Assembly (NCBI RefSeq): GCF_039880525.1
Contig: NZ_CP156989.1
Location: 2,046,001-2,110,000, forward strand
DNA from: Agrococcus sp. ProA11
GTDB taxonomy: Bacteria > Actinomycetota > Actinomycetes > Actinomycetales > Microbacteriaceae
Length of the DNA: 64,000 bases
Direction of reading: 5' to 3'
The notes under the pieces were generated by a model. The model made no database searches. It was not told where the DNA came from and saw only the letters and a program-made list of their open reading frames with translations. Positions 1-64,000 of this stretch are shown here, one piece after another. The first letter of the stretch is position 1. Each line of letters begins with the position of its first letter. A program made the translations under genes and the position numbers.

Positions 1-1779
1 AATGTCGATAACGGAGTAGTAGCGTTCGACCTCTTCGTGCGGAACGCGTCCAGTGAACGTCACGACACTCTCGAGGGATCGGTCGTCTACCATCGCACGG
101 AGACGCTCCAACTCCGCGCCATCCCCGACGATTAAGAGGTGGAAATCAGAGCGCGAGCGGGCCAGTTCAGCGGCCGCCTCTATCAGCAAGTCAATGCCCT
201 CATAGTCGAGAATGGATCCGACGTAGCCGATTACGGTTTTCCCAACGACTCCGAGTCGTGTTGCCAGTTCCTCATCTCGAGCAATCGGCGTGAATCGATC
301 GGTGTCGACGCCGTTTGGAACGACCGAAATCTTGCGCTCGTCTACTCCCCGCTCAATCAGTTCATCTCGGAGAGCGTTGGTAATTGCGAGCACCCGAGTC
401 GCACCCTTAGCCGCGTCAGTTTCCATCCGTGCCATAAACTGATAGCCGCTGCCGCGCATCCACTCAGGGTCGCGCGACGCGCGCGTCACTTCCCACAGCC
501 CGCGAACCTCGTAGATCGAGGGGATTCCCAGCTCGCGCGCCGCTCGGACGGCGGCAATCCCGTTCCAATGATTTGAGGCTGCGTGGAGCAGCGCCGGTCG
601 GTGCTCGCGCGCTAGATCATGGAGCGACTGAACGTACCGGTCAGTGTAAGGAAGCAGCGGGTTCTTTTTCTCAATCTCGCGACCTTGATTCAATCTGCGA
701 TAGGTAACCTCGCCGATGGCCTCTGACCGATCGACATCGGGAATCGTGGACTTCCCGGGCATGTCATATGGGTAGCCCAGCCGAGTGACACCATCGACTT
801 GCCACCCAGACCTATTGAGTTCCGAGAGCAGGCCGTGCGTGCGGGTCGCGTAGCCCGCAGAATGATGCGGCAGCGAATTGTGCAGCAGATAGAAGACGCG
901 CTTCGGTTGAGGCTTGTACACGGGTTCATCACGCAGGAGTGGGAAGGGATAGCCCTCCCTCGCGAGGCGCGAGTTACTGTCAGCGTCTCGCTGAAAACCC
1001 GCCCGCAGTCCACGTGCCCATCCGTCATCCGGCAGAATACGCAAGTAGGCGTCGAGATACTGCAACGCTCGCTGTTCATGCCCGCCTGCTCGCGCTCTCC
1101 GAATCGCACGCCGGAGAGCGTTGACCGGCACCGCCCGCGGGTCAGCTTCAGCGAGCAACCTCGTTGCGACATCTCGATTTCCACGACCCAGAAGAGCGGT
1201 GAGATGCGCGCGCATGACGTCATTCGGTTTCAACTCAACTTCGAGCGAGCGGAGAACTCCGTCAAGCGGTTCCTTGTCAGAGTAGGCAGTATGTATGCGC
1301 ACAACCGCTCGGCTGACCGGATCAGACTCCGCCGCGATCACTTCCAGCACTGACTTCAACTTGTAGGGAATGGCATAGTCGAGTGCCGCCCTATGGGCGC
1401 CGGGATTCTGAGCGATGCTGTGCGAGAGCCGTGACAGGGCCCAGGTTACTCGACGAGACGATAGCTCAAGCTCGCGAACCAATTCAAGGTATAACTCGAG
1501 CGCATCAACTTGCGATCCGTCGCGCGCAAGCAACTGCGCCAACACTTCTTCAGCCGCCCCGCCTTTAGCATGCGCGACGAGGAACCGGGCGTACTCAAGC
1601 ACGACGCGCTGGTCTCGGTCAGTCGACTCGACCGCCTGTCGATAGGCCGCGAGCGCTTGCTCGAAACTGCCTGGCATCTCGGCGAGCGAGCGAGCTCGTA
1701 TCAGATCATCAGCGCTCGGCGTGCTCTTCAGCTCAGGCTGCGTCTCTTGCGCTCTGCGCAGCCGTTCGAATCTCGCCAT
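1..1779 (-). CDS. GT4 family glycosyltransferase with long helical N-terminus (3' end outside window)
   Basis: About 593 codons are visible; the C-terminus runs off the left edge. Residues ~1-290 have no transferase motif and are rich in Leu, Ala and Arg with a helical, TPR-like look. From ~293 a GT-B glycosyltransferase follows: N-domain (HNSLPHHSAGY), an acceptor-side stretch (YEVRGLWE, ~418), the hinge motif PNGVDTDRF (~485) and the nucleotide-sugar-domain start GYVGSILDYEGIDLL (~521). It probably adds a sugar to a cell-surface polysaccharide at the cytoplasmic membrane. The ATG at 1779 is preceded by GAGGGAA at good spacing. It lies 300 bp downstream of wecC on the same strand. Codon third positions are noticeably more A/T than in genes right of ~3.5 kb, suggesting acquisition with an exopolysaccharide locus. 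Family call firm; substrate unknown. Confidence 0.85.
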   Translation of the reverse strand, partial: MARFERLRRAQETQPELKSTPSADDLIRARSLAEMPGSFEQALAAYRQAVESTDRDQRVVLEYARFLVAHAKGGAAEEVLAQLLARDGSQVDALELYLELVRELELSSRRVTWALSRLSHSIAQNPGAHRAALDYAIPYKLKSVLEVIAAESDPVSRAVVRIHTAYSDKEPLDGVLRSLEVELKPNDVMRAHLTALLGRGNRDVATRLLAEADPRAVPVNALRRAIRRARAGGHEQRALQYLDAYLRILPDDGWARGLRAGFQRDADSNSRLAREGYPFPLLRDEPVYKPQPKRVFYLLHNSLPHHSAGYATRTHGLLSELNRSGWQVDGVTRLGYPYDMPGKSTIPDVDRSEAIGEVTYRRLNQGREIEKKNPLLPYTDRYVQSLHDLAREHRPALLHAASNHWNGIAAVRAARELGIPSIYEVRGLWEVTRASRDPEWMRGSGYQFMARMETDAAKGATRVLAITNALRDELIERGVDERKISVVPNGVDTDRFTPIARDEELATRLGVVGKTVIGYVGSILDYEGIDLLIEAAAELARSRSDFHLLIVGDGAELERLRAMVDDRSLESVVTFTGRVPHEEVERYYSVIDI

Positions 1780-2079
1780 GATGATATTTCCCTCGTCTCA
1801 GATCATCGTCCAATGCCCGGGCACCGCACGAGACGTTCCTGGCAAATCTATCGGCGTCGCGGCAACGCATGCCATCCGCGGCACCGAGCCTTCGGAATTA
1901 CAGCGGACCGCACGCCTAGCGAGGCGTACGGCCAATCCGCTCTCCTCTGCTGCCTCGCGGCACCAGTGGCTGGCATCTTCGAGCGCGTGGCGTGCGCCTT
2001 GGAGACACCCGATGGCTTCCCGTCGGCGCCAGACCCGTCGCCAGCGCCGCGCGGTGGCAGAATCGCTCTTGGACAATGG
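1780..2079 (-). other. 300-bp spacer between wecC and the GT4 gene
   Basis: The spacer is unusually long for genes on the same strand here. The minus strand carries an open frame (2076-1798) that begins with TTG just after the wecC stop and ends just before the GT4 ribosome binding site. The implied peptide is full of Arg, Trp and Cys, has mixed third-position GC and resembles no family I recognise. No terminator hairpin or promoter was evident. It could be the remnant of a lost gene between the two polysaccharide genes. Confidence 0.4.
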
Positions 2080-3345
2080 TCACCGACCTGGTTGGCGCCA
2101 GAGGCCCTTGGTGTCGATCACGATCTTCTCGTACAGCTGCTCGCGGTCAAGAATCTTGAACTGGTCGTGGTCGACCAGAAGAAGCACAATGTCAGCCCGC
2201 TGAATGCCCTCCTCAAGTCCGACGAGCTCGACGTTCTCGCGCTCGGCGAGTTCCTTCGGCAATTCCTCGACGTTGGGCTCCACAACCAGCACCCTGCCGC
2301 CTTCAAGGCGCTCCGCGAGCGCAGCCGCGATGTTGCGGCTCGGCGACTCGCGAAGATCGTCTATATTCGCCTTGAACGCGATGCCGAGCGCGGCCACGGT
2401 CGCAGCCTTGAACCGCTCGGCTCGCTCGAGCACCTTGGCGACGACCATTTCCGGCTTCGAATCATTGACATTACGCGCGGTGGCGATGAGTTTAGAGAAC
2501 TCACGGTCGGACGAGACGATGAACCATGGGTCCACGGCGATACAGTGACCGCCCACGCCCGGGCCGGGCTGCAGAATATTGACGCGCGGGTGATGGTTGG
2601 CGAGCTCGATGAGCTCCCAGACGTCGATGCCCTGACGTTCGGCAATGATCGAGAGCTCGTTCGCGAACGCAATATTGACGTCGCGGAACGCGTTCTCGGT
2701 GAGCTTCGCCATCTCGGCAGTCTTGGCGTCGGTGACGAGCAGCTCGCCGTTGCAGAAACTCGCGTACAACTCGCGGGTCATCTCGGAGGCCTCTGCCGTG
2801 GTGCCGCCAATAATACGGTCGTTCTCAACCATCTCAATCATGATGCGGCCAGGCAACACTCGCTCAGGCGCGTGCGAGAAGTAAAGGGAGTTCGCGAGAC
2901 CTGGCTCATCAGAAAGGTCTGAGCGCTCACTCAGGATCACTTCGGCCATTTGCTCGGTCGCACCGGGTGGCGAAGTGGACTCCAGTACGATCAGCTCGCC
3001 GCCCTTCAGCTTCGGCGCGATCCCCCGAGCGGCAGCCTCGATGTAAGAGAGATCAGCCTCGTGGTCGCCTTTGAACGGAGTGGGGACGGAGACAATGTAG
3101 GCGTCAGCTTCGGGCGTTTCGGTCTGCGCACTGAGCTTCCCCTGTGCCACGGTGCCGGCGACGACTGTCTCAAGGCCCTCCTCTACGAACGGCACGCGAC
3201 CCGCATTGATCGCATCGACGTTCGACTGCTTCACGTCGACACCAATAACCGTCTTGCCGGCCTGCGCCAAGACTGCAGCCGTCGGCAGGCCTATATAGCC
3301 CAATCCGATGACGCTGACGATCTGCATTGACGAAGGCGTACTCAC
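2080..3345 (-). CDS. wecC: UDP-N-acetyl-D-mannosamine dehydrogenase (WecC type)
   Basis: 421 aa, the usual length for nucleotide-sugar dehydrogenases. It oxidises UDP-ManNAc to UDP-ManNAcA with two NAD+, feeding a surface polysaccharide with a uronic acid. Visible signatures are the Rossmann loop GLGYIGLPTA near the N-terminus, the APERVLPG segment typical of the WecC branch, and the catalytic-cysteine motif GVGGHCIAVDPWF (~267). The C-terminal UDP-binding domain is complete. The GTG at 3345 is preferred because AGGGGGA lies 7 nt upstream; an internal ATG at 3327 would still leave the Rossmann fold intact. It sits upstream of the GT4 gene on the same strand. A related UDP-sugar dehydrogenase is possible, but the WecC-specific motifs make this call good. 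Confidence 0.88.
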   Translation of the reverse strand: MSTPSSMQIVSVIGLGYIGLPTAAVLAQAGKTVIGVDVKQSNVDAINAGRVPFVEEGLETVVAGTVAQGKLSAQTETPEADAYIVSVPTPFKGDHEADLSYIEAAARGIAPKLKGGELIVLESTSPPGATEQMAEVILSERSDLSDEPGLANSLYFSHAPERVLPGRIMIEMVENDRIIGGTTAEASEMTRELYASFCNGELLVTDAKTAEMAKLTENAFRDVNIAFANELSIIAERQGIDVWELIELANHHPRVNILQPGPGVGGHCIAVDPWFIVSSDREFSKLIATARNVNDSKPEMVVAKVLERAERFKAATVAALGIAFKANIDDLRESPSRNIAAALAERLEGGRVLVVEPNVEELPKELAERENVELVGLEEGIQRADIVLLLVDHDQFKILDREQLYEKIVIDTKGLWRQPGR

Positions 3346-3451
3346 CCGACGGTCCCCCTGGTTCGCGACATTCGCGCAGTCAGTTCTGCAGCGCGAGCGG
3401 TACGAGGGTATCGCGCTTAGCGTGTCCTGGGGTACGCCTGAGGGAAGCGGC

Positions 3452-3480
3452 TTGACTTGGCCCCATCCAGCGCATAGAGA
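3452..3480 (+). promoter_or_regulatory. Predicted promoter for the DUF6270 gene
   Basis: TTGACT at 3452-3457 and TAGAGA at 3475-3480 are separated by exactly 17 bp. The implied leader to the GTG at 3539 is about 50 nt. This is the only convincing -35/-10 pair in the 193-bp divergent region between wecC and this gene. Confidence 0.5.
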
Positions 3481-3538
3481 TTTCCCCTATCCTTGATCGC
3501 CACAAGCCCTCTTGGGCGCACCACCGTGTTGGAGTTCC

Positions 3539-4312
3539 GTGACCGATCCCGTTCCAGTTCGTCCCCGCGTGCTCGTCTACGGAAGTTGCGTTGCGCGGGA
3601 CACGATCGAGTTCGCTCCTACCGATGCCGTAGATCTCCGGGGTTACATCGCCAGGCAGTCCCTGCTCTCGGTTGGCAGCAACGCGTCTGACCACTTGCCG
3701 GAACTCACCGACATCTCATCTGCGTTCCAGTCGCGCATGATCGAGGCAGATTTTTCTGGCGGACTGCTCGACCGCCTTCGAACACTCGCCGCCGAGACCG
3801 ACGTGCTGCTCTGGGATCTCGCCGATGAGCGCCACGGCGTGCACCGCTTCGCGGATGGCTCGATCGTCACGCGCAGCATCGACACCATCAAGGTGCCCTC
3901 CGTCGCTGCGAGGCTCGACGAGGCCGAGCACCTCGCGTTCGGTAGTGACGAGCACTTCGCGCTCTGGCGTACGCAGCTCGACGCGTTCGTCGCATCGCTG
4001 CGGGAATTGGCCCTGTTCGACCGCACCGTGGTGCTGGAGGTGCCGTGGGCGGTTCGCACCACGGAAGGCAAGCCGTCGCCGTGGAGCATGGGCGTGCGCG
4101 CGTCGGATGCCAACCAGCGCTTCCGGCGCTACTACGACGAGCTCCGTACTCACGGTTTCCGGATGATCACCCTGCCGGAGGAGCTCGTGCTGGCAGACCC
4201 CGGCCATCGCTGGGGGCTCGCTCCGTTCCACTACTCCCCGGAGGTCTACCGCGAGGTCCTGCGGCAGCTGCGCGAGGTGCACGGCCTCCCAGGGTTCACT
4301 GCGGCTTCGTAG
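3539..4312 (+). CDS. DUF6270 domain protein (SGNH-like), polysaccharide locus
   Basis: 257 aa. The N-terminal VLVYGSCVARDTIEF segment is the hallmark GSC-x-RD motif of DUF6270 proteins, which look like relatives of SGNH/GDSL esterases and often occur in capsule or exopolysaccharide loci. A late LAPFHYSPEVYREVLRQL stretch contains a conserved His. A likely role is acyl or sugar-substituent transfer or removal on a surface glycan, but this is inference from context. The GTG at 3539 is chosen because GGAG lies just before it and homology starts a few residues later; an upstream in-frame TTG at 3512 lacks a site. No signal peptide or membrane segment. It is convergent with the CgeB/GT2 gene. Confidence 0.6.
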   Translation: MTDPVPVRPRVLVYGSCVARDTIEFAPTDAVDLRGYIARQSLLSVGSNASDHLPELTDISSAFQSRMIEADFSGGLLDRLRTLAAETDVLLWDLADERHGVHRFADGSIVTRSIDTIKVPSVAARLDEAEHLAFGSDEHFALWRTQLDAFVASLRELALFDRTVVLEVPWAVRTTEGKPSPWSMGVRASDANQRFRRYYDELRTHGFRMITLPEELVLADPGHRWGLAPFHYSPEVYREVLRQLREVHGLPGFTAAS

Positions 4313-4342
4313 CCCATCGCGGAGCGCTGGTCACCAGCGCAG

Positions 4343-6217
4343 TCAGAGCAGGACGTGGTCCGTCGCACGCCCGAACGAGTGCACATCGCCGTTCGCCAGT
4401 ATCCGCTCGTCCTCGATGTGCCACGTGTGGCCGCTGCGCGCAGCCCGCAGTTGCATGAAGTTGAAGCGGTCGGCGCTGTAGATGCCACCGCCAGCCGCGA
4501 GCACCGCCCGCTGGAAGGTGGTGTCCTCCCCCAGCGTGCGGTCCTCGAACGGCGTCGCCTCCCACGTTGCGCGCGGTCCGACCATCGTGGGGCCGCCCAC
4601 CAGGTCGGTCCAGCGGTGCTCTCGCTCGGGTGACTGCAGCACCGTCGCATCCAGCGACTCGAGGTAGAGGTATCGCGCATGCTTGCCGACCAGCTCGGCG
4701 CCCGAGTAGTCGAGCGCGAAGCAGGAGTCGAGCAGGTAGTGGTCGCCGTAGAGGTCGTCGTCGTCGAGCTTCGCGATCACGTCGCCGTTGCTCGCCTGCA
4801 CGAGCCGGTTGAGGTTGGTGCCGAGGGTCGTGTCGCGGTCGGCGCGCAGCACGATGAGCTCGGCGACACCGGCCTCGCGGGCCATGGCCTGCAGGTCGGC
4901 GTCGTCGGCGTCGAAGCCGTGCAGCAGGAGCAGCAGCTGCACGTCGACGTCGACCTGGCGGCCGGCCGTGGCGATGATGCCGGGCACGAGATGCGGGCGG
5001 ATGGTCGGCGCGACGATGCTCACGCGCGGCCGGCGCCACGCTGCCGTGTCAGCGATGCCCACCGACTCGAGCACCTGCGTGGCCCGCCGCGAGAAGGTGT
5101 GCTCGCGCCAGATGCGTCGCTGCGCCAGATGCACCTGCCGATCCCGCAGCTCGGGTGACCGAACGAGCGCGCGCAGTACGAGCGCGGCCTCCTGCTCGTC
5201 ATCGACGATCGAGATCTCCGAGTCGTCGAACCAGTGCTCGACCGCGGGGCTGCGCGTCGTCACCACGGGAGTGCCGCTCGCGAGGATTTCGAAGACGCGG
5301 CGCGCAAGCATCGTCGGGCTGTCGACGACCGAGTTGACGTTGAGCATCACCTTGTAGGCGCGGTAGGCGCTCAGCATCCGGTCATAGTCGAGCGAGCCGC
5401 GCACGAACGACTCGAAGCGCTCCGGGAAGCGATACTTCGGATCGTTCTCGAACCGGGAGAAGATGTCGAAGCCGATGCCGCGTCGTTCCGAGACATCGGC
5501 GGCAGCGCCCAGCAGCAGATCCATCTGCGCCTGCCGCTCGGGGAACTTGTGCGACCAGTAGCTGCCGCCGAAGGCGACATCCAGCTCCTGATGCAGCCCC
5601 TGCTGCCGCATCGGGTGGTGCAGCGCCGGCTGCGCGGCGAAGCCGAGCACGTCGACGCGGTCGTGGCCGAGCGCCTCCTGGTAGCGGTCGAGCAGGTTGG
5701 CGTCGGTCGTGCACACTCGGTCGAAGAGGCGCGCGGTCTCGAGGAAGTCGTCGAAGTGCGGCGGATCCTCCTTGTTCCAGAACACCGAGGGGATGCCCTG
5801 CTCGCGGCAGTGTGCGACGAGCGCGCGCAGCGCCTCGGGCGGTGCCTTCGGGCCGCTGAGCTGGAACTTCCACGCGCCGCGGGAGCCCGACCAAGCCGAT
5901 TCGACAAACAAGAGGTCGATCGGATGCTGCGCGAGCTGCTCCTGCCACGCCTTCGGCTGCAGCTCGACGAGGTCGAACTCGTAGCCCCACGCACTGGCCG
6001 AGAAGGTGTCCATGATGGTGCCGACTCGCAGGTGTGGGCGGCGCGTGCCGCGGTCGGCGACCGGCCAGACGGGCATCTCGGTCGCCAGGTCGCGCGCACG
6101 CCCGCTGGCGCCGTTCCGCTCCGTCATCGTGCGGCGCAGTCGCCAATCCTGCAGTTGCTGCACGCCGCCCTTCCGCAGGTGCCACAGGCCGGTGCGGAGG
6201 GTGTTGAGGGGCTTCAC
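4343..6217 (-). CDS. Two-domain glycosyltransferase: CgeB-like GT plus GT2
   Basis: 624 aa. Residues ~60-380 look like the CgeB/spore-protein family of GT-B transferases (LRVGTIMDTFSASAWGYEF; LFVESAWSGSRGAWKFQL; VFWNKEDPPHFDDFLETA; VFEILASGTPVVTT). From ~396 a second GT-A (GT2) transferase begins with RVSIVAPTIRPH and carries the metal-binding acidic run KLDDDDLYGDHY (~486) and a TLGEDTTFQ segment. Such fusions usually build cell-wall glycopolymers, here likely part of the surface-polysaccharide pathway. Cytoplasmic, with no membrane segments. Its start is 5 bp from the stop of the phosphatase gene upstream, so the two form an operon. Domain call strong, substrate unknown. Confidence 0.85.
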   Translation of the reverse strand: MKPLNTLRTGLWHLRKGGVQQLQDWRLRRTMTERNGASGRARDLATEMPVWPVADRGTRRPHLRVGTIMDTFSASAWGYEFDLVELQPKAWQEQLAQHPIDLLFVESAWSGSRGAWKFQLSGPKAPPEALRALVAHCREQGIPSVFWNKEDPPHFDDFLETARLFDRVCTTDANLLDRYQEALGHDRVDVLGFAAQPALHHPMRQQGLHQELDVAFGGSYWSHKFPERQAQMDLLLGAAADVSERRGIGFDIFSRFENDPKYRFPERFESFVRGSLDYDRMLSAYRAYKVMLNVNSVVDSPTMLARRVFEILASGTPVVTTRSPAVEHWFDDSEISIVDDEQEAALVLRALVRSPELRDRQVHLAQRRIWREHTFSRRATQVLESVGIADTAAWRRPRVSIVAPTIRPHLVPGIIATAGRQVDVDVQLLLLLHGFDADDADLQAMAREAGVAELIVLRADRDTTLGTNLNRLVQASNGDVIAKLDDDDLYGDHYLLDSCFALDYSGAELVGKHARYLYLESLDATVLQSPEREHRWTDLVGGPTMVGPRATWEATPFEDRTLGEDTTFQRAVLAAGGGIYSADRFNFMQLRAARSGHTWHIEDERILANGDVHSFGRATDHVLL

Positions 6218-6222
6218 GTTCT

Positions 6223-6873
6223 CTATCTTCTCGCGAGCGCGCCGAGCGCGATGCCGAGCCGATCGACGTGCTCGGCCACCGCATCCGCCGACCGCCGGTA
6301 GGCGCGCGCGGATCTGCCATACGGATCGTCGACGTCGATCTCCCTCGTCGCGGCGAGCGGCAGCAGGCCGCGCGCATCTGCAGCGGCCTCGACGACGCGG
6401 CGCAGGAACGCCACCGCACCATCGGTGCCGGGCGGAACCACCCGGCCAGAAGCACGGTCGTCCGCGAGCATCTCAACGAGGCGCGTGAACTCGATGAGCG
6501 TGAAGGTGCGCCGGGGCGCGGACGGCACCGCGCGGACGACGGCACCGCGATGCTCGGTCGCGAGCGCGACGACGAGGTCGGCGTGCTCGATCTGCGCGGT
6601 CCGCAGCCGTCGCGCCCGATGGCTTTCGGTGTCGGCGATGCCGAGCCGGATCGCCTCGGCTGCCGCGTCGCGCTCCATCGGGTTGCCGTCGAGCGCGATC
6701 GTGCCGGCGCTCGTGACCTCGAGCATCGACTCGCCGGCGCCTGGCACCGCCTGCGGCAGCCGCGCCCGCAGCAGCTGCTCGGCCTGCGGCGAACGGCAGA
6801 TGTTGCCGGTGCAGACCGTGAGGATGCGGAAGGGTCCCTCGTGCGGTGGCCTCGCTTCTGGGTGACGGCACAT
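6223..6873 (-). CDS. Low-molecular-weight protein tyrosine phosphatase
   Basis: 216 aa, longer than the ~150-aa family norm because of an N-terminal tail and a central insertion. The P-loop CTGNICRSP (Cys ~21) holds the nucleophilic Cys and the Arg. The DPYG motif near residue 184 supplies the general-acid Asp. In polysaccharide operons such Wzb-like phosphatases reset tyrosine phosphorylation of the polymerisation/export kinase, and coupling to the GT gene (5-bp gap) supports that role. An arsenate-reductase reading is unlikely given the context. The ATG at 6873 is preceded by TAGGTT and 6 nt (6885-6874), so the transcript is probably leaderless; no Shine-Dalgarno is visible. Confidence 0.85.
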   Translation of the reverse strand: MCRHPEARPPHEGPFRILTVCTGNICRSPQAEQLLRARLPQAVPGAGESMLEVTSAGTIALDGNPMERDAAAEAIRLGIADTESHRARRLRTAQIEHADLVVALATEHRGAVVRAVPSAPRRTFTLIEFTRLVEMLADDRASGRVVPPGTDGAVAFLRRVVEAAADARGLLPLAATREIDVDDPYGRSARAYRRSADAVAEHVDRLGIALGALARR

Positions 6874-6929
6874 GGCTCGAACCTAGCCGCCACCGAGCGG
6901 GCCACAGCCAGGACCGGGAGAATCGAGGC

Positions 6930-7472
6930 ATGAGCAGCATCGATCCCCCCGCATCGCGGCGCGATGGCGCTGCTGGCGCGCCCGGGGTCTCGGTGCGTTT
7001 CGTTCCCCGGTCATCGGCGCCGCTGCGTCGCGTGGGCGCGATTGGGCTGCTGCTGGCGCTGCCGGTCGTGGCTCTGCTCACCCTCTGGCCCTCACACCTG
7101 CTGCTGCGCTTCAAGCCGCGCGTGCTGCAGGGCATCGAGTGGTTCCACGCGCGCGAGATGCTCGAGTGGGTCTACTGGACGCGGCTCGAGGTGCTCGCGA
7201 ACGTCGCGATGTTCGTGCCGCTGGCCGCGCTGCTCGTATTCCTGCTCGGCGCCCGCCGCTGGTGGCTCGCGCTGGCGCTCTGCCTCGCGGCGACGGTCGG
7301 CATCGAGCTCGTGCAGCACGTGCTGCTGTCGGGGCGCGTGGCCTCGGCGAAGGATGTCGTGGCGAACACTGCCGGCGCCGTGATCGGCGTGCTCATCGCG
7401 GTCGCCATCGAGGCGATCGTGCGCGCGGCGCGTCGTCGCTCCGCGCGGCGTCGCGCGGGCCTCGCGCGCTGA
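6930..7472 (+). CDS. VanZ family membrane protein
   Basis: 180 aa. After a hydrophilic N-terminus come about four membrane helices: a first hydrophobic stretch (IGLLLALPVVALLTL), then an EVLANVAMFVPLAALLVFLLG segment with the VanZ-typical NxxxFxPxG-like turn, then a helix starting ALALCLAATVGIELVQ and a C-terminal helix. The ELVQ...GR..SAKDVVANTAGAVIG motif is diagnostic for VanZ. These proteins are linked to teicoplanin tolerance or cell-wall/surface functions of unclear chemistry. The ATG at 6930 has GGGAG upstream and a GAGAAT hexamer 6 nt away. Divergent from the phosphatase gene with 56 bp between them. Confidence 0.8.
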   Translation: MSSIDPPASRRDGAAGAPGVSVRFVPRSSAPLRRVGAIGLLLALPVVALLTLWPSHLLLRFKPRVLQGIEWFHAREMLEWVYWTRLEVLANVAMFVPLAALLVFLLGARRWWLALALCLAATVGIELVQHVLLSGRVASAKDVVANTAGAVIGVLIAVAIEAIVRAARRRSARRRAGLAR

Positions 7473-7531
7473 CGCTTCGCTAGCCTCGGTCGCAGACACC
7501 GGTTGCGCAGCGACCGGTCACAAAGCCCACG

Positions 7532-9076
7532 ATGGGACGCCACATGCTCGACGCACTGCTCGGCAAGCACCGCGAGCGCCAGCGGCGGCAAGCGGTGCGC
7601 GAGCTGCACCAGCGAGAGCACCAGCTGCGGCCGGCGTTCAAGGTGTGGGGCTACAAGAACACCTTCGCGAAGGGATTCGTCGTCACCGACGGCTCGACGC
7701 CCTTCGCGCCGCACGAGTACTGGGATCACGCGAGCGTCGGCCGCTGGCACGTGCGCCTCGATCCGGATCTCGAGCGGCAGCGATCCTCCTCTCCGGCAGC
7801 TGAGGTGCTCGTGCTGGGGCACGCGTTCGACGATGCTGGCCCGACCCGGCGACGCACGGTCGCCGACCGGATCGTGCGGGCGGTCACCCAGGCGCGCGGT
7901 GTCGCAGCCCAGACCGATGCGCTCGACGAGACGATCGCGTGGATCTCCGGCCGCTACGTCGTGCTCGTCGCCCGGGGAGACCGACTCGACGTCTACGGCG
8001 ACCCGCTCGCGACGCGCTCTGTCTTCTGGCGTCGCGGCGCATCGGGCATCGCGCTCGCATCGCACACCGAGATCCTCTCCCAGTTGACCGGCGGGCTCGA
8101 CAGCTCGCGGGTGCGCTGGGTGATGTCGCACCCCGACTACCGAGAGTCGGCGGGCAAGTGGCTGCCGGGCCTCATCACCAGCCACGACGGCGTCGGCCAG
8201 GTCTATGCCAACGCGCGCCTCACCATCCGTGGCAGCGACATCACCCACGAGCGGTTCTGGCCGCGTGCCGATCGTGTCGAGCTGCCCGCCCTCGAGGCGG
8301 CCACCCGATTCAGGGATGCGCTGCAGCAGCAAGTGCGCAACTGGATCTCGGTCGAGGACGCGACCGTGCTGACGCTCACCGCGGGCCGCGACTCGCGCGC
8401 CGTGCTGGAGGCCGGTCTCATCGACCTGCGCCGCGCCGACGCGGTCGCGCTGACCTACCACGCGCTGCATCGGCCGCAGAAGAGCACCCGCAACGACCTG
8501 CTGACGGCCAGCCGCATCGCGGCATCCGCCGGCCTGCACCACATGGCGATCGACGTGCCACCGATGTCGCCGACGTCGCCGTTCGCGGCGCTCTACAACG
8601 CGACCTTCCCCACCTACCAGCGCTACGCGGCGCTCGCCAACGCGCTCTACCTGGCCGCGCCCGCGAAGGCGGCGACGATCTTCGGTGTCGGCGGGGCGAT
8701 CATCACCGGGATGTACACGAACACGGCGGATCGCGAGCTGCGCCCCGAGCTGCTCGCGAGCAAGTTCACGGCCTCGCCGTTCGCCCGCGACCCCGAGCTG
8801 GTCGCGGAATTCGAGCGGTGGATGGGGTGGACGCAGTTCTCGGTCGATGCGCTGCGCGGCTACGACTTCTACGACCTCTTCCACTGGGAGCATCGGATGT
8901 CGAAGTGGGGCGCGACCGGCTACTCGGAGTACGACCTCGCGACCACGCCCGCCCCCGTGCTCAGCTCGCGACGGGTGCTCGTCGCGGCGCTGTCGCTGCC
9001 GAAGGAGCAGCGCGCCGACGCGCTCGTCTACCGCTTCCTCGCGGAGGGCGAGGCGGCGCTGCCCGCTCGACCCTGA
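7532..9076 (+). CDS. Asparagine-synthase-like ATP-pyrophosphatase, polysaccharide locus
   Basis: 514 aa. It has the two-domain outline of asparagine synthetase B: an Ntn-like N-domain (residues ~30-180, GRYVVLVARGDRLDVYGDPLATRSVFW) and an ATP-PPi alpha-hydrolase domain. The N-domain has no Cys at position 2, so glutamine hydrolysis is not expected. The PP-loop is TAGRDSR (~280) instead of the usual SGGxDS; AGxDSR variants occur in synthase-like proteins of glycan and natural-product loci. It may activate a carboxylate, for instance amidating a uronic acid, which would fit the nearby WecC product, but this is inference. No Shine-Dalgarno is clear at 7532; ATG 7544 is a possible alternative start. 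Confidence 0.7.
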   Translation: MGRHMLDALLGKHRERQRRQAVRELHQREHQLRPAFKVWGYKNTFAKGFVVTDGSTPFAPHEYWDHASVGRWHVRLDPDLERQRSSSPAAEVLVLGHAFDDAGPTRRRTVADRIVRAVTQARGVAAQTDALDETIAWISGRYVVLVARGDRLDVYGDPLATRSVFWRRGASGIALASHTEILSQLTGGLDSSRVRWVMSHPDYRESAGKWLPGLITSHDGVGQVYANARLTIRGSDITHERFWPRADRVELPALEAATRFRDALQQQVRNWISVEDATVLTLTAGRDSRAVLEAGLIDLRRADAVALTYHALHRPQKSTRNDLLTASRIAASAGLHHMAIDVPPMSPTSPFAALYNATFPTYQRYAALANALYLAAPAKAATIFGVGGAIITGMYTNTADRELRPELLASKFTASPFARDPELVAEFERWMGWTQFSVDALRGYDFYDLFHWEHRMSKWGATGYSEYDLATTPAPVLSSRRVLVAALSLPKEQRADALVYRFLAEGEAALPARP

Positions 9077-9194
9077 GTCTGGCCACCTTCCCGGGTCGTT
9101 CCGGTCCTCCCTTGCCGCGCGGGCCGGCCCTTCCCGTGCAGGCTCCCCGATCACGAGGCGCGCCCGTCCCAGCCCTGTGGACAGTTCGCGCGAA

Positions 9195-9210
9195 TCGAAC
9201 GTACGTTCGA
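9195..9210. promoter_or_regulatory. LexA/SOS box
   Basis: TCGAACGTACGTTCGA is a perfect 16-bp palindrome matching the actinobacterial LexA consensus TCGAAC-N4-GTTCGA with no mismatch. It abuts a -10-like TAAAAT (9211-9216), so bound LexA would block the promoter of the DUF222-HNH gene that starts at 9244. Confidence 0.85.
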
Positions 9211-9243
9211 TAAAATCGCCCCAGGAAGACGGGAGAAGCGATC

Positions 9244-10692
9244 ATGACGGAGCAGGCGAGCGGCACGACGGCCGACGTGGCGGTCTCCCTCCACGAGGCC
9301 ATCGGCGCAATCGCTGCTGCAGCCGGGGTGGTCGATGCCCTGCTCCCCCGGCTCGACGACGAGCAGCGCCGCCTGGCCGTCGGCCTGGTCGGCGACCTCG
9401 GTCGCGCAACCGACGCGCTGCGGATCCGCATCGCCGACGACATCACGAAGCGGCATGACGGCCTGCCGAAGGACGACCGCTTCACCGTGGCCTGCGGCTA
9501 CCGCGACCCGCTCGACATGCTCACCACCGAGTTCGGCATCGCGCACCAGGTCGGCAAACGCCTCTTGGAGGTTTCGGCCGCACTGCGCCCGCGCGTGGCT
9601 CTCTCGGGCGGAGCCGTGCCTGCCCGATTCCCGGCGCTGGGCGACGCCGTCATGACGGGCACCGTGACGATCGACCAGGCCGCCGCGATCATCGATGGCC
9701 TCGGCGACTCGCCCGATCGCGCCAACCCTGGAGACCTCGAGGCCGCCGATCGAGCGCTCACCGCGTCGGCGCTCGGCGCACGCGGCTCGCATCCCGCGGA
9801 CGACGGCGTGATCGAACAGCCGATGACCCCGCTCCTGCTGGCGAAGCTCGCCCGCAGGTGGCGCAACGGGCTCGATCCCGATGGCGTCGAGCCGCGCTAC
9901 GAGGAGCAGTTGCTGCGGCGCAGCTTCACCTACGGCACCCGGGCCGACGGCATGCTTGCCGGACGGTTCGCGCTACCCCCAGATCAGGGAGCAGTGCTCG
10001 TCGCCGCCATGGACCCGTTCACCTCACCGCGGAAGCCCGTGTTCCTCACCGACGAGGAGCGCGAGCAGGCCGAGCTCGTCATCGACGACCGCACGCGGCC
10101 TCAGAAGATGGCCGATGCACTCATCGCGATGATGAGCACTGCCGTCGAGCAGAGCGACGCGCCGCGCGTCGGCGGCGAAGCGCCAACGGTCGTGCTCCAC
10201 CTCTCTGAAGCCACCTACCGAGCCGCGCTCGACGGCGAACCTGGTGGGAGTGCCACCGATGAGCGCACCGGCGAGCCTGTGCCGGTCGAGATCGCCATGG
10301 CGATGATGTGCGACGCGCATATCCAGGCCGTCGTCACCGGCGCCGACGGGCTCCCCCTCTACCTCGGCCGCACGCAGCGGCTGTTCTCCAGAGCCCAGCG
10401 CCGCGCGCTCGCGGCTCGCGACAAGGGCTGCCGAGCGCCCGGCTGCAGCGCGCCGATCAGCTGGTGCGAGGCGCACCACATCACGTTCTGGAGCCTCGGC
10501 GGATTGACCGATATCGACAACGGCATCATGCTCTGCATCCACCATCATCACGAGGTGCATCGGGGGCGTCTGCAGGTCATCAAGGGGCCGAGCGGATGGG
10601 TCGTCATACCCAAGGTCCGCGCGCCGCGTCGCCGACGCGGCTGGGCCCCCGACGTCGATCCAAGCGAGCTGTACCTCCAGCCCGCAGCCTGA
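9244..10692 (+). CDS. DUF222 domain HNH endonuclease (13E12-repeat type), SOS-controlled
   Basis: 482 aa. Residues ~1-350 form the helical DUF222 domain. A C-terminal HNH nuclease (~395-440) contains CRAPGCSAPISWCEAHHI, ...GGLTDIDNGIMLCIHHHHEVHR, that is a zinc-knuckle CxxxC pair plus the HH...N...H metal-binding set, so the nuclease looks intact. This is the 13E12-repeat-like family, common and multicopy in Actinobacteria, with unknown physiological target. The ATG at 9244 has GGGAGAAG upstream. A perfect SOS box (9195-9210) predicts DNA-damage induction, as reported for several mycobacterial 13E12 genes. It could have a mobile-DNA origin; no flanking repeats were seen. Confidence 0.87.
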   Translation: MTEQASGTTADVAVSLHEAIGAIAAAAGVVDALLPRLDDEQRRLAVGLVGDLGRATDALRIRIADDITKRHDGLPKDDRFTVACGYRDPLDMLTTEFGIAHQVGKRLLEVSAALRPRVALSGGAVPARFPALGDAVMTGTVTIDQAAAIIDGLGDSPDRANPGDLEAADRALTASALGARGSHPADDGVIEQPMTPLLLAKLARRWRNGLDPDGVEPRYEEQLLRRSFTYGTRADGMLAGRFALPPDQGAVLVAAMDPFTSPRKPVFLTDEEREQAELVIDDRTRPQKMADALIAMMSTAVEQSDAPRVGGEAPTVVLHLSEATYRAALDGEPGGSATDERTGEPVPVEIAMAMMCDAHIQAVVTGADGLPLYLGRTQRLFSRAQRRALAARDKGCRAPGCSAPISWCEAHHITFWSLGGLTDIDNGIMLCIHHHHEVHRGRLQVIKGPSGWVVIPKVRAPRRRRGWAPDVDPSELYLQPAA

Positions 10693-10729
10693 AGCGGCGC
10701 CGGCCCGGCCGCACCTCGACGCGCTATCC

Positions 10730-10909
10730 CTATGCCGCGGGTCTTGCGCCGGGCAGGGCCGCTGCCTGCGGCAGCTCGCGCCACATCATGTCGCAGCACT
10801 GACAGTGCAGCAGGCCGTCCCACGCACGGGGTCGGGGCGCGACGAGCCCACAGAGCGGGCATTCCGCCACCTCGTACTCGACACCGTTGTCGAGCGTGTA
10901 GATCGTCAT
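10730..10909 (-). CDS. Small CxxC zinc-ribbon-like protein
   Basis: 59 aa. Two cysteine pairs, CPLCG and HCQCC, 17 residues apart suggest a small zinc-binding knuckle; the sequence MTIYTLDNGVEYEVAECPLC is acidic and compact. No known family is recognised; similar tiny proteins are scattered in actinobacterial genomes. A longer frame exists upstream but is antisense to galE and rejected. The ATG at 10909 is preceded by GATGAT and 6 nt. Convergent with the HNH gene (37-bp gap) and divergent from galE. Confidence 0.55.
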   Translation of the reverse strand: MTIYTLDNGVEYEVAECPLCGLVAPRPRAWDGLLHCQCCDMMWRELPQAAALPGARPAA

Positions 10910-11035
10910 GACACGATCATCCGTCACGCACCTCAGACTCGGCGAGCAGTCTCGCTCAGCATCGTGGACGCTTGTCCTCAAGCCCAGCCGAGCGCCCCGC
11001 CTAGACTGCTCTCGCACTCGAACCCAGGAGGCCCC

Positions 11036-12046
11036 ATGCGCGTGCTGCTGACCGGTGGCGCCGGATTCATCGGCTCGCACACGGCGATCGTCCTCATCGA
11101 GCACGGGCACGATGTCGTCATCCTCGACGACCTGTCGAACGCCAGCGAGGAGGCCGTGCGCCGCGCCGCTCGCCTCGCGGACACCGAGATCCCGCTCGTG
11201 ATCGGCGACGCCGGCGACCGCGAGCTCGTCGGCCGATTGCTCGTCGAGCACCGCATCGACGCGGTGATCCACTTCGCCGGCCGCAAAGCCGTTGGCGAGT
11301 CGGTCGCGAAGCCGCTCGAGTACTACCGCGTCAACCTCGGCACGGCGATCGCCACCCTCGAGGCGATGGCCGAGCACGCCGTCGAGCGCTTCGTGTTCTC
11401 CTCCTCCGCGACCGTCTACGAGCAGCCAGGTGCGTTGCTGACCGAGGACGCGCAGGTCGGGCTCGATCTCGAGAACCCGTACGGCCGCACGAAGGCGGTC
11501 ATCGAGTCGATCATCACGGATGCGGCGGCGGCGAACGCCGGCCTGCAGGCCGTTGTGCTGCGCTACTTCAATCCGGTGGGTGCGCACATCTCAGGCGACA
11601 TCGGCGAAGACCCGAAGGGCATCCCGAACAACCTCATGCCGTTCGTCGCGCAGGTCGCCGCCGGTGTTCGCGAGCGCCTGCGCATCTTCGGCGACGACTA
11701 CGACACCCATGACGGCACCGGTGTGCGCGACTACATCCACGTCGTCGACCTCGCCGAGGGCCACGTCGCCGCACTCGAGGCGCTCACGCCCGGCGTGCTG
11801 ACCGTCAACCTCGGCACAGGCGAGGGCTCCTCGGTGCTCGACGTGCTGCGCGCGTTCGAGGCGGCCGTCGGGCGCGCGCTGCCGCACGAGATCGTCGCCC
11901 GGCGGCCCGGCGACGCAGGGATCTCGACTGCTGACCCCACGCTCGCACTCGGCCGCCTCGGCTGGCGCGCGACGCGGTCGCTGGACGACGCGGTGCGGGA
12001 TGCGTGGCGCTGGCAGCAGCAGAACCCGCGCGGCTACACGGGCTGA
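11036..12046 (+). CDS. galE: UDP-glucose 4-epimerase
   Basis: 336 aa, the normal length. This extended-SDR enzyme interconverts UDP-glucose and UDP-galactose with bound NAD+. The NAD loop GGAGFIGSH lies at residues 7-15. The Ser of SSSATVY (~122) and the YxxxK of NPYGRTK (~147) are the catalytic pair. The C-terminal part contains RYFNPVGAH and GTGVRDYIHVVDLAEGH, typical of GalE. Start ATG 11036 has a near-perfect CAGGAGG 5 nt upstream. It supplies UDP-galactose, probably for surface glycans and the glycosyltransferases nearby. Confidence 0.93.
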   Translation: MRVLLTGGAGFIGSHTAIVLIEHGHDVVILDDLSNASEEAVRRAARLADTEIPLVIGDAGDRELVGRLLVEHRIDAVIHFAGRKAVGESVAKPLEYYRVNLGTAIATLEAMAEHAVERFVFSSSATVYEQPGALLTEDAQVGLDLENPYGRTKAVIESIITDAAAANAGLQAVVLRYFNPVGAHISGDIGEDPKGIPNNLMPFVAQVAAGVRERLRIFGDDYDTHDGTGVRDYIHVVDLAEGHVAALEALTPGVLTVNLGTGEGSSVLDVLRAFEAAVGRALPHEIVARRPGDAGISTADPTLALGRLGWRATRSLDDAVRDAWRWQQQNPRGYTG

Positions 12047-12083
12047 ACGCCCGACGCTCAGGCAACGGGTGCATTATGGCGCC

Positions 12084-12677
12084 ATGGCTGACACCTTCCA
12101 CCACGAACCGCCCTACTCGATCGGCGTGATCTGCGGCAGCATCGCCTCGTCGTCCATCAACCGCCGCCTCGCGCACGCGATGATGAAGCTCGCGCCCGAC
12201 GCCCTGCAGTGCTCGTTCATCGAGATCGACACGCTCGGCCTCTACAACCGCGAGCTCGACGACAACTACCCGCCGGAGGCGACGGCGCTCAAGCAGCAGA
12301 TCGAAGCCGCCGACGGCATCCTCATCGTGACCCCGGAGTACAACCGCTCGATCCCTGGCACGCTGAAGAACGCCATCGACTGGGCGTCGCGGCCCTACGG
12401 ATCCAACTCGTTCGCGCGCAAGCCCGTCGGCATCGCCGGGGCATCGCCAGGCGGCATCGGCACGGCGGTCGGCCAGCAGCAGCTCAAGGCGATCATGTCG
12501 TACTGCAACGCCCCGCTCATGAACGAGATCGAGGCATATGTCACCTTCGACGAAGACGACTATGACGCCGACGACAACGTCGTCAACGAGTCGACGAAGC
12601 AGTTCCTGCAGGACTACATGCATGCCTTCGACGACTTCGTGCGCCGGGTGCTGACGGTCGTGCCGCAGGAGCGCTGA
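12084..12677 (+). CDS. NADPH-dependent FMN reductase family protein
   Basis: 197 aa, flavodoxin-like fold. The N-terminal GSIASSSINRRLA is the FMN phosphate loop, and TPEYNRSIPGTLKNAIDWASR is the family signature of NADPH-dependent FMN/azo/quinone reductases; GASPGGIGTAVGQQQL also fits. A cytosolic quinone or chromate/azo reductase role is likely; the exact acceptor is unknown. The ATG at 12084 is preceded by CATTAT and 6 nt (12072-12083) and no Shine-Dalgarno, suggesting a leaderless mRNA. The 3' end shows an imperfect 23-bp tandem duplication across the stop codon. Confidence 0.87.
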   Translation: MADTFHHEPPYSIGVICGSIASSSINRRLAHAMMKLAPDALQCSFIEIDTLGLYNRELDDNYPPEATALKQQIEAADGILIVTPEYNRSIPGTLKNAIDWASRPYGSNSFARKPVGIAGASPGGIGTAVGQQQLKAIMSYCNAPLMNEIEAYVTFDEDDYDADDNVVNESTKQFLQDYMHAFDDFVRRVLTVVPQER

Positions 12678-12702
12678 CGATCGTGCCGCAGGCTCGCTGA
12701 CG
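12658..12702 (+). repeat. Imperfect 23-bp tandem duplication over a stop codon
   Basis: TCGTGCCGCAGGAGCGCTGA and a near copy starting at 12681 (AG changed to CT) follow one another with period 23. The first copy contains the stop of the FMN reductase gene; the second lies outside it. Confidence 0.6.
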
Positions 12703-12721
12703 CTGGCGCGTCGCGGGCACG

Positions 12722-13984
12722 TCACCCGGCCAGCAGCACGTTCTCGATCGACTCGGCCGCTCGGCGCGCTCCCCCGAGCCTGCGGAACTCCTCGGCGATC
12801 TCGAGCGCCCGCTCGCGGAACGACGGCTCGCGGATCACCTGTCGCACCGCGTTCCTGAGCCGGATGGGTCGCGGGTGTCCCGTGCGCAGGTCGATGCCCG
12901 CACCCGACCACGCCACGCGCGCCGCGACCTCCGGCTTGTCGAGGTGACTGCCGGCCACGACGAGCGGCACGCCGTGCGCGAGCATCTCCAGCACGCCGCC
13001 CCAACCGCCGTTCGTGACACCCACCCGCACGTGCCCGAGGATCGGACCGAGCGCGATGAAGTCGACCAGCCGGGCGTTCGGCGGCACGCGGTCGCCGACG
13101 TCGCGCCCCGCGGTGGTCGCGATGATGCGCACGTGGTCGGTGGCCAGCCCGTCGAGCGCCGGCTGCAGCAGCTCCTCGGGATCGGTGTCGAACGTGCCCT
13201 GGGTCACGAGCACCACCGGCCGTGGCTCGTCCGCGAGCGTCTCCGCCCAGAGTGGCAGCGACCCCATCGGCCGAATCCGAGGCTCGAGGATCCCGACGAA
13301 CTCCACACTGTCGGGCAGGTCGCTGCGGGGGAACTCGAGCTGTGGCGAGCCGGTGGCGAGCACCAGTCGCTCCGCGTAGATCGCCTGGTCGAAGGGCTTG
13401 CCGGGACCCAGCCCGGTCGCCTTGCGAGCGGCCCGGTAGGCCTGCTCGATCGGCTCCTTCGCCGTCGGCACCATCGCTCGCAGCGCCGCATCGCGCACCC
13501 GGCTGAGCCACGTCTGCCCCGGCTGCAGCGCGAGACCAGACGGCGGCAGATCCTGACTGCGCAGGGTCAGCGGCACCAGCGACACCGTCGCCCACGGCAG
13601 CTCGAGCACCTCGGCGGCGAGCCCCGATCCGACCGCCAGCACATCACCCACGATCGCATCGAACGGCGTCCGCTCGTGGGCCGCGACGATGTCCTCGACC
13701 TGGCCGGGAGCGGTGCCGATGAAGAGGTCGCGCAGGTTGGCGAGATCGCCGAGCCTGCCGGGCAAGCCGACCGCCGGGAATGTCTCGCTGATGCGATGCT
13801 CGTCGAAGTCACGCGCGTCCTTCCACAGCACGACCTCGCAGCCGAGCTCGTCGAACGCATCCGCGTACTCGGCGCCCGTATAGGCGGTGACGCGATGCCC
13901 GCGATCGAGGAGCGCGCCCGCGACCGCTGTCATCGGCCGGACGTGCCCGGCGAACGGCATTGCGGTCACGAGCAGATGCGTCAC
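12722..13984 (-). CDS. MGT/UGT-type glycosyltransferase (GT1)
   Basis: 420 aa, typical of macrolide-type glycosyltransferases. The N-terminal THLLVTAMPFAGHVRPM carries the family's substrate-side GHv.P motif. The donor-site signature is TNGGWGGVLEMLAHGVPLV (~325), where the usual HGG is NGG, followed by LDKPEVAARV instead of the common DQ. It probably glycosylates a lipid or small molecule with a UDP- or dTDP-sugar. The GTG at 13984 is preceded by TACGGT and 6 nt (13996-13985), consistent with leaderless expression; the much longer open frame upstream is antisense to the next gene and is rejected. Divergent from the cysteine-desulfurase-like gene. Confidence 0.85.
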   Translation of the reverse strand: MTHLLVTAMPFAGHVRPMTAVAGALLDRGHRVTAYTGAEYADAFDELGCEVVLWKDARDFDEHRISETFPAVGLPGRLGDLANLRDLFIGTAPGQVEDIVAAHERTPFDAIVGDVLAVGSGLAAEVLELPWATVSLVPLTLRSQDLPPSGLALQPGQTWLSRVRDAALRAMVPTAKEPIEQAYRAARKATGLGPGKPFDQAIYAERLVLATGSPQLEFPRSDLPDSVEFVGILEPRIRPMGSLPLWAETLADEPRPVVLVTQGTFDTDPEELLQPALDGLATDHVRIIATTAGRDVGDRVPPNARLVDFIALGPILGHVRVGVTNGGWGGVLEMLAHGVPLVVAGSHLDKPEVAARVAWSGAGIDLRTGHPRPIRLRNAVRQVIREPSFRERALEIAEEFRRLGGARRAAESIENVLLAG

Positions 13985-14170
13985 GGCGACACCGTACCCC
14001 CGCAGGCAGGCACCTCGACAAGAATTGCGTAACATCGTTTCGAGTCCTGAGCGTGCGTCCGCGAGCCGCATTTCGGGGCGTCCGCGCTCCGGCTGAGCGG
14101 GCCCACGGCTCGCGAGTGGCAGAGTTGCCTCGACGGCGCCGTCCGAGCGCGCCGCTGCCGAAGGAGCACC

Positions 14171-15370
14171 GTGACCATCGACGTCGCCGCACTGCGCACC
14201 CAGTTCCCCTCGCTCGCATCCGGCCTCGCGCACTTCGACGGCCCGGGCGGCACGCAGACGCCGACGGTCGTCGGCGAGGCGATCGCCCGCACGCTCACCG
14301 CACCGCTGTCGAACCGCGGCACCGTCACGCTGGGCGAGCGGAACGCGGATGCCGCCGTCACCGGGTTCCGCAGCGCCTACGCCGATCTGCTCGGCGCCGA
14401 CCCGCGAGGCATCGTCTACGGGCGCAGCGCCACGCAGCTCACCTACGACATCTCCCGCACGCTCGCGAAGGACTGGCAGCAGGGCGACGAGATCGTCGTC
14501 AGCCAGCTCGACCACGACTCCAACATCCGGCCGTGGATCCAGGCAGCCGAGCGCGTCGGCGTCACGGTGCGCTGGCTCGAGCTCGACCCTGTCACCGCCG
14601 AGCTCGATCTGTCGTCGCTCGAGACGATCATCACCGACCGCACGCGGCTGGTCGCCGTGACCGCCGCATCCAATCTGCTCGGCACGAAGCCGCCCGTCGT
14701 GCGCATCGCGGAGCGCGCGCACGCGGTGGGCGCGCTCGTCTACGTCGATGGCGTGCACTTCGCCGCGCACTCGTCGGTCGACGTGACGGCGCTCGGCGCC
14801 GACTTCTTCGTCTGCTCGCCCTACAAGTTCTTCGGCCCGCACTGCGCCGCGCTCGCCGCCGACCCCGCGCTGCTCGAGACGCTGCGCTTCGACAAGCTGC
14901 TGCCCTCGAGCAACAGCGTGCCGGAGCGCTTCGAGCTCGGCACCCTGCCCTACGAGGTGATGGCCGGCGCGACCGCCGCGGTCGACTTCATCGCCAGCCT
15001 CGGCGACGGCGAGTCCCGTCGCGAGCGCCTCATCGCCGCCAACGAGACGATCGACGAGCACGAGCTGCGCCTGCGCGGCCGCATTGAGCAGGGTCTCGCC
15101 GACTTCGGCGAGCGCGTCACGCTGCACTCGATCGCCGCCGACCGCACCTCGACGCTCTTCTTCACGCTCGCCGACCGAGACGCGGGCGACGCCTTCCGCT
15201 TCCTCGCCGAGCGCGACGTCGTCGCGCCGGCCGGCAGCTTCTACGCGCTCGAGCCCTTCGCCGCGCTGCGGCTCGACGTTGACGGCGGCGTGCGCGTCGG
15301 ACTCGCGCCCTACAACGACGATGCCGAGATCGACCGGCTGCTGACGGGACTGGCCGACTTCCTCGACTGA
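14171..15370 (+). CDS. Cysteine desulfurase-like class V aminotransferase
   Basis: 399 aa. PLP-dependent fold with FDGPGGTQTP near the N-terminus, DHDSNIRPW, the Asp/His pair YVDGVHFAAHS, and the Schiff-base Lys in CSPYKFFGPH (~216). The GGTQ/DHDSN signature belongs to the cysteine-desulfurase-like subfamily distinct from IscS and SufS; no conserved active-site Cys loop is obvious. Reaction unknown. The GTG at 14171 has AAGGAG 5 nt upstream, so the start is well supported. Neighbours give no pathway hint. Confidence 0.82.
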   Translation: MTIDVAALRTQFPSLASGLAHFDGPGGTQTPTVVGEAIARTLTAPLSNRGTVTLGERNADAAVTGFRSAYADLLGADPRGIVYGRSATQLTYDISRTLAKDWQQGDEIVVSQLDHDSNIRPWIQAAERVGVTVRWLELDPVTAELDLSSLETIITDRTRLVAVTAASNLLGTKPPVVRIAERAHAVGALVYVDGVHFAAHSSVDVTALGADFFVCSPYKFFGPHCAALAADPALLETLRFDKLLPSSNSVPERFELGTLPYEVMAGATAAVDFIASLGDGESRRERLIAANETIDEHELRLRGRIEQGLADFGERVTLHSIAADRTSTLFFTLADRDAGDAFRFLAERDVVAPAGSFYALEPFAALRLDVDGGVRVGLAPYNDDAEIDRLLTGLADFLD

Positions 15371-15376
15371 GCCCGC

Positions 15377-15901
15377 TCAGGCTTCGGCAGCCGCGCCGTC
15401 GGTCGTCTCGCCCTCGGACACCGCGGCCTGCTCGCCGCTCAGCGCGCCCTGCAGCGCCTCAGCGAGTGTCGTGCCGATCGCCTCGACCGGCTTCGCGAGC
15501 ACGTCCAGCACCTTCCCGATGATGCGTTCTGTGGCATCCACTGCCTCATCCTGCACAGTGACGGTGGCGGCCCCGCCGTCGGCACCGAAGGTCACGATCG
15601 CATTGCCGGGAACCGCCGCGTCACGATAGACGTTCTTCGTCGCGCCGGGGCGCTGGTCGATGACGATGCCCGGCTGCGCCTCCTTCCACCACCGGTACAG
15701 CAGCTTGGCCACGGCCAGGACGCCGCCGCCGATGAGCAGCGCCTCGACGACGAACATCTCGTTCGGCCCGCCCGTCTGCTGCTGCACCGCTCGCAGCGCG
15801 ACGGCATCGCTCTCGAGCTCGCCGCTCTGCTCGAGCGCGAGCACCCCGTCTCGCAGCGAGCCGAACTCCTCCTCTGCGAACACCAGCTCGATCTCGGTCA
15901 T
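15377..15901 (-). CDS. Small protein with one central membrane segment, partner of subtilase
   Basis: 174 aa. Layout: acidic alpha/beta N-terminus (MTEIELVFAEEEFGSLRDGV), a hydrophobic stretch of about 18 residues (FVVEALLIGGGVLAVAKL, ~60-78) followed by YRWWKE, then a beta-rich segment (GIVIDQRPGATKNVY...AIVTFGADGGAATVTVQ) and an amphipathic C-terminus. This order (short N-domain, single membrane helix, beta domain) resembles the effector-associated constant component (EACC1) of actinobacterial conflict systems, but I cannot confirm homology. The ATG at 15901 has GGAGGAGAGG upstream and lies 16 bp after the subtilase stop, so the two genes form one operon. Confidence 0.7.
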   Translation of the reverse strand: MTEIELVFAEEEFGSLRDGVLALEQSGELESDAVALRAVQQQTGGPNEMFVVEALLIGGGVLAVAKLLYRWWKEAQPGIVIDQRPGATKNVYRDAAVPGNAIVTFGADGGAATVTVQDEAVDATERIIGKVLDVLAKPVEAIGTTLAEALQGALSGEQAAVSEGETTDGAAAEA

Positions 15902-15917
15902 GGGATCCTCTCCTCCG

Positions 15918-17435
15918 TCAGCCGGGGCCGTCGGGGTGGCCTCCGTGCCGCTCAGCATGCGCGTCGAACCGGGTGCGCCACAACGCAGGATCCGCTGAGC
16001 CTTGGGCGAACTCCCGCTGCCGAGCCTCGTACTTCCATGCATCGGTCCGCAACGAGTCGCTCGCCAGCCGGATGCGCGTCGACGTCGCGTAGTGCTCGGC
16101 GGCCTGACCCAGGAGTGCGCTCGCCTCCTGCACCCGGCCGTCGTCGACAGCCCGCGCCGCGTGCTGCGCCAGGGTCATGCCGAGATTGCCTCGTGCGTGC
16201 GGGTTCTCGGGAGCGAGATCGACCGCGCACGCCAGGAATCGGCGCGCCTCGTCGATCGATCGCCGCTCGAGGTGAAACAGGCCGAAGTCGTTCAGCACCT
16301 GCACCTCCCAGAGCGCGCAGTCGACGCACGGGCCGGCGACACCGCTCGTGACGTGCCTGTGCGGCGAGGCGTTCAGCGCCCGCAGGTACAACTCGCAGGT
16401 CGTCTCAATCTGCCGTCGACTCCACTGGGCGCCGTCGGGACGCGCCACGAGCGAGCTGGCGAGCGCGCCGACCGCCGCGACGCGCCGGTAGGCGCCGAGC
16501 AGCTCCGGCACAGGCATCAGCGCGGCCGCTCCCGCGACCAGCGGCGCGGCGAGGCTGGAACCAAGCAGCTCGAGCGGCTGCACGATCGAGACGTCCACGA
16601 ACGTCGTCTGGTCGTACCAGCGGGGGCCCGTCGCGACGGCGACCTCCTTGCCCGCGGATGCGCCACTGCGTCGCTCACGCAGGAAACCGACCGAGATCGC
16701 GGCCGGATCCACCGCTGGGGTGAAGCAGTGCTCTGCGTCGTTGCCTGCCGCGGCCACGACCGTGACGCCGCGTTCGCGCGCCGCGCGCGCGGCCTCGACC
16801 AGCGCATCCGCCGGCACGGTCAGGAACGGGGCCCAGCGATCGGCGCGGCCGAGCGCATCGGCGACCCAGAAGTCGAAGTCGCTCTGCTGCATCTCGGGCC
16901 AGCGTTCGATGCCGGCGAGCCAGCTGCCCACCGCCGCGCGCAGGTCGACAGCGTGCTGCTGGCCGATGCTGAGGTTGATGATGTCGGCTCCGTTGGCGGT
17001 CGCCGCTGCGAACGCGGCGGCGGCGCGCTCGGGGTCGATGCCGTGCTCGCCACGGACCGCGTGCAGCTCGAGCTGCGCCTCGGGAGCCACCTCCAGCACC
17101 AGGAGCGCGACGATCGTGCCGTGCAGCTGGGCTGCGGGATCCGCCGGATTCATCCCCAGCAGCGGCGCGTCCCGCAGCGCCGGCACTGCGCGGTCGAAGC
17201 CGCCATCGATGATGGCGATGCGCTTGCCGGCGCCGCGAATGCCGAGCACGTGCGCCATCGCGACCGTGCGCCAGAAGTCGCTGTCCTTCGAGATCGACCA
17301 CCTGCGCGTCTTCGCGTCGTAGCGTCGCAGCACGTCGCGCAGCGCGGCGCTCCCGACCGTACCGTCCTGCCCGACCGTGCCGTCCTGCCCGAGCGTGCCG
17401 TCCTGCCCGACCGGGTCCGTGCGCATCGACTGCAT
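15918..17435 (-). CDS. Cytoplasmic subtilisin-family (S8) serine protease with TPR-like C-terminus
   Basis: 505 aa without signal peptide or propeptide. Catalytic triad motifs are in order: Asp in IAIIDGGFD (~73), His in LHGTIVALL (~101), Asn of the oxyanion hole in VAAAGNDAEH (~230), and Ser in GSSLAAPLVAG (~293). The C-terminal ~140 residues contain repeated helical pairs (LNDFGLFHLERRSIDEARRF, NLGMTLAQHAARAV) that look like TPRs. A GQDGTVG repeat sits at the extreme N-terminus, encoded by an 18-bp tandem repeat. A soluble protease with a protein-protein module next to a membrane-segment partner suggests triggered proteolysis, as in defence or self-nonself systems; that is inference. ATG 17435 has AGAGGAAGG upstream. 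Confidence 0.85.
   Translation of the reverse strand: MQSMRTDPVGQDGTLGQDGTVGQDGTVGSAALRDVLRRYDAKTRRWSISKDSDFWRTVAMAHVLGIRGAGKRIAIIDGGFDRAVPALRDAPLLGMNPADPAAQLHGTIVALLVLEVAPEAQLELHAVRGEHGIDPERAAAAFAAATANGADIINLSIGQQHAVDLRAAVGSWLAGIERWPEMQQSDFDFWVADALGRADRWAPFLTVPADALVEAARAARERGVTVVAAAGNDAEHCFTPAVDPAAISVGFLRERRSGASAGKEVAVATGPRWYDQTTFVDVSIVQPLELLGSSLAAPLVAGAAALMPVPELLGAYRRVAAVGALASSLVARPDGAQWSRRQIETTCELYLRALNASPHRHVTSGVAGPCVDCALWEVQVLNDFGLFHLERRSIDEARRFLACAVDLAPENPHARGNLGMTLAQHAARAVDDGRVQEASALLGQAAEHYATSTRIRLASDSLRTDAWKYEARQREFAQGSADPALWRTRFDAHAERHGGHPDGPG
17355..17408. repeat. 18-bp tandem repeat (3 copies) within protease N-terminus
   Basis: Three 18-bp units (GACCGTACCGTCCTGCCC and two variants) run head-to-tail in frame. 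They encode V/L-GQDGT repeats in the first 30 residues of the subtilase, so copy number can change without a frameshift. Confidence 0.85.
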
Positions 17436-17555
17436 CGCCTTCCTCTCGCCACCTGCGGTCAGTGTGCGCGCACGCCCGCGCGGGGGTCAACGAAGCAGGC
17501 GATCAGGAATGCGGCAGGGAAGCCCACCCATAGGCGCGGATGGGATGCTGGAGGG

Positions 17556-20500
17556 GTGCCACGCGCGACGCCCGACAGCCCGAGCGTCGACCCGTGGGTG
17601 CTGGAAGCCGGGCGCAGCGCGAACGCGCCCGGCTTTCGCCGACCGGCGCTCGGCCCGGTGCCGAAGGGGCGCGTGTACGCATTGGGCATGCTGGCCGCGC
17701 TGCGGGCAGGCGGGCTCGTGCTCGTCGCCGAGGCGATCGCACGCGGGATCGCCGCGCTCGCCGACGGTGGCCTGACAGCCGAGAGCATCCGCACGATCGT
17801 GATCCTCGGCATCCTCGGTGCCCTGCTCCGCGCCGGCGCCGAATGGTCGACCTCGGTGCTCGCGCGCCGCATCGCCACCGACGTCAAGCGACGCATCCGC
17901 GGGCAGCTCTGGCGCCGCATCGCGGCGGGCGAACCCCGGGGCGGCGGCACGGCCGTGCTGGCCGCCGACGGGCTCGACGACCTCGACGACTACTACGTGC
18001 AGACCATCCCGGCGATCATCGCCGCCGCCGTCGTGCCGCTGCTCGTCGGCATCCGGATCCTGGGTGCCGACTGGGTCAGCGCCGTGATCATCGTGCTGAC
18101 CGTGCCGCTCATCCCCTTCTTCATGGTGCTGATCGGCAAGCACACCCAGCAGCGCACCGACGCAGCGCTCACCGCGCTCTCGCGGCTCGCCGACCACCTC
18201 GCCGAGCTGGCGCGCGGCCTGCCGGTACTCGTCGGGCTCGGCCGCGTCGACGAGCAGGCGAAGGCGCTCGAGCAGCTGCAGCGCGGCTACCGCGACCGCA
18301 CGCAGGAGACGCTCCGCTGGGCGTTCCTCTCCGCCCTGGCGCTCGAGCTCGTCGCCACCATCTCGGTCGCGATCGTCGCCGTCTTCCTGGGGCTGCGACT
18401 GCTGCAGGGCACGATGGCGCTGGAGCCGGCGCTGCTCGCGCTGATCCTCGCGCCTGAGGCCTTCAATGCCGTACGCCAGGTCGGCACGGCCTTCCATGCC
18501 TCGCAGGATGGCCTCTCGGCGCTCGACCGCTCGCAGGCGATCATCGATCGACCCGCGCCCGCGGATGTGCGCGACGCCACCGGCGCACCGCGCCTCGATG
18601 GCCTCGCCGTGCGCTACGCCGGGCGCGCCGATCCGACGCTCGTCGACGTCACGGCGAGCCTCACCGGCATCGTCTCGGTGGCGGGGCCCTCGGGTGCGGG
18701 CAAGTCGACCCTGCTCGCCGCACTGTCGGGCACGCTGCCCGCCGACGCCGACGTGCGCGGTGCGGTGCACGGCGTGCGCGCGGATGCGGTGGGCTGGGCC
18801 CCGCAGGCGCCCCGCGGGTTCACCGGCACGCCCCGCGAGGAGCTCGCCCTGTACGCCGACGACTCGCAGGGCGGCGACGCGCTCGCCGCCCTGGAGGAGC
18901 TGGGGCTCGGGCACGTCGCCGACAGCGCCGTCGCCGAGCTGAGCCCCGGTGAGCAGCGCCGCCTCGCGGTGGCGCGAGCGCTGGCGCGAGTAGACGCGGG
19001 TGCGACGCTGCTCGTGCTCGACGAGCCCACCGCGCATCTCGACCGGGTCGCTGCCGACCGGGTGCGGGCGGCGATCCTGCGGCGTGCGGAGCGCGCGGTG
19101 GTCGTGCTCGCCAGCCACGAGCCCGCGACCCTCGCGCTCGCCACCATGACGATCCAGGTCGGCGCCCCGCGGCCCGCCCCGCCCGCCACGCAGGTCGAGG
19201 AGCGCGCCGACCTCCCGCCGGTCGAGGAGCGCGCCGGAGCAGCCGACACGCGTCACGAGACCCAGCGCCACGAGACCACGCCCCACGAGACTCCGGCCCC
19301 CCGCCTCAAGCTCCGCACCCTCCTCCGCCCCCACCTCGGCCGCTCGCTCGCCTCCATCTCCCTCGCGTCGGTCGCCATCGCCATGGGTCTCGCGCTCACC
19401 GCTGTCTCCGGCTGGCTGATCGTGCGCGCGACGCTCGAGGAGCACATCATGGTGCTGATGGTCGCGATCGTGGGCGTGCGAGCGTTCGGCATCTTCCGCT
19501 CCGTGGGCCGCTACGCCGACCGGCTCGTCACGCACGACGCCGCGTTCCGCGTCGTCGACGACCTGCGACTGCGCCTGTGGCGCGCGATCGCCGCGCGCGG
19601 CGCCGGCTCCCGTCGCCTGCTCGAAGGCGGCGCGCCGCTCGACTACCTCGTGACTCTCGCCGACGAGCTGCGCGACCAGCTGCCGCGCGTGCTCCCCCAG
19701 ATCGGCGTGGGCACCGTCGTGATCGCGGGCACCGTCGTCACGACCGCCCTCGTCGCACCGCAGCTCACCGTGGTCGTGGCGCTCGTGCTGGTGCTGGCGA
19801 CCGGGCTCGCCGCTGCCCTCGCGATCGCCGCCGAGCGCGGCGCCGCCGGCGACCGCGTGGCAGCCCGCTCCGAGCTCGTGCGCGGCACGGCGGCCCTCGC
19901 GACATCCGCCCCCGACCTGCGCGGCAACGGCGTGGCCGCCGCCGCCCTCGCCCAGCTCGACGAGTCCGCCGAGCGGCTCGCGAGCGCTGAGCGTCGCGCC
20001 GCCTGGGCCGCAGGACTCGGCACCGCGGTCATCACGGCCGCTGTCAGCACCCTGGCCTTCCTTGTCCCCGTCCTCGCGCCCGAGCTATCCGCCGAAGGCG
20101 CCGCCGTCATCGCGCTGCTTTCGCTCGCTCTGCTCGAGCCGCTCGCCGACCTGGTCGGCGCCGTGCACCGGCTCCCCGCCATGCGCGCGGTGCTCGCCAG
20201 GCTCGGTCCCGTGCTGCGGCCGGCGCCGCGGCCCGAGTGGGGCGAGGTCACGCCCGCGACGCCCGTGACCGCGGTCGAGCTCGACGACGTCGCCGTGCGC
20301 TACCCCGGTATGCCGCACGTGGCGGTCACGGGTGTCGACGGGGCGGCCACGGTGGCGCGCTGGCTCGTGCTCGACGGCCCCTCCGGCTCCGGCAAGTCGA
20401 CGCTGCTCTCGGCGATCATGGGCGCGCTGCCGCTCGAGCGCGGCGTCATCCGTGCCGACGGCACGCCGCTGCCCGAGCTCGATGAGCACGCGTGGCGCGC

Positions 20501-20915
20501 CGCCGTCGCGTGGTGCCCGCAGGACGCCTACGTGTTCGATTCGACCCTGCGCGGCAACCTGCTGCTCGCGCGCGCCCGCGCCGACGCGCCCGATGAGCAG
20601 GTGCTGCGCGCCGCACTCGAGCGGGCCGGCCTCGCACCGCTGCTCGACACGCTCGCCGACGGGCTCGACACCCGCGTCGGCGGCGGCGGCTCTGCGCTCT
20701 CCGGCGGGGAGCGTCAGCGGCTCGCGGTCGCCCGCGCTCTGCTGACGCGGGCCGACGTGATCCTGCTCGACGAGCCCACCGCGCACCTCGACGCCCCGAC
20801 GGCATCGGCGATGATGGCCGACGTCCGCGCCGCCACCGCCGACCGCGTCGTCGTGCTCGTCTCGCACCGCGAGGCCGACCGCCACCCGAGCGACGTCGTC
20901 GTGACGCTGCGCTGA
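17556..20915 (+). CDS. cydDC: Fused CydD-CydC thiol-reductant ABC exporter
   Basis: About 1119 aa, two complete half-transporters in one chain. Half 1: membrane domain from ~40 to 320, Walker A GPSGAGKST (~377), signature LSPGEQRRLAVARAL (~465), Walker B LLVLDEPTAHLD. Half 2: membrane domain ~600-790 with the family's VSGWLIVRA and GIFRSVGRYADRLVTHD motifs, Walker A GPSGSGKST (~943), signature LSGGERQRLAVARAL, Walker B ILLDEPTAHLD. CydDC exports glutathione/cysteine-type reductants needed for cytochrome bd assembly, and cydAB follow 1.6 kb downstream. The start is uncertain: GTG 17556 is chosen (GGATGGGA upstream), but a later start is possible. Residues ~545-580, the linker, are encoded by a REP-like repeat. 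Confidence 0.9.
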   Translation: MPRATPDSPSVDPWVLEAGRSANAPGFRRPALGPVPKGRVYALGMLAALRAGGLVLVAEAIARGIAALADGGLTAESIRTIVILGILGALLRAGAEWSTSVLARRIATDVKRRIRGQLWRRIAAGEPRGGGTAVLAADGLDDLDDYYVQTIPAIIAAAVVPLLVGIRILGADWVSAVIIVLTVPLIPFFMVLIGKHTQQRTDAALTALSRLADHLAELARGLPVLVGLGRVDEQAKALEQLQRGYRDRTQETLRWAFLSALALELVATISVAIVAVFLGLRLLQGTMALEPALLALILAPEAFNAVRQVGTAFHASQDGLSALDRSQAIIDRPAPADVRDATGAPRLDGLAVRYAGRADPTLVDVTASLTGIVSVAGPSGAGKSTLLAALSGTLPADADVRGAVHGVRADAVGWAPQAPRGFTGTPREELALYADDSQGGDALAALEELGLGHVADSAVAELSPGEQRRLAVARALARVDAGATLLVLDEPTAHLDRVAADRVRAAILRRAERAVVVLASHEPATLALATMTIQVGAPRPAPPATQVEERADLPPVEERAGAADTRHETQRHETTPHETPAPRLKLRTLLRPHLGRSLASISLASVAIAMGLALTAVSGWLIVRATLEEHIMVLMVAIVGVRAFGIFRSVGRYADRLVTHDAAFRVVDDLRLRLWRAIAARGAGSRRLLEGGAPLDYLVTLADELRDQLPRVLPQIGVGTVVIAGTVVTTALVAPQLTVVVALVLVLATGLAAALAIAAERGAAGDRVAARSELVRGTAALATSAPDLRGNGVAAAALAQLDESAERLASAERRAAWAAGLGTAVITAAVSTLAFLVPVLAPELSAEGAAVIALLSLALLEPLADLVGAVHRLPAMRAVLARLGPVLRPAPRPEWGEVTPATPVTAVELDDVAVRYPGMPHVAVTGVDGAATVARWLVLDGPSGSGKSTLLSAIMGALPLERGVIRADGTPLPELDEHAWRAAVAWCPQDAYVFDSTLRGNLLLARARADAPDEQVLRAALERAGLAPLLDTLADGLDTRVGGGGSALSGGERQRLAVARALLTRADVILLDEPTAHLDAPTASAMMADVRAATADRVVVLVSHREADRHPSDVVVTLR
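19220..19262. repeat. REP-like 43-bp element inside the cydDC linker
   Basis: GGTCGAGGAGC at one end and GCGTCACGAGACC at the other, 43 bp in total, match the element found twice in the intergenic repeat patch near 60.7 kb. Here it lies in frame between the CydD and CydC halves. A partial extra copy of the left arm (19193-19208) and further CACGAGAC copies follow, so the linker reads VEERA...VEERAGAADTRHET-QRHETTPHET. Confidence 0.75.
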
Positions 20916-21126
20916 TCGTTCCTGGGCTGATCGCCCTAGCGCTGACCGAAGCTCCGCTGCTCGCGCGTGGGCTGCTCGCCCTGACTGACGCCCGCGCCGC
21001 GCGCACCGCCGTCCGTCGACCGGCCTGGTGGTGTGGCAACCGTCTCAGGCGCTTGCCGGACCACAGGGCCGGTTGACGGACGGGGTGGGGCGACGGGAGG
21101 AGCTGCGGGCGCCGGCGGGAGGGCGG

Positions 21127-21960
21127 CTACGGGGCCAGGCGGCGGAAGCGGTCGCGACCGCGCGTGGAACCAGCCGCGTCGGTCTCTGGCTCGGCGCCCG
21201 GCACCCCGTGCGCGCCGACCTGCAGGATCGCGCGGGCGAGCACCGGGTCGCGCACCTCGCGCCGGGCGTGGTCGTCGGCGAGCATCTCGACGAGCGCCGC
21301 GACCTCGGCATCGGCGAGCGCGGCGACCGGGAACCACGGCAGCGCGGAGCGCCAGGCGCGGAACGCGAGCAGCAGGATGTCATGCCGCTGCTCGACGTGG
21401 GCGCGCTCGTGCGCGATGACCGCCACCAGCTCGTCGGCATCGAGCCGATCCAGCAGCCCTTGCGACAGCACCGTCACCGAGCCCGCGCCGCGCGGCAAGC
21501 AGTAGGCGACGGGCACCGCGTCGTCGAGCACACGCGTGCGAGCCCTGGTCGGGTGCGGCGCGGTCAGCATGTCGAGCAGGGCGAGGTGCCGGTGCCGCTG
21601 GCGCGTGACCTGCACGATCGTGACGCCGAGGTGCGTGAGCAGGTACAGCGCGAACAGCGCGGCAGGGACGAGCGCCAGCCACGGATGCTGCGGCGCGATC
21701 GCGAGCCCCGTCAGCGCGAGCGCGCCGATCATCGACAGGCCACCGGCGAGCCCGACGCCCTGCCAGACGAGCAGCGCCGTGACCGGGGAGCGCATCGGCC
21801 ACTCGGCGCGCGAGAGCAACACCGGCACGGGCCACGCGAGCAGCAGCGACGCCAGCCACAGCACGACCACGGCCCAGACCAGCGCGCCCGCCGGCACGAG
21901 CAGCTGCGGGATCACGAGCACGCCGTCGGGCGCACTCGCGGCCGACAGCACCACGGTCAT
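21127..21960 (-). CDS. M56 (BlaR1/MecR1-type) membrane metalloprotease
   Basis: 277 aa, with about four membrane helices (for example VLVIPQLLVPAGALVWAVVVL; LVPAALFALYLLTHLGVT). The zinc motif HERAH sits in ELVAVIAHERAHVEQRHDILL (~182), with a downstream glutamate candidate in ALVEMLADDHARR. M56 proteases cleave a cognate BlaI-type repressor when a signal is sensed; no beta-lactam-binding domain is present, so the signal is something else. It starts 8 bp after the BlaI-like gene and has no Shine-Dalgarno of its own, implying translational coupling. Placed between cydDC and cydAB, it probably senses a respiratory or envelope cue; that is inference. Confidence 0.85.
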   Translation of the reverse strand: MTVVLSAASAPDGVLVIPQLLVPAGALVWAVVVLWLASLLLAWPVPVLLSRAEWPMRSPVTALLVWQGVGLAGGLSMIGALALTGLAIAPQHPWLALVPAALFALYLLTHLGVTIVQVTRQRHRHLALLDMLTAPHPTRARTRVLDDAVPVAYCLPRGAGSVTVLSQGLLDRLDADELVAVIAHERAHVEQRHDILLLAFRAWRSALPWFPVAALADAEVAALVEMLADDHARREVRDPVLARAILQVGAHGVPGAEPETDAAGSTRGRDRFRRLAP

Positions 21961-21968
21961 CGCCGCCG

Positions 21969-22325
21969 TCAGCTCGCGTTCCGCAGGAGCCGCCGCAGCA
22001 CTTCGGCATCCTCGTCGGAGACGCTGCCCACGAAGCGCTCGAGCACCGCCATGCGGTCGCGCGATTCGCCCAGCACCTCGTGCATGAGCTCGGCCACGTG
22101 GTCGGCACGCGCGGCCACGGCCGCGTAGCGGTAGGGGCGCGCGGCGCGGTCGGAGGCCACGAAGCCCTTCTTCTCCAGCCGCGACAGCACGGTCAGCAGG
22201 GTGGTGGCGGCCAGCGCACGCCCCTGCTGCTGCAGCAGCTCCTGCACGTCGTAGGCCGTCAGCGGCGTCGCTGCATCCCAGACGGCATCCATGACCGCGC
22301 GCTCCAGCTCGCCAAGCGTGCCCAT
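21969..22325 (-). CDS. BlaI/MecI/CopY-family transcriptional repressor
   Basis: 118 aa, the family's typical length. The N-terminal winged helix (LGELERAVMDAVWDAATPLTAYDVQELL...TTLLTVLSRLEKKGFV) is classic BlaI, and the C-terminus is a dimerisation helix bundle. Start ATG 22325 has GGAGGTGG 4 nt upstream. It is divergent from cydA, and the intergenic region holds a TACA-N3-TGTA dyad (22442-22458). By analogy with BlaI and CopY it should bind that dyad and repress its own operon and/or cydAB until the M56 protease cleaves it. Confidence 0.88.
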   Translation of the reverse strand: MGTLGELERAVMDAVWDAATPLTAYDVQELLQQQGRALAATTLLTVLSRLEKKGFVASDRAARPYRYAAVAARADHVAELMHEVLGESRDRMAVLERFVGSVSDEDAEVLRRLLRNAS

Positions 22326-22434
22326 GCGCCACCTCCGAATCCGCCGCTCGTGCCACGCGAGTCAAGCCCAGGCATCCGCGCGGATGCCGTCGCCGATGAT
22401 TCTACCGGCCGTCGAACTGCTTCGCACTCGTGTC

Positions 22435-22458
22435 GAACTAGTTCTACATCATGTAGAA
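22435..22458. promoter_or_regulatory. Putative BlaI-type operator overlapping the cydA promoter
   Basis: TTCTACATCATGTAGAA (22442-22458) is a perfect inverted repeat around one base and contains TACA-N3-TGTA, the half-site pattern used by BlaI/CopY repressors. It overlaps a second perfect palindrome, GAACTAGTTC (22435-22444). A -10-like TAGAAT (22454-22459) lies in its right arm, 48 bp before the cydA start. GTCGAACT occurs twice 22 bp apart (22411, 22433). Confidence 0.65.
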
Positions 22459-22507
22459 TTGCAGCAGGCGGCCCCCTCCGCCGGCAGGCTCGCGAAGGAG
22501 ACCCCGC

Positions 22508-24100
22508 GTGGACGTCCTCGACATCGCCAGATGGCAGTTCGGCATCACCACCGTCTATCACTTCATGCTCGTGCCCCTCACGCTGGGGCTCGGCATGAGC
22601 ATCGCCATCATGCAGTCCCTCTGGGTGCGCACCGGCGACGAGAAGTTCCTGCGCATGGTGAAGTTCTGGGGCAAGCTCTACCTGATCAACTTCATCCTCG
22701 GCGTCGCGACCGGGCTCGTGCAGGAGTTCCAGTTCGGCATGGCGTGGAGCGAGTACTCCCGCTTCGTGGGCGACGTCTTCGGCGCCCCGCTCGCGCTCGA
22801 GGGGCTGCTGGCGTTCTTCGCCGAGTCGACCTTCCTCGGCATCTGGATCTTCGGCTGGGGCAGGCTGCGCAAAAGCCTCCACCTGGCGGCGCTGTGGTGC
22901 GCGGTGATCGGCTCGTGGCTGTCGGCCTACTTCATCATCGTCGCCAACTCCTGGATGCAGCACCCGGTGGGCGTCGAGCTCGTCGACGGCCGCCCCGTGA
23001 TGACCGACGTGTGGGCCGTGCTCACCAACAGCACCGCGCTCGCCGCCGTCACGCACACGATCTTCGGAGCGCTCATCGTCGCGGGCATGTTCCTCATCGG
23101 CATCAGCTGGTACCACCTGTGGCGGCGGCGCCACGACGGCATCGACACGGTCGGCACCGAAGGGGATGCCGCCGGTCGCGTCATCGTCGGCGAGGCGCCG
23201 AGCGTCGTCGGTCGCGACAGGGCCGACCACAGCGTCTGGCTGTGGTCGCTGCGGTTCGGCGCGGTCATGGCGATCGTCGCCTTCGGCGGCACCGGGCTCA
23301 CGGGCGACTGGCAGGCGAAGCTCATGTACGAGCAGCAGCCGATGAAGATGGCCTCGGCGGAGGCCGCCTGCCACACCGGCTCGGCCTTCTCGATCCTCTC
23401 GATCGGCGACCCGGGTGCCACTGACTGCACGCAGGTGGTGACCGTCATCGAGATCCCCGGCCTGCTCGGCTTCCTCGGCACGGGTGAATGGGGCGCCGAC
23501 ATGCCCGGCATCTCCGACCTCGAGCCGCAGTACCGGAACCAGTACGGCGAGACGGTGCCGAACGAGGCGATCTACGGCGACCTGGCGGGCACCGACGTGC
23601 AGTACGTGCCGCCGATGTGGGTCACCTACTGGGGCTTCCGCCTCATGATCGGCCTTGGCGGCATCACCGCCTTCGGCGCGCTGGTCGCGCTCTGGCTGAC
23701 CCGCAAGGGCACGGTGCCGCGATCGCCCTGGATCATGCGCCTGGCGATCCTCGGCATCCTCGCGCCCTTCGCTGGCAACATCGCCGGCTGGATCTTCACG
23801 GAGATCGGCCGCCAGCCCTTCGTGGTCGCGCCCAACCCCGACCCGTCCGGCATCGACGGCGTGTTCATGTTCACCGCCGCGGCGGTCTCCGGCGCAGTCA
23901 CGGCCGGCGAGATGCTCTTCTCCGTCATCACTCTCACCGCCGTGTACGCGGCGCTGATGGTGGTCGAGCTGGGCCTGCTCGCGACCTACGTGCGCGGCGG
24001 TGTCGCGAGCGCGATGCCCGAGCTCGCACCCGACCACGCCAAGAGCGACGACCCCGATCGGCAGGACGGCGATCACGACGTGCTGTCGTTCGCCTACTGA
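22508..24100 (+). CDS. cydA: Cytochrome bd ubiquinol/menaquinol oxidase subunit I
   Basis: 530 aa. This membrane subunit binds hemes b558, b595 and d and oxidises quinol while reducing O2 to water. The N-terminus DIARWQFGITTVYHFMLVPLT contains the conserved heme-ligand His (~18). Further family blocks are GLVQEFQFGMAWSEYSRFVG, AFFAESTFLGIW, the GRQPFVV segment and at least eight membrane helices. The quinol loop is of the short type, as in most Actinobacteria. The GTG at 22508 has AAGGAG upstream. It precedes cydB by 26 bp. The upstream dyad suggests control by the divergent BlaI-like repressor. Confidence 0.96.
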   Translation: MDVLDIARWQFGITTVYHFMLVPLTLGLGMSIAIMQSLWVRTGDEKFLRMVKFWGKLYLINFILGVATGLVQEFQFGMAWSEYSRFVGDVFGAPLALEGLLAFFAESTFLGIWIFGWGRLRKSLHLAALWCAVIGSWLSAYFIIVANSWMQHPVGVELVDGRPVMTDVWAVLTNSTALAAVTHTIFGALIVAGMFLIGISWYHLWRRRHDGIDTVGTEGDAAGRVIVGEAPSVVGRDRADHSVWLWSLRFGAVMAIVAFGGTGLTGDWQAKLMYEQQPMKMASAEAACHTGSAFSILSIGDPGATDCTQVVTVIEIPGLLGFLGTGEWGADMPGISDLEPQYRNQYGETVPNEAIYGDLAGTDVQYVPPMWVTYWGFRLMIGLGGITAFGALVALWLTRKGTVPRSPWIMRLAILGILAPFAGNIAGWIFTEIGRQPFVVAPNPDPSGIDGVFMFTAAAVSGAVTAGEMLFSVITLTAVYAALMVVELGLLATYVRGGVASAMPELAPDHAKSDDPDRQDGDHDVLSFAY

Positions 24101-24126
24101 GCCGCCAGAGCACCCGAGGAGCCATC

Positions 24127-25185
24127 ATGGAACCGCTTGCCGTCACCTGGTTCATCATCATCGCCGCGCTGTGGATGGGCTACCTGCTGCTGGAGGGGTT
24201 CGATCTCGGCGTCGGCATGCGGATGCTCTTCAGCACCCGTGATGAGCGTGAGCGCCGCGTGATGCTCAACACCATCGGTCCCGTCTGGGACGGCAACGAG
24301 GTGTGGCTGATCACCGCGGGCGCCGGCACCTTCGCCGCCTTCCCGCTCTGGTACGCGTCGCTGTTCTCGACCCTGTACCTGCCGCTCACGATCGCGCTCT
24401 TCGGCCTCATCATCCGCGCGGTCTCGATCGAGTGGCGCGGCAAGGTGCACACGGAGCGCTGGCGGGCGCTGTGGACGGCGGGCATCGGCATCGGCTCCCT
24501 GGTCGCCGCCTTCTGCGTCGGCGCCATGCTCGGCCTCACCTCGCTCGGCCTGCCGATCGATGCCAACGGCGACCGCGTCGGCGGGCCGTTCGTCTGGCTG
24601 ACCGCGCCCGCGATCCTCGGTGGGCTCGCGGTCGTGGGCTTCTCGCTCGCGCACTCCGCCACCTTCCTGGCGCTGAAGGCCGACGGGCCCGTGCGGGAGC
24701 GCTCCGCGGTCTTCGCCGCGCGCTGGGCGCCGCTGTGCCTGCTGCCGGCGGCCGTGTGGGCCATCTGGGTGCAGCTCGAGCACGGCGGCAACGCTGTCTC
24801 CTGGGCGGCCGTCGTGCTGGCGGTGGCAGCCGGCGCGTTCGGCCTCAGCCAGGCACGCCGCCGCAAGGAAGGGTTCGCCTTCACCGGCTATGCGGGCTTC
24901 GGCCTGTTCGGCACCGCCGCGATCTTCGCCGGCATGTTCCCGCGGGTGCTGCCGTCGACGATCGATCCGGCGTTCGACCTCACCCTCATGAATGCGGCCA
25001 GCGGCCCGTACACGCTCGGCGTCATGACCATCGTCGTGGTCGTCGGCCTGCCGATCATCCTCGCCTACCAGGCCTGGAGCTACTGGATCTTCCGCCAGCG
25101 CGTGACGCCGGGCATGATCCCCGAGGCCCACATCGTGCTGCCCGCGATCCTGCGCGACAAGGATGCGGTGCAGCCGGGAGGCTGA
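24127..25185 (+). CDS. cydB: Cytochrome bd oxidase subunit II
   Basis: 352 aa with about eight or nine membrane helices. It starts MEPLAVTWFIIIAALWMGYLLLEGFDLGVG, the CydB hallmark (WF...EGFDLG), followed by NTIGPVWDGNEVWLI and a run of hydrophobic helices ending in LAYQAWSYWIFRQRV. It forms the heterodimer with CydA in the cytoplasmic membrane. ATG 24127 has GAGGAG 5 nt upstream, and the gap to cydA is 26 bp, so they are co-transcribed. A longer frame upstream overlaps cydA and is rejected. Confidence 0.96.
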   Translation: MEPLAVTWFIIIAALWMGYLLLEGFDLGVGMRMLFSTRDERERRVMLNTIGPVWDGNEVWLITAGAGTFAAFPLWYASLFSTLYLPLTIALFGLIIRAVSIEWRGKVHTERWRALWTAGIGIGSLVAAFCVGAMLGLTSLGLPIDANGDRVGGPFVWLTAPAILGGLAVVGFSLAHSATFLALKADGPVRERSAVFAARWAPLCLLPAAVWAIWVQLEHGGNAVSWAAVVLAVAAGAFGLSQARRRKEGFAFTGYAGFGLFGTAAIFAGMFPRVLPSTIDPAFDLTLMNAASGPYTLGVMTIVVVVGLPIILAYQAWSYWIFRQRVTPGMIPEAHIVLPAILRDKDAVQPGG

Positions 25186-25213
25186 GGCGCGGCCGCACCG
25201 CTACCGTTGAGCC

Positions 25214-25606
25214 GTGCAGCCGATCGACGCAGCCGCGGGCATCGGCGAACTCATGTCCTGGCTCTGCCTGGTGCCCGGCATCCCCACGCTGCTCGCCGGT
25301 CTGCTCCTGCGGGCATCCGGCGGTTCCTGGTCACCGACCAGGATCGCGGTCGTGCCGCTCGGCGATCGGGCTCGTGCCCGCTGGTACGCGGGCGGCGGCT
25401 TCCACGAGCGCCTGCTCTCGAGGCATGAGCGGCAGCGACTCGACGATGCCGATGAGCAGGATGCGCAGGTGAGCGACCGGCACCCCTCGCGCATGCGCCT
25501 CGGCGGCCCCAGCGCGACCCAGCGGCTGCTGCTGATCTTCGGCGGGATCCTGACCGCCCTCGGGCTGCTGGGCTTCGTCGTCTCGCTGCTGCCGCTGCTC
25601 CTCTGA
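25214..25606 (+). CDS. Small two-helix membrane protein
   Basis: 130 aa. One hydrophobic segment near the N-terminus (LMSWLCLVPGIPTLLAGLLL) and one at the C-terminus (LLLIFGGILTALGLLGFVVSLLPLLL) flank a charged middle (RHERQRLDDADEQDAQ). No recognised family. It lies 28 bp after cydB, but TACCGT (25202-25207) sits exactly 6 nt before the GTG, so it can also be transcribed separately as a leaderless mRNA. A role in the oxidase complex is possible but unsupported. Confidence 0.6.
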   Translation: MQPIDAAAGIGELMSWLCLVPGIPTLLAGLLLRASGGSWSPTRIAVVPLGDRARARWYAGGGFHERLLSRHERQRLDDADEQDAQVSDRHPSRMRLGGPSATQRLLLIFGGILTALGLLGFVVSLLPLLL

Positions 25607-25627
25607 CGAACCGTACGCTCGCCGGTG

Positions 25628-26224
25628 TCACGGCGCCGGCCGGTACCGCAGAGCGACCGCCCCAGACGCGAACTCGTGGCGATCCTCGAGCTCGAGTTGC
25701 ACGCGTGCACGCAAGCCGGCGAGCAGGGTGGGTCCGCGGCCGGCGAGCACCGGTTGCACGACGAACAGGTACTCGTCGATCAGGCCCAGATCGGCGAGCG
25801 CGAGCGGCAGCGTGACCCCGCCGACCGCGAGACCGTCGCCAGGCTGTCCTTTGAGCCGTCGCACCGCCTGCTCCAAGTCGCCGCGCACGAGATCGGCATT
25901 CCAATCGACGCCGGTGAGGCGGCTCGACACGACGTGCTTCCTCGTCCGGTCGATGGCCTCCGCGAACGGGATCTCCCACGGCTCCATCCAGTCGGGCCAG
26001 GCACCCGATACCGGCCGGCGCCAGGCCGACTCCATCATCTCGTAGGTGACCCGGCCGTAGAGCAGCGCATCCGCTCGCTCGATCTCGGTCGTCCAGAAGC
26101 GCATCGACTCCTCGTCGGGAAGCAGCCCCGCCTCGTGATGGCAGCAGCCGTCGAGCGTGACGTTGATCGCGTACCGCAGCGGTCTCGGGCTGCCTTGGTC
26201 GCCGACCTCGTATCGCTCCCCCAT
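25628..26224 (-). CDS. Dihydrofolate reductase/RibD C-terminal domain protein
   Basis: 198 aa. The core begins LRYAINVTLDGCC and contains LLYGRVTYEMMESAW and KHVVSSRLTG, with the late GGVTLPLALADLGLIDEY block; these are the RibD_C (dihydrofolate-reductase-like) signatures for NADPH binding. Such stand-alone proteins are common and their substrates are mostly unknown. The ATG at 26224 is favoured because CATGCT lies 6 nt before it; an upstream in-frame GTG (26272) would add 16 residues. Divergent from the glutamine amidotransferase gene. Confidence 0.82.
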   Translation of the reverse strand: MGERYEVGDQGSPRPLRYAINVTLDGCCHHEAGLLPDEESMRFWTTEIERADALLYGRVTYEMMESAWRRPVSGAWPDWMEPWEIPFAEAIDRTRKHVVSSRLTGVDWNADLVRGDLEQAVRRLKGQPGDGLAVGGVTLPLALADLGLIDEYLFVVQPVLAGRGPTLLAGLRARVQLELEDRHEFASGAVALRYRPAP

Positions 26225-26326
26225 GGGCTCAGCATGGCGCGGACGGTTCGCGCCGTCCACGGCCGAGTTCACCGGGCCATAGGCTGACGGCGACCATCAC
26301 CCAGCAACCGTCAGCGGAGGACCCCT

Positions 26327-27277
26327 ATGTGCCGAGTGCTCGCCTTCATCGGGCAGGAGACTCCGCTGGAGCAACTGCTGCTCGAGCCCACGAACAGCCT
26401 GATCAACCAAGCGCTCGACCCGGAGCGCCACCCGGAGCTCCAGCTTGCCGGGTGGGGGTTCGGCGCGTGGAGCGAGCACTTCCTCAAGCCGGAGGAGCCG
26501 TTCATCTACCGCCGGCCCGTCGCCGCCTTCTACGACGACAACGTCGAGCGCATCGTGCCAAGCCTCCGCGCGAGCACGATGCTCGCCCACGTCCGGGCGG
26601 GCGCCTACGACGCGCAGGTCGTGCTGGCCGACGAGAACTGCCACCCCTTCTCCTTCTCCGGAACCCGCTGGATCATCGCCCAGAACGGCTACCTGCCGAA
26701 CTGGCAGCTGCTGCAGCGGGAGCTCCTGCAGCACTGCAAGAACGACTATCTGCAGCAGATGCGGGGCACGACGGACACGGAGTTCCTCTACGTGCTGCTA
26801 CTCTCACTGCTCGAGGGCGACAGCGACGAGGACGTCCAGCGCGCGGTCGAGGAGATGATCCAGCTGATCGCCGGAGCGATGGCCGATCTCAAACTCCCCG
26901 GTCTGACCAAGCTCAAGATGTCGCTGGTCTCCGCGAACCGCGTCATTGGCGTCAACGCCGGTCTCGGGCTCGACGGCGAGACGAACCCGTCCGGCGACTG
27001 GAAGCAGCTGCGCGAGTCCGGGCCGGGCACCGACGACTTCGACCTCTCGATGCTGCTGGAGCCCATGTACCTCCTGATGGGTCGCAACTTCGAGAAGAAC
27101 GAGGCCACCTACGAGTTCGAGACGTGCAGTGAAGAGGAGGCCACCGGGGCCATCTTCGCCTCAGAGGCCCTGACCGACGACACCGACGGCTGGTCGACCG
27201 TCGACTTCGGGCAGATCGTGTTCCTCGCCAACGACGGCGGCACGGTGACCAAGACCATCAACACGCTCTCGATGTAG
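26327..27277 (+). CDS. Class II glutamine amidotransferase
   Basis: 316 aa. The mature nucleophile would be Cys2 (MCRVLAFIGQETP) after Met removal. Ntn-hydrolase features include GWGFGAWSE, STMLAHVRAGAYDA and CHPFSFSGTRWIIAQNGYL, resembling YafJ/EgtC-type stand-alone amidotransferases. The acceptor of the released ammonia, or the gamma-glutamyl amide cleaved, is unknown; no ergothioneine genes are nearby. Start ATG 26327 has GCGGAGGA upstream. A strong hairpin terminator follows at 27288. Confidence 0.85.
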   Translation: MCRVLAFIGQETPLEQLLLEPTNSLINQALDPERHPELQLAGWGFGAWSEHFLKPEEPFIYRRPVAAFYDDNVERIVPSLRASTMLAHVRAGAYDAQVVLADENCHPFSFSGTRWIIAQNGYLPNWQLLQRELLQHCKNDYLQQMRGTTDTEFLYVLLLSLLEGDSDEDVQRAVEEMIQLIAGAMADLKLPGLTKLKMSLVSANRVIGVNAGLGLDGETNPSGDWKQLRESGPGTDDFDLSMLLEPMYLLMGRNFEKNEATYEFETCSEEEATGAIFASEALTDDTDGWSTVDFGQIVFLANDGGTVTKTINTLSM

Positions 27278-27287
27278 CGCGCGCGAG

Positions 27288-27330
27288 CACGAAGAAAGCC
27301 TCCGGCCGATGGCCGGAGGCTTTCTTCGTG
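27288..27330. terminator. Bidirectional hairpin terminator
   Basis: A perfect 20-bp stem (CACGAAGAAAGCCTCCGGCC) with a GAT loop, flanked by A-rich/T-rich arms. It separates the glutamine amidotransferase gene from the convergent tRNA-Ala and can stop transcription from both sides. Confidence 0.93.
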
Positions 27331-27337
27331 TCATGGG

Positions 27338-27410
27338 TGGACCCGGGGGGAATCGAACCCCCGACCTTCTCATTGCGAACGAGACGCGCTACCAACTGCG
27401 CCACGGGCCC
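27338..27410 (-). tRNA. tRNA-Ala (anticodon CGC)
   Basis: A 73-nt cloverleaf on the minus strand. The acceptor stem GGGCCCG/CGGGTCC has the G3-U70 wobble pair that marks alanine tRNAs. The anticodon loop TTCGCAA gives CGC (codon GCG), and the T-arm is GGGGGTTCGATTCCCCC. Discriminator base A; the CCA end is not encoded. Confidence 0.95.
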
Positions 27411-27477
27411 GGACCGAAGAAGACTATACGACGATCGCGCCACCGACGAAATCCATCGCCGGGTCAGCCCTGGTCGC

Positions 27478-28629
27478 TCAGCCGACGCGACGGAGGAAGG
27501 CCGCGTGCACGTCGACATCCGCGAGCGCGTCGTCGACGAGGCCCATCGATGCGAACCGCGATCCGCTCGCCGCGGGCTGCGCGACGCGCGGCGCGAGGCG
27601 GTGCTCGTCGGGGGCCGTCTCGATGGGCGCATCGGCACGCGTGACCTCGAGCGACTCGGCGACAGCGACGGCACGGCCCTGCTGCACCCGGCGGATCGGC
27701 AGCGCGGGCTCGGTCGGGTGCAGGCGGCGCTCCTGCTCGGTCTCGGACGCGGGCGCGTCGCCGCCGATGATGGCGTCGAAGCTCTGCTCCAGCTGGGTGA
27801 CGCGCGCGACGGGACCGGAGATCGCGCGGCGATCCTCCGCCAGCTGCTGGCGAGCACGCGCGAGCAGCTCGTCGCTCGGGTGGCGCGGCGCCGTGTAGGT
27901 GGCCGGGAGTCGCTGCTCCGGCACCGACTGCGGCGTCCACTGACGCGACCCCAGCACCTCCTCGGTGCGGAGCGCGTTGCGGGCGACGATCTCCGCCGTC
28001 ATGCGCGTCTCGCTGGCGACCGCCTCAGCCGCGACCTCGCGCGCCTCGACCAGATCCTTCACGCGGGGCGCGGTCGCGACCGCGACGCGCCGCACCTTCG
28101 CTGCCGATGCGTTCACGGCGACGAGCCCCGCCACGCCCAGCACCGCCACCGCGGCGCCGACCGCGAGCAGCAGCTGCAGCCCCGGCACCAGTGCGCCCGC
28201 AGCCATGGCCACGGCGCCCAGCAGCACCAGCGCAAAGCACGCGAGGCGGGTGCGGCGCAGGCGCTGCGACCGCGACACCGTCGACTTCACGGCCGCGCGC
28301 ACCTCGCGCTCGACCGCCTTGATCTGCTCGTCGAGCTCTCGGGCTCGGGCGACGGCCTTGGCGTGCTCCATCGCCTGCTTGAGGCGCGCCTCCTTGGCGA
28401 CGGCCTTCTGCTGCACCGCGATCGTGCGGGCGTCGGCTTCGAGCTGCACCTCCTCGGGCGCCTCCGCCGACTCGGCCATGATGCGGAGCGTCTGCTGCAG
28501 CCGGATCGCGTTGCGCTCGGTGGCCAGGTACTCGCGCTTGCGGGTCCAGACCGGCACCAGATAGGCGACCCAGAGCACGACGGCGACGATGAGGACGAGT
28601 GATGTCCCAAGACCTGCAAGCTCTGGCAT
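27478..28629 (-). CDS. Membrane protein with coiled-coil domain, function unknown
   Basis: 383 aa. An N-terminal membrane helix (LGTSLVLIVAVVLWVAYLVPVW) is followed by a long charged coiled coil (~30-110; EHAKAVARARELDEQIKAVEREV), two further helices (~125-165; LACFALVLLGAVAMAAGALV and AVGAAVAVLGVAGLVAV), then a long Ala/Arg-rich cytoplasmic tail. No recognised family; similar proteins occur beside GNAT and 5-FTHF cyclo-ligase genes in Microbacteriaceae. ATG 28629 is favoured over GTG 28638 because TACCGT lies 7 nt before it (28642-28637), a leaderless arrangement. Confidence 0.7.
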   Translation of the reverse strand: MPELAGLGTSLVLIVAVVLWVAYLVPVWTRKREYLATERNAIRLQQTLRIMAESAEAPEEVQLEADARTIAVQQKAVAKEARLKQAMEHAKAVARARELDEQIKAVEREVRAAVKSTVSRSQRLRRTRLACFALVLLGAVAMAAGALVPGLQLLLAVGAAVAVLGVAGLVAVNASAAKVRRVAVATAPRVKDLVEAREVAAEAVASETRMTAEIVARNALRTEEVLGSRQWTPQSVPEQRLPATYTAPRHPSDELLARARQQLAEDRRAISGPVARVTQLEQSFDAIIGGDAPASETEQERRLHPTEPALPIRRVQQGRAVAVAESLEVTRADAPIETAPDEHRLAPRVAQPAASGSRFASMGLVDDALADVDVHAAFLRRVG

Positions 28630-28692
28630 GGTCTGCACGGTAGTGGCGGCGCGACCCCGAGCGCCGCAGGTGCTGCGGCGGTTCGTTCACCC

Positions 28693-29352
28693 TCAGGGTG
28701 AAGTTGTGCCTCGCGGGTCGCCGCCGACCTGCATCGGGTAGACCGATCGGTCGAACGGTGGCACCCGGGCCGCCAGGAACCGGTCGAGCACCGGCTCGTC
28801 GAGCTCCTCGCGCACGAGCGCGAAGCACAGGTGGTCGCGCCAGTCGCCGTCGATGTGGATGTAGCGACGGCGGCAGCCCTCATAGCGGAAGCCGAGCTTC
28901 TCGACCACGCGCAGGCTCGCCACGTTCTCCGGACGGATGCAGATCTCCACCCGGTGCAGCCCCATGCCGCGCATCAGATGATCGGTCGCCAGCGCGACGG
29001 CCGTGGTCGTCGCTCCCCTGCCGGCGAAGCGGCGGGCGATCCAATACCCGAGCGTGCAGGAAGCGAGCGCGCCGCCGGTGATGTTCGCGACGTTCAGCTG
29101 CCCCGCGAACTCGCCGTCGACCTCGATCGCGAGCGACAGTGCGGTGCCCTGCCGGTCGGCCTCCAGCAGCGATCGGATCGAGGCTCGCGTGTCGAAGCGC
29201 CCGGTCGGCCGCGTGCCCGGCAGCGTCGCCTCCCAGCGCTCGAGCCACGGGCGGTTCTGCAGCAGCTCTGTCTCCAGCACCCGCGCGTCACGCGGGCGGA
29301 TGCCGCGCAGCGTGACGTCGCCATAGATGAGCCGGGGCGCGGTGTCGAACAC
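28693..29352 (-). CDS. GNAT family N-acetyltransferase (RimJ/RimL type)
   Basis: 219 aa. The RimJ/L-like start (RLIYGDVTLRGIRPRDARVLE) and acetyl-CoA loop (GYWIARRFAGRGATTTAVALATDHL), then RVEICIRPENVASLRVVEKLGFRYEG, are textbook GNAT. It may acetylate ribosomal-protein N-termini or a small molecule. GTG 29352 is preceded by TAGTCT and 6 nt (29364-29353), so leaderless. Divergent from the cyclo-ligase gene. Confidence 0.88.
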   Translation of the reverse strand: MFDTAPRLIYGDVTLRGIRPRDARVLETELLQNRPWLERWEATLPGTRPTGRFDTRASIRSLLEADRQGTALSLAIEVDGEFAGQLNVANITGGALASCTLGYWIARRFAGRGATTTAVALATDHLMRGMGLHRVEICIRPENVASLRVVEKLGFRYEGCRRRYIHIDGDWRDHLCFALVREELDEPVLDRFLAARVPPFDRSVYPMQVGGDPRGTTSP

Positions 29353-29447
29353 AGATCGAGACTAGTCGCGGCCGGGGCGGCCGGGGACATCTCGCCGCCC
29401 CGCGCCGGATCGTGCAGTGCGCGCGTCGACCCGCTAGATTCCGGGCT

Positions 29448-30047
29448 GTGACTGAGGATGAAACCGCCATCGAAGATGCCAAGCGCGTGCTGCGTCGCGA
29501 ACTGCGGACGCTGCGCGTCGAACGCGGCGCCGCGTGGGCCCAGGCGCAGGCGTCCGCCATCGCGGCGCACCTGCAGGAGCTCGTGATCGCGCACGGCGCG
29601 CGCACGATCTCCGCCTACCTGTCGACCCCGGACGAGCCGGACACCCGACGCTTCCTCGCCTGGGCGGGCGCGCAGGGCATCCGCGTGCTGCTGCCGGTCA
29701 TCCGCGAGGACGGCCTGCTCGACTGGGCGGAGCACGACGGCACCGAGACGATCGAGGCGACGCTGGGCATGCCGCAGCCCGAGAGCGACGCGCTGCCGCC
29801 GACCGCGCTCGACGACGTGGATCTGATGCTGATCCCCGCAACGGCGGTCGGCCGCGACGGCTCGCGCCTGGGCGGAGGCAGAGGATTCTTCGACAGGACC
29901 ATCGCCGCCATGGCAGACTGTCCTCCGGTCTATGCCGTGGTGCACGACGACGAATTCTTCGACAGCGTGCCCTCCGCGAGCTACGACCAGCCCGTCGACG
30001 GTGTCGTCACCCCATCCGGGATCACCCGCATCACCACCAGGAGCTGA
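29448..30047 (+). CDS. 5-formyltetrahydrofolate cyclo-ligase
   Basis: 199 aa. It converts 5-formyl-THF to 5,10-methenyl-THF with ATP. Signatures: the N-terminal KRVLRRELR helix and the ATP/folate motif LGGGRGFFDR (~141), then VVHDDEFFDSVP. GTG 29448 is preceded by TAGATT and 7 nt (29435-29447) without a Shine-Dalgarno, so a leaderless mRNA is likely. The FmdB-type zinc ribbon gene follows 4 bp after its stop. Confidence 0.9.
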   Translation: MTEDETAIEDAKRVLRRELRTLRVERGAAWAQAQASAIAAHLQELVIAHGARTISAYLSTPDEPDTRRFLAWAGAQGIRVLLPVIREDGLLDWAEHDGTETIEATLGMPQPESDALPPTALDDVDLMLIPATAVGRDGSRLGGGRGFFDRTIAAMADCPPVYAVVHDDEFFDSVPSASYDQPVDGVVTPSGITRITTRS

Positions 30048-30051
30048 AGCC

Positions 30052-30345
30052 ATGCCCGTCTATGCCTACGCCTGCACCGCGTGCGGTCATGCCTTCGACG
30101 CCCGGCAGAGCTTCGCGGAGCCCGCGCTCACGGTCTGCGAGGCGTGCGGCGGCGCGCTGCGCAAGCAGTACGGCTCGATCGGCGTGACCTTCAACGGCTC
30201 CGGCTTCTACCGCACCGACTCCCGCGCGGCAGCGAGTGCCGGCTCCGCGAAGTCGAGCACGGGCGCCTCCCCCAAGTCGTCTGGCGAGGCCAAGCCCGCC
30301 GCCGCATCCCCCGCCCCGAGCGGCGGAGCGTCCTCGGCCTCGTAG
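30052..30345 (+). CDS. FmdB-type zinc ribbon protein
   Basis: 97 aa. MPVYAYACTACGHAFDARQSF...CEACGGALRKQYGSIGVTFNGSGFYRTD is the standard FmdB zinc-ribbon core with two CxxC pairs; the remaining third is Ser/Pro/Ala-rich and probably disordered. These proteins are proposed regulatory or chaperone-like proteins in Actinobacteria; the exact role is unknown. It begins 4 bp after the cyclo-ligase stop with AGGAGC upstream, so the two are an operon. Confidence 0.88.
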   Translation: MPVYAYACTACGHAFDARQSFAEPALTVCEACGGALRKQYGSIGVTFNGSGFYRTDSRAAASAGSAKSSTGASPKSSGEAKPAAASPAPSGGASSAS

Positions 30346-30399
30346 CCGAACCGTGCGCCACCGCGCACCGCGCCGCACCCCACACACGAGGAGATCCCC

Positions 30400-30789
30400 A
30401 TGGAGGGCTTCAAGAAGTTCCTGCTGCAGGGCAACGTCGTCGAGCTCGCCGTCGCCGTGGTCATCGGCACCGCGTTCACGGCCATCGTCGGCGCGTTCAC
30501 CGAGGCGATCATCAACCCGCTGCTCGCGCAGGCGTTCAACGCCGAGGAGCTCGCAAGTGCCGAGATCGGCATCTTCAAGATCGGCCTGCTGATCGCCGCG
30601 ATCATCAACTTCATCATCATCGCCGCGATCGTCTACTTCGTGCTCGTGCTGCCGATGACGAAGCTGAAGGAATACCACGACCTGCGCAAGGGCATCCTGC
30701 CCGAGGAGCCGGCCGAGACGGATGTCGACATCCTGCACGACATTCGCGACCTGCTGCGCGCGCAGCAGGGCACCCCGCCCACGGCCTGA
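30400..30789 (+). CDS. mscL: Large-conductance mechanosensitive channel
   Basis: 129 aa, the usual MscL length. The N-terminal amphipathic helix and TM1 (GFKKFLLQGNVVELAVAVVIGTAFTAIV) contain the conserved GNVVELAVAVVIG pore motif. TM2 is NFIIIAAIVYFVLVLP, followed by a cytoplasmic helix. It opens on hypo-osmotic membrane tension to release solutes. ATG 30400 has GAGGAG upstream. Confidence 0.95.
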   Translation: MEGFKKFLLQGNVVELAVAVVIGTAFTAIVGAFTEAIINPLLAQAFNAEELASAEIGIFKIGLLIAAIINFIIIAAIVYFVLVLPMTKLKEYHDLRKGILPEEPAETDVDILHDIRDLLRAQQGTPPTA

Positions 30790-30806
30790 CGACTCGGCGA
30801 GCTGCG

Positions 30807-31028
30807 TCAGCCCCAGTGCGGGGGCACGTCGCCCCTGAGGCGTGCGTCGTTCTCGCTCGACTGCTGGCGCTCGCTCGCGGGCTCACCCGTGTAGCCGGGC
30901 GGCGGCTCGGTGGAGACGCGACGGCCGCGCCGACGGATCACGAGCGGCTGCTGCTCGTCTGTCGGCTGCTGCTCGTCGGCTGCCGCCTCGTCATCGGCCG
31001 GCTCGGGCGCCGAGCCCGCGTCGCTCAC
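30807..31028 (-). CDS. 73-aa acidic/basic protein coupled to the helicase-like gene
   Basis: A hydrophilic, probably disordered protein: acidic Ala/Glu-rich first half, a basic patch (VIRRRGRRVSTEPPPG), and an ending ENDARLRGDVPPHWG. I recall similar short proteins with an END-R-L...PPHWG tail in Microbacteriaceae but know of no function. Its GTG start overlaps the stop of the helicase-like gene in the tetranucleotide GTGA (31028-31025), so translation is coupled. Confidence 0.65.
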   Translation of the reverse strand: MSDAGSAPEPADDEAAADEQQPTDEQQPLVIRRRGRRVSTEPPPGYTGEPASERQQSSENDARLRGDVPPHWG

Positions 31029-34000
31029 GACGTCGACGCATCCGCCCCGACGAGCTCCGCGATGCGGTCGGCCACGCCCTCGGGGTCGGTGAACAGCTCG
31101 AAGGCGTGCACGCGCATGGTGTGCCAGCCGAAGCGCCGCAGCACATCCGGGCGCAGGCGCAGCGCCTCCCGCAGCGTGCGGTCGCCATCGTCGTGGTCGG
31201 CCTCGATCGCGGCGCAGATGCCGCCGTTGGCGACCACCAGCGGCAGCTGGCCGTCGTAGGAGACGTCGGCGCGCAGGCCCCTGCGGCGCAGCCGCGTCGC
31301 GAGGTCGATCATGAGCGGATCGCCGCCGTGGTACGAGTGCGGGCGATCGCCGGCGATCGCATCCAGCAGGATCTCGCGCAGCTGCGCGGCGCCGTGCTCG
31401 AGCCGCTCGGGGTCGAGCTCCGCCGGGTCGAACGCGGTGACGATCTGCAGCGACTTGCGCGCTCGGGTCATGGCCACAGCGAGGAGTCGCTCGCCGCCCG
31501 GCTGACCCAGCGAGCCGAAGTCGACATTCTTGCCGTGCCGGGTGTGGCCGTAGCCGACCGAGAAGATCACCCGGTCGCGGCTGAGCGCGCTGGCGTGCGT
31601 CACGTCGACGATCACGAAGGGCTCCTCGCGGTCGGCGACCACGAAGTCGGTGAGCGCGCTGCTGCCCGCGAGCGCGGCCATCACGGCCTGCTGCACCCGC
31701 ACCTCGTGCTTCTCGTTCGCCGTCACCACCATGAGCGAATCCTGCGGGCGCTGCCTGGCGTGCTGCGTCACCAGCTGCACGATGCGCTCGACCTCGGCGT
31801 CCGGGCTCTCGACCGTGGCGGCTCCCTGCTCGGGCAGACCGTAGGCGCCGTGCACGACCTGCGCGGTGAGCGAGGCGTGGCCGAGGTAGGCGCCCGCCCA
31901 CGGCAGCGCCTCGATGCGGCCCTCGTAGAAGCGGTCGTTGACGGCCGCGACCAGGTCGGCGCCGCCGGTGCGGTAGGAGCGGGTGAGGTGCAGGGTCGGC
32001 AGCACCGTGCCCAGGCGAGACAGCGCCGACTCGGCGTGCAGCTCGTCGGGCGTCGAGAGCTCGGCGCTGGGCCGCACGCCGAGCGTGGAGATGCCGACGT
32101 CGAACGGCGCGGGCGTCTGCGTCACCGAGTCGCCCACCGCGATCACCTGGCGGGCGCGGCTGATCGCCCCGGCCGCCTCGGCGATCGTGATCGCGCCCGC
32201 GTCGGCGATCACGACGGTGTCGAACGGGATGCGCTTGGGCACTCGATGCAGGTCGTAGGGCGAGGCGAGCCACACCGGCGCCACCGCGCGCGTCAGGTGT
32301 GGCGCGGCGCGCTGCAGCTCGTCGGCGTCGACAGGACCGGCCTGCACGAGCGCCCGCAGCGCCTCCGCCTCCTTCGCGTGGTCGTCGATCGCGAGGCGCC
32401 ACTGCTGCGCGATCTGGTGCGCGAGCCGGGCGCTCGACGCATCCACGTGCGCCTCGTCGACGAGCGCGAAATCCTGCTCGAGGCGGCGCAGCACGTCGGT
32501 GTTGCCGCGCAGCAGCGCCCGCTCCTTCGAGAGCATCGCCTGCAGCGCCGACTGCCACCAGGCCAGGTCGAGCTCGTGCTCGACCTGCTCGTCGCCGACG
32601 TGCCGGTCGGCCAGGTCGGTGAGCAGCTCGTCGAGGCCGAGGCGCTCGATCGAGGCGAGCAGCTGGGCGCGCTCCTGGATGTTCTGCAGCGCGTCGCTGG
32701 GAGCCGCGAGCTCGGCGATGCGATCCGTCAGCTCTGCCAGCGGCAGGTCGACGCTCTTCGTCTCCGGGTGCAGCGCGGCATCCAGCCGGTCGAGGCGATG
32801 CACGACCCCGCGCAGGCGGACGTCGAGCGCCGCGAGGCCCGCGGGCACCGACGGGATCGAGCCGTCCGGGGCGAACTTCGACCACAGCCGCCGCTGCTGC
32901 TGGGCTGCCACCAGCACGTCGTGCAGGTCGGGCACGTGGGCGCCGGGGCGCACGTGCTCTTCGGCGAGCTTCCGCAGGCGACGGCGCTGCATACTGCCCA
33001 GCGACTGGATCGCTTCCCGTCGCGGGCCCGTGGCCGTGATCAGCTCGCCCAGCGGCCGGTCGTAGACCGACGGCGTCATGTCGTCGAGCGTCGCGCGCAC
33101 GTCGGTGAGCAGCGCCACCTGGATCTCGAGCTCGGTGAGCGTCGCCGCGGGGCGCAGCTTCGTGGCGCCGATGACCGTGCGCGCCTCCTTCTGCAGCGCG
33201 AGGAGGTCGCCGCCGGCGAGCGCCTGCGCATCCTCGAAGGCGGCGGATGCGTCGGCCGAGGTGGCGAACGAGGCACCGAACCAGGGCGTGTCGCTCGGCC
33301 CGTACTTGAACTGGCCGAGATCGGCCGCCTTGCGCACGGTGGCGGCGACGCGGGGACGGTCGGTGGCGAGCTGCCGCGTCGCCTCGGCGCTCAGGCGCGC
33401 CCGCGTCGAGGGCGCAATCGGGAGCATGGCGAGCCGCGAGAGCTCCTTCAGCGCATCCAGCACCGACACGTGCAGCTCGGGATCGACCCGACGCAGCGCG
33501 GCGCGGTAGTCGAGCAGCACCTTGCGCAGCCGCAGCATCGCCTCGTCGATCTCGTTCGTCTCGGGGCGCTCGGAGCCCTCGATGCGCCGGATCGCCGCGA
33601 TGAGGTCGCGCCGCAGCGTCGCCTCCGACACCGCGAGCCCCGCGAGCTTGCTCGCGGCCAGGCGATCGGCGATGTCGCGCAGCGTGGCACGGCGGGGGCT
33701 GACGACCAGCACGCGCTTGTCGTCGCTCACGAGCGCCGCGACGGTGTTGACGATCGTCTGCGTCAGGCCGGTGCCGGGCAGGGCCTCGACGACGAGCGAG
33801 TTGCCGGCCGCGGCCTCGGCGATGACGGCGTCCTGCTCGACATCCGCATCGAGCACCAGGCGGTCGATCTCGGGGTCGCGCTTGTCCTGCGGCGTCTCGT
33901 CGATGCCCGCGCGCCCCTCGCGCACGCGCCACGCGGCCTGCTCATCGCCGCGAACGGCATCGAGCACATCGTGCTGCTGCTGCTGCAGGTCGGCGGCCAT

Positions 34001-34750
34001 CGGCTCGCCGACGTCGGCGTAGGTGGAGGCGAGCAGCCGCGCCTCGACCGCGAAGCCGGGCACGTGTGCCGCCGCCTGACGGAGCGCGTCGAGCACCGCG
34101 TTGGGCGTGAAGGTGCCCTTGCCGGAGCCGAGCTCGGTGAGCTGGCGCTCGTCGACCCGCACGCCGTGGTGCGCGCGCAGGATGCTCGCCAGCCGCGGGT
34201 TCACGAACGGGCGCCCGAGCAGCTGCAGCTCGAAGTCGCGCCCGCGGCGGCGCACCACGAGCGGGCGCAGCAGCACCGGGCCGTAGACCTCGCGGTCGCC
34301 GTGCGGGAAGCGCGCCATGCCGATGCCGAGGTGCACGGCATCGATCGATCGTGCGGCGGCGAGCTCGACGCCCTTGGACGCGATCGCGGCGGCGGCCGAG
34401 CGAGCGGCGCGCAGTGCCAGGTCGTCGCGGATCAGACTCGAGAGCGCGGTCGGGCGACCGGTGATGAACTGCGCCAGGCCGCCGGGGTGGGTGGTGGAGA
34501 GCTCGATGCGGGTGGCGGTGGTGTCGATGAAGTCGGTGAGCGGACTGCGGCCGCCGATGGAGCGCAGCGCGTGCGCCCACGCCTCCCACTCGCCCTCGCG
34601 CTTCACCGCGCCGGTCTCGTGCGTCCGGGGCGCGTCGGCACCCCGCGCATCCGGCGTCGGCTCGGCCGTCATCGCCTCGTCGCGCGGCGCGCCGTCGCCC
34701 GAGGTCGGCACCGCTGGGTCGCCCTGGATCTCGGTCTCGTCATCACGCAC
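31025..34750 (-). CDS. SF1 (UPF1-like) helicase-type protein with broken Walker motifs and C-terminal nuclease-like domain
   Basis: 1241 aa. The outline matches large actinobacterial AAA/SF1 helicases with a C-terminal Vsr-like REase fold. Walker A (~320) reads LPGTGLTQT with Leu where the catalytic Lys belongs. Walker B (~850) reads VVIADAGAIT instead of DEAS, and motif III is GDSVTQTPAPF. The SYRTGGADLVAAVNDRFYEG block and motif VI VAMTRARKSLQIV (~1093) are kept. The C-terminal domain (~1140-1241) keeps an E-A-D core in ICAAIEADHDDGD and FGWHTMRVHAFELFTDPEG. ATP hydrolysis is therefore doubtful. GTG 34750 follows TATCCT and 6 nt (34762-34751), so leaderless; the 159-residue upstream extension of the frame is rejected. 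Confidence 0.8.
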   Translation of the reverse strand: MRDDETEIQGDPAVPTSGDGAPRDEAMTAEPTPDARGADAPRTHETGAVKREGEWEAWAHALRSIGGRSPLTDFIDTTATRIELSTTHPGGLAQFITGRPTALSSLIRDDLALRAARSAAAAIASKGVELAAARSIDAVHLGIGMARFPHGDREVYGPVLLRPLVVRRRGRDFELQLLGRPFVNPRLASILRAHHGVRVDERQLTELGSGKGTFTPNAVLDALRQAAAHVPGFAVEARLLASTYADVGEPMAADLQQQQHDVLDAVRGDEQAAWRVREGRAGIDETPQDKRDPEIDRLVLDADVEQDAVIAEAAAGNSLVVEALPGTGLTQTIVNTVAALVSDDKRVLVVSPRRATLRDIADRLAASKLAGLAVSEATLRRDLIAAIRRIEGSERPETNEIDEAMLRLRKVLLDYRAALRRVDPELHVSVLDALKELSRLAMLPIAPSTRARLSAEATRQLATDRPRVAATVRKAADLGQFKYGPSDTPWFGASFATSADASAAFEDAQALAGGDLLALQKEARTVIGATKLRPAATLTELEIQVALLTDVRATLDDMTPSVYDRPLGELITATGPRREAIQSLGSMQRRRLRKLAEEHVRPGAHVPDLHDVLVAAQQQRRLWSKFAPDGSIPSVPAGLAALDVRLRGVVHRLDRLDAALHPETKSVDLPLAELTDRIAELAAPSDALQNIQERAQLLASIERLGLDELLTDLADRHVGDEQVEHELDLAWWQSALQAMLSKERALLRGNTDVLRRLEQDFALVDEAHVDASSARLAHQIAQQWRLAIDDHAKEAEALRALVQAGPVDADELQRAAPHLTRAVAPVWLASPYDLHRVPKRIPFDTVVIADAGAITIAEAAGAISRARQVIAVGDSVTQTPAPFDVGISTLGVRPSAELSTPDELHAESALSRLGTVLPTLHLTRSYRTGGADLVAAVNDRFYEGRIEALPWAGAYLGHASLTAQVVHGAYGLPEQGAATVESPDAEVERIVQLVTQHARQRPQDSLMVVTANEKHEVRVQQAVMAALAGSSALTDFVVADREEPFVIVDVTHASALSRDRVIFSVGYGHTRHGKNVDFGSLGQPGGERLLAVAMTRARKSLQIVTAFDPAELDPERLEHGAAQLREILLDAIAGDRPHSYHGGDPLMIDLATRLRRRGLRADVSYDGQLPLVVANGGICAAIEADHDDGDRTLREALRLRPDVLRRFGWHTMRVHAFELFTDPEGVADRIAELVGADASTS

Positions 34751-34827
34751 ACCGCGAGGATAGTCACCGCAGCGCCGTACCCCGCGCTGACACTGCGAGA
34801 ACCCGCAGAGTCGCGCCCGCTTCCCCC

Positions 34828-34887
34828 GTCGAGCTTCCCGAAACGGCGCGTTGCCGTCGCCAACCGCGCCGTTCGGGGACGCTCGAC
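34828..34887. terminator. 60-nt imperfect hairpin downstream of the FemX gene
   Basis: Arms pair as GTCGAGC/GCTCGAC, CCCGAA/TTCGGG, CGGCGCG/CGCGCCG and TTG/CAA with small bulges and a short CCGTCGC-type loop. It lies between the FemX stop (34975) and the helicase-like start (34750), both minus strand, so it most likely ends the FemX transcript. No U-run follows. Confidence 0.65.
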
Positions 34888-34911
34888 CCCCGGCGGGAGT
34901 CGCGGATGCTC

Positions 34912-34974
34912 GGGTGGGGTGGGCGGGGCGGGGGCGCGGGCGGGGTGAGGCGGGGGCGGGGGCGGGGGCGGAGG
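34912..34974 (+). other. G-tract with G-quadruplex potential
   Basis: Ten or more runs of three to five G on the plus strand (for example GGGTGGGGTGGGCGGGG and later GGGGGC repeats) directly after the FemX stop codon. Composition is simple and noncoding; it could form several G-quadruplexes. Confidence 0.6.
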
Positions 34975-36042
34975 TCAGTACCAGGCGTCGCCGGTGCGGC
35001 GGGTGTAGACCGCGCGCAGCCAGCGGCCCGCCTTCTGCCAGAGCGCGAAGCGACTGCTCAGCGGCAGCTCGTACGTCGGCATGTACTTCACCGGCTCCTG
35101 CGCCCACGCGGTCTTGAACGTGTAGAGGCCGCGGATCTCGCTCGTCTCCCACTCGACCGGGTCGGGGATGTTCGCGAGCTCGTAGAGCGTGACGCCCTGC
35201 CCGTGCAGGTCCTGCATGATCTTCCACTGCATGAGGTAGGGCGCGAAGATCTTCGCGTTCTCGCGGATCGAGCCCGCATCCTTGTACCAGGCGGTGTCGC
35301 CGAAGCGCATCACGAACGCCATCGACTGCACCTCGCCCTCGTAGTACGCGACGTAGAAGTGGCCCTGGCCCACCGTCTTGTAGACATCCCAGATGCGCTG
35401 GAAGTACTCCGGGTGGCGGAAGTAGCCGCCCGAGCGCGTCTTGGTCTCGCCGATGAGCCGGTGCATCTCCGCCTCGTTGTCGGGCGTCATCTCGGTCTTC
35501 TCGACCGTCACGCCGAACTTGTTCTCGGCAGCGCGGTAGGAGTTGCGGGCGCGCTTCTTGAAGCGCGCCGCGACCTCGTCGAGCGAGCCCGTCAGGTCGA
35601 CGGCCACCGCGTGCTGATACTGGCTGGATGCCGCGGGCACCCAGCCGTTGCGCTCGAACGCGGCGATCAGCTCGGGGTCCTCAGCCTGGAACGTCTCCAT
35701 CTTCAACCCGAACCAGCGCTTCGGGTAGGCCTTGGCGCGCGCGGTGATCGCGTCGATCGCCGCCGCGTCGATGCCGGAGACGCGCGGCAGGAACAGCATG
35801 CGCCCGGCGAGCGGCGCGGTGCGCTCGAAGAGCTGGATCGGCAGCTCGCGCTCACCGCCGTCGGCGGTCGGCACCGCGACGACGTCGCGCAGCGCCCTCC
35901 AGGGGCTCTGCTCGCGGGTCCTGGCCCACGCATCCGACTGCATGTAGTGGGCGCGGGACTGGCCCGCCAGCACCTGGGCATCCCACGCTGCCCCGTCGGT
36001 CGCCTTGGCGGACTTCGGCTCGTTGGCGGCGGAGGTGCTCAT
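34975..36042 (-). CDS. FemX/FemAB-type aminoacyltransferase
   Basis: 355 aa. Two GNAT-like halves typical of Fem proteins: FLPRVSGIDAAAIDAITARAK...QYQHAVAVDLTGSLDEVAARF and KKRARNSYRAAENKFGV, then HFYVAYYEGEVQSMAFVMRFGDTAWYKDAGS. They use aminoacyl-tRNA to add cross-bridge residues to lipid II (FemX/MurM). The KKRARNSYR segment and YYEGE...F block are diagnostic. Cytosolic, membrane-facing. ATG 36042 starts after a Ser/Arg-free leader; no strong Shine-Dalgarno is seen. It sits alone, upstream of the helicase-like gene. Confidence 0.88.
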   Translation of the reverse strand: MSTSAANEPKSAKATDGAAWDAQVLAGQSRAHYMQSDAWARTREQSPWRALRDVVAVPTADGGERELPIQLFERTAPLAGRMLFLPRVSGIDAAAIDAITARAKAYPKRWFGLKMETFQAEDPELIAAFERNGWVPAASSQYQHAVAVDLTGSLDEVAARFKKRARNSYRAAENKFGVTVEKTEMTPDNEAEMHRLIGETKTRSGGYFRHPEYFQRIWDVYKTVGQGHFYVAYYEGEVQSMAFVMRFGDTAWYKDAGSIRENAKIFAPYLMQWKIMQDLHGQGVTLYELANIPDPVEWETSEIRGLYTFKTAWAQEPVKYMPTYELPLSSRFALWQKAGRWLRAVYTRRTGDAWY

Positions 36043-36213
36043 GCGCTCGCTCTCTGGCTGGATGCGGGGGTCACTGCGGCGCCGATGGCACCACCCTCGA
36101 TGCTACCGGCGCGGTCGCGGGCGAAGCGTGATCGCCCATGTCGTGTGCGACGCTGACGAGAGCCTGAGCCGCGCAGGGCCGATGCGACGCAAGCGAGGAG
36201 TAGGTTCGCGAGC

Positions 36214-37293
36214 ATGAGGCTGATGGGGCCGACAATCGCCGAGCGGTACGAGCCCCGCGCGAACGCGCTCAACGCTGTGCGGCTTGCGCTCGCCCTGCTC
36301 GTCATCGTCTGGCACTCCTTCCCGCTCTCGGGCAACCGCATCGAGTGGCACCCGCTGCAGCAGTTCATGGGGCAGACCGCTGTCGATGGCTTCTTCGCCA
36401 TCAGCGGCTTTCTGATTCTCGGCAGCTGGCTGCGCAACCCGCGGTGGTTCCCGTACCTGATGGCCAGGGTGCTCCGGATCTTCCCCGCCTTCTGGGTGTG
36501 CTTGGTCGTGACCGCGTTCCTGATCGCGCCGGTGGCGACGATGCTCGCCACCAGCGGCAGCTACGGCAGCGCTATCTCCGTCGAGAGCGTCACCTACGTG
36601 CTGAAGAACGCGGCGCTTCGCATGTTCCAGGACCGCATCGGCGACACCCCGCTCGGGGTGCCGTTCACGGCCACCTGGAACGGCTCGATGTGGACGCTCT
36701 GGTGGGAATTCCTCTGCTACGTGGGCGTGCTGGCGCTGGGCGTGCTGGGGCTCCTGCGCCGCTCGTGGATCCTGCCCGCCGCATTCGTGCTTGGCCTCGT
36801 GGCCGTCATCGGCACCGGCTACGGCCCGATCGAGAACTTCTACGTCGCGACCGCCGCACGGTTCGGCACCATGTTCCTTGCCGGAGCGCTGCTGCACATC
36901 TACGCGCATCGCATACCGCTCACCTGGCCGCTCGTGGCCCTCGCGAGCGCCGCAACCATCGCCACCATGTGGCTGCCCGACTACCGCCTGCTGGGCGCAT
37001 TGCCGCTCGCCTATGCCATGTTCGGCATCGGTGCACTCGTGCAGCATCCACGGATGCGGCTGCGCAACGATCTTTCCTACGGCACCTACATCTACGCATT
37101 CCCGGTGCAGCAGCTGCTGGCATCGGCGGGCGTGCACGAGTTGGGCGTGCCCCTCTACGTGGCGGCGAGCATCGGCGTGACGCTGGCGGCCGCGGCTGCC
37201 AGCTGGTTCCTCATCGAGCGGCACGCGCTGAAGCTCAAGCCCAGGCGGCGCGCCTCCGCCGGCGCGCCGCTCGAGGTGACTGCTCAGGGCTGA
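36214..37293 (+). CDS. Acyltransferase 3 family membrane protein
   Basis: 359 aa with about ten membrane helices. The N-terminal segment NALNAVRLALALLVIVWHSFPL contains the catalytic-type His, followed by VDGFFAISGFLI and the RVLRIFPAFW block, all typical of acyltransferase_3/OafA proteins. They O-acetylate surface sugars or peptidoglycan. ATG 36214 follows TAGGTT and 7 nt (36201-36213), leaderless. Neighbours give no substrate, though the polysaccharide theme of the window fits. Confidence 0.87.
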   Translation: MRLMGPTIAERYEPRANALNAVRLALALLVIVWHSFPLSGNRIEWHPLQQFMGQTAVDGFFAISGFLILGSWLRNPRWFPYLMARVLRIFPAFWVCLVVTAFLIAPVATMLATSGSYGSAISVESVTYVLKNAALRMFQDRIGDTPLGVPFTATWNGSMWTLWWEFLCYVGVLALGVLGLLRRSWILPAAFVLGLVAVIGTGYGPIENFYVATAARFGTMFLAGALLHIYAHRIPLTWPLVALASAATIATMWLPDYRLLGALPLAYAMFGIGALVQHPRMRLRNDLSYGTYIYAFPVQQLLASAGVHELGVPLYVAASIGVTLAAAAASWFLIERHALKLKPRRRASAGAPLEVTAQG

Positions 37294-37370
37294 GCAGCAC
37301 CCGCGCTCAGCGCGGGCCTCGCGGACCCGCACGCAGCGCAAGCCCGGCATCGCGCGCGAAATTGCGCCCC

Positions 37371-37399
37371 TTGACCGCCGATCGGGGCGGGCATACGTT
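37371..37399 (+). promoter_or_regulatory. Promoter of the giant two-gene cassette
   Basis: TTGACC (37371-37376) and TACGTT (37394-37399) are spaced exactly 17 bp, the best -35/-10 pair in the 184-bp gap before the cassette. Confidence 0.6.
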
Positions 37400-37448
37400 C
37401 ACGAACGAGTCCGGGGGTTCGGGTCACCGGTAGGAGGCCCGGTCCAAG

Positions 37449-37467
37449 CCCTCGGCTCGGCCGAGGG
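37449..37467 (+). promoter_or_regulatory. Hairpin that would hide the ribosome binding site of the giant gene
   Basis: CCCTCGG-CTCGG-CCGAGGG forms a perfect 7-bp stem. Its right arm contains the GAGGGAG used as Shine-Dalgarno for the ATG at 37478, so folding would block translation initiation. Confidence 0.5.
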
Positions 37468-37477
37468 AGTGACGTCT

Positions 37478-40400
37478 ATGGCCGTCTGGGACGATATCGC
37501 CTCCAGCGTGGAGGATCCGGCAGCCCTGCAGCGCCTGGAACCGCTGCTCGCTCGGCTGGATGACGAGCCAGAGGACATCGTCGACAGCAACGGCGATCCG
37601 TGGCGCGTCTGGGAGGACGACCTCGGCGGCGACGACCCGCTCACGATCGTCCCCAGCCGCTCCGCCGTGGGACCGGGCGGTGCGGACGACGGCGTGCTCG
37701 TCATGCCCGACCCCACCGTCAACGTGAGGGTGGCGCTCGCGCTGGATGCGCCCGGCGGCGACCCCGACGGCGGCATCCGCGTGACCCTGAGGACGCCCGG
37801 CCTGCTGTTCCGCCCGCCCCGCCTGGTGCCGGCGCTGCTCGACAGCCGCGGCCAGCTGCGACCCGACCCGTCGAAGCAGCATGTCGAGTTCCGCCTGCCG
37901 CGTGTGCGGATCCGCATCGAGCGCCCGGCCGACGGCGCCTTCTCGACCCGGATGCTCGGCGCGTCGACCGACGACGACGACCCCGGGCCGGAGCGCCTCT
38001 ACGAGTTCATCCAGATGGTGCCGCCGTATGCGCTGAGCGGCCCCGACGCGACGTTCGGCTTCGCCTTCCGCTCCGCGGTGCTGGACATGAGCGAGACCGA
38101 GACCCCGTCGAGCCCCGGCGCCGACGTGATCAGCCTCCCCGACGACTGGCAGGGGCTGTGGCTGCCGGAGGCCCGGATCTTCGTCGCACCGGATGGCCTG
38201 CAGGGCATCGCGGTCAGCGCCGGCGTGCGCGACCTCTACGTCGGCATCGGCGACAGCGACGGCCTGAGCGGCGAGTTCCAGGTGGAGGTCGTCAACCGCG
38301 GCGGCGCGCCCACGCTCGGGCTGCGCATCCACACCCCGAACGGTGAACTCATCCCCATCGCCGCCGATGCCACCAGCGCCGAGGCGCCGGCCGGCTCGAC
38401 AATCGTCGCCGACGCCAATGGCGGGCTCGCCCCGCACACCTACCAGCTGGTGATCGGCGGCACCGCGGTCTCGGGAGACCGCGCCCCGCTGGGATCCCTG
38501 GCGACGCCCGCCTCGGTCTCCGCGACGGTCAACGATGCCGGCGCGCACACCACCACGCGAGCGCTCACCGTCTCCCTCCGGACGGCAGCGCGACCCGGCG
38601 ATGGTGAGCCGGCACCCAGCACCAATCCGGCCACCATCACCCGCCCGCCTGCAGCAGAGGTCGTCATCCGCATCGCGCGCCAGACGGCGACCGAGGTGGT
38701 ACTGCACGCGCCCGCGGCGCATGGCGAGCTCACCTGGACCACGCCCGCCGGGAGCCAGACGACCGCGGCCGGCGGCGAGGTGACGGTCGCCGTCGCGCCC
38801 GGCGCATCGTCGGTGGCCGTGAGCGTCAGCGAACGCGTCGTCGGCGTCGAGGTGAGGGAGGACTGCTTCTTCACGTTCGCGTCGCCGCGGGCGAACGAGA
38901 CGGCGACCGCGACCGCCCTCGCGACCTACCAGCGCGACGCCGGCAACACGAGCCAGCAGGCGCAGCTCGGTCAGCGCGGATCGTTGACGGCCCCGTTCTT
39001 CCGCGACGGCGCCGCGACGCGGTTCGCCCGCTACCCGGGCGTCGCCTGGGTGATCGACGGCTTCGCCTCCTACGAGGGCAGGCCCGAGCAGCGGGACTAC
39101 AACCGGGCGCTGAGCGAACGACGTATGGCGGTGCTGCAGGCGATGCTGGCCGACCTCGGCATCACGAACGTCGCGCTCGGCACCGCGCACGGCCACGACC
39201 GCGCCGTCACCCCCGCGGCTGGCGAGCCGCCGTCCGGGTCCGGTGAGTGGCGCCGCGCGACCGCCTCGACCACCACGGCGGACGTCACCCTCTCCGGCAG
39301 CGCCACGCTCGACCGCCCGGCCTCCCCGACGCCGGTGACGCCGGACGTCGACCCGGTGCCGCAGGAGCCCGGCCGACCGGACTGCTTCCGCAAGATCGGC
39401 GTCCGCGTGCGGATCGAGCAGGACATCTTCACGCGCCTGGAGATCTACGGCGAGTTCGACATCGAGACCGCCACCGAGGGCCGGCTGCCCGCCGCGTCGA
39501 ACGACCTGCCGCCCAACCCGTCCGACGGCATCGTCTCGTTCCTCATCGGCCTCAAGCTCGCGGCCGACCGCTCATCGTGGGAGGTTCGCGGCGAGTTCCG
39601 CGGCGACGACGCCGACCTCGACGGACTCGTGCGCTGGTCGGATGCGAACGGCGACGACACCGCCCTCAACATCCTGGGCGGCGTCGCGATCATGGCGCCG
39701 CTGATGGCGATCGCCACCCCGCCGACGGCCGATGGCACGGACCTCGTGCCGATGGTGCTGATCGGTGCCGCCGCCGGCGCGCTGGGCGCCTCCGGCGTGC
39801 TCAAGACGCACTCGCTGATCCTGCGCGGCGTGGAGCTCGTGGTCGCCGACACGCTCATCGACGCCACCGACGCGACGGGGCCCACTCGCACGACCATCAC
39901 CCTGCTGTTCGACATCGAGACCGCCTTCTCGTTCGACGCCGGCATCATCGAGATCGACCCCGCGAAGCCGGTCACGACGCGCTACAAGGCGATCGGCGTG
40001 CGGGCCGGCTGGGATGAGGTCGACGACGGATCGGGCGGGGTCGACTACGCCCCCGTGCCGGTCTTCGACGCGTCGCGCGGCTACACGCTCGACATCCCCG
40101 CCGGGTCGATGTCGGCGACGCCGCCCCTCGATGAGCTGCTGCGGATCCTCGGCGTGCAGGTGAGCCGCAGCAATCCCGCCTACCTCGAGCTCGAGGTGGC
40201 GCTGGGCATCGACCTCGGCGTCATCTCGGTCGACTCCGCACGCGTGCGGATCCTGCTCGACACTCCCACCGACATCGAGCTGACGAAGCTCGCGGCGTCG
40301 ATCGAGATCCCCGGCGCCCTGCACGGCAAGGGCTCGGTGAGCATCGACGAGCACGGGTTCAGCGGCGCCCTCGACATCACGCTCACCTCGATCAACCTGC

Positions 40401-43400
40401 GGGCCGCGGCGACCATCACCGTCAGCACGCATCCCACCGACGGCTACACCGGCGTGCTGGTCGGCGCGGAGGTCGAGTTCCCGGTGCCGCTGGTGCTGGG
40501 AGGGTCGGGGCTCGGCATCTTCGGCTTCAGCGGCGGCGTGGCGATCAACTACACGCGCAACAGCGGCAGCGAGCCCACCGCGGCGCTGCAGTGGGTGCAC
40601 CGCCAGCTCGCCGGCGACGGGGTCATGGACGGATCGGGCTGGACGCTCGACTCCGGCACGTTCGCGATCGCGGCGGGGATGCTGGTCGGCACGCTTGAGG
40701 GCGGCTTCCTCATGCACCTCAAGGGCATGCTGATGATCGAGATCCCCGGACCTCGCCTGCTGCTGATCATGAAGGCCGACGTGATCAAGGCTCCGCCCGC
40801 GCTCGGCGCCACCCAGAGCGCCACGTTCCTGGCCGTGCTCGATCTCGACGTGGTGCGCGGCACCATCACCATCGCGATCGTCGCCGAATACACGATCGAG
40901 CGCATCCTGCAGATCCGGGTGCCGGTCACCGCGTTCTTCCCGACGAAGGGCGACACGCGCCACTGGTTCATCGATCTCGGCAGCTTCGACGACCCGATCA
41001 CGGTCGCGGTGCTGGACGCGTTCGAGGGCACCGGCTACCTGATGATCCACGGCGCCGGGCTGACGCATCCCAACCTCGGCGTCACCACGACCGGGCTCAC
41101 CGTCACCGCCGGGTTCCACCTGCGCGCCGTGCTCATGGGCTCGAAGAGCATCGGGCTGTACCTGGAGGCGACGGCGGGCTTCGACGTGCTCCTCGCCTTC
41201 GAGCCGGTGTTCCTCGCCGGTCGCATCTACGTGACCGGCGAGCTGCGCCTGTTCATCATCAGCATCGGCGCCAGCGCCGAGCTGCAGATCCGGGTGGGGC
41301 AGGAGGATCCCGCGCAGCCGGACCAGACGACGTTCGTGTTCGGCGAGGTCTGCGGCAAGGTCGACTTCTTCTTCTTCTCCGTCAAGGGGTGCGTCTCGCT
41401 CGAGATCGGTCACCAGCCGACGCTGCCGCCCGCCCCGGACCTGGTGCTGGGCGTCTCGCTCGTCGGCCGCGGCCCCGCACTGATCGAGGGCGATGGGGCG
41501 GAGCGCATCATCGACGGCAAGCTCGGCGTCGCCGTGGCGGGCGACGGCAGCGCGGTCCCGGTCGCCGACCGCCTGCAGGTGCCGATCGATGCCATCCCCG
41601 TGATCGCCTTCAGCGCCACGCCGGACCTCGAGCCCGGCGGCACGGTGCTGGGCACCGCGCCGGTCGGCCCCAGCAGCGCCGGGTTCACGGGCGGATGGGT
41701 GAAGCGCGGCGACCTGTGGGTGCGGTACCGCGTGACCTCGGTGACGCTGCTGGAGGGTTCCACGACGTTCGACCCCGACGGCCAGCAGACCCCGTCGGCG
41801 TGGTGGGCGCAGAGCCCACCGGATCCGTCGCTGGTCGACAGCCTGGCGCTGCTGAGCTGGATCCCGAATGCCACGCCGCATGCGCTGCCCTACGGCGAGA
41901 CGCTGGTCGAGGGGCTCACCCGCGAGTGGGATGTGTGCACCCCCGCTGCACCCCCGGCCGAGTCGCTGTGGACGTTCGACCGCCAGCGACTCGGACCCGA
42001 CGCCACCGGATGGCACCTGCGCGGCCTGAGCTGGCCGGACCCCGCCGACACGCAGGAGCCGCAGCGGACGCGCGTCGACCTGCACGTCACGGAGCCGTGG
42101 CGCACCGGGCACGCGGTCGCCGACCTGCTCGGTCCCAGTCCTGGCCGGATCGTCGGCGACGCGGTCGGCTGCGCGAGCGAGGAGGCGATCCCGCCGTCGC
42201 TGCAGGCCTGGGGCGACGACATCCGTGCCAGCCGGGCCGCGGGACTGGAGCAGCCGCTCGGACGCGAGGATCTCGCCGAGGCGCTGGCGGCCGGCGCATC
42301 GCTGCTCGACGCCGTCGCCGCGGTCACCGACCTGGGCTGGGATCCGCAGCTGAACCCCGAGGTCGGCGGCTGCGAGGGACGCATCCTCGAGGCGCCGCTC
42401 GGGCTCGACGACGACCCCTCGGTCGCGGGACCGGCCAGCGACCGCAGCGTCGTCGTCGAGGCTTGGGAACAGGCCCGGCACGAGCCCAATGCGCTGCGCA
42501 ACGCCGTGCGCATCACCCCCACCTCGGCCCTCACCACGATGAGCGTCATGCTGCTGGTTCCCGACCGGCAGCTGGCCGCGGGCTCCCTGACGATCCGGCG
42601 GCTGAAGGCAGACGGATCGGAGCTCGACGCAACCGCGGTCACGCAGGCCCACCGCGTGGGCGCCGGTGCGACGGTGCCCACCACCTGGTGGGATCCGAAC
42701 CTCGGCCCGTGGGCCGACCCCGTCTCGCGCGCGGGACGCGCGGCGGCCCGGATCGCGCAGTCGCGCCCGGCCGACGAGAAGGGCAGGTTCGCCCTGGTGT
42801 TCGTCGAGCTGCCCGACGCGGGTGAGACCGCGATGGTCGACATCGGCTGGCAGCGAGCCGTCGCCCCCTCGGCGAGCCCGTTCTTCGTCATCGCGCTCGC
42901 CGGGCTGACGCTCGCCGAGCGCGAGCGCCACACGCGCCAGAGCGACTACCTCGCGGAGCGTCGCGCTGCCGTCGAGACGACCCTGACCCAGGACCCGAGC
43001 GATCACGCGCTGCTGCGCCCCGGCCGCTCGTACACGGTCCGGGTGGCGTGGCAGTCGCAGACGGTGGAGCAGCCAGAGCGGCCCGGCGATGTTCCGGGGG
43101 CCTGGGATCCCGGGGCTCCGGCGGAGTACACGTTCTGGACCGTCGAGCGCGACGCGCGGCCGGCCGACCTCTCGCCATGGCTGCTCGCCACGGCACCGAC
43201 GACGGGAGAGCACGGCGTGCTGTGCACGCAGCCGGTGCGCCTGGCGCTCTCGAGCCAGAGCGTGACGCGGCTGTTCGCGGCGCACGGCCGCACGCTGCAG
43301 GTGCGCGTGCGCGCGGCCAGCGGATCGCACCCGCCGCCTCCGGGCGGCGCGGCCGATGATCTGGTGCTGATCCCGATGGATCCCGGTGGCATCCGGCGCG

Positions 43401-44212
43401 CGCTGAGCCCCGCAGTCGACGTCTCCTCCGCCTTCCACAAGGGACTGCGCGAGGTCGCCGACGCGCTCCCGTGCGTCGACCCTGGGCCCGCGCCGGATCG
43501 TGAGGAGATCTTCATCCCCTACCACTTCGATCCGCTCACCGAGTATCTGATCGACGTGTTCGCCGTCCCGGACGGCGCCACGACCGTCACCGATGACGAC
43601 CGCGTGCACCGGATCTCGTTCACGACCTCCCGCTTCGACACCGTCGGGGAGCTGGCCGCGCTGGTCAGGTTCGGCCCGACGAGCGACATCGCGCTCACGA
43701 ACCCGAGCGCGCTCGACTCCCTGACGGACCGGCCCAGCGGAGCCGAGCTCGACGAAGCGTTCCTGGCCGCCGGACTCGATGCACCCACCGTGCCGAGGGT
43801 CTCGTCGACCACCGTCGCCTGGGGAGTGCGGGGCGGCGTGATGGAGCCGATCGCGGTCATCATCGAGAGCAACGAGACGCTCTGGCGCTCCCGTTCGCAG
43901 CCGGTCGAGCAGCATGCCGACGCGGACAGCGAGGATCCTCGCCACACCTGGTGGGTCCGCACCCCCACCGACTGGATGACGGTCGAGACGAGCGGCGACG
44001 CCGCCGTCCGCCGGCGCATCCGCGGCCCGGGAGACACGCGGCTGGTGGTGCTGCTCGAGCCAGGGCAGCGCGGGAAGACGCTCAGCATCGACCTGGTGGT
44101 GCCCGCAGATCCGTTCTGGCGATCGCCGGACTCCCCGGGGGACGGCGATGAGCAGCGCTCCCCGATGGCGTCCTTCGTGCTCAGCCAACCCATCTGGGAG
44201 GTGGAGGACTGA
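37478..44212 (+). CDS. Giant beta-rich protein with OmpA-like domain, function unknown
   Basis: 2244 aa, no signal peptide or clear membrane helix. Residues ~500-575 contain VAWVIDGFASYEGRPEQRDYNRALSERRMAVLQAM, the pattern of an OmpA-like peptidoglycan-binding fold. From ~640 to ~1330 come amphipathic beta stretches such as VPLVLGGSGLGIFGFSGGVAINY, GGFLMHLKGMLMIEIPG and LAGRIYVTGELRLFIISIG, which remind me of DUF6603-type regions; I cannot confirm that. The last ~900 residues are further Ig-like/beta segments with Trp-Pro-rich stretches. ATG 37478 is chosen because GAGGGAG lies 8 nt before it. It overlaps the next gene by one base (TGATG) and the pair is transcribed together. A large structural or assembly protein is the likeliest reading. 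Confidence 0.75.
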   Translation: MAVWDDIASSVEDPAALQRLEPLLARLDDEPEDIVDSNGDPWRVWEDDLGGDDPLTIVPSRSAVGPGGADDGVLVMPDPTVNVRVALALDAPGGDPDGGIRVTLRTPGLLFRPPRLVPALLDSRGQLRPDPSKQHVEFRLPRVRIRIERPADGAFSTRMLGASTDDDDPGPERLYEFIQMVPPYALSGPDATFGFAFRSAVLDMSETETPSSPGADVISLPDDWQGLWLPEARIFVAPDGLQGIAVSAGVRDLYVGIGDSDGLSGEFQVEVVNRGGAPTLGLRIHTPNGELIPIAADATSAEAPAGSTIVADANGGLAPHTYQLVIGGTAVSGDRAPLGSLATPASVSATVNDAGAHTTTRALTVSLRTAARPGDGEPAPSTNPATITRPPAAEVVIRIARQTATEVVLHAPAAHGELTWTTPAGSQTTAAGGEVTVAVAPGASSVAVSVSERVVGVEVREDCFFTFASPRANETATATALATYQRDAGNTSQQAQLGQRGSLTAPFFRDGAATRFARYPGVAWVIDGFASYEGRPEQRDYNRALSERRMAVLQAMLADLGITNVALGTAHGHDRAVTPAAGEPPSGSGEWRRATASTTTADVTLSGSATLDRPASPTPVTPDVDPVPQEPGRPDCFRKIGVRVRIEQDIFTRLEIYGEFDIETATEGRLPAASNDLPPNPSDGIVSFLIGLKLAADRSSWEVRGEFRGDDADLDGLVRWSDANGDDTALNILGGVAIMAPLMAIATPPTADGTDLVPMVLIGAAAGALGASGVLKTHSLILRGVELVVADTLIDATDATGPTRTTITLLFDIETAFSFDAGIIEIDPAKPVTTRYKAIGVRAGWDEVDDGSGGVDYAPVPVFDASRGYTLDIPAGSMSATPPLDELLRILGVQVSRSNPAYLELEVALGIDLGVISVDSARVRILLDTPTDIELTKLAASIEIPGALHGKGSVSIDEHGFSGALDITLTSINLRAAATITVSTHPTDGYTGVLVGAEVEFPVPLVLGGSGLGIFGFSGGVAINYTRNSGSEPTAALQWVHRQLAGDGVMDGSGWTLDSGTFAIAAGMLVGTLEGGFLMHLKGMLMIEIPGPRLLLIMKADVIKAPPALGATQSATFLAVLDLDVVRGTITIAIVAEYTIERILQIRVPVTAFFPTKGDTRHWFIDLGSFDDPITVAVLDAFEGTGYLMIHGAGLTHPNLGVTTTGLTVTAGFHLRAVLMGSKSIGLYLEATAGFDVLLAFEPVFLAGRIYVTGELRLFIISIGASAELQIRVGQEDPAQPDQTTFVFGEVCGKVDFFFFSVKGCVSLEIGHQPTLPPAPDLVLGVSLVGRGPALIEGDGAERIIDGKLGVAVAGDGSAVPVADRLQVPIDAIPVIAFSATPDLEPGGTVLGTAPVGPSSAGFTGGWVKRGDLWVRYRVTSVTLLEGSTTFDPDGQQTPSAWWAQSPPDPSLVDSLALLSWIPNATPHALPYGETLVEGLTREWDVCTPAAPPAESLWTFDRQRLGPDATGWHLRGLSWPDPADTQEPQRTRVDLHVTEPWRTGHAVADLLGPSPGRIVGDAVGCASEEAIPPSLQAWGDDIRASRAAGLEQPLGREDLAEALAAGASLLDAVAAVTDLGWDPQLNPEVGGCEGRILEAPLGLDDDPSVAGPASDRSVVVEAWEQARHEPNALRNAVRITPTSALTTMSVMLLVPDRQLAAGSLTIRRLKADGSELDATAVTQAHRVGAGATVPTTWWDPNLGPWADPVSRAGRAAARIAQSRPADEKGRFALVFVELPDAGETAMVDIGWQRAVAPSASPFFVIALAGLTLAERERHTRQSDYLAERRAAVETTLTQDPSDHALLRPGRSYTVRVAWQSQTVEQPERPGDVPGAWDPGAPAEYTFWTVERDARPADLSPWLLATAPTTGEHGVLCTQPVRLALSSQSVTRLFAAHGRTLQVRVRAASGSHPPPPGGAADDLVLIPMDPGGIRRALSPAVDVSSAFHKGLREVADALPCVDPGPAPDREEIFIPYHFDPLTEYLIDVFAVPDGATTVTDDDRVHRISFTTSRFDTVGELAALVRFGPTSDIALTNPSALDSLTDRPSGAELDEAFLAAGLDAPTVPRVSSTTVAWGVRGGVMEPIAVIIESNETLWRSRSQPVEQHADADSEDPRHTWWVRTPTDWMTVETSGDAAVRRRIRGPGDTRLVVLLEPGQRGKTLSIDLVVPADPFWRSPDSPGDGDEQRSPMASFVLSQPIWEVED

Positions 44213-47200
44213 TGGCCATCTCGAGCGACGTGTTCGCGTTCCGGGGCGAGGGCGCGGTGATCCCCTGGGCGTCGATCAGCCGCGAGCAGGATGCCGCGGG
44301 CCGCGGACGCGGCGACCCCGAGCAGCTGCGAGCGCGCAAGCGCGCGATCGCGGATCGACCGGCCGACGTGCAGCTGCGGTGGATGGTGGCACCCACGCTC
44401 GGGATGCCGAACCAGCCGTTCCAGGTGTTCCGCCGCCAGCCGGGGCGCATCCCGCTCGCGGAGATCCCGGTCCGCTCCGGCAGGAGGCTGACCCTCGATC
44501 GCGTCGCAGCCGTGATCGAGGTCGACGTGACCGCGCCCGCCGGGAGCACGGTGACGCTCTCGGCATCGCGCGTCGGAGCGCGAGCGGACGACGCCGATGA
44601 TCGACCCATCCGCGTGGAGGAGATGGTCGGTGCCGCAAGCCGGGTGGCGCCGTCATCGGGGAGCCTGCGGCTGCAGATCCGCTGCAGCGGCGCGACCGTG
44701 ATCGAGGTCTCGCCGGGACGGATGACGCGGGTCGCCGTCGGCCTGCTCGAGGACGTCGTGGCACTGCCGGACTGGGAGCTGATCGAGGTCGTCGGCCTGC
44801 CGTTCGATGTCGGCACCTACGACGCCGGAGAGCAGGGACTCGTCACGGCGCTCACCGACCCGGAGACGGCCGCGATCCAGCGGCTCGAGCGCGGCTCGCC
44901 GCCGATCGGATGGTTCCCGGCCACGGAGGACGCCACGATCGCCCCCGACTGGTCCGCACCCGACCCGGCCGAGCTCGTCAAGGAGGTCACGCTCGGGCTG
45001 AGAGAGGAGATCAAGCCGATCTTCGATGGCCGGCCAGCCCACACCGCGGCCCGGTTCGCGACCACCCGCAGGGCGACGCCCGACGGTTCCACGCTGGAGA
45101 CGGTCGCCACGATCAGGCCGTTCCACTCCCTCACCCTGCCGCCCTCGGCCGAAGCGCCGCTCGCGCTCGCCCTCGGCTTCGGCACCGCCTACGCCGCGCA
45201 GGACGGCGATGTGGAGGCGGGCGCCACCGACGACTACCTGATCCTGGCGACCTACGACGACGAGATCCCCGACAGCGGAGGCAGCAACGAGATCGCCGCC
45301 TTCATCCCCACCCCGGCGCTGCACCACCGGCTCACCGCGCCGCAGCTGCTCGAGACCCGCAGCGCCGGGCTGCGCGCCCCTGAGGCGCCCGACGGCCCGT
45401 GGGCGGACGATGCGCAGGTGAGCTGGGCCGAGTCGCCGGCCAGCGCCGCGCTGGAGCGGCCCTCGGGCGCAGCCTTCGCCCGCACCGAGCTCGGGGCGAC
45501 CAGGGCCGACTCGCTGCTGCCGCCGCGGGATGCCGGAGGGCCGCGCACGCTGCTGCCCACCACCTCGCCCGCAGCCGAGGGCCCACCCCCCGACGACACG
45601 GTGCCGCGCATCCGAGAGGGGCGCGTCGGCCTGGTCGACGGTGCGCTCACGATTTCCGCGACCACGGGGGCGAGATCGGTCTCCTACAGCGTCGCGCTCG
45701 TCGACCTGTACGGCGTCTGGTCGCCCTGGGAGGATCGCGACCACGTCGCGCTCGCGCCCGCACCGCCTGCGCCCGGCATCGTGGATGTGTCGATGGTGGC
45801 GCAGTACGACGGGCACCCGGCCGCGTGCCCGACCGTCACGACCTTCGACCTCACCGTCGACTGGGAGACCCGCGTGCCGAGCGCCGTCCAGCTGCTTCCG
45901 GTGCTCTTCCCCACGGCACGGACGGGAGACGCTCCCGGCGCGCGGCCGCCGGCGGCGGCGCCCGCGTCGACGATCCCGATCCCGCTGACCCTGCAGTTCC
46001 TGGGCGACGAGCTGCAGCCACCGGCGTCGCCGCCCGCCGGCTTCTCCGTCACCATCGAGCACGTCGACGAGGAGGGCGAGCAGGTCGTGCTCCCCGGCGC
46101 CGATCAGGGCGAGAAGCGGCGCCGGTATCGCATCGTGCTCACGCACACGCTCGACTACAGCGGCACCCGGTGGTGGGGTGTGGAGATCTGGGCGCGCACG
46201 CACCTCGCGCTCGGCATGACCAGCATCTGGGTGCCGACGGTGCCAGCCGGCGACCCGCGGCCGCCCAGCGCCTACGCGATGACGGCACGCGCGGCCAGCC
46301 CGGTGCCGCCGAGCCCGCCATTGGTCACGCAGGGGCCGTCCGTGCCGCTGGCGAGCACGCCGGACGCCCAGGGGCACAGCCACGCCAGCATCCCCGTCAC
46401 CGTGCACGGCCCCAACCCGCGCACCGTCAGCATCTGGGAGGTCTCGGAGGCGGCGCTGCGCACAGCGGCGGGGCTCGCGCAGCGGGCGGAGGAGACCGCG
46501 ACGCCCAGCGAGCGCCTCGTGCAGCTGCGGGCCGTGTACGACGGGTTGAGCGCGACCCGTCGGCGCGCCGTGTTCCGCCGAGCGCTCACGGTCGACGCCA
46601 CCACGGGCGTTGCCGACGTCGTGCTGCCGCGCGGCTCGACCGACATCCACCTCTTCGGCCTCACCGCGACCACCGCGGAGGGGGTCGAGTCGGAGTGGCC
46701 GCAGGGCGGCGGCGCGATCGCGCCGCATCAGTACCTGCATGCAGTCATGGCACCGCGCCTGGTCGCGCCGGCGGTCCCGGCCGTGCGAGCCACACCCGTC
46801 GCCGCCGGCCTCGCCGTCGAGCTGCGCTGCCTCAGCCGCATCCCGGTCGCCCGCTTCGAGGTCTTCGCCACCCGATCCTCGGCTGCCTCGCGCGTGGCCT
46901 CGTCGATGGGCCCACCGGTGATCGCCCCGATCGCCACGCTCGATGCTGCCTGGACGCCGGAGATCCCCGCCGAGCAGGGGATGCAGCGCTACACGGCGGT
47001 GGCCGTCGCCCCGCTGGCCGACAGCTGGACGCCGTGGTTCGTGCGCGCCGTCGCCGTGCCGGTCGATGCCGTCGGCGTGCTCGCGCTGCGCGGCATGCGG
47101 TCGCCCGACTCCCCCGTCGTGCCCGTCGACCTCCGCCCCTCCGACGGCCCGTTCGTCGCCCCGGTCCTGGGGCGCTCCGTCCGCACCGATCTGGTCGCGT

Positions 47201-47934
47201 TCCAGAGCGGCACCGACGCCCTGGCGACGACCATCGACGAGGGAGCGTTCACGATCCGCGTCCGTGTCGATTCGGGGGCCGAGAGCCAGACGACGACTGC
47301 GGTGCCGCTGGGCGATGTCGCAGCCGTGGTGGATGTGACGGCGCAGCCGAGCGCGATCCCGCTCGCCTCGCAGCCTCCGCTGGTGCTGCGCGGGCCGCGC
47401 GTCGGCGGGATGACGCCGCTGGCAGTCTGGTGGCAGCGGCCCAGCGCCGACGACGCGGTGCAGGCCCGGATCTCGGTCACCGACCCCATCGGACGCAGCA
47501 CCCACGGGATCGGGACGGCGCCGGCGGTGCCCGACGACCCCGCGTTCGGCCTCACGCTCGTCGACGGTCCGACGATCGAGCCGCGCGGCGTCGGGCTGAC
47601 GCTCTCGACGAAGGCGCCCCGCACGCCGGAGTGGAGCCTGACGATCACCGTCAAGCCGCGGGCGCCGCTGCGCGGCATCCGACCGCGGCCCGTGACCTGG
47701 TCGTCCGCGCTCTCAGCGATCCCCACCGAGCGCACGCCCGTGGGCCGCGGGGTGATCCAGGTGCGCCGCATCGCTGGCGACCTGCGCCTGCCCCGCAGGG
47801 ACAAGGGCGCCTACGCGGTCTTCATCCGCATGAAGCCGCCGTTCACGCTCGTCGCCCGGCTCACCGGGCCGAGCGGCGCCGCCGGAGCCGTCAGTGTCGA
47901 CGTGGGCGACCGGCTGGTGATCGGGCCGCGGTGA
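44212..47934 (+). CDS. Large beta-sandwich (FN3-like) protein, partner of the giant gene
   Basis: 1240 aa, no signal peptide. The N-terminus MAISSDVFAFRGEGAVIPWASI is followed by beta-rich segments. Several segments have the FN3/Ig strand rhythm ending in an aromatic-Pro-Trp turn: SYSVALVDLYGVWSPWEDRD, IHLFGLTATTAEGVESEWP, YTAVAVAPLADSWTPWFVRAV. The C-terminus ends PFTLVARLTGPSGAAGAVSVDVGDRLVIG. No known family is recognised. Its ATG overlaps the stop of the giant gene (TGATG), so translation is coupled and the two products are expected in a fixed ratio. The stop lies 17 bp from the 3' end of tRNA-Arg on the other strand. Confidence 0.72.
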   Translation: MAISSDVFAFRGEGAVIPWASISREQDAAGRGRGDPEQLRARKRAIADRPADVQLRWMVAPTLGMPNQPFQVFRRQPGRIPLAEIPVRSGRRLTLDRVAAVIEVDVTAPAGSTVTLSASRVGARADDADDRPIRVEEMVGAASRVAPSSGSLRLQIRCSGATVIEVSPGRMTRVAVGLLEDVVALPDWELIEVVGLPFDVGTYDAGEQGLVTALTDPETAAIQRLERGSPPIGWFPATEDATIAPDWSAPDPAELVKEVTLGLREEIKPIFDGRPAHTAARFATTRRATPDGSTLETVATIRPFHSLTLPPSAEAPLALALGFGTAYAAQDGDVEAGATDDYLILATYDDEIPDSGGSNEIAAFIPTPALHHRLTAPQLLETRSAGLRAPEAPDGPWADDAQVSWAESPASAALERPSGAAFARTELGATRADSLLPPRDAGGPRTLLPTTSPAAEGPPPDDTVPRIREGRVGLVDGALTISATTGARSVSYSVALVDLYGVWSPWEDRDHVALAPAPPAPGIVDVSMVAQYDGHPAACPTVTTFDLTVDWETRVPSAVQLLPVLFPTARTGDAPGARPPAAAPASTIPIPLTLQFLGDELQPPASPPAGFSVTIEHVDEEGEQVVLPGADQGEKRRRYRIVLTHTLDYSGTRWWGVEIWARTHLALGMTSIWVPTVPAGDPRPPSAYAMTARAASPVPPSPPLVTQGPSVPLASTPDAQGHSHASIPVTVHGPNPRTVSIWEVSEAALRTAAGLAQRAEETATPSERLVQLRAVYDGLSATRRRAVFRRALTVDATTGVADVVLPRGSTDIHLFGLTATTAEGVESEWPQGGGAIAPHQYLHAVMAPRLVAPAVPAVRATPVAAGLAVELRCLSRIPVARFEVFATRSSAASRVASSMGPPVIAPIATLDAAWTPEIPAEQGMQRYTAVAVAPLADSWTPWFVRAVAVPVDAVGVLALRGMRSPDSPVVPVDLRPSDGPFVAPVLGRSVRTDLVAFQSGTDALATTIDEGAFTIRVRVDSGAESQTTTAVPLGDVAAVVDVTAQPSAIPLASQPPLVLRGPRVGGMTPLAVWWQRPSADDAVQARISVTDPIGRSTHGIGTAPAVPDDPAFGLTLVDGPTIEPRGVGLTLSTKAPRTPEWSLTITVKPRAPLRGIRPRPVTWSSALSAIPTERTPVGRGVIQVRRIAGDLRLPRRDKGAYAVFIRMKPPFTLVARLTGPSGAAGAVSVDVGDRLVIGPR

Positions 47935-47951
47935 CGCTCCGCAGCCGCGAG

Positions 47952-48023
47952 TGCCCCTGGAGGGATTCGAACCCCCAACCAGCTCCTTAGGACGGAGATG
48001 CTCTTCCATTGAGCTACAGAGGC
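47952..48023 (-). tRNA. tRNA-Arg (anticodon CCT)
   Basis: A 72-nt cloverleaf on the minus strand: acceptor GCCTCTG/CAGGGGC, D-arm GCTC-AATGGAA-GAGC, anticodon loop GTCCTAA giving CCT (codon AGG), T-arm GGGGGTTCGAATCCCTC. A -10 hexamer TAGAAT lies 10 bp upstream of the 5' end (48039-48034). Confidence 0.94.
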
Positions 48024-48033
48024 AGGCCCGATG

Positions 48034-48039
48034 ATTCTA
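48034..48039 (-). promoter_or_regulatory. -10 element of the tRNA-Arg promoter
   Basis: TAGAAT on the minus strand, ending 10 bp before the mature tRNA 5' end. Confidence 0.6.
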
Positions 48040-48058
48040 GCGCGGGCCGGATGAGCGA

Positions 48059-48089
48059 AGCGCCCGCCCTCGCGAGGAGGACGGGCGCT
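48059..48089 (-). terminator. Hairpin terminator of the first C40-type gene
   Basis: AGCGCCCG pairs with CGGGCGCT, with an inner CCCTC/GAGG extension. It starts 16 bp after the stop at 48106 on the minus strand and precedes the tRNA-Arg promoter. Confidence 0.75.
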
Positions 48090-48105
48090 GCGCGCGGGGA
48101 TCAGT

Positions 48106-48906
48106 TCACGTGATGTCGATGAACACCGGGGCCGAGCCGCCGATGTCGACGCCGGCGACGACGGTGTTGTAGCCGCTCCAGCCGCCGTGCACCGCGCGGC
48201 CGCCGCCGATGTAGATCCCGATGTGGGCGCGGCCGACTCCACCGTCGGCGTAGTAGATCACGTCGCCGGGCGATGCCGCCGACATGGGGATGGTCGGGCC
48301 GAGGTTGAACAGCGAACCCATCCCGGAGTAGGGAAGACCAGCAGCAGCGATCGCCTTGCGAACCATCGCGACGCAGTCCTGCGAGACGCCGACCTGGCTG
48401 AGCGCCGCATTTGCGATGACGCTGCCCGATGCGCCCGCGGATGCCGCGGCGGGCGCTGCGGGCGCTGCGGGCGCGGCCGACGATGACGCGCCGCTCGACG
48501 AACCGACCCCTGCGGTGCCGCTGCTCGCGTTCGCGGCCGCTGCCTCCTCGGCCTGGGCCTGCTCCTGCGCCTCGATCTCGGCGGCTGCGGCGGCCTCGAG
48601 TTCGGCGAGGATCTGCTCGAGCTCCTCGCGGGTGGTGGCCTGTACGTCAAGGCGATCGGTCCCGAGTCCGCTCTCACCAGCGGTCACGACGCCGGAGACC
48701 TGCTGGGCGTCCTGCGCGACAAGCGCCGTCAGCGACTCCTGCGAGCCTGCGTCGGAGGACGTGGCGAATGCCGGCAGGGCCAGCGGTGTCGCGAACGCGG
48801 CGGCGACAGCGATCACGCCGACCCGACGGGCGTTCCGCACGACCGATGCGCGGCTGAACCGCTTCGCGCCGGACTCGATGCCGGTCATCTCGGTAGAAGT
48901 CGTCAC
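48106..48906 (-). CDS. Secreted NlpC/P60-like (C40/CHAP-type) cell-wall peptidase
   Basis: 266 aa. A signal peptide (VGVIAVAAAFATPLALPAFA, ~28-48) is followed by a coiled-coil region (~85-125) and an Ala/Ser-rich linker. The catalytic domain (~160-266) has the nucleophile Cys in SQDCVAMVRKA, the His in GRAHIGIYIGGGR and a second His in AVHGGWSGYN. It lacks the usual WGG motif, so it is a divergent member. It should cut peptidoglycan peptides during growth or division. GTG 48906 has TTGGAGC upstream. Its promoter region shares tandem GTAAC-type half-sites with the next gene. Confidence 0.8.
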   Translation of the reverse strand: MTTSTEMTGIESGAKRFSRASVVRNARRVGVIAVAAAFATPLALPAFATSSDAGSQESLTALVAQDAQQVSGVVTAGESGLGTDRLDVQATTREELEQILAELEAAAAAEIEAQEQAQAEEAAAANASSGTAGVGSSSGASSSAAPAAPAAPAAASAGASGSVIANAALSQVGVSQDCVAMVRKAIAAAGLPYSGMGSLFNLGPTIPMSAASPGDVIYYADGGVGRAHIGIYIGGGRAVHGGWSGYNTVVAGVDIGGSAPVFIDIT

Positions 48907-48964
48907 AGGTAGAGCTCCAAAACTGTTGTTGTGTTCGTGTGCCGCTGAGCGACACAGAGGCTTA

Positions 48965-48990
48965 CGTTACCAAATCGTTATGTGTTTGTC
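48965..48990 (-). promoter_or_regulatory. MtrA-like tandem half-sites upstream of first C40 gene
   Basis: On the minus strand GTGAC, ATAAC and GTAAC occur in direct orientation, each separated by 6 bp (11-bp period, one helical turn). The block shares CGTTACCAAATCGT (48965-48978) with the promoter of the next C40 gene (CGTTACCATTTCGT, 49878-49891). Confidence 0.55.
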
Positions 48991-49005
48991 ACCACACGCG
49001 CAGGA

Positions 49006-49800
49006 TCAGCCGAAGCGACGGACATCCGGCGTGCCGAACGCGGCGACCATCGCAGCGTAGTTCGAGTACTTGACGGGCTTTCCACTGACCGCGGCATGCA
49101 GGATCTGTCCGTTGCCGGCATAGATCCCTACGTGGCCGTCCCAGACCAGCAGGTCGCCGGCGGCGACCTGGGCGGCGGGCACGGGCGTGCCCACGCCACG
49201 CTGAGCCGCCGAGGAGTGCGGCACATAGTAGCCGGCCTGGCCGTAGACCCACGCGGTGTAGCCCGAGCAGTCGAAGCCGGTTGCGGGGCTCGCGCCGCCC
49301 CAGACGTAGGGGGCGCCGAGCTGCGACTGGGCGATCCCGACGATGCCGCTGTTCGCGGGGATGCTGACGGTCGCGGGCGCCGCGGCGGCGGTGTCGGTCC
49401 CGGCCGCGCTCGTGCCGGTGGCGGCGCCGTTGGCGGCAGCGGCCTCGCGGGCGGCGGCGAGCTCGGCCTGCCGCGCGTCCTCCGCCTCCTGCGCTGCAGC
49501 GCGCAACTGCTCGAGCTCGACGGCGGTGGTGCCGGAGATGCCGTCGCGGGCGATCGCCTCGATGCGTGCATCGCTGGCGACCGTGATGGTCTGGGAGTTC
49601 TCCGCAACGACGCTCGCGAGCTCCGCGTCGGTGAACTCGGGGCTCTGCGGCGACAACGCTGCGGCCGGCAGCGAGAGCGCACCGATGAGCGCTGCGGCGA
49701 TGCTGACGACGCCGAAGCTCTTCGCGCCTCGACGCAGCGATGCGGAGGCAGAGCGGGCGGGCTGCTGCGCGACCTGGACGGCCGTGGTGTGCTGCTTCAA
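49006..49800 (-). CDS. Secreted NlpC/P60 peptidoglycan endopeptidase
   Basis: About 264 aa. A signal peptide (FGVVSIAAALIGALSLPAAA) is followed by a coiled-coil Ala/Glu-rich region and an NlpC/P60 domain from ~165: QSQLGAPYVWGGASPATGFDCSGYTAW holds the Cys nucleophile, GDLLVWDGHVGIYAGNGQILHA holds the His and a third polar residue. It hydrolyses D-gamma-glutamyl-meso-DAP-type bonds in the wall stem peptide. The start is TTG at 49800 with GGGGGA 9 nt upstream; the longer frame from 49869 runs through a leader hairpin and is less likely. Confidence 0.86.
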   Translation of the reverse strand: MKQHTTAVQVAQQPARSASASLRRGAKSFGVVSIAAALIGALSLPAAALSPQSPEFTDAELASVVAENSQTITVASDARIEAIARDGISGTTAVELEQLRAAAQEAEDARQAELAAAREAAAANGAATGTSAAGTDTAAAAPATVSIPANSGIVGIAQSQLGAPYVWGGASPATGFDCSGYTAWVYGQAGYYVPHSSAAQRGVGTPVPAAQVAAGDLLVWDGHVGIYAGNGQILHAAVSGKPVKYSNYAAMVAAFGTPDVRRFG

Positions 49801-49820
49801 CGTAGGTGTTCCCCCGGGAC

Positions 49821-49858
49821 TTTCCTGCAGGCCCCCGCACTTCGCTGTGCAGGGCTGA
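49821..49858 (-). promoter_or_regulatory. Hairpin in the leader of the NlpC/P60 gene
   Basis: On the minus strand CCCTGCAC and GTGCGGGG form an 8-bp stem (one G-U) with an AGCGAA loop, followed by a CCTGCAGG palindrome, just upstream of the GGGGGA Shine-Dalgarno. Role unknown. Confidence 0.45.
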
Positions 49859-49868
49859 CCCGGCGACA

Positions 49869-49902
49869 CTACCCGACCGTTACCATTTCGTCACAATCGG
49901 AT
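49869..49902 (-). promoter_or_regulatory. MtrA-like half-sites and promoter of the second C40 gene
   Basis: GTGAC-N6-GTAAC-N6-GTAGT on the minus strand, the same 11-bp spacing as at the first C40 gene. The last unit merges with a -10-like TAGTGT. Confidence 0.5.
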
Positions 49903-49956
49903 CCGGGCTCTCGGCGAGCCTGCACGTGGCCTGGATGAAGCCTGAATGAAGCGCGC

Positions 49957-50628
49957 TCAGCGAGCGAGGTAGACGTGCTGCGCCAGCTCGATCGGCAGGT
50001 CGATCACGGCGCCACCGACGACGCTCAGGCGGATGCGCCCGGCGGCCTCGCTCACCTCGACGCTCGCACCGGGGAGCACGCCCGCAGCCTGCAGCTCGGC
50101 CAGACCGTCGACGTCATCCTGGATCGGCTCCCCCAGCCGGCGCACGATCCGCGGGCCGCGCGCATCCGTCGCAGCCTCGACGCCGTCGAGGAAGGCGGCA
50201 GCCGGGGTGAGGCCCAGCTCGGCCAGACCCGGGATGGGCGTGCCGTACGGCGACTCCGTCGGGTTGCCCAGCAGTGCGATCAGGCGCCGCTCGACCTGCT
50301 CGCTCATCACGTGCTCCCAGCGGCACGCCTCATCATGCACGAGGCTCCAGTCGAGCCCGATGACGTCGGCGAGCAGCCGCTCGGCGAGCCGGTGCTTGCG
50401 CAGCACGCGCGTCGCGAGCGCGCGGCCATCCTCGGTCAACGCGAGGTGACGGTCGGCGCCGACCACGACGAGGCCGTCCCGCTCCATGCGCGCGACAGTC
50501 TGCGAGACCGTCGGCCCCGAGTGGTTCAATCGCTCCGAGATCCGGGCACGGAGGGGCGTGATGCCCTCCTCCTCGAGGTCGAGGATCGTGCGGAGGTACA
50601 TCTCGGTCGTGTCGACGAGATCGGTCAT
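49957..50628 (-). CDS. DtxR/IdeR-family metal-dependent repressor
   Basis: 223 aa, normal for DtxR proteins. The winged helix ([44 protein letters not shown]) is followed by the dimerisation/metal-binding domain ([38 protein letters not shown]) with the metal-ligand residues Glu/His/Cys-like positions, then an SH3-like C-terminal domain. It senses Fe2+ or Mn2+ and represses iron or manganese uptake genes. ATG 50628 has AAGGGGGTGC upstream. Divergent from serC. Iron (IdeR) versus manganese (MntR) cannot be decided from sequence alone. Confidence 0.9.
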
Positions 50629-50715
50629 CCGCACCCCCTTCCCCCTGCGCTCCGGCGCGAGCCGCGTTCGGCTGAGCCAACTACGGCTCCACCTTATTGG
50701 CCCGCGCGCTCGTAG

Positions 50716-51825
<1,110 letters not shown>

Positions 51826-51836
51826 CTCGGCCGCCG

Positions 51837-52970
51837 CTAGAGGGCTGCGCGGAAGGTCGCCGCCGCCTGGCTCCCGTCGGGCAGATCGGCGCGGCGCACG
51901 GCCTTCACCGTGCCCCCGCCGCGCAGCACCCGCGCCGCGAGCTCGTCGAGCAGGCCGTAGGTCGTCGGTCCGGGCGCATCGGCGAGCGTGATGGCGCCCC
52001 ACTCGTCGATCGTGCCCTCATCGGTGGACTCCAGGTCGAACAGCAGTGTGTCGACCAGACCGCTGGCGGCGGCTCGCGCGATGTCACTCAGCTGCGCGCT
52101 GGCGCGCCCGTCGGCGCGCAGGGTGCCGAAGCGCTCGCGCCATGCGGCCAATTCGTCGTCGCGGTGCTGCTCGAGGATCCCGCGCGCTCTCGACTCCAGC
52201 TCCTGGGTCGACAGGGAGGAGGGGTTCGCGTCGATGCCGTGCTCGAGCAGGCCGCTGTAGGTGTTGACCTCGCGATACGCGGGCTCGAGATCGTGCGCCG
52301 CGCAGAGCACCAGCGGCAGCCTGGAGTCGCCGATCACGTCGAGCACGGCGTCCTGCACCGCGGACGCGTAGGTGCGCTGCTCGATCTTCGGCCCCAGCGC
52401 GCCCTGCGCGCGGACCCGGTCGAAGCGGCCTCCGGTCGTGGTCCGCTCCAGGTTCTCGGCCACGTCATCGGGGAGCGCCGGGAGCGCCTTCTCCTCGCTC
52501 GACGCGTCCGGGCCGAGGAACACCAGTCGCACATCGCCCTCGGTGATGGCGAGCACGTACCCCGAGTGCTCGAAGGAGGTCGCGCGCAGGAGCGGGCCGA
52601 TGTCGAAGCGGTCCCCCACGGCGGTGTGGGAGGGCAGCTCGTTCATCAGTCGGAATGTGCGCACGACGCCGGGCGCGAGGAAGACCGCGAGGCTTCGCGC
52701 CTGGGTCGACCACAGCTCACGGTCGCGGTCGAGTGCCCGCACCGCTTCCTCGATGGCATCGCGCTCCTGCCGATCGACCCCGAGCTCGCGCAGTTCGGCC
52801 ATCGCGCTGGTCGCGGCCGAGCGCAGCGCCAGGCGCGCCGCCTCCGAGTCGACCGAGAACGGCTGACGCTCGGTGCCGGTGCCGGAGGCGAGGTAGATCG
52901 AGACACTGCTCGTGGCTCGATGCTCAGACAGATCGACGATATCGCTTGAGGAGGGAATATCAATAGTCAT
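51837..52970 (-). CDS. baeRF11-type release-factor-like protein
   Basis: 377 aa. Recognised as a bacterial archaeo-eukaryotic release factor homologue of group 11 by its overall pattern: [26 protein letters not shown] at the N-terminus, [37 protein letters not shown] in the middle and a C-terminal [12 protein letters not shown] region. These proteins are proposed to act on stalled ribosomes or to protect them under stress; no GGQ motif is seen. The start is ATG 52970 with TAGAAT 6 nt upstream and a matched -35 TTGCCC at 17 bp (53005-53000), so this is a clear leaderless promoter. Confidence 0.72.
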
Positions 52971-52976
52971 ATTGCT

Positions 52977-53005
52977 ATTCTACTCCCGCCTATTCAGGAG
53001 GGCAA
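52977..53005 (-). promoter_or_regulatory. Leaderless promoter of the baeRF11 gene
   Basis: TTGCCC (53005-53000), 17-bp spacer, TAGAAT (52982-52977), then 6 nt to ATG 52970. TATTGCT/AGCAATA (52970-52976 and 53005-53011) form an inverted repeat that encloses the promoter and could bind a regulator. Confidence 0.7.
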
Positions 53006-53022
53006 GCAATAGTGAATGCGTG

Positions 53023-53063
53023 TGCAATTCATGCGGAATTGCAGCCGCTATTGTCCCTGCAAT
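53023..53063. repeat. Overlapping, mutually exclusive inverted repeats
   Basis: TGCAATTC-N5-GAATTGCA (53023-53043) and ATTGCAG-N12-CTGCAAT (53038-53063) share the segment ATTGCA. They lie in an AT-rich gap downstream of the DUF3027 gene and upstream of the baeRF11 promoter and may act as terminator or operator. Confidence 0.55.
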
Positions 53064-53095
53064 GCGCGAGGCCGCAGCAGCAATCGCGCGGCGCG

Positions 53096-53680
53096 TCAGT
53101 CCCTGCCGTCGCCCTCTGCGTCGTCGGCGTCATCGGCCTCGTCGAAGTCGTCCTCCACGAAGTCGTCGTCGAAGTCGTCCTCGAGATCCGATTCGAGATC
53201 GGATTCCAGCTCGGCGTCGAGATCCGCATCGTCGTCGACCTCGTCGGCGTCCTTGGCGGCGAGGTAGTCGGCGAGGCGATCGGTCCACGGCACCCAGGAG
53301 GGCGCGAGCAGCGAGGTGTCGCCCGGCAGCAGCGCCACTTCCAGCACCGTCGGGCCGCCTTCGACGCCGCGCGACAGCAGCACGGTCCAGGACCAGTCGG
53401 GATAGCCGGCCAGCGTCGACGCGTGCCGGATCGCCACGACCTGCGCCTGCCCGTCAGCGCCGCCCTCTGCCCGGGCATCCTGCACCTGGCCGACGGCACC
53501 GCGCGGCGCGACCTCGTCGAGCGCCGCCATCGCGAGCTCGAGCTCCTGCGCGGTCGGCGTGGTCGGCGCGGTCGGCTGGAGCGCAGCCGACTCCGAGGCG
53601 GCCGGCTCCGAGGCCGGAGTGGACTGCTCCTCGGTGACGACGGGCTCGGTGGCCTGGTCGGACTCAGGCGTCGAGGTCAT
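53096..53680 (-). CDS. DUF3027 protein
   Basis: 194 aa. An acidic, Ser/Thr/Pro-rich N-terminus leads into the DUF3027 core: LAGYPDWSWTVLLSRGVEGGPTVLEVALLPGDTSLLAPSWVPWTDRL, and the C-terminus is a run of Asp/Glu. The family is restricted to Actinobacteria; function unknown, often next to serC and cold-shock genes. Its start (ATG 53680, AAGGGT upstream) lies 17 bp inside the end of the cold-shock gene, so the two are translationally linked. Confidence 0.85.
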   Translation of the reverse strand: MTSTPESDQATEPVVTEEQSTPASEPAASESAALQPTAPTTPTAQELELAMAALDEVAPRGAVGQVQDARAEGGADGQAQVVAIRHASTLAGYPDWSWTVLLSRGVEGGPTVLEVALLPGDTSLLAPSWVPWTDRLADYLAAKDADEVDDDADLDAELESDLESDLEDDFDDDFVEDDFDEADDADDAEGDGRD

Positions 53681-54038
53681 CGGCGACCCTTCGCAGCATC
53701 TGCGCCACCGTCGAGCCGTGCGCAGCGCTCGGATAGCGGCCACGACGCAGGTCGTTTCCGATGGTGTCGAGCAGGCGCACGAGGTCCTCGACGATGATCG
53801 CCATGTCTTCGGTGTCGCGCCTTGCGGCCTTCACCGCGCTCGGGCCGATGACGCGCACCGACAGCGCCTGCGGACCGCGGCGGCCGTCGGCCACGCCGTA
53901 CTCGATCTTGGCGCCAGGCTTGATCTGCACGCCCTCCGGCACCGCGGAGGCGTGCAGGAAGACCTCGCCGCCGTCATCGCCGGCGATGAAGCCGAATCCC
54001 TTGGCCTCGTCGAAGAACTTCACCCTGCCGGTCGGCAT
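53664..54038 (-). CDS. Cold-shock domain protein with C-terminal extension
   Basis: 124 aa, longer than the ~67-aa single-domain CspA proteins. The CSD (MPTGRVKFFDEAKGFGFIAGDDGGEVFLHASAVP) has the RNP1-like KGFGFI and RNP2-like VFLH motifs for RNA/ssDNA binding. The extension (~70-124) is helical and charged. GGGAGGGTGCC precedes ATG 54038. It overlaps the DUF3027 gene, in synteny with the mycobacterial CspB neighbourhood. Confidence 0.9.
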   Translation of the reverse strand: MPTGRVKFFDEAKGFGFIAGDDGGEVFLHASAVPEGVQIKPGAKIEYGVADGRRGPQALSVRVIGPSAVKAARRDTEDMAIIVEDLVRLLDTIGNDLRRGRYPSAAHGSTVAQMLRRVADDLDA

Positions 54039-54132
54039 GGCACCCTCCCGCTGCGATCCTTGCGCGGCGCCCTGCCGCTGGCACCAGGGTAGTGGGGTCC
54101 GCTGATCCCGCCCGCCGCGATATCCTGGCCGG

Positions 54133-54444
54133 ATGCCGAAGGCCAGGAGCAACCCGACGCAGCGCCCGAAGCAGCGCTCATCGCCGACCGCCCCCGCGCG
54201 CGAGTCGGGTCGCGATCGCTTCGAGCGGGTGCTCGCGATCCTGGTCGTGGTCTTCGGTGGCATAGCGCTGCTGGGCTTCGCCGCCACGCTGGCGCACGTG
54301 GCCTTCCGCGACGGCAACGCGTTCTTCGCCGGCATCGCGTGGCAGTACGCCTACTGGCTGCCGCTGGTCGCGCTGCCGCTGATGATCATCTGCGTCGTGG
54401 TCCTCGTGATCTCGAACGCGAGCGGCAAGGCGCGCAGCCGCTGA
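54133..54444 (+). CDS. Small two-helix membrane protein
   Basis: 103 aa. A basic N-terminus (PKARSNPTQRPKQRSSPTA) is followed by two membrane helices (VLAILVVVFGGIALLGFAATLA and YWLPLVALPLMIICVVVLVISN). No recognised family. TATCCT (54121-54126) lies 6 nt before ATG 54133, leaderless. Its stop overlaps the start of the Helicase_C_3 gene by one base (TGATG), so it is the first gene of the XPB operon. Confidence 0.65.
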   Translation: MPKARSNPTQRPKQRSSPTAPARESGRDRFERVLAILVVVFGGIALLGFAATLAHVAFRDGNAFFAGIAWQYAYWLPLVALPLMIICVVVLVISNASGKARSR

Positions 54445-56087
54445 TGCGCGTGGTCGAGCTCGCCGCCCGCATCCAGGCGATGACGGACGATGCGCTCGAC
54501 ATGCTCGTCGTCGAGCGGCAGGCGCCGCTGCAGCTCGCCTCCACGTTCGACCTCGCCGAGCACCTCGTCAAGGACGCGTCCGTGCAGCAGGCGCTCGCCT
54601 GGCGGACCGCTGCCGAGCTCGCGGCGCTCAGCGACGGCCGCTCCACACCGCGGCTCGACGCGCTGCTGCTGGGCGTCGATGGCGTCGCGCTCCCCCGGGT
54701 GCGCGAGCTCGCGGCGGCAGCGAGCATCGTTGCCACCGAGCCGCTCGTCGCGGTCGAGAGCGCGACCGCGCCGCAGACCGCGATCGACGAGACGATCAAG
54801 ATCGCAGAGCTCGTGCACCGAGTCGCCGATGCCCCGATCGTGCTGCGCAGCCGCTCGCAGCTGCCGGCGGCGACCGCGCGCGCGCTGGCGGCCGCCATCG
54901 ACGGCGATCCCGCGCGGCTGGAGGAGCGGCTGGAGCCCGCCGTGCTCGCCGGCCTCATCGACCGCCGCGACGGGCGGCTGCGCGCCACCGTCGATGCCGA
55001 CGCATGGCTCGCCGCGCCGGTGCCCGAGCGCTGGTGCACGCTCGCGACCGCCTGGCTCGCCGCCACGCCCGACGCGCAGGCCGTCGCCGGCGATCCCCGC
55101 GCGGAGTTCCCGCTCGCCGACGCCGCGGTGCTCGCCGTTCGCGAGCGCCAGCATCGCCAGGCGCAGCGGCTCGGTCTCGCCGATCGCGGCGCCCCCACGA
55201 TGCTCGGCGTCGACCTGCGGGAGCGCCCGGATGCCGCCCGCGCGGCGCTCGCGGCGCACGTGCCGCCGGCCACCGCCTCCGTCTATCTGCAGCCCGACCT
55301 CTCCGCCGTGGCGCCCGGTCCGCTCGAGGGTCGCGTGGAGACCAGGCTGCGCCGCATCGCCAGCATCGAGCGCGCCGGCATCGCCTCGCACTGGCGCATC
55401 AGCCCGCAGTCGATCGCCGCCGGCCTCGCCGCCGGGGATGACGCCGACAGCGTGCTCGCCTTCCTCGCCGAGATCTCGCTCACGGGGCTGCCGCAGCCGG
55501 TGACGTATCTCGTGCGCGACACCGCCGCGAAGTTCGGCTCCCTGCGCGTCCGGCCCGTCGACACGCGCACGGAGGGCGGCGCACGCTCGCAGGCGCGCAG
55601 CGATGACGAGCAGCTGATCCGCACCATCGCGGTCGACCGCGCGCTCGCGAACGCGGGTCCGCTGCAGACCGGCCCGCACCGGGTCACCTTCCGCACCAGC
55701 GCCGAGGAGGCGCTCGAGGCGCTGCTCGAGGAGCGCTACCCGGCCGTGCTGGAGGATGAGGCGGGCGAGCTCGTGCGGCGCACGCCCGAGCGCGCGCCTC
55801 GGCATACCCACGAGCGGCATCGACTGGTCGATCGCCTGCGCGACGCGGGCTTCGAGGTGGGCGAGCACGAGCGCGCCTGGCTCGAGCGGCAGCTGCAGGG
55901 CGCCATCCGCGACCGCATGCCCGTGCGCCTCACGGTCAGCACCGCCACCGACCCGGTCGACGTCGAGCTGGTGCCGCTCGCCGTCGCCAACGGCCGCCTG
56001 CGCGCCCGCGACGCGAACCGCGACATCGAGCGGACGCTGCCGCTGAGCGCCATCACGAAGGTCGCCGGCCTCGGCGCCGTCGACTGA
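54444..56087 (+). CDS. Helicase-associated (Helicase_C_3) protein, XPB partner
   Basis: 547 aa. The C-terminal half shows the Helicase_C_3 winged/helical pattern (PPATASVYLQPDLSAVAPGPL, HWRISPQSIAAGLAAGDDADSVLAFLAEISLTGLPQPVTYLVRDTA). Residues 1-300 are a helical region without ATPase motifs. It is the standard companion of bacterial XPB (Rv0862c-like) and probably helps the helicase bind DNA. ATG 54444 overlaps the preceding stop. XPB follows after a 180-bp gap with its own promoter. Confidence 0.88.
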   Translation: MRVVELAARIQAMTDDALDMLVVERQAPLQLASTFDLAEHLVKDASVQQALAWRTAAELAALSDGRSTPRLDALLLGVDGVALPRVRELAAAASIVATEPLVAVESATAPQTAIDETIKIAELVHRVADAPIVLRSRSQLPAATARALAAAIDGDPARLEERLEPAVLAGLIDRRDGRLRATVDADAWLAAPVPERWCTLATAWLAATPDAQAVAGDPRAEFPLADAAVLAVRERQHRQAQRLGLADRGAPTMLGVDLRERPDAARAALAAHVPPATASVYLQPDLSAVAPGPLEGRVETRLRRIASIERAGIASHWRISPQSIAAGLAAGDDADSVLAFLAEISLTGLPQPVTYLVRDTAAKFGSLRVRPVDTRTEGGARSQARSDDEQLIRTIAVDRALANAGPLQTGPHRVTFRTSAEEALEALLEERYPAVLEDEAGELVRRTPERAPRHTHERHRLVDRLRDAGFEVGEHERAWLERQLQGAIRDRMPVRLTVSTATDPVDVELVPLAVANGRLRARDANRDIERTLPLSAITKVAGLGAVD

Positions 56088-56267
56088 CCCCGCCTTCCCC
56101 CTCCCCCTCTCCCTGCGCCCGCCCGCCCGCCCGGCCGGGTCGCAGAAATGTCACAAGCGGTCGCCAAGACGGCCGGATGCCGACCGTTCGTGACAACTCT
56201 GCGCTCAGGCGCGCGCGGCCGCGCCGCGCGAGCGGCGCTCCAGGGCGGCCGGGTAGACTCGAAGGCT

Positions 56268-57920
56268 GTGACACTCCCAGGCCCCCTCATCGTGCAGTCC
56301 GACCGGACGGTGCTGCTCGAGGTCGCGCACCCGGATGCCGCCACGGCGCGACAGGCGCTGCAGGTGTTCGCCGAGCTGGAGCGCGCGCCGGAGCACATCC
56401 ACACCTACCGCGTCACGCGCCTGGGCCTGTGGAACGCGCGCGCCGCCGGGCACACCGCCGACGAGATCATCGGCACCCTCGACACGCACGCCAAGTTCCC
56501 CGTGCCCCCGGGTGTCGCCCACGACATCCGCGAGACGATCGGCCGCTACGGCCGCCTGGTCATCGTGCGCGACGACGAGGGCCTGATGCTGCGCAGCGAC
56601 GATCGCCCGGTGCTCGAAGAGGTGCGCCACTCCAAGCGCATCCAGCCGCTGCTCGGCGACCCGGTCGAGGGCGGCATCCGCATCATCGACTGGGCGCGCG
56701 GCGAGCTGAAGCAGCAGCTCGTCAAGCTCGGCTGGCCGGCTGAGGATCTCGCCGGCTACACGCCCGGCACGCCGCTCGAGATCGATCTGGTCGAGGACGG
56801 CTGGTCGATGCGGCCGTACCAGGCGGATGCGGTCACGCACTTCTCCAACGCGGGTTCGGGCGTCGTGGTGCTCCCCTGCGGCGCAGGCAAGACGATCGTC
56901 GGCGCGGCCGCGATGGCCGCCACCAACACCACCACGCTCATCCTGGTCACCAACACCGTCTCCGCGCGGCAGTGGCGCGCCGAGCTGCTCGCCCGCACGA
57001 GCCTCACCGAGGACGAGATCGGCGAGTACTCCGGGCAGTCGAAGGAGATCAAGCCGGTCACCATCGCGACCTACCAGATCCTCACCGTCAAGCGCGGCGG
57101 CGAGTACGCGCATCTCGGCGTGCTGGACGCGCTCGACTGGGGCCTGATCGTCTATGACGAGGTGCACCTGCTGCCGGCGCCGGTGTTCAAGCTCACGGCC
57201 GACCTGCAGGCCCGCCGTCGCCTCGGCCTCACCGCCACGCTGGTGCGCGAGGACGGTCGCGAGTCGGACGTCTTCAGCCTCATCGGCCCCAAGCGCTTCG
57301 ATGCGCCGTGGAAGGAGATCGAGGAGCAGGGCTTCATCGCGCCGGCCGCGTGCTTCGAGGTGCGCATCACGCTCGACGAGGATGAGCGGCTCGAGTACGC
57401 CGCCTCCGGCGACCGCGACCGCTACCGCATCGCCGCATCGAGCCCGCGCAAGATCGACACCGTCAAGCGCGTGCTCGCCGAGCACCCGGACGAGCCGACG
57501 CTCGTGATCGGGCAGTACCTCGACCAGCTCGACGAGCTCTCGGCAGCGCTCGACGCGCCCCTCATCACCGGCGAGACGCCGGTGGCCGAGCGGCAGGAGC
57601 TCTTCCAGGCGTTCCGCGACGGCACCGAGCGGGTGCTGGTCGTCTCGAAGGTCGCGAACTTCTCGGTCGACCTGCCGGATGCGTCGCTCGCGGTGCAGGT
57701 CTCGGGCTCGTTCGGCTCCCGGCAGGAGGAGGCGCAGCGGCTCGGTCGCCTGCTGCGCCCGAAGGGCGGGCGGACGGCCAGCTTCTACACGATCGTCGCC
57801 CGCGACACCGTGGATCAGGAGTTCGCGCTCGGCCGGCAGCGGTTCCTCGCGGAGCAGGGCTACGCGTACACGATCCTCGACGAGCACGAGATCGGCGTGG
57901 CCGATCACGCCACCGCATGA
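56268..57920 (+). CDS. XPB/ERCC3-type DNA repair helicase
   Basis: 550 aa. An SF2 ATPase with Walker A LPCGAGKT (~202), the DEVH box (VYDEVHLLPAP, ~295), the GLTATLVREDGRE motif III region and C-terminal motifs VLVVSKVANFSVDLPDASLAVQVSGSFGSRQEEAQRLGRLLRPK. The N-terminal damage-recognition-like domain is present. A 3'-5' helicase for repair or transcription restart; the mycobacterial homologue is Rv0861c. GTG 56268 follows TAGACT and 8 nt (56254-56267), probably leaderless. Confidence 0.94.
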   Translation: MTLPGPLIVQSDRTVLLEVAHPDAATARQALQVFAELERAPEHIHTYRVTRLGLWNARAAGHTADEIIGTLDTHAKFPVPPGVAHDIRETIGRYGRLVIVRDDEGLMLRSDDRPVLEEVRHSKRIQPLLGDPVEGGIRIIDWARGELKQQLVKLGWPAEDLAGYTPGTPLEIDLVEDGWSMRPYQADAVTHFSNAGSGVVVLPCGAGKTIVGAAAMAATNTTTLILVTNTVSARQWRAELLARTSLTEDEIGEYSGQSKEIKPVTIATYQILTVKRGGEYAHLGVLDALDWGLIVYDEVHLLPAPVFKLTADLQARRRLGLTATLVREDGRESDVFSLIGPKRFDAPWKEIEEQGFIAPAACFEVRITLDEDERLEYAASGDRDRYRIAASSPRKIDTVKRVLAEHPDEPTLVIGQYLDQLDELSAALDAPLITGETPVAERQELFQAFRDGTERVLVVSKVANFSVDLPDASLAVQVSGSFGSRQEEAQRLGRLLRPKGGRTASFYTIVARDTVDQEFALGRQRFLAEQGYAYTILDEHEIGVADHATA

Positions 57921-57962
57921 CGCTCTCAGGATACGCTCAGCAGACGGTCAGAGACTGAGGCA

Positions 57963-58658
57963 ATGACTGAGCCGAGCGCCAAGATCCTGGTCGTCGACGA
58001 CGAGCCCCACATCCGCGACCTGCTGACGACGAGCCTCCGCTTCGCCGGCTTCGACGTGCGCGCCGTCGGCGCGGGCGCCGCGGCGATCTCCGCGGTGCTC
58101 GACGACGAGCCCGACCTGATCCTGCTCGACGTGATGCTCCCCGACATCAGCGGCTTCGGCGTCACGAAGCGGCTCCGCGCATCCGGCTTCACCTCGCCCA
58201 TCCTCTTCCTCACGGCGAAGGACGACACCGACGACAAGATCACCGGCCTCACGGTCGGCGGCGACGACTACGTGACCAAGCCGTTCTCGCTCGACGAGAT
58301 CATCGCGCGCATCAAGGCGATCCTGCGCCGCACGATGGCCGAGTCCGACGAGGCGACCCTGCACGTCGGCGAGCTGGCGATGAACCAGGACACGCACGAG
58401 ATCACGGTCGCGGGCGAGGAGATCGAGCTCTCCCCCACCGAGTTCAAGCTGCTGCGCTACCTGATGCTGAACGCCAACCGCGTGCTGTCGAAGTCGCAGA
58501 TCCTCGACCACGTCTGGGAGTACGACTTCAACGGCGACGTCGGCATCGTCGAGTCCTACATCTCCTACCTGCGTCGCAAGATCGACGATCGCGTCAGCGA
58601 GCCCATGATCGTGACCAAGCGCGGCTTCGGCTACATGCTGAAGACGCCGAAGGCGTAG
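57963..58658 (+). CDS. OmpR/PhoP-type response regulator
   Basis: 231 aa. Receiver domain with phospho-acceptor Asp in LILLDVMLPD, the Thr of FLTAKDD and Lys of YVTKPFS; C-terminal winged helix (ELSPTEFKLLRYLMLNANRVLSKSQILDHVWEYDFNGD). It partners the histidine kinase that follows with no gap. ATG 57963 has TGAGGCA upstream. The cue is unknown; cell-envelope stress is plausible for this kinase type. Confidence 0.94.
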   Translation: MTEPSAKILVVDDEPHIRDLLTTSLRFAGFDVRAVGAGAAAISAVLDDEPDLILLDVMLPDISGFGVTKRLRASGFTSPILFLTAKDDTDDKITGLTVGGDDYVTKPFSLDEIIARIKAILRRTMAESDEATLHVGELAMNQDTHEITVAGEEIELSPTEFKLLRYLMLNANRVLSKSQILDHVWEYDFNGDVGIVESYISYLRRKIDDRVSEPMIVTKRGFGYMLKTPKA

Positions 58659-60257
58659 GTGCGCGCGACGCTGACGCGCCTGCTCGGCCGGATGTCGCTG
58701 GCCGGGCGGATCACGACGCTCATCATCGTCGTCATGACCTTCGGGCTCGCGCTCGCCGGCGTCGGCACGCTCTCGATCATCCGCGACTCGCAGGTCGCCG
58801 CGGTCGACCGCGACCTCGATCAGGCGATGCGCGCGTTCACCGACGAGGAGATCACGCGCTCCGACTCGCCGGAGCAGTGCGCGCTGGCGCAGCGCATGCC
58901 CAACATCTACTACCTGGGTGTGGCGGATGCGTCCGGGCAGGTGCTCTGCGACAACAAGCTGCCGGGGCCGACCAACCCCGACCTGTCCGGCATCACGCTC
59001 GGCACGGTCGCCGAGCAGCCCCGTGCCTTCACGCTGGGGTCGATCGATGGCCAGACCCAGTGGCGCACGCTGGTGGCGACCAGCACGGTGCAGGAGACCG
59101 GCGAGCTGCTGGTCTCGATCGTGGCGATCGACCTGACGACCACCGAGGAGACGACCGGCACCTTCACGCTGGTCTTCGGCGGCTTCTCCCTGCTCGCGGT
59201 GGTGCTCGGCGCCGCGCTCACGCGCATCCTGGCCGTCTCGACGCTGCGCAGCCTGCGCAAGACCGCCGCCGAGGCGCAGCGCTTCGCCGACGGCGACTAC
59301 GACACCCGGCTCACCGGCGAGCCGCCGCGCACCGAGGTGGGCTCCCTGCAGCTCTCGCTCAACACCATGCTCGACCGCGTCGAGGCCGCCATCGAGCAGC
59401 GGGACGCCTCGGTGGCGCAGATGCGCCAGTTCGTCGGCGACGCCAGCCACGAGCTCCGCACGCCGCTCGTGACGGTGCGCGGCTACGCCGAGCTGTATCG
59501 GATGGGCGCGATCTCCGAGCCCGACGCCGTCAAGAACGCGATGGAGCGCATCGAGGGCGAGGCCAAGCGGATGGCACGCCTGGTGGAGGATCTGCTGCTG
59601 CTCGCGCGGCTGGACGAGCGCCGACCCCTTGACCTGCAGCCGCTCGACCTCGTGCCGCTGGTCAACGACGCCGCGAGCGACGCGCGCGTGAGCACGACGG
59701 ACAGGACCGTCACGGTCATCCCCGTCGATGCGGATGCGCTCGGCCCGATCGCGGGCGATGACGACCGCCCGCCGACGGTCGAGGTGTTCGCGCCGCCACC
59801 GCTGCAGCCGCCCGCCATCGTGCAGGGCGACGAGCATGCGCTGCGGCAGCTGCTCTCGAACCTCATCGGCAACGCCACCCGCTACACGCCCGAGGGCACC
59901 CCGATCGAGCTCGGCGTCGGGGTGTCGAACCGCCGTCGCGAAGCGATCGCGATGGTGATCGACCACGGTGACGGCATCCCGGCCGAGCTGCGCGAACGCG
60001 TGTTCCAGCGCTTCTTCCGCACCGAGGTGTCGCGCGCGCGCGACACCGGCGGCACCGGCCTCGGGCTGGCGATCGTGCAGGGCATCGTGCGTGCCCACTC
60101 GGGCAGGGTCGACGTCGTCGAGACCCCGGGCGGCGGCGCCACGTTCAGGATCGCGATCCCGCTCGCCGACTCCGCCGCCGTCATGGCGCTCAGCCACCGA
60201 CTGCGGCCGGAGACCACCGGCGGCCATCCACAGACCATCGGCACGCCGCACGGCTGA
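58659..60257 (+). CDS. Membrane sensor histidine kinase
   Basis: 532 aa. TM1 (~18-40), an extracytoplasmic domain (~45-160), TM2 (~168-190), HAMP, the H-box (VGDASHELRTPLVTVRGY, His ~268) and ATP-binding N/G boxes (NLIGNATRYTPEGT; RARDTGGTGLGLAIVQGIV). The kinase domain looks complete. GTG 58659 directly follows the response-regulator stop, so the two are one operon. Confidence 0.94.
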   Translation: MRATLTRLLGRMSLAGRITTLIIVVMTFGLALAGVGTLSIIRDSQVAAVDRDLDQAMRAFTDEEITRSDSPEQCALAQRMPNIYYLGVADASGQVLCDNKLPGPTNPDLSGITLGTVAEQPRAFTLGSIDGQTQWRTLVATSTVQETGELLVSIVAIDLTTTEETTGTFTLVFGGFSLLAVVLGAALTRILAVSTLRSLRKTAAEAQRFADGDYDTRLTGEPPRTEVGSLQLSLNTMLDRVEAAIEQRDASVAQMRQFVGDASHELRTPLVTVRGYAELYRMGAISEPDAVKNAMERIEGEAKRMARLVEDLLLLARLDERRPLDLQPLDLVPLVNDAASDARVSTTDRTVTVIPVDADALGPIAGDDDRPPTVEVFAPPPLQPPAIVQGDEHALRQLLSNLIGNATRYTPEGTPIELGVGVSNRRREAIAMVIDHGDGIPAELRERVFQRFFRTEVSRARDTGGTGLGLAIVQGIVRAHSGRVDVVETPGGGATFRIAIPLADSAAVMALSHRLRPETTGGHPQTIGTPHG

Positions 60258-60319
60258 CGGTCCCGCTCCCCTACCGTCTGCTCCTGAGCGCGGATGCTCC
60301 GCGCGGGAGTGAGGGGATC

Positions 60320-60610
60320 ATGACCAGGTATGTCGTCGACGCGGAGGCCATCCACGGCGCCCACATCGCGGTGCGCGGCACCGCCAGCCGGGTGCAGTCG
60401 GAGGTCTCGGCGATGCACAGCCACCTGCAGGCGCTGCAGGACTCGTGGAGCGGCCAGGCGTCGGTCGCGTTCCAGGGCGTCGTCCAGGAGTGGCGGGCGA
60501 CGCAGGTGCGTGTGGAGGAGTCGCTCGCGGCGATCAACGAGGCGCTCGCGCACGCCGGCCGGCAGTACGACGAGGTCGAGCAGGGCAACCTGCGCATGTT
60601 CGCCGCCTAG
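60320..60610 (+). CDS. WXG100 family protein (EsxA-like)
   Basis: 96 aa, two helices around the WSG turn in LQALQDSWSGQASVAFQGV, the usual WXG100 hairpin, with a C-terminal YxxxE-like tail. These proteins dimerise and are secreted by type VII (ESX) systems; no ESX genes lie in the window, so it is an orphan here. ATG 60320 has GAGTGAGGGG upstream. Confidence 0.86.
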   Translation: MTRYVVDAEAIHGAHIAVRGTASRVQSEVSAMHSHLQALQDSWSGQASVAFQGVVQEWRATQVRVEESLAAINEALAHAGRQYDEVEQGNLRMFAA

Positions 60611-60646
60611 CATCCCCGTCGCCTCACGAGACCGGACCCGCCTGCC

Positions 60647-60816
60647 GCAGGTCGAGGAGCACGCTGCCGCAGGCAGCGCGCGTCACGAGACCGGACGCCG
60701 TGCCGTAGGTTCCATCCCGCAGGTCGGGGCTGCACCCCGCAGGTCGGGGCTGCACCCCGCAGGTCGAGGAGCACGCTGCCGCAGGCAGCGCGCGTCACGA
60801 GACCGGACGCCGTGCC
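60647..60816. repeat. Two 58-bp REP-like copies and two 20-bp tandem units
   Basis: 58-bp copies occupy 60647-60704 and 60759-60816, 112 bp apart. The conserved 43-bp core runs GGTCGAGGAGC...GCGTCACGAGACC (60650-60692, 60762-60804). Between them CCCGCAGGTCGGGGCTGCAC is repeated in tandem (60716-60735, 60736-60755). Confidence 0.85.
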
Positions 60817-60818
60817 GA

Positions 60819-60887
60819 GCGGAGGACGCGTCGCGAACGGAGGACGATCCGTCCTCTGCTCGTGACGGATCGCGGATGCGTCCTCCG
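60819..60887. repeat. Nested inverted repeats
   Basis: The outer arms CGGAGGACGC and GCGTCCTCCG enclose an inner perfect hairpin GAGGAC-GATCC-GTCCTC, allowing a cruciform or long stem. Confidence 0.6.
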
Positions 60888-60889
60888 TT

Positions 60890-60985
60890 GGTGGCGCAGA
60901 GCGTCCGGTGACGCGGAGTGTCCGGCGACGCTGAGTGTGCGGCGACGCAGAGCGCCCGGCGACGCAGAGCGCCGGGCAACGCGGA
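60890..60985. repeat. 17-bp tandem repeat, five units plus a partial
   Basis: Units start at 60890, 60907, 60924, 60941 and 60958 and read like GGCGACGCAGAGCGCCC with drift towards the left; a partial sixth follows. Confidence 0.85.
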
Positions 60986-61016
60986 AGGGCCCCAGCATTG
61001 CTGCTGGGGCCCTTCC
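60983..61016. terminator. 15-bp hairpin terminator
   Basis: GGAAGGGCCCCAGCA and its exact complement with a TTGC loop. It faces both groEL and the WXG100 side. Confidence 0.85.
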
Positions 61017-61031
61017 ATAGTGGAGCTCCTG

Positions 61032-61077
61032 GGTCTCGTGACGCGTGCGGCACTGCGTGCCGCGCGCTCCTCGAGCC
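61032..61077. repeat. Inverted REP-like copy
   Basis: GGTCTCGTGACGCG...GCGCTCCTCGAGCC is the 43-bp family in the opposite orientation to the copies at 60650 and 60762, with a diverged centre. Confidence 0.75.
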
Positions 61078-61087
61078 TGATGCCTCC

Positions 61088-61118
61088 GCGCTCAGGCCCG
61101 CTGTGCGGACCTGAGCGC
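61088..61118 (-). terminator. groEL terminator
   Basis: GCGCTCAGG/CCTGAGCGC perfect stem with an inner CCGC-TGT-GCGG stem, starting 8 bp after the groEL stop. Confidence 0.8.
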
Positions 61119-61125
61119 TACGACA

Positions 61126-62898
<1,773 letters not shown>

Positions 62899-63456
62899 CT
62901 ACGGCGCCGGCGTCTCGGTGACGGGGGCGTGGTCGACGTCCCCGTCGTCGCGCGGCTCCGCGCTCGGTGCCGTGTTGACGGCATCCGGGGCCACCACGAT
63001 CGTGATGGGCGTGCCCGAGAGACGGCCGTCCGACTGCTGCTCCGTGCCCACGCCGAGCTGGACGGCGAGTCCGCGGGCGATCGGAGCGAGCGCCTCGTCG
63101 TCGAACCAGACCACGGTCGTCTCGCTCGTCTCCGTGCTGCCCGCGGTCGCCACGACGTCCCAGCCGGCGTCCGCGAGCGCTTGGCCGACGCCGGCCGCGA
63201 ACGCGGGCTCCCCGGAGCCGTCGAGCACGGTGATGGATGCGTCGAGCGCGGGATCGATGGCGCTCGGATCCGTCACCACCGCGGGCTGCGTCGGCTCGGC
63301 TGTGACCACCTCGCGCGGGCGCAGCGCGTCGAGCGCGAAGAGGCCGATCGCGGCCAGCACGATCGCAGCCGCCAGCGCGCCGAGCAGGATCGCCCAGCGC
63401 GGCCACCGCCTGGTGGCGCTGGAACGATGGGCGCCGACGCGGAGCGTGCGGCTCAT
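62899..63456 (-). CDS. Membrane-anchored LytR C-terminal domain protein
   Basis: 185 aa. A short cytoplasmic N-terminus, one membrane helix ([22 protein letters not shown], ~20-40), then an extracellular LytR_C domain ([49 protein letters not shown]). These proteins are envelope-associated in Actinobacteria. Its ATG overlaps the stop of the DUF3263 gene (ATGA), so the two are coupled. Confidence 0.87.
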
Positions 63457-63809
63457 CGCGCCTCGCGCAGCCGCAGCAGCCGGCGCACCAGCATCGGGTC
63501 GTGACGCAGCGCCGTCTCGGTCTCGAGGCATCCGTCGAGCACCTGGTAGTAGCGCGTCGTGCTCCATCCGAACTCGGCGCGGATGGCACGCGCTTTCGCC
63601 CCGCCGTGGTTCACCCAGCCGGCCTCGAAGTCGAGCAGGCGCCGGATGCGCTCCTCGCGCGCCGAGGCGAGGTCGTGAGCCTCGGCATCCGACCCCCGGC
63701 CGTCCGGCTCGGATGTCCGTGACTCGGCGCTCGCGAATGCCAGCGCCGCGGCCTCGTCCGTCGCGGCCTCACGGCGCGAGCGCGCATGCGTTCGCGGGTC
63801 GATGGCCAT
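63453..63809 (-). CDS. DUF3263 protein
   Basis: 118 aa. The C-terminal half ([43 protein letters not shown]) is the DUF3263 helix-turn-helix-like core; the first half is charged and Ala-rich. Probably a DNA-binding regulator of the coupled LytR-C gene; function unproven. ATG 63809 follows TAGGAT and 6 nt (63821-63810), leaderless. Confidence 0.86.
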
Positions 63810-63881
63810 GCCCCGATCCTACGACCGGGCAACCGTTCCGCCTGGCGCGAAACGCATGCGCGGCGGTCGTACGCTGGAGGC

Positions 63882-64000
63882 ATGAGCGAATCCGTGCAGC
63901 GGTCCGACGCCGAGTGGCGCGCCGCACTCTCCCCCGAAGCCTTCAAGGTCCTGCGCGAGGCAGGCACCGAGCGTCCGTGGACGGGCGCGCTGCTCGACGA
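63882..64000 (+). CDS. msrB: Peptide-methionine (R)-S-oxide reductase, N-terminus only
   Basis: The first ~39 codons ([33 protein letters not shown]) match the MsrB N-terminus; the catalytic half lies beyond the window. It repairs methionine-R-sulfoxide in proteins. ATG 63882 follows TACGCT and 6 nt (63870-63881), which also contains GGAGG, so a leaderless or very short leader is likely. Confidence 0.8.

What the first reader, a model, noticed from the sequence alone, without database searches (positions are those of the whole stretch)
37478..47934. Two coupled giant genes (2244 and 1240 codons) of unknown function next to a tRNA
Together they use 10.5 kb, are overlapped by one base (TGATG) and carry no signal peptides. 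Both are beta-rich. The first contains an OmpA-like stretch and amphipathic beta runs; the second has FN3-like turns. No recognised function. A large intracellular or injected structural assembly is one possibility; a secreted complex by a non-classical route is another.
Basis: partly seen in the sequence, partly recalled or inferred. Interest (0 to 1): 0.82.

Follow-up and report, generated by a model that had tools for sequence, protein, structure and literature searches.

The report
Giant paired genes around DUF6603
Two very large neighbouring bacterial genes of unknown function occur together in bacteria of several phyla, one built around a poorly known beta domain and the other probably a chain of fibronectin-like modules; what they do is not known.

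Summary
In detail: two real genes (2,244 and 1,240 codons) overlap by one base. g1 is a long, divergent DUF6603 protein with an OmpA-like domain and an amphipathic beta core. g2 is probably a chain of FN3/Ig-like sandwiches, without Pfam, NCBIfam or PDB-sequence match. g2 was found in 12 of 12 searched genomes or records that carry window-type g1 (Actinomycetota, Acidobacteriota, Bacteroidota, Gemmatimonadota, Pseudomonadota, one Myxococcota MAG) and in 0 of 14 others with more distant DUF6603-like genes. In 8 of the 12 a third giant, g3, exists; its PLD-like end lacks HxK at the aligned site. The own genome lacks g3. Other DUF6603 genes, haloarchaeal ones included, also lie in runs of giant genes with unrelated partners. 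In the genus, 0 of 23 congeners carry g1; the pair sits in a variable stretch between FemAB and tRNA-Arg/NlpC-P60. Two text searches found no paper naming DUF6603. Best reading, weakly supported (0.33): a mobile extracytoplasmic assembly that engages membrane or lipid. Injection by an own contractile system is not supported. The function remains open.

The parts
37478..44212 (+). g1: giant DUF6603-like protein, 2,244 aa
37478..38887 (+). g1 N-terminal beta region (aa 1-470), no known family
   Evidence: aligned in A1; no profile link to the core or to canonical DUF6603
38975..39307 (+). OmpA-like domain (about aa 500-610)
   Evidence: profile A1 against PDB sequences, best E 2.8e-7; R549 invariant in 11 of 11 rows
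39527..41407 (+). amphipathic beta core (aa 684-1310); the part matching DUF6603 begins near aa 890
   Evidence: Pfam PF20248 aa 890-1097, E 1.2e-4, 21.2 bits, below the cut-off 27; profile-profile 97.7%, E 1.5e-12 with 9 canonical DUF6603 proteins; model blocks mostly 70-89 pLDDT from model residue about 350 on, mixed before; moment z 5.3
39659..39802 (+). two hydrophobic segments in the core (about aa 728-775)
   Evidence: hydropathy; helices in the model
41351..41392 (+). signature CGKVDFFFFSVKGC (aa 1292-1305); both Cys kept in 10 of 11 rows and both absent in the eleventh (Rhizobium)
   Evidence: alignment
42155..44209 (+). g1 C-terminal region (aa 1560-2244), alignable to the end
44212..47934 (+). 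g2: probable FN3/Ig-like chain, 1,240 aa
   Evidence: no Pfam, NCBIfam or PDB-sequence match
47951..48023 (-). tRNA-Arg(CCT), border of the variable stretch; not part of the unit
36214..37293 (+). acyltransferase-3 protein, neighbour in the variable stretch; no match in 8 congener stretches or in 13 loci of relatives (L002-L011, L013-L015)
   Evidence: PF01757 E 1.7e-26
34975..36042 (-). FemAB-like protein, left border of the variable stretch
   Evidence: PF02388; 89-94% identical in 6 of 8 fetched congener stretches
48106..48906 (-). NlpC/P60 protein, right border
   Evidence: PF00877; matches in 23 of 24 genus genomes, own included

Best explanation
A mobile, self-contained pair (in most relatives a trio) of giant proteins that assemble outside the cytoplasm into one complex that engages a membrane or lipid. 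Shown by computation: conserved pairing and order, OmpA-like domain, amphipathic DUF6603-like beta core, a Cys pair kept or lost together, a PLD-like but HxK-less end of g3 in relatives, sporadic distribution. Probable: FN3-like chain in g2. Inferred: g1 and g2 bind each other; the core binds lipid or inserts in a membrane; g2 is the stalk or scaffold; the PLD-like end of g3 recognises lipid head groups and is dispensable in Actinomycetota; with no classical signal seen, the proteins leave by lysis or an unknown route.
For: g2 in 12 of 12 genomes or records with window-type g1 and in 0 of 14 others (A2 was built from 9 of the 12, so the independent cases are L003's genome, L009's genome and the Rhizobium plasmid). 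With the starts I chose, g1-g2 junctions overlap by 1 or 4 bases or are 1-30 bases apart in 10 of 10 loci measured. Core: beta moment z 5.3; model of many long strands. Its 4 PDB matches at E <= 0.001 are three FimD ushers and ApoB100; LptD (1.4e-3), vitellogenin (7.6e-3) and porins follow. g2: 59 PDB matches at E <= 0.001, of which the 50 listed are mostly FN3/Ig chains and include the giant adhesin SiiE. Cys 1292/1305 kept in 10 of 11 rows and both lost in one, Cys 1487 in 11 of 11, as for disulphides outside the cytosol. Two haloarchaeal DUF6603 loci carry genes annotated with BGTF-surface and lamin-tail domains. PLD-like g3 end: and for the missing HxK.
Against: No signal peptide was recognised, and I recognised no secretion system beside the units, although their neighbours were not searched systematically. 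Mean pLDDT is 55 (g1 part) and 54 (g2); TM-scores by query length are 0.05-0.19 and 0.06-0.14, so the fold matches are hints only; the g1 list also holds unrelated folds such as OrfX2 and an amine oxidase. The OmpA-like Asp (recalled from A. baumannii OmpA) is not kept in the window's group. L004 g3 has one H.K...D string away from the aligned site. There are no expression or localisation data.
Confidence: 0.33

Rival explanations
1. A cytosolic or envelope-internal lipid conduit: the amphipathic core forms a groove that moves lipids, analogous to AsmA/TamB or VPS13 proteins, with g2 as scaffold.
For: Amphipathic core, long strands, ApoB100 and vitellogenin among the matches, PLD-like partner, no signal peptide recognised.
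Against: No AsmA or chorein match in Pfam; no internal repeats of the core by self-alignment; FN3-like chain and Cys pair are unusual for a cytosolic protein; occurs in Actinomycetota without outer membrane.
Confidence: 0.2
2. A lysis-released antagonistic or host-interaction complex, comparable in layout to Tc complexes: giant proteins without signals, one perhaps membrane-inserting.
For: Sizes and number of genes, sporadic spread, amphipathic core; some related DUF6603 loci lie near RHS, DUF2235, PLD-like or lysozyme genes.
Against: No Pfam or NCBIfam toxin domain in g1 or g2; identity stays 0.30-0.59 up to the C-terminus in the three g1 pairs compared and 0.33-0.68 in two g2 pairs, without a variable tip, though one g1 pair dips to 0.21-0.28 inside; no PDB-sequence match other than OmpA-like ones for g1 and none for g2; the neighbour genes were not counted against a control.
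Confidence: 0.15
3. A cytoplasmic structural assembly (compartment, filament or granule coat).
For: No signal peptides recognised; large size; tight gene order.
Against: OmpA-like and FN3-like domains and paired Cys; two haloarchaeal relatives lie with genes annotated with surface domains.
Confidence: 0.15
4. An anti-phage defence unit in a variable chromosomal stretch.
For: The stretch holds different genes in congeners; sporadic spread; the Mycetohabitans PLD-like protein matches DISARM DrmC models (best E 3e-6) and an MkoB model (1.2e-4), as PLD-superfamily proteins may.
Against: No PADLOC match at E 0.1 for g1, g2, two g3 proteins or the Mycetohabitans g2-like protein; cargo recognised in congeners is MFS, YCII, GAF-ANTAR and patatin-like (6 of 10 proteins tested had a Pfam match), not a defence island.
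Confidence: 0.07

Closest known systems
DUF6603 (Pfam PF20248)
   Same: The core of g1 is a divergent member by profile comparison (97.7%, E 1.5e-12); both kinds lie in runs of giant genes.
   Different: g1 is longer than the canonical proteins looked at, except the 3,233-aa one in L044; it scores below the Pfam cut-off and adds an OmpA-like domain; its partners have no sequence link to those of canonical genes.
Mycetohabitans endofungorum plasmid locus
   Same: Comparable ingredients: a gene with weak g2 likeness (hhalign E 8e-4, probability 25%), a Pfam PLDc_2 protein, and a DUF6603 giant matching A1 at E 5.2e-32.
   Different: Different order; the PLD protein is short (463 aa as annotated) and matches the Pfam PLDc active-site model; no A2 match at E 0.001.
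OmpA-like C-terminal domain
   Same: Profile match, best E 2.8e-7; Arg549 in 11 of 11 rows.
   Different: Embedded inside a giant protein; the Asp (recalled) is not kept in the window's group.
Tc toxin complexes (recalled)
   Same: Several giant proteins without classical signals.
   Different: No such chain among the PDB-sequence matches of g1, g2 or g3; no variable toxin part seen.
AsmA/TamB and VPS13-type lipid bridges (listing and abstract starts seen)
   Same: Very long amphipathic beta structure.
   Different: No family match, no repeats found.

Membership tests
DUF6603 (PF20248) | score over the Pfam gathering cut-off | tested here: not met
   window g1 21.2 bits against 27; homologue L004 reaches 43.6; L005 and L006 g1 have no hit at E 0.1
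DUF6603 (PF20248) | profile-level homology to canonical members | tested here: met
   hhalign 97.7%, E 1.5e-12, 387 columns, 9 canonical proteins
OmpA-like domain | sequence profile match | tested here: met
   40 PDB sequences listed at E <= 1, nearly all OmpA-like, best 2.8e-7
OmpA-like domain | peptidoglycan-binding Asp and Arg (recalled) | tested here: inconclusive
   Arg in 11 of 11 rows; Asp position replaced in the window's group, ambiguous elsewhere
FN3 chain (g2) | FN3-like fold | tested here: inconclusive
   FN3/Ig matches with E down to 3.1e-9, but TM by query 0.06-0.14 and mean pLDDT 54; no Pfam hit at E 1
PLD superfamily (g3 of relatives) | homology of the C-terminal part | tested here: met
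   hhalign 94%, E 1.4e-7 to a Pfam PLDc_2 protein
PLD superfamily (g3 of relatives) | HxK catalytic residues | tested here: not met
   absent at the aligned site in 5 of 5 rows that reach it; one H.K...D string elsewhere in L004
Contractile injection system | sheath protein in the genome | tested here: not met
   PF04984 0 of 1; rings in 3 of 14 controls
AsmA/VPS13-type lipid bridge | family match and repeating groove | tested here: not met
Tc-type complex | sequence match or variable toxin part | tested here: not met
Known anti-phage systems | PADLOC model match | tested here: not met
   g1, g2 and two g3: none at E 0.1

The most novel reading that the evidence does not exclude
DUF6603 marks a whole undescribed class of mobile macromolecular machines in bacteria and archaea: one amphipathic beta platform combined with interchangeable sets of unrelated giant partners (at least the window type, a type with 'LPVRLETRF'-like partners, and the L043/L048 type), working as membrane-engaging extracytoplasmic assemblies without classical export.
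Probability: 0.3. Interest if true: 0.88.

Novelty: new variant of a known kind. Interest (0 to 1): 0.62.

Why it matters
A unit of more than 10 kb is costly in a 2.67 Mb genome, yet it occurs across phyla with its pairing kept, so it probably does something useful. DUF6603 is in Pfam, but two text searches found no paper naming it. Seeing that DUF6603 genes regularly lie in runs of giant genes, in bacteria and haloarchaea, turns isolated 'hypothetical' giants into a class that can be tested as complexes.

Tried and rejected
Phages: no tblastn match in 50,697 records and no confirmed relative in viral contigs, so no sign of a phage unit. Island with att repeat: no copy of the tRNA 3' end near 37 kb and no convincing repeat; GC and GC3 are like the surroundings, so an old arrival or a donor of like GC. 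g3 elsewhere in the own genome: none. Link of g2 or g3 to partners of canonical DUF6603 genes: none. Internal repeats in the core or g2: none by self-hhalign. Viral fold library: 3 matches at E <= 0.001 with TM by query 0.07-0.15, among them a porin-like protein. Three genes picked up weakly by the g3 profile in Kribbella, Sphingobium and the alphaproteobacterial MAG stand alone, away from g1; they were not run against Pfam. Literature: DUF6603 in 0 papers (the InterPro number was recalled), a multi-term search 0; some searches were seen as listings and abstract starts only, with nothing on this family. No paper was opened.
Full report
Observation. Both genes are real. g1 (37478-44212) and g2 (44212-47934) are open over 2,244 and 1,240 codons and overlap by one base. 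GC3 is 0.93 for each against 0.71 and 0.73 for two long antisense ORFs. g1 has one match, itself, in the 2.67 Mb genome. The tRNA-Arg(CCT) at 47951-48023 is a neighbour, not a part.

Relatives. One scan of genome contigs gave 10 loci: two Kribbella, an Acidobacteriales MAG, Lewinella, Sulfidibacter, a Gemmatimonas MAG, Sphingobium, an Anaeromyxobacter MAG, an Alphaproteobacteria MAG and a 4.2 kb fragment from an Aquabacterium MAG. Plasmids added Rhizobium tropici and Paracoccus aminophilus and, more distantly, two Mycetohabitans records; one of the latter was looked at. g1 is 44% identical to Kribbella over its length and 26-35% to the others over parts (and for plasmids). Phage records gave none.

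Pair and trio. With profile A2, g2 was found in 12 of 26 genomes or records: the 12 that carry window-type g1, and none of the 14 others (11 phylum genomes with canonical DUF6603, G048, G071 and the Mycetohabitans plasmid). Nine of the 12 were used to build A2. The Aquabacterium fragment was not in that call; it has the start of a g2-like gene (53% to the Gemmatimonas one). With profile A3, matches at E <= 0.001 came from 10 of 13: strong ones in 8 (G062-G068 and the Rhizobium plasmid, in two pieces in G068 and in the plasmid), weak ones over the PLD-like part in Kribbella soli and Mycetohabitans; none in the own genome, the second Kribbella and the Paracoccus plasmid. Six of the eight were used to build A3. 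Of Rhizobium, Paracoccus and Mycetohabitans only the plasmid was searched. The end of g3 is PLD-like (hhalign 94%, E 1.4e-7) without HxK at the aligned site in 5 of 5 rows.

Domains of g1. Pfam gives only DUF6603 (E 1.2e-4, under the cut-off). The core profile matches nine canonical DUF6603 proteins (97.7%, E 1.5e-12) and the Mycetohabitans giant (99.7%). The OmpA-like domain rests. The core is amphipathic in the beta sense (z 5.3; other parts in the observation check). The AlphaFold2 model of aa 605-1570 has mean pLDDT 55.2 and pTM 0.38; blocks from about model residue 350 to 700 mostly lie between 70 and 89, the last 259 residues are below 50. Its PDB matches at E <= 0.001 are three FimD chains and ApoB100; LptD, SlpA, vitellogenin and porins follow, TM by query 0.05-0.19: compatible with a large amphipathic sheet, no more. 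Cys 1292 and 1305 are kept in 10 of 11 rows and both absent in Rhizobium; Cys 1487 is in 11 of 11.

g2. No family match (Pfam and NCBIfam none at E 1; PHROGs one at E 0.079) and none in PDB sequences. The model has mean pLDDT 54.1 with better blocks at about aa 590-660 and 720-950; of 59 PDB matches at E <= 0.001 most of the 50 listed are FN3/Ig chains.

Other DUF6603 loci. DUF6603 was found in 12 of 396 phylum genomes, own included, 11 of them over the cut-off. I looked at 17 loci with canonical-type DUF6603 genes (L043-L054, L075-L079), with a simple ORF picker or as annotated. In 15 of 17 at least two genes over 500 codons follow on the same strand; L044 has one, and L049 meets the contig end. 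DUF6603 is not always first: a large same-strand gene also stands directly before it in L047, L049, L052, L054 and L077. Hosts among the named records are Streptomyces, Nocardia, Paenibacillus, Rhizobium and the haloarchaea Salinigranum and Halalkalicoccus. Their partners fall into at least two sets without BLAST or profile link to g2 or g3. The loci were chosen by hits, not at random.

Spread. Among 60 genomes nearest to the window's, own included, the g1 core rang in the own genome and weakly in one of the same order; 0 of 23 congeners and 0 of 13 other family members have it. In the class of Sphingobium it rang in 2 of 289: the Sphingobium itself and one distant relative. The core tree puts window and Kribbella together (100/100) and Rhizobium in their group (80/84), apart from Paracoccus and Sphingobium, whose group has 100/99; 4 of 9 inner branches are starred, three are open, and the outgroup branch is very long. 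This suggests transfer between phyla but is not a strong test. Eight congener stretches were fetched around NlpC/P60 hits: tRNA-Arg is found in 7 and FemAB in 6 of 8; in these 6 the distance between tRNA and FemAB is about 0.9 to 5.8 kb, with differing genes; in the window it is 11.9 kb. The window's acyltransferase is in none of the 8, nor beside the relatives' units. No att repeat was seen.

Reading. The common factor of these loci is the DUF6603 core; the giants beside it change. OmpA-like, FN3-like and paired-Cys features favour a place outside the cytosol; against it stands the lack of recognised signal peptides. Injection by an own contractile system is not supported. I put the extracytoplasmic membrane- or lipid-engaging assembly first at 0.33, a lipid conduit at 0.2, a lysis-released antagonistic complex and a cytosolic structure at 0.15 each, defence at 0.07; the rest is unknown.

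Noticed in passing
window 34975-48906: FemAB and tRNA-Arg(CCT)/NlpC-P60 border a stretch with differing genes in congeners; among those are MFS, YCII, GAF-ANTAR and patatin-like/DUF3376 genes.
   Followed up: partly
L043-L054, L075-L079: Canonical DUF6603 genes lie in runs of giant hypothetical genes in bacteria and haloarchaea, with at least two unrelated partner sets (one with 'LPVRLETRF'- and 'GRQWQLGEF'-like motifs); a PhoD-like gene precedes the one in L047 (E 3.5e-5, below cut-off).
   Followed up: partly
L029: An alphaproteobacterial locus with a distant g1-core relative (2,009 codons) between a gene of 1,181 and one of over 1,500 codons; its genome has no A2 match.
   Followed up: no
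L009, L031: The g1 of the 'Anaeromyxobacter' MAG is 68-74% identical to alphaproteobacterial ones: contamination of the MAG or recent transfer.
   Followed up: no
L015: Endofungal symbiont Mycetohabitans: gene with weak g2 likeness, PLD-like gene and a DUF6603 giant with a weak LamG-like stretch (below cut-off), with transposase genes nearby.
   Followed up: partly
L051, L053, L054: Some DUF6603 plasmid loci lie near genes annotated RHS, DUF2235, PLD-like, GH25 lysozyme or CVNH; no control was done.
   Followed up: no
window 16002-20915: A further long open frame (1,637 codons, plus strand) was not examined.
   Followed up: no
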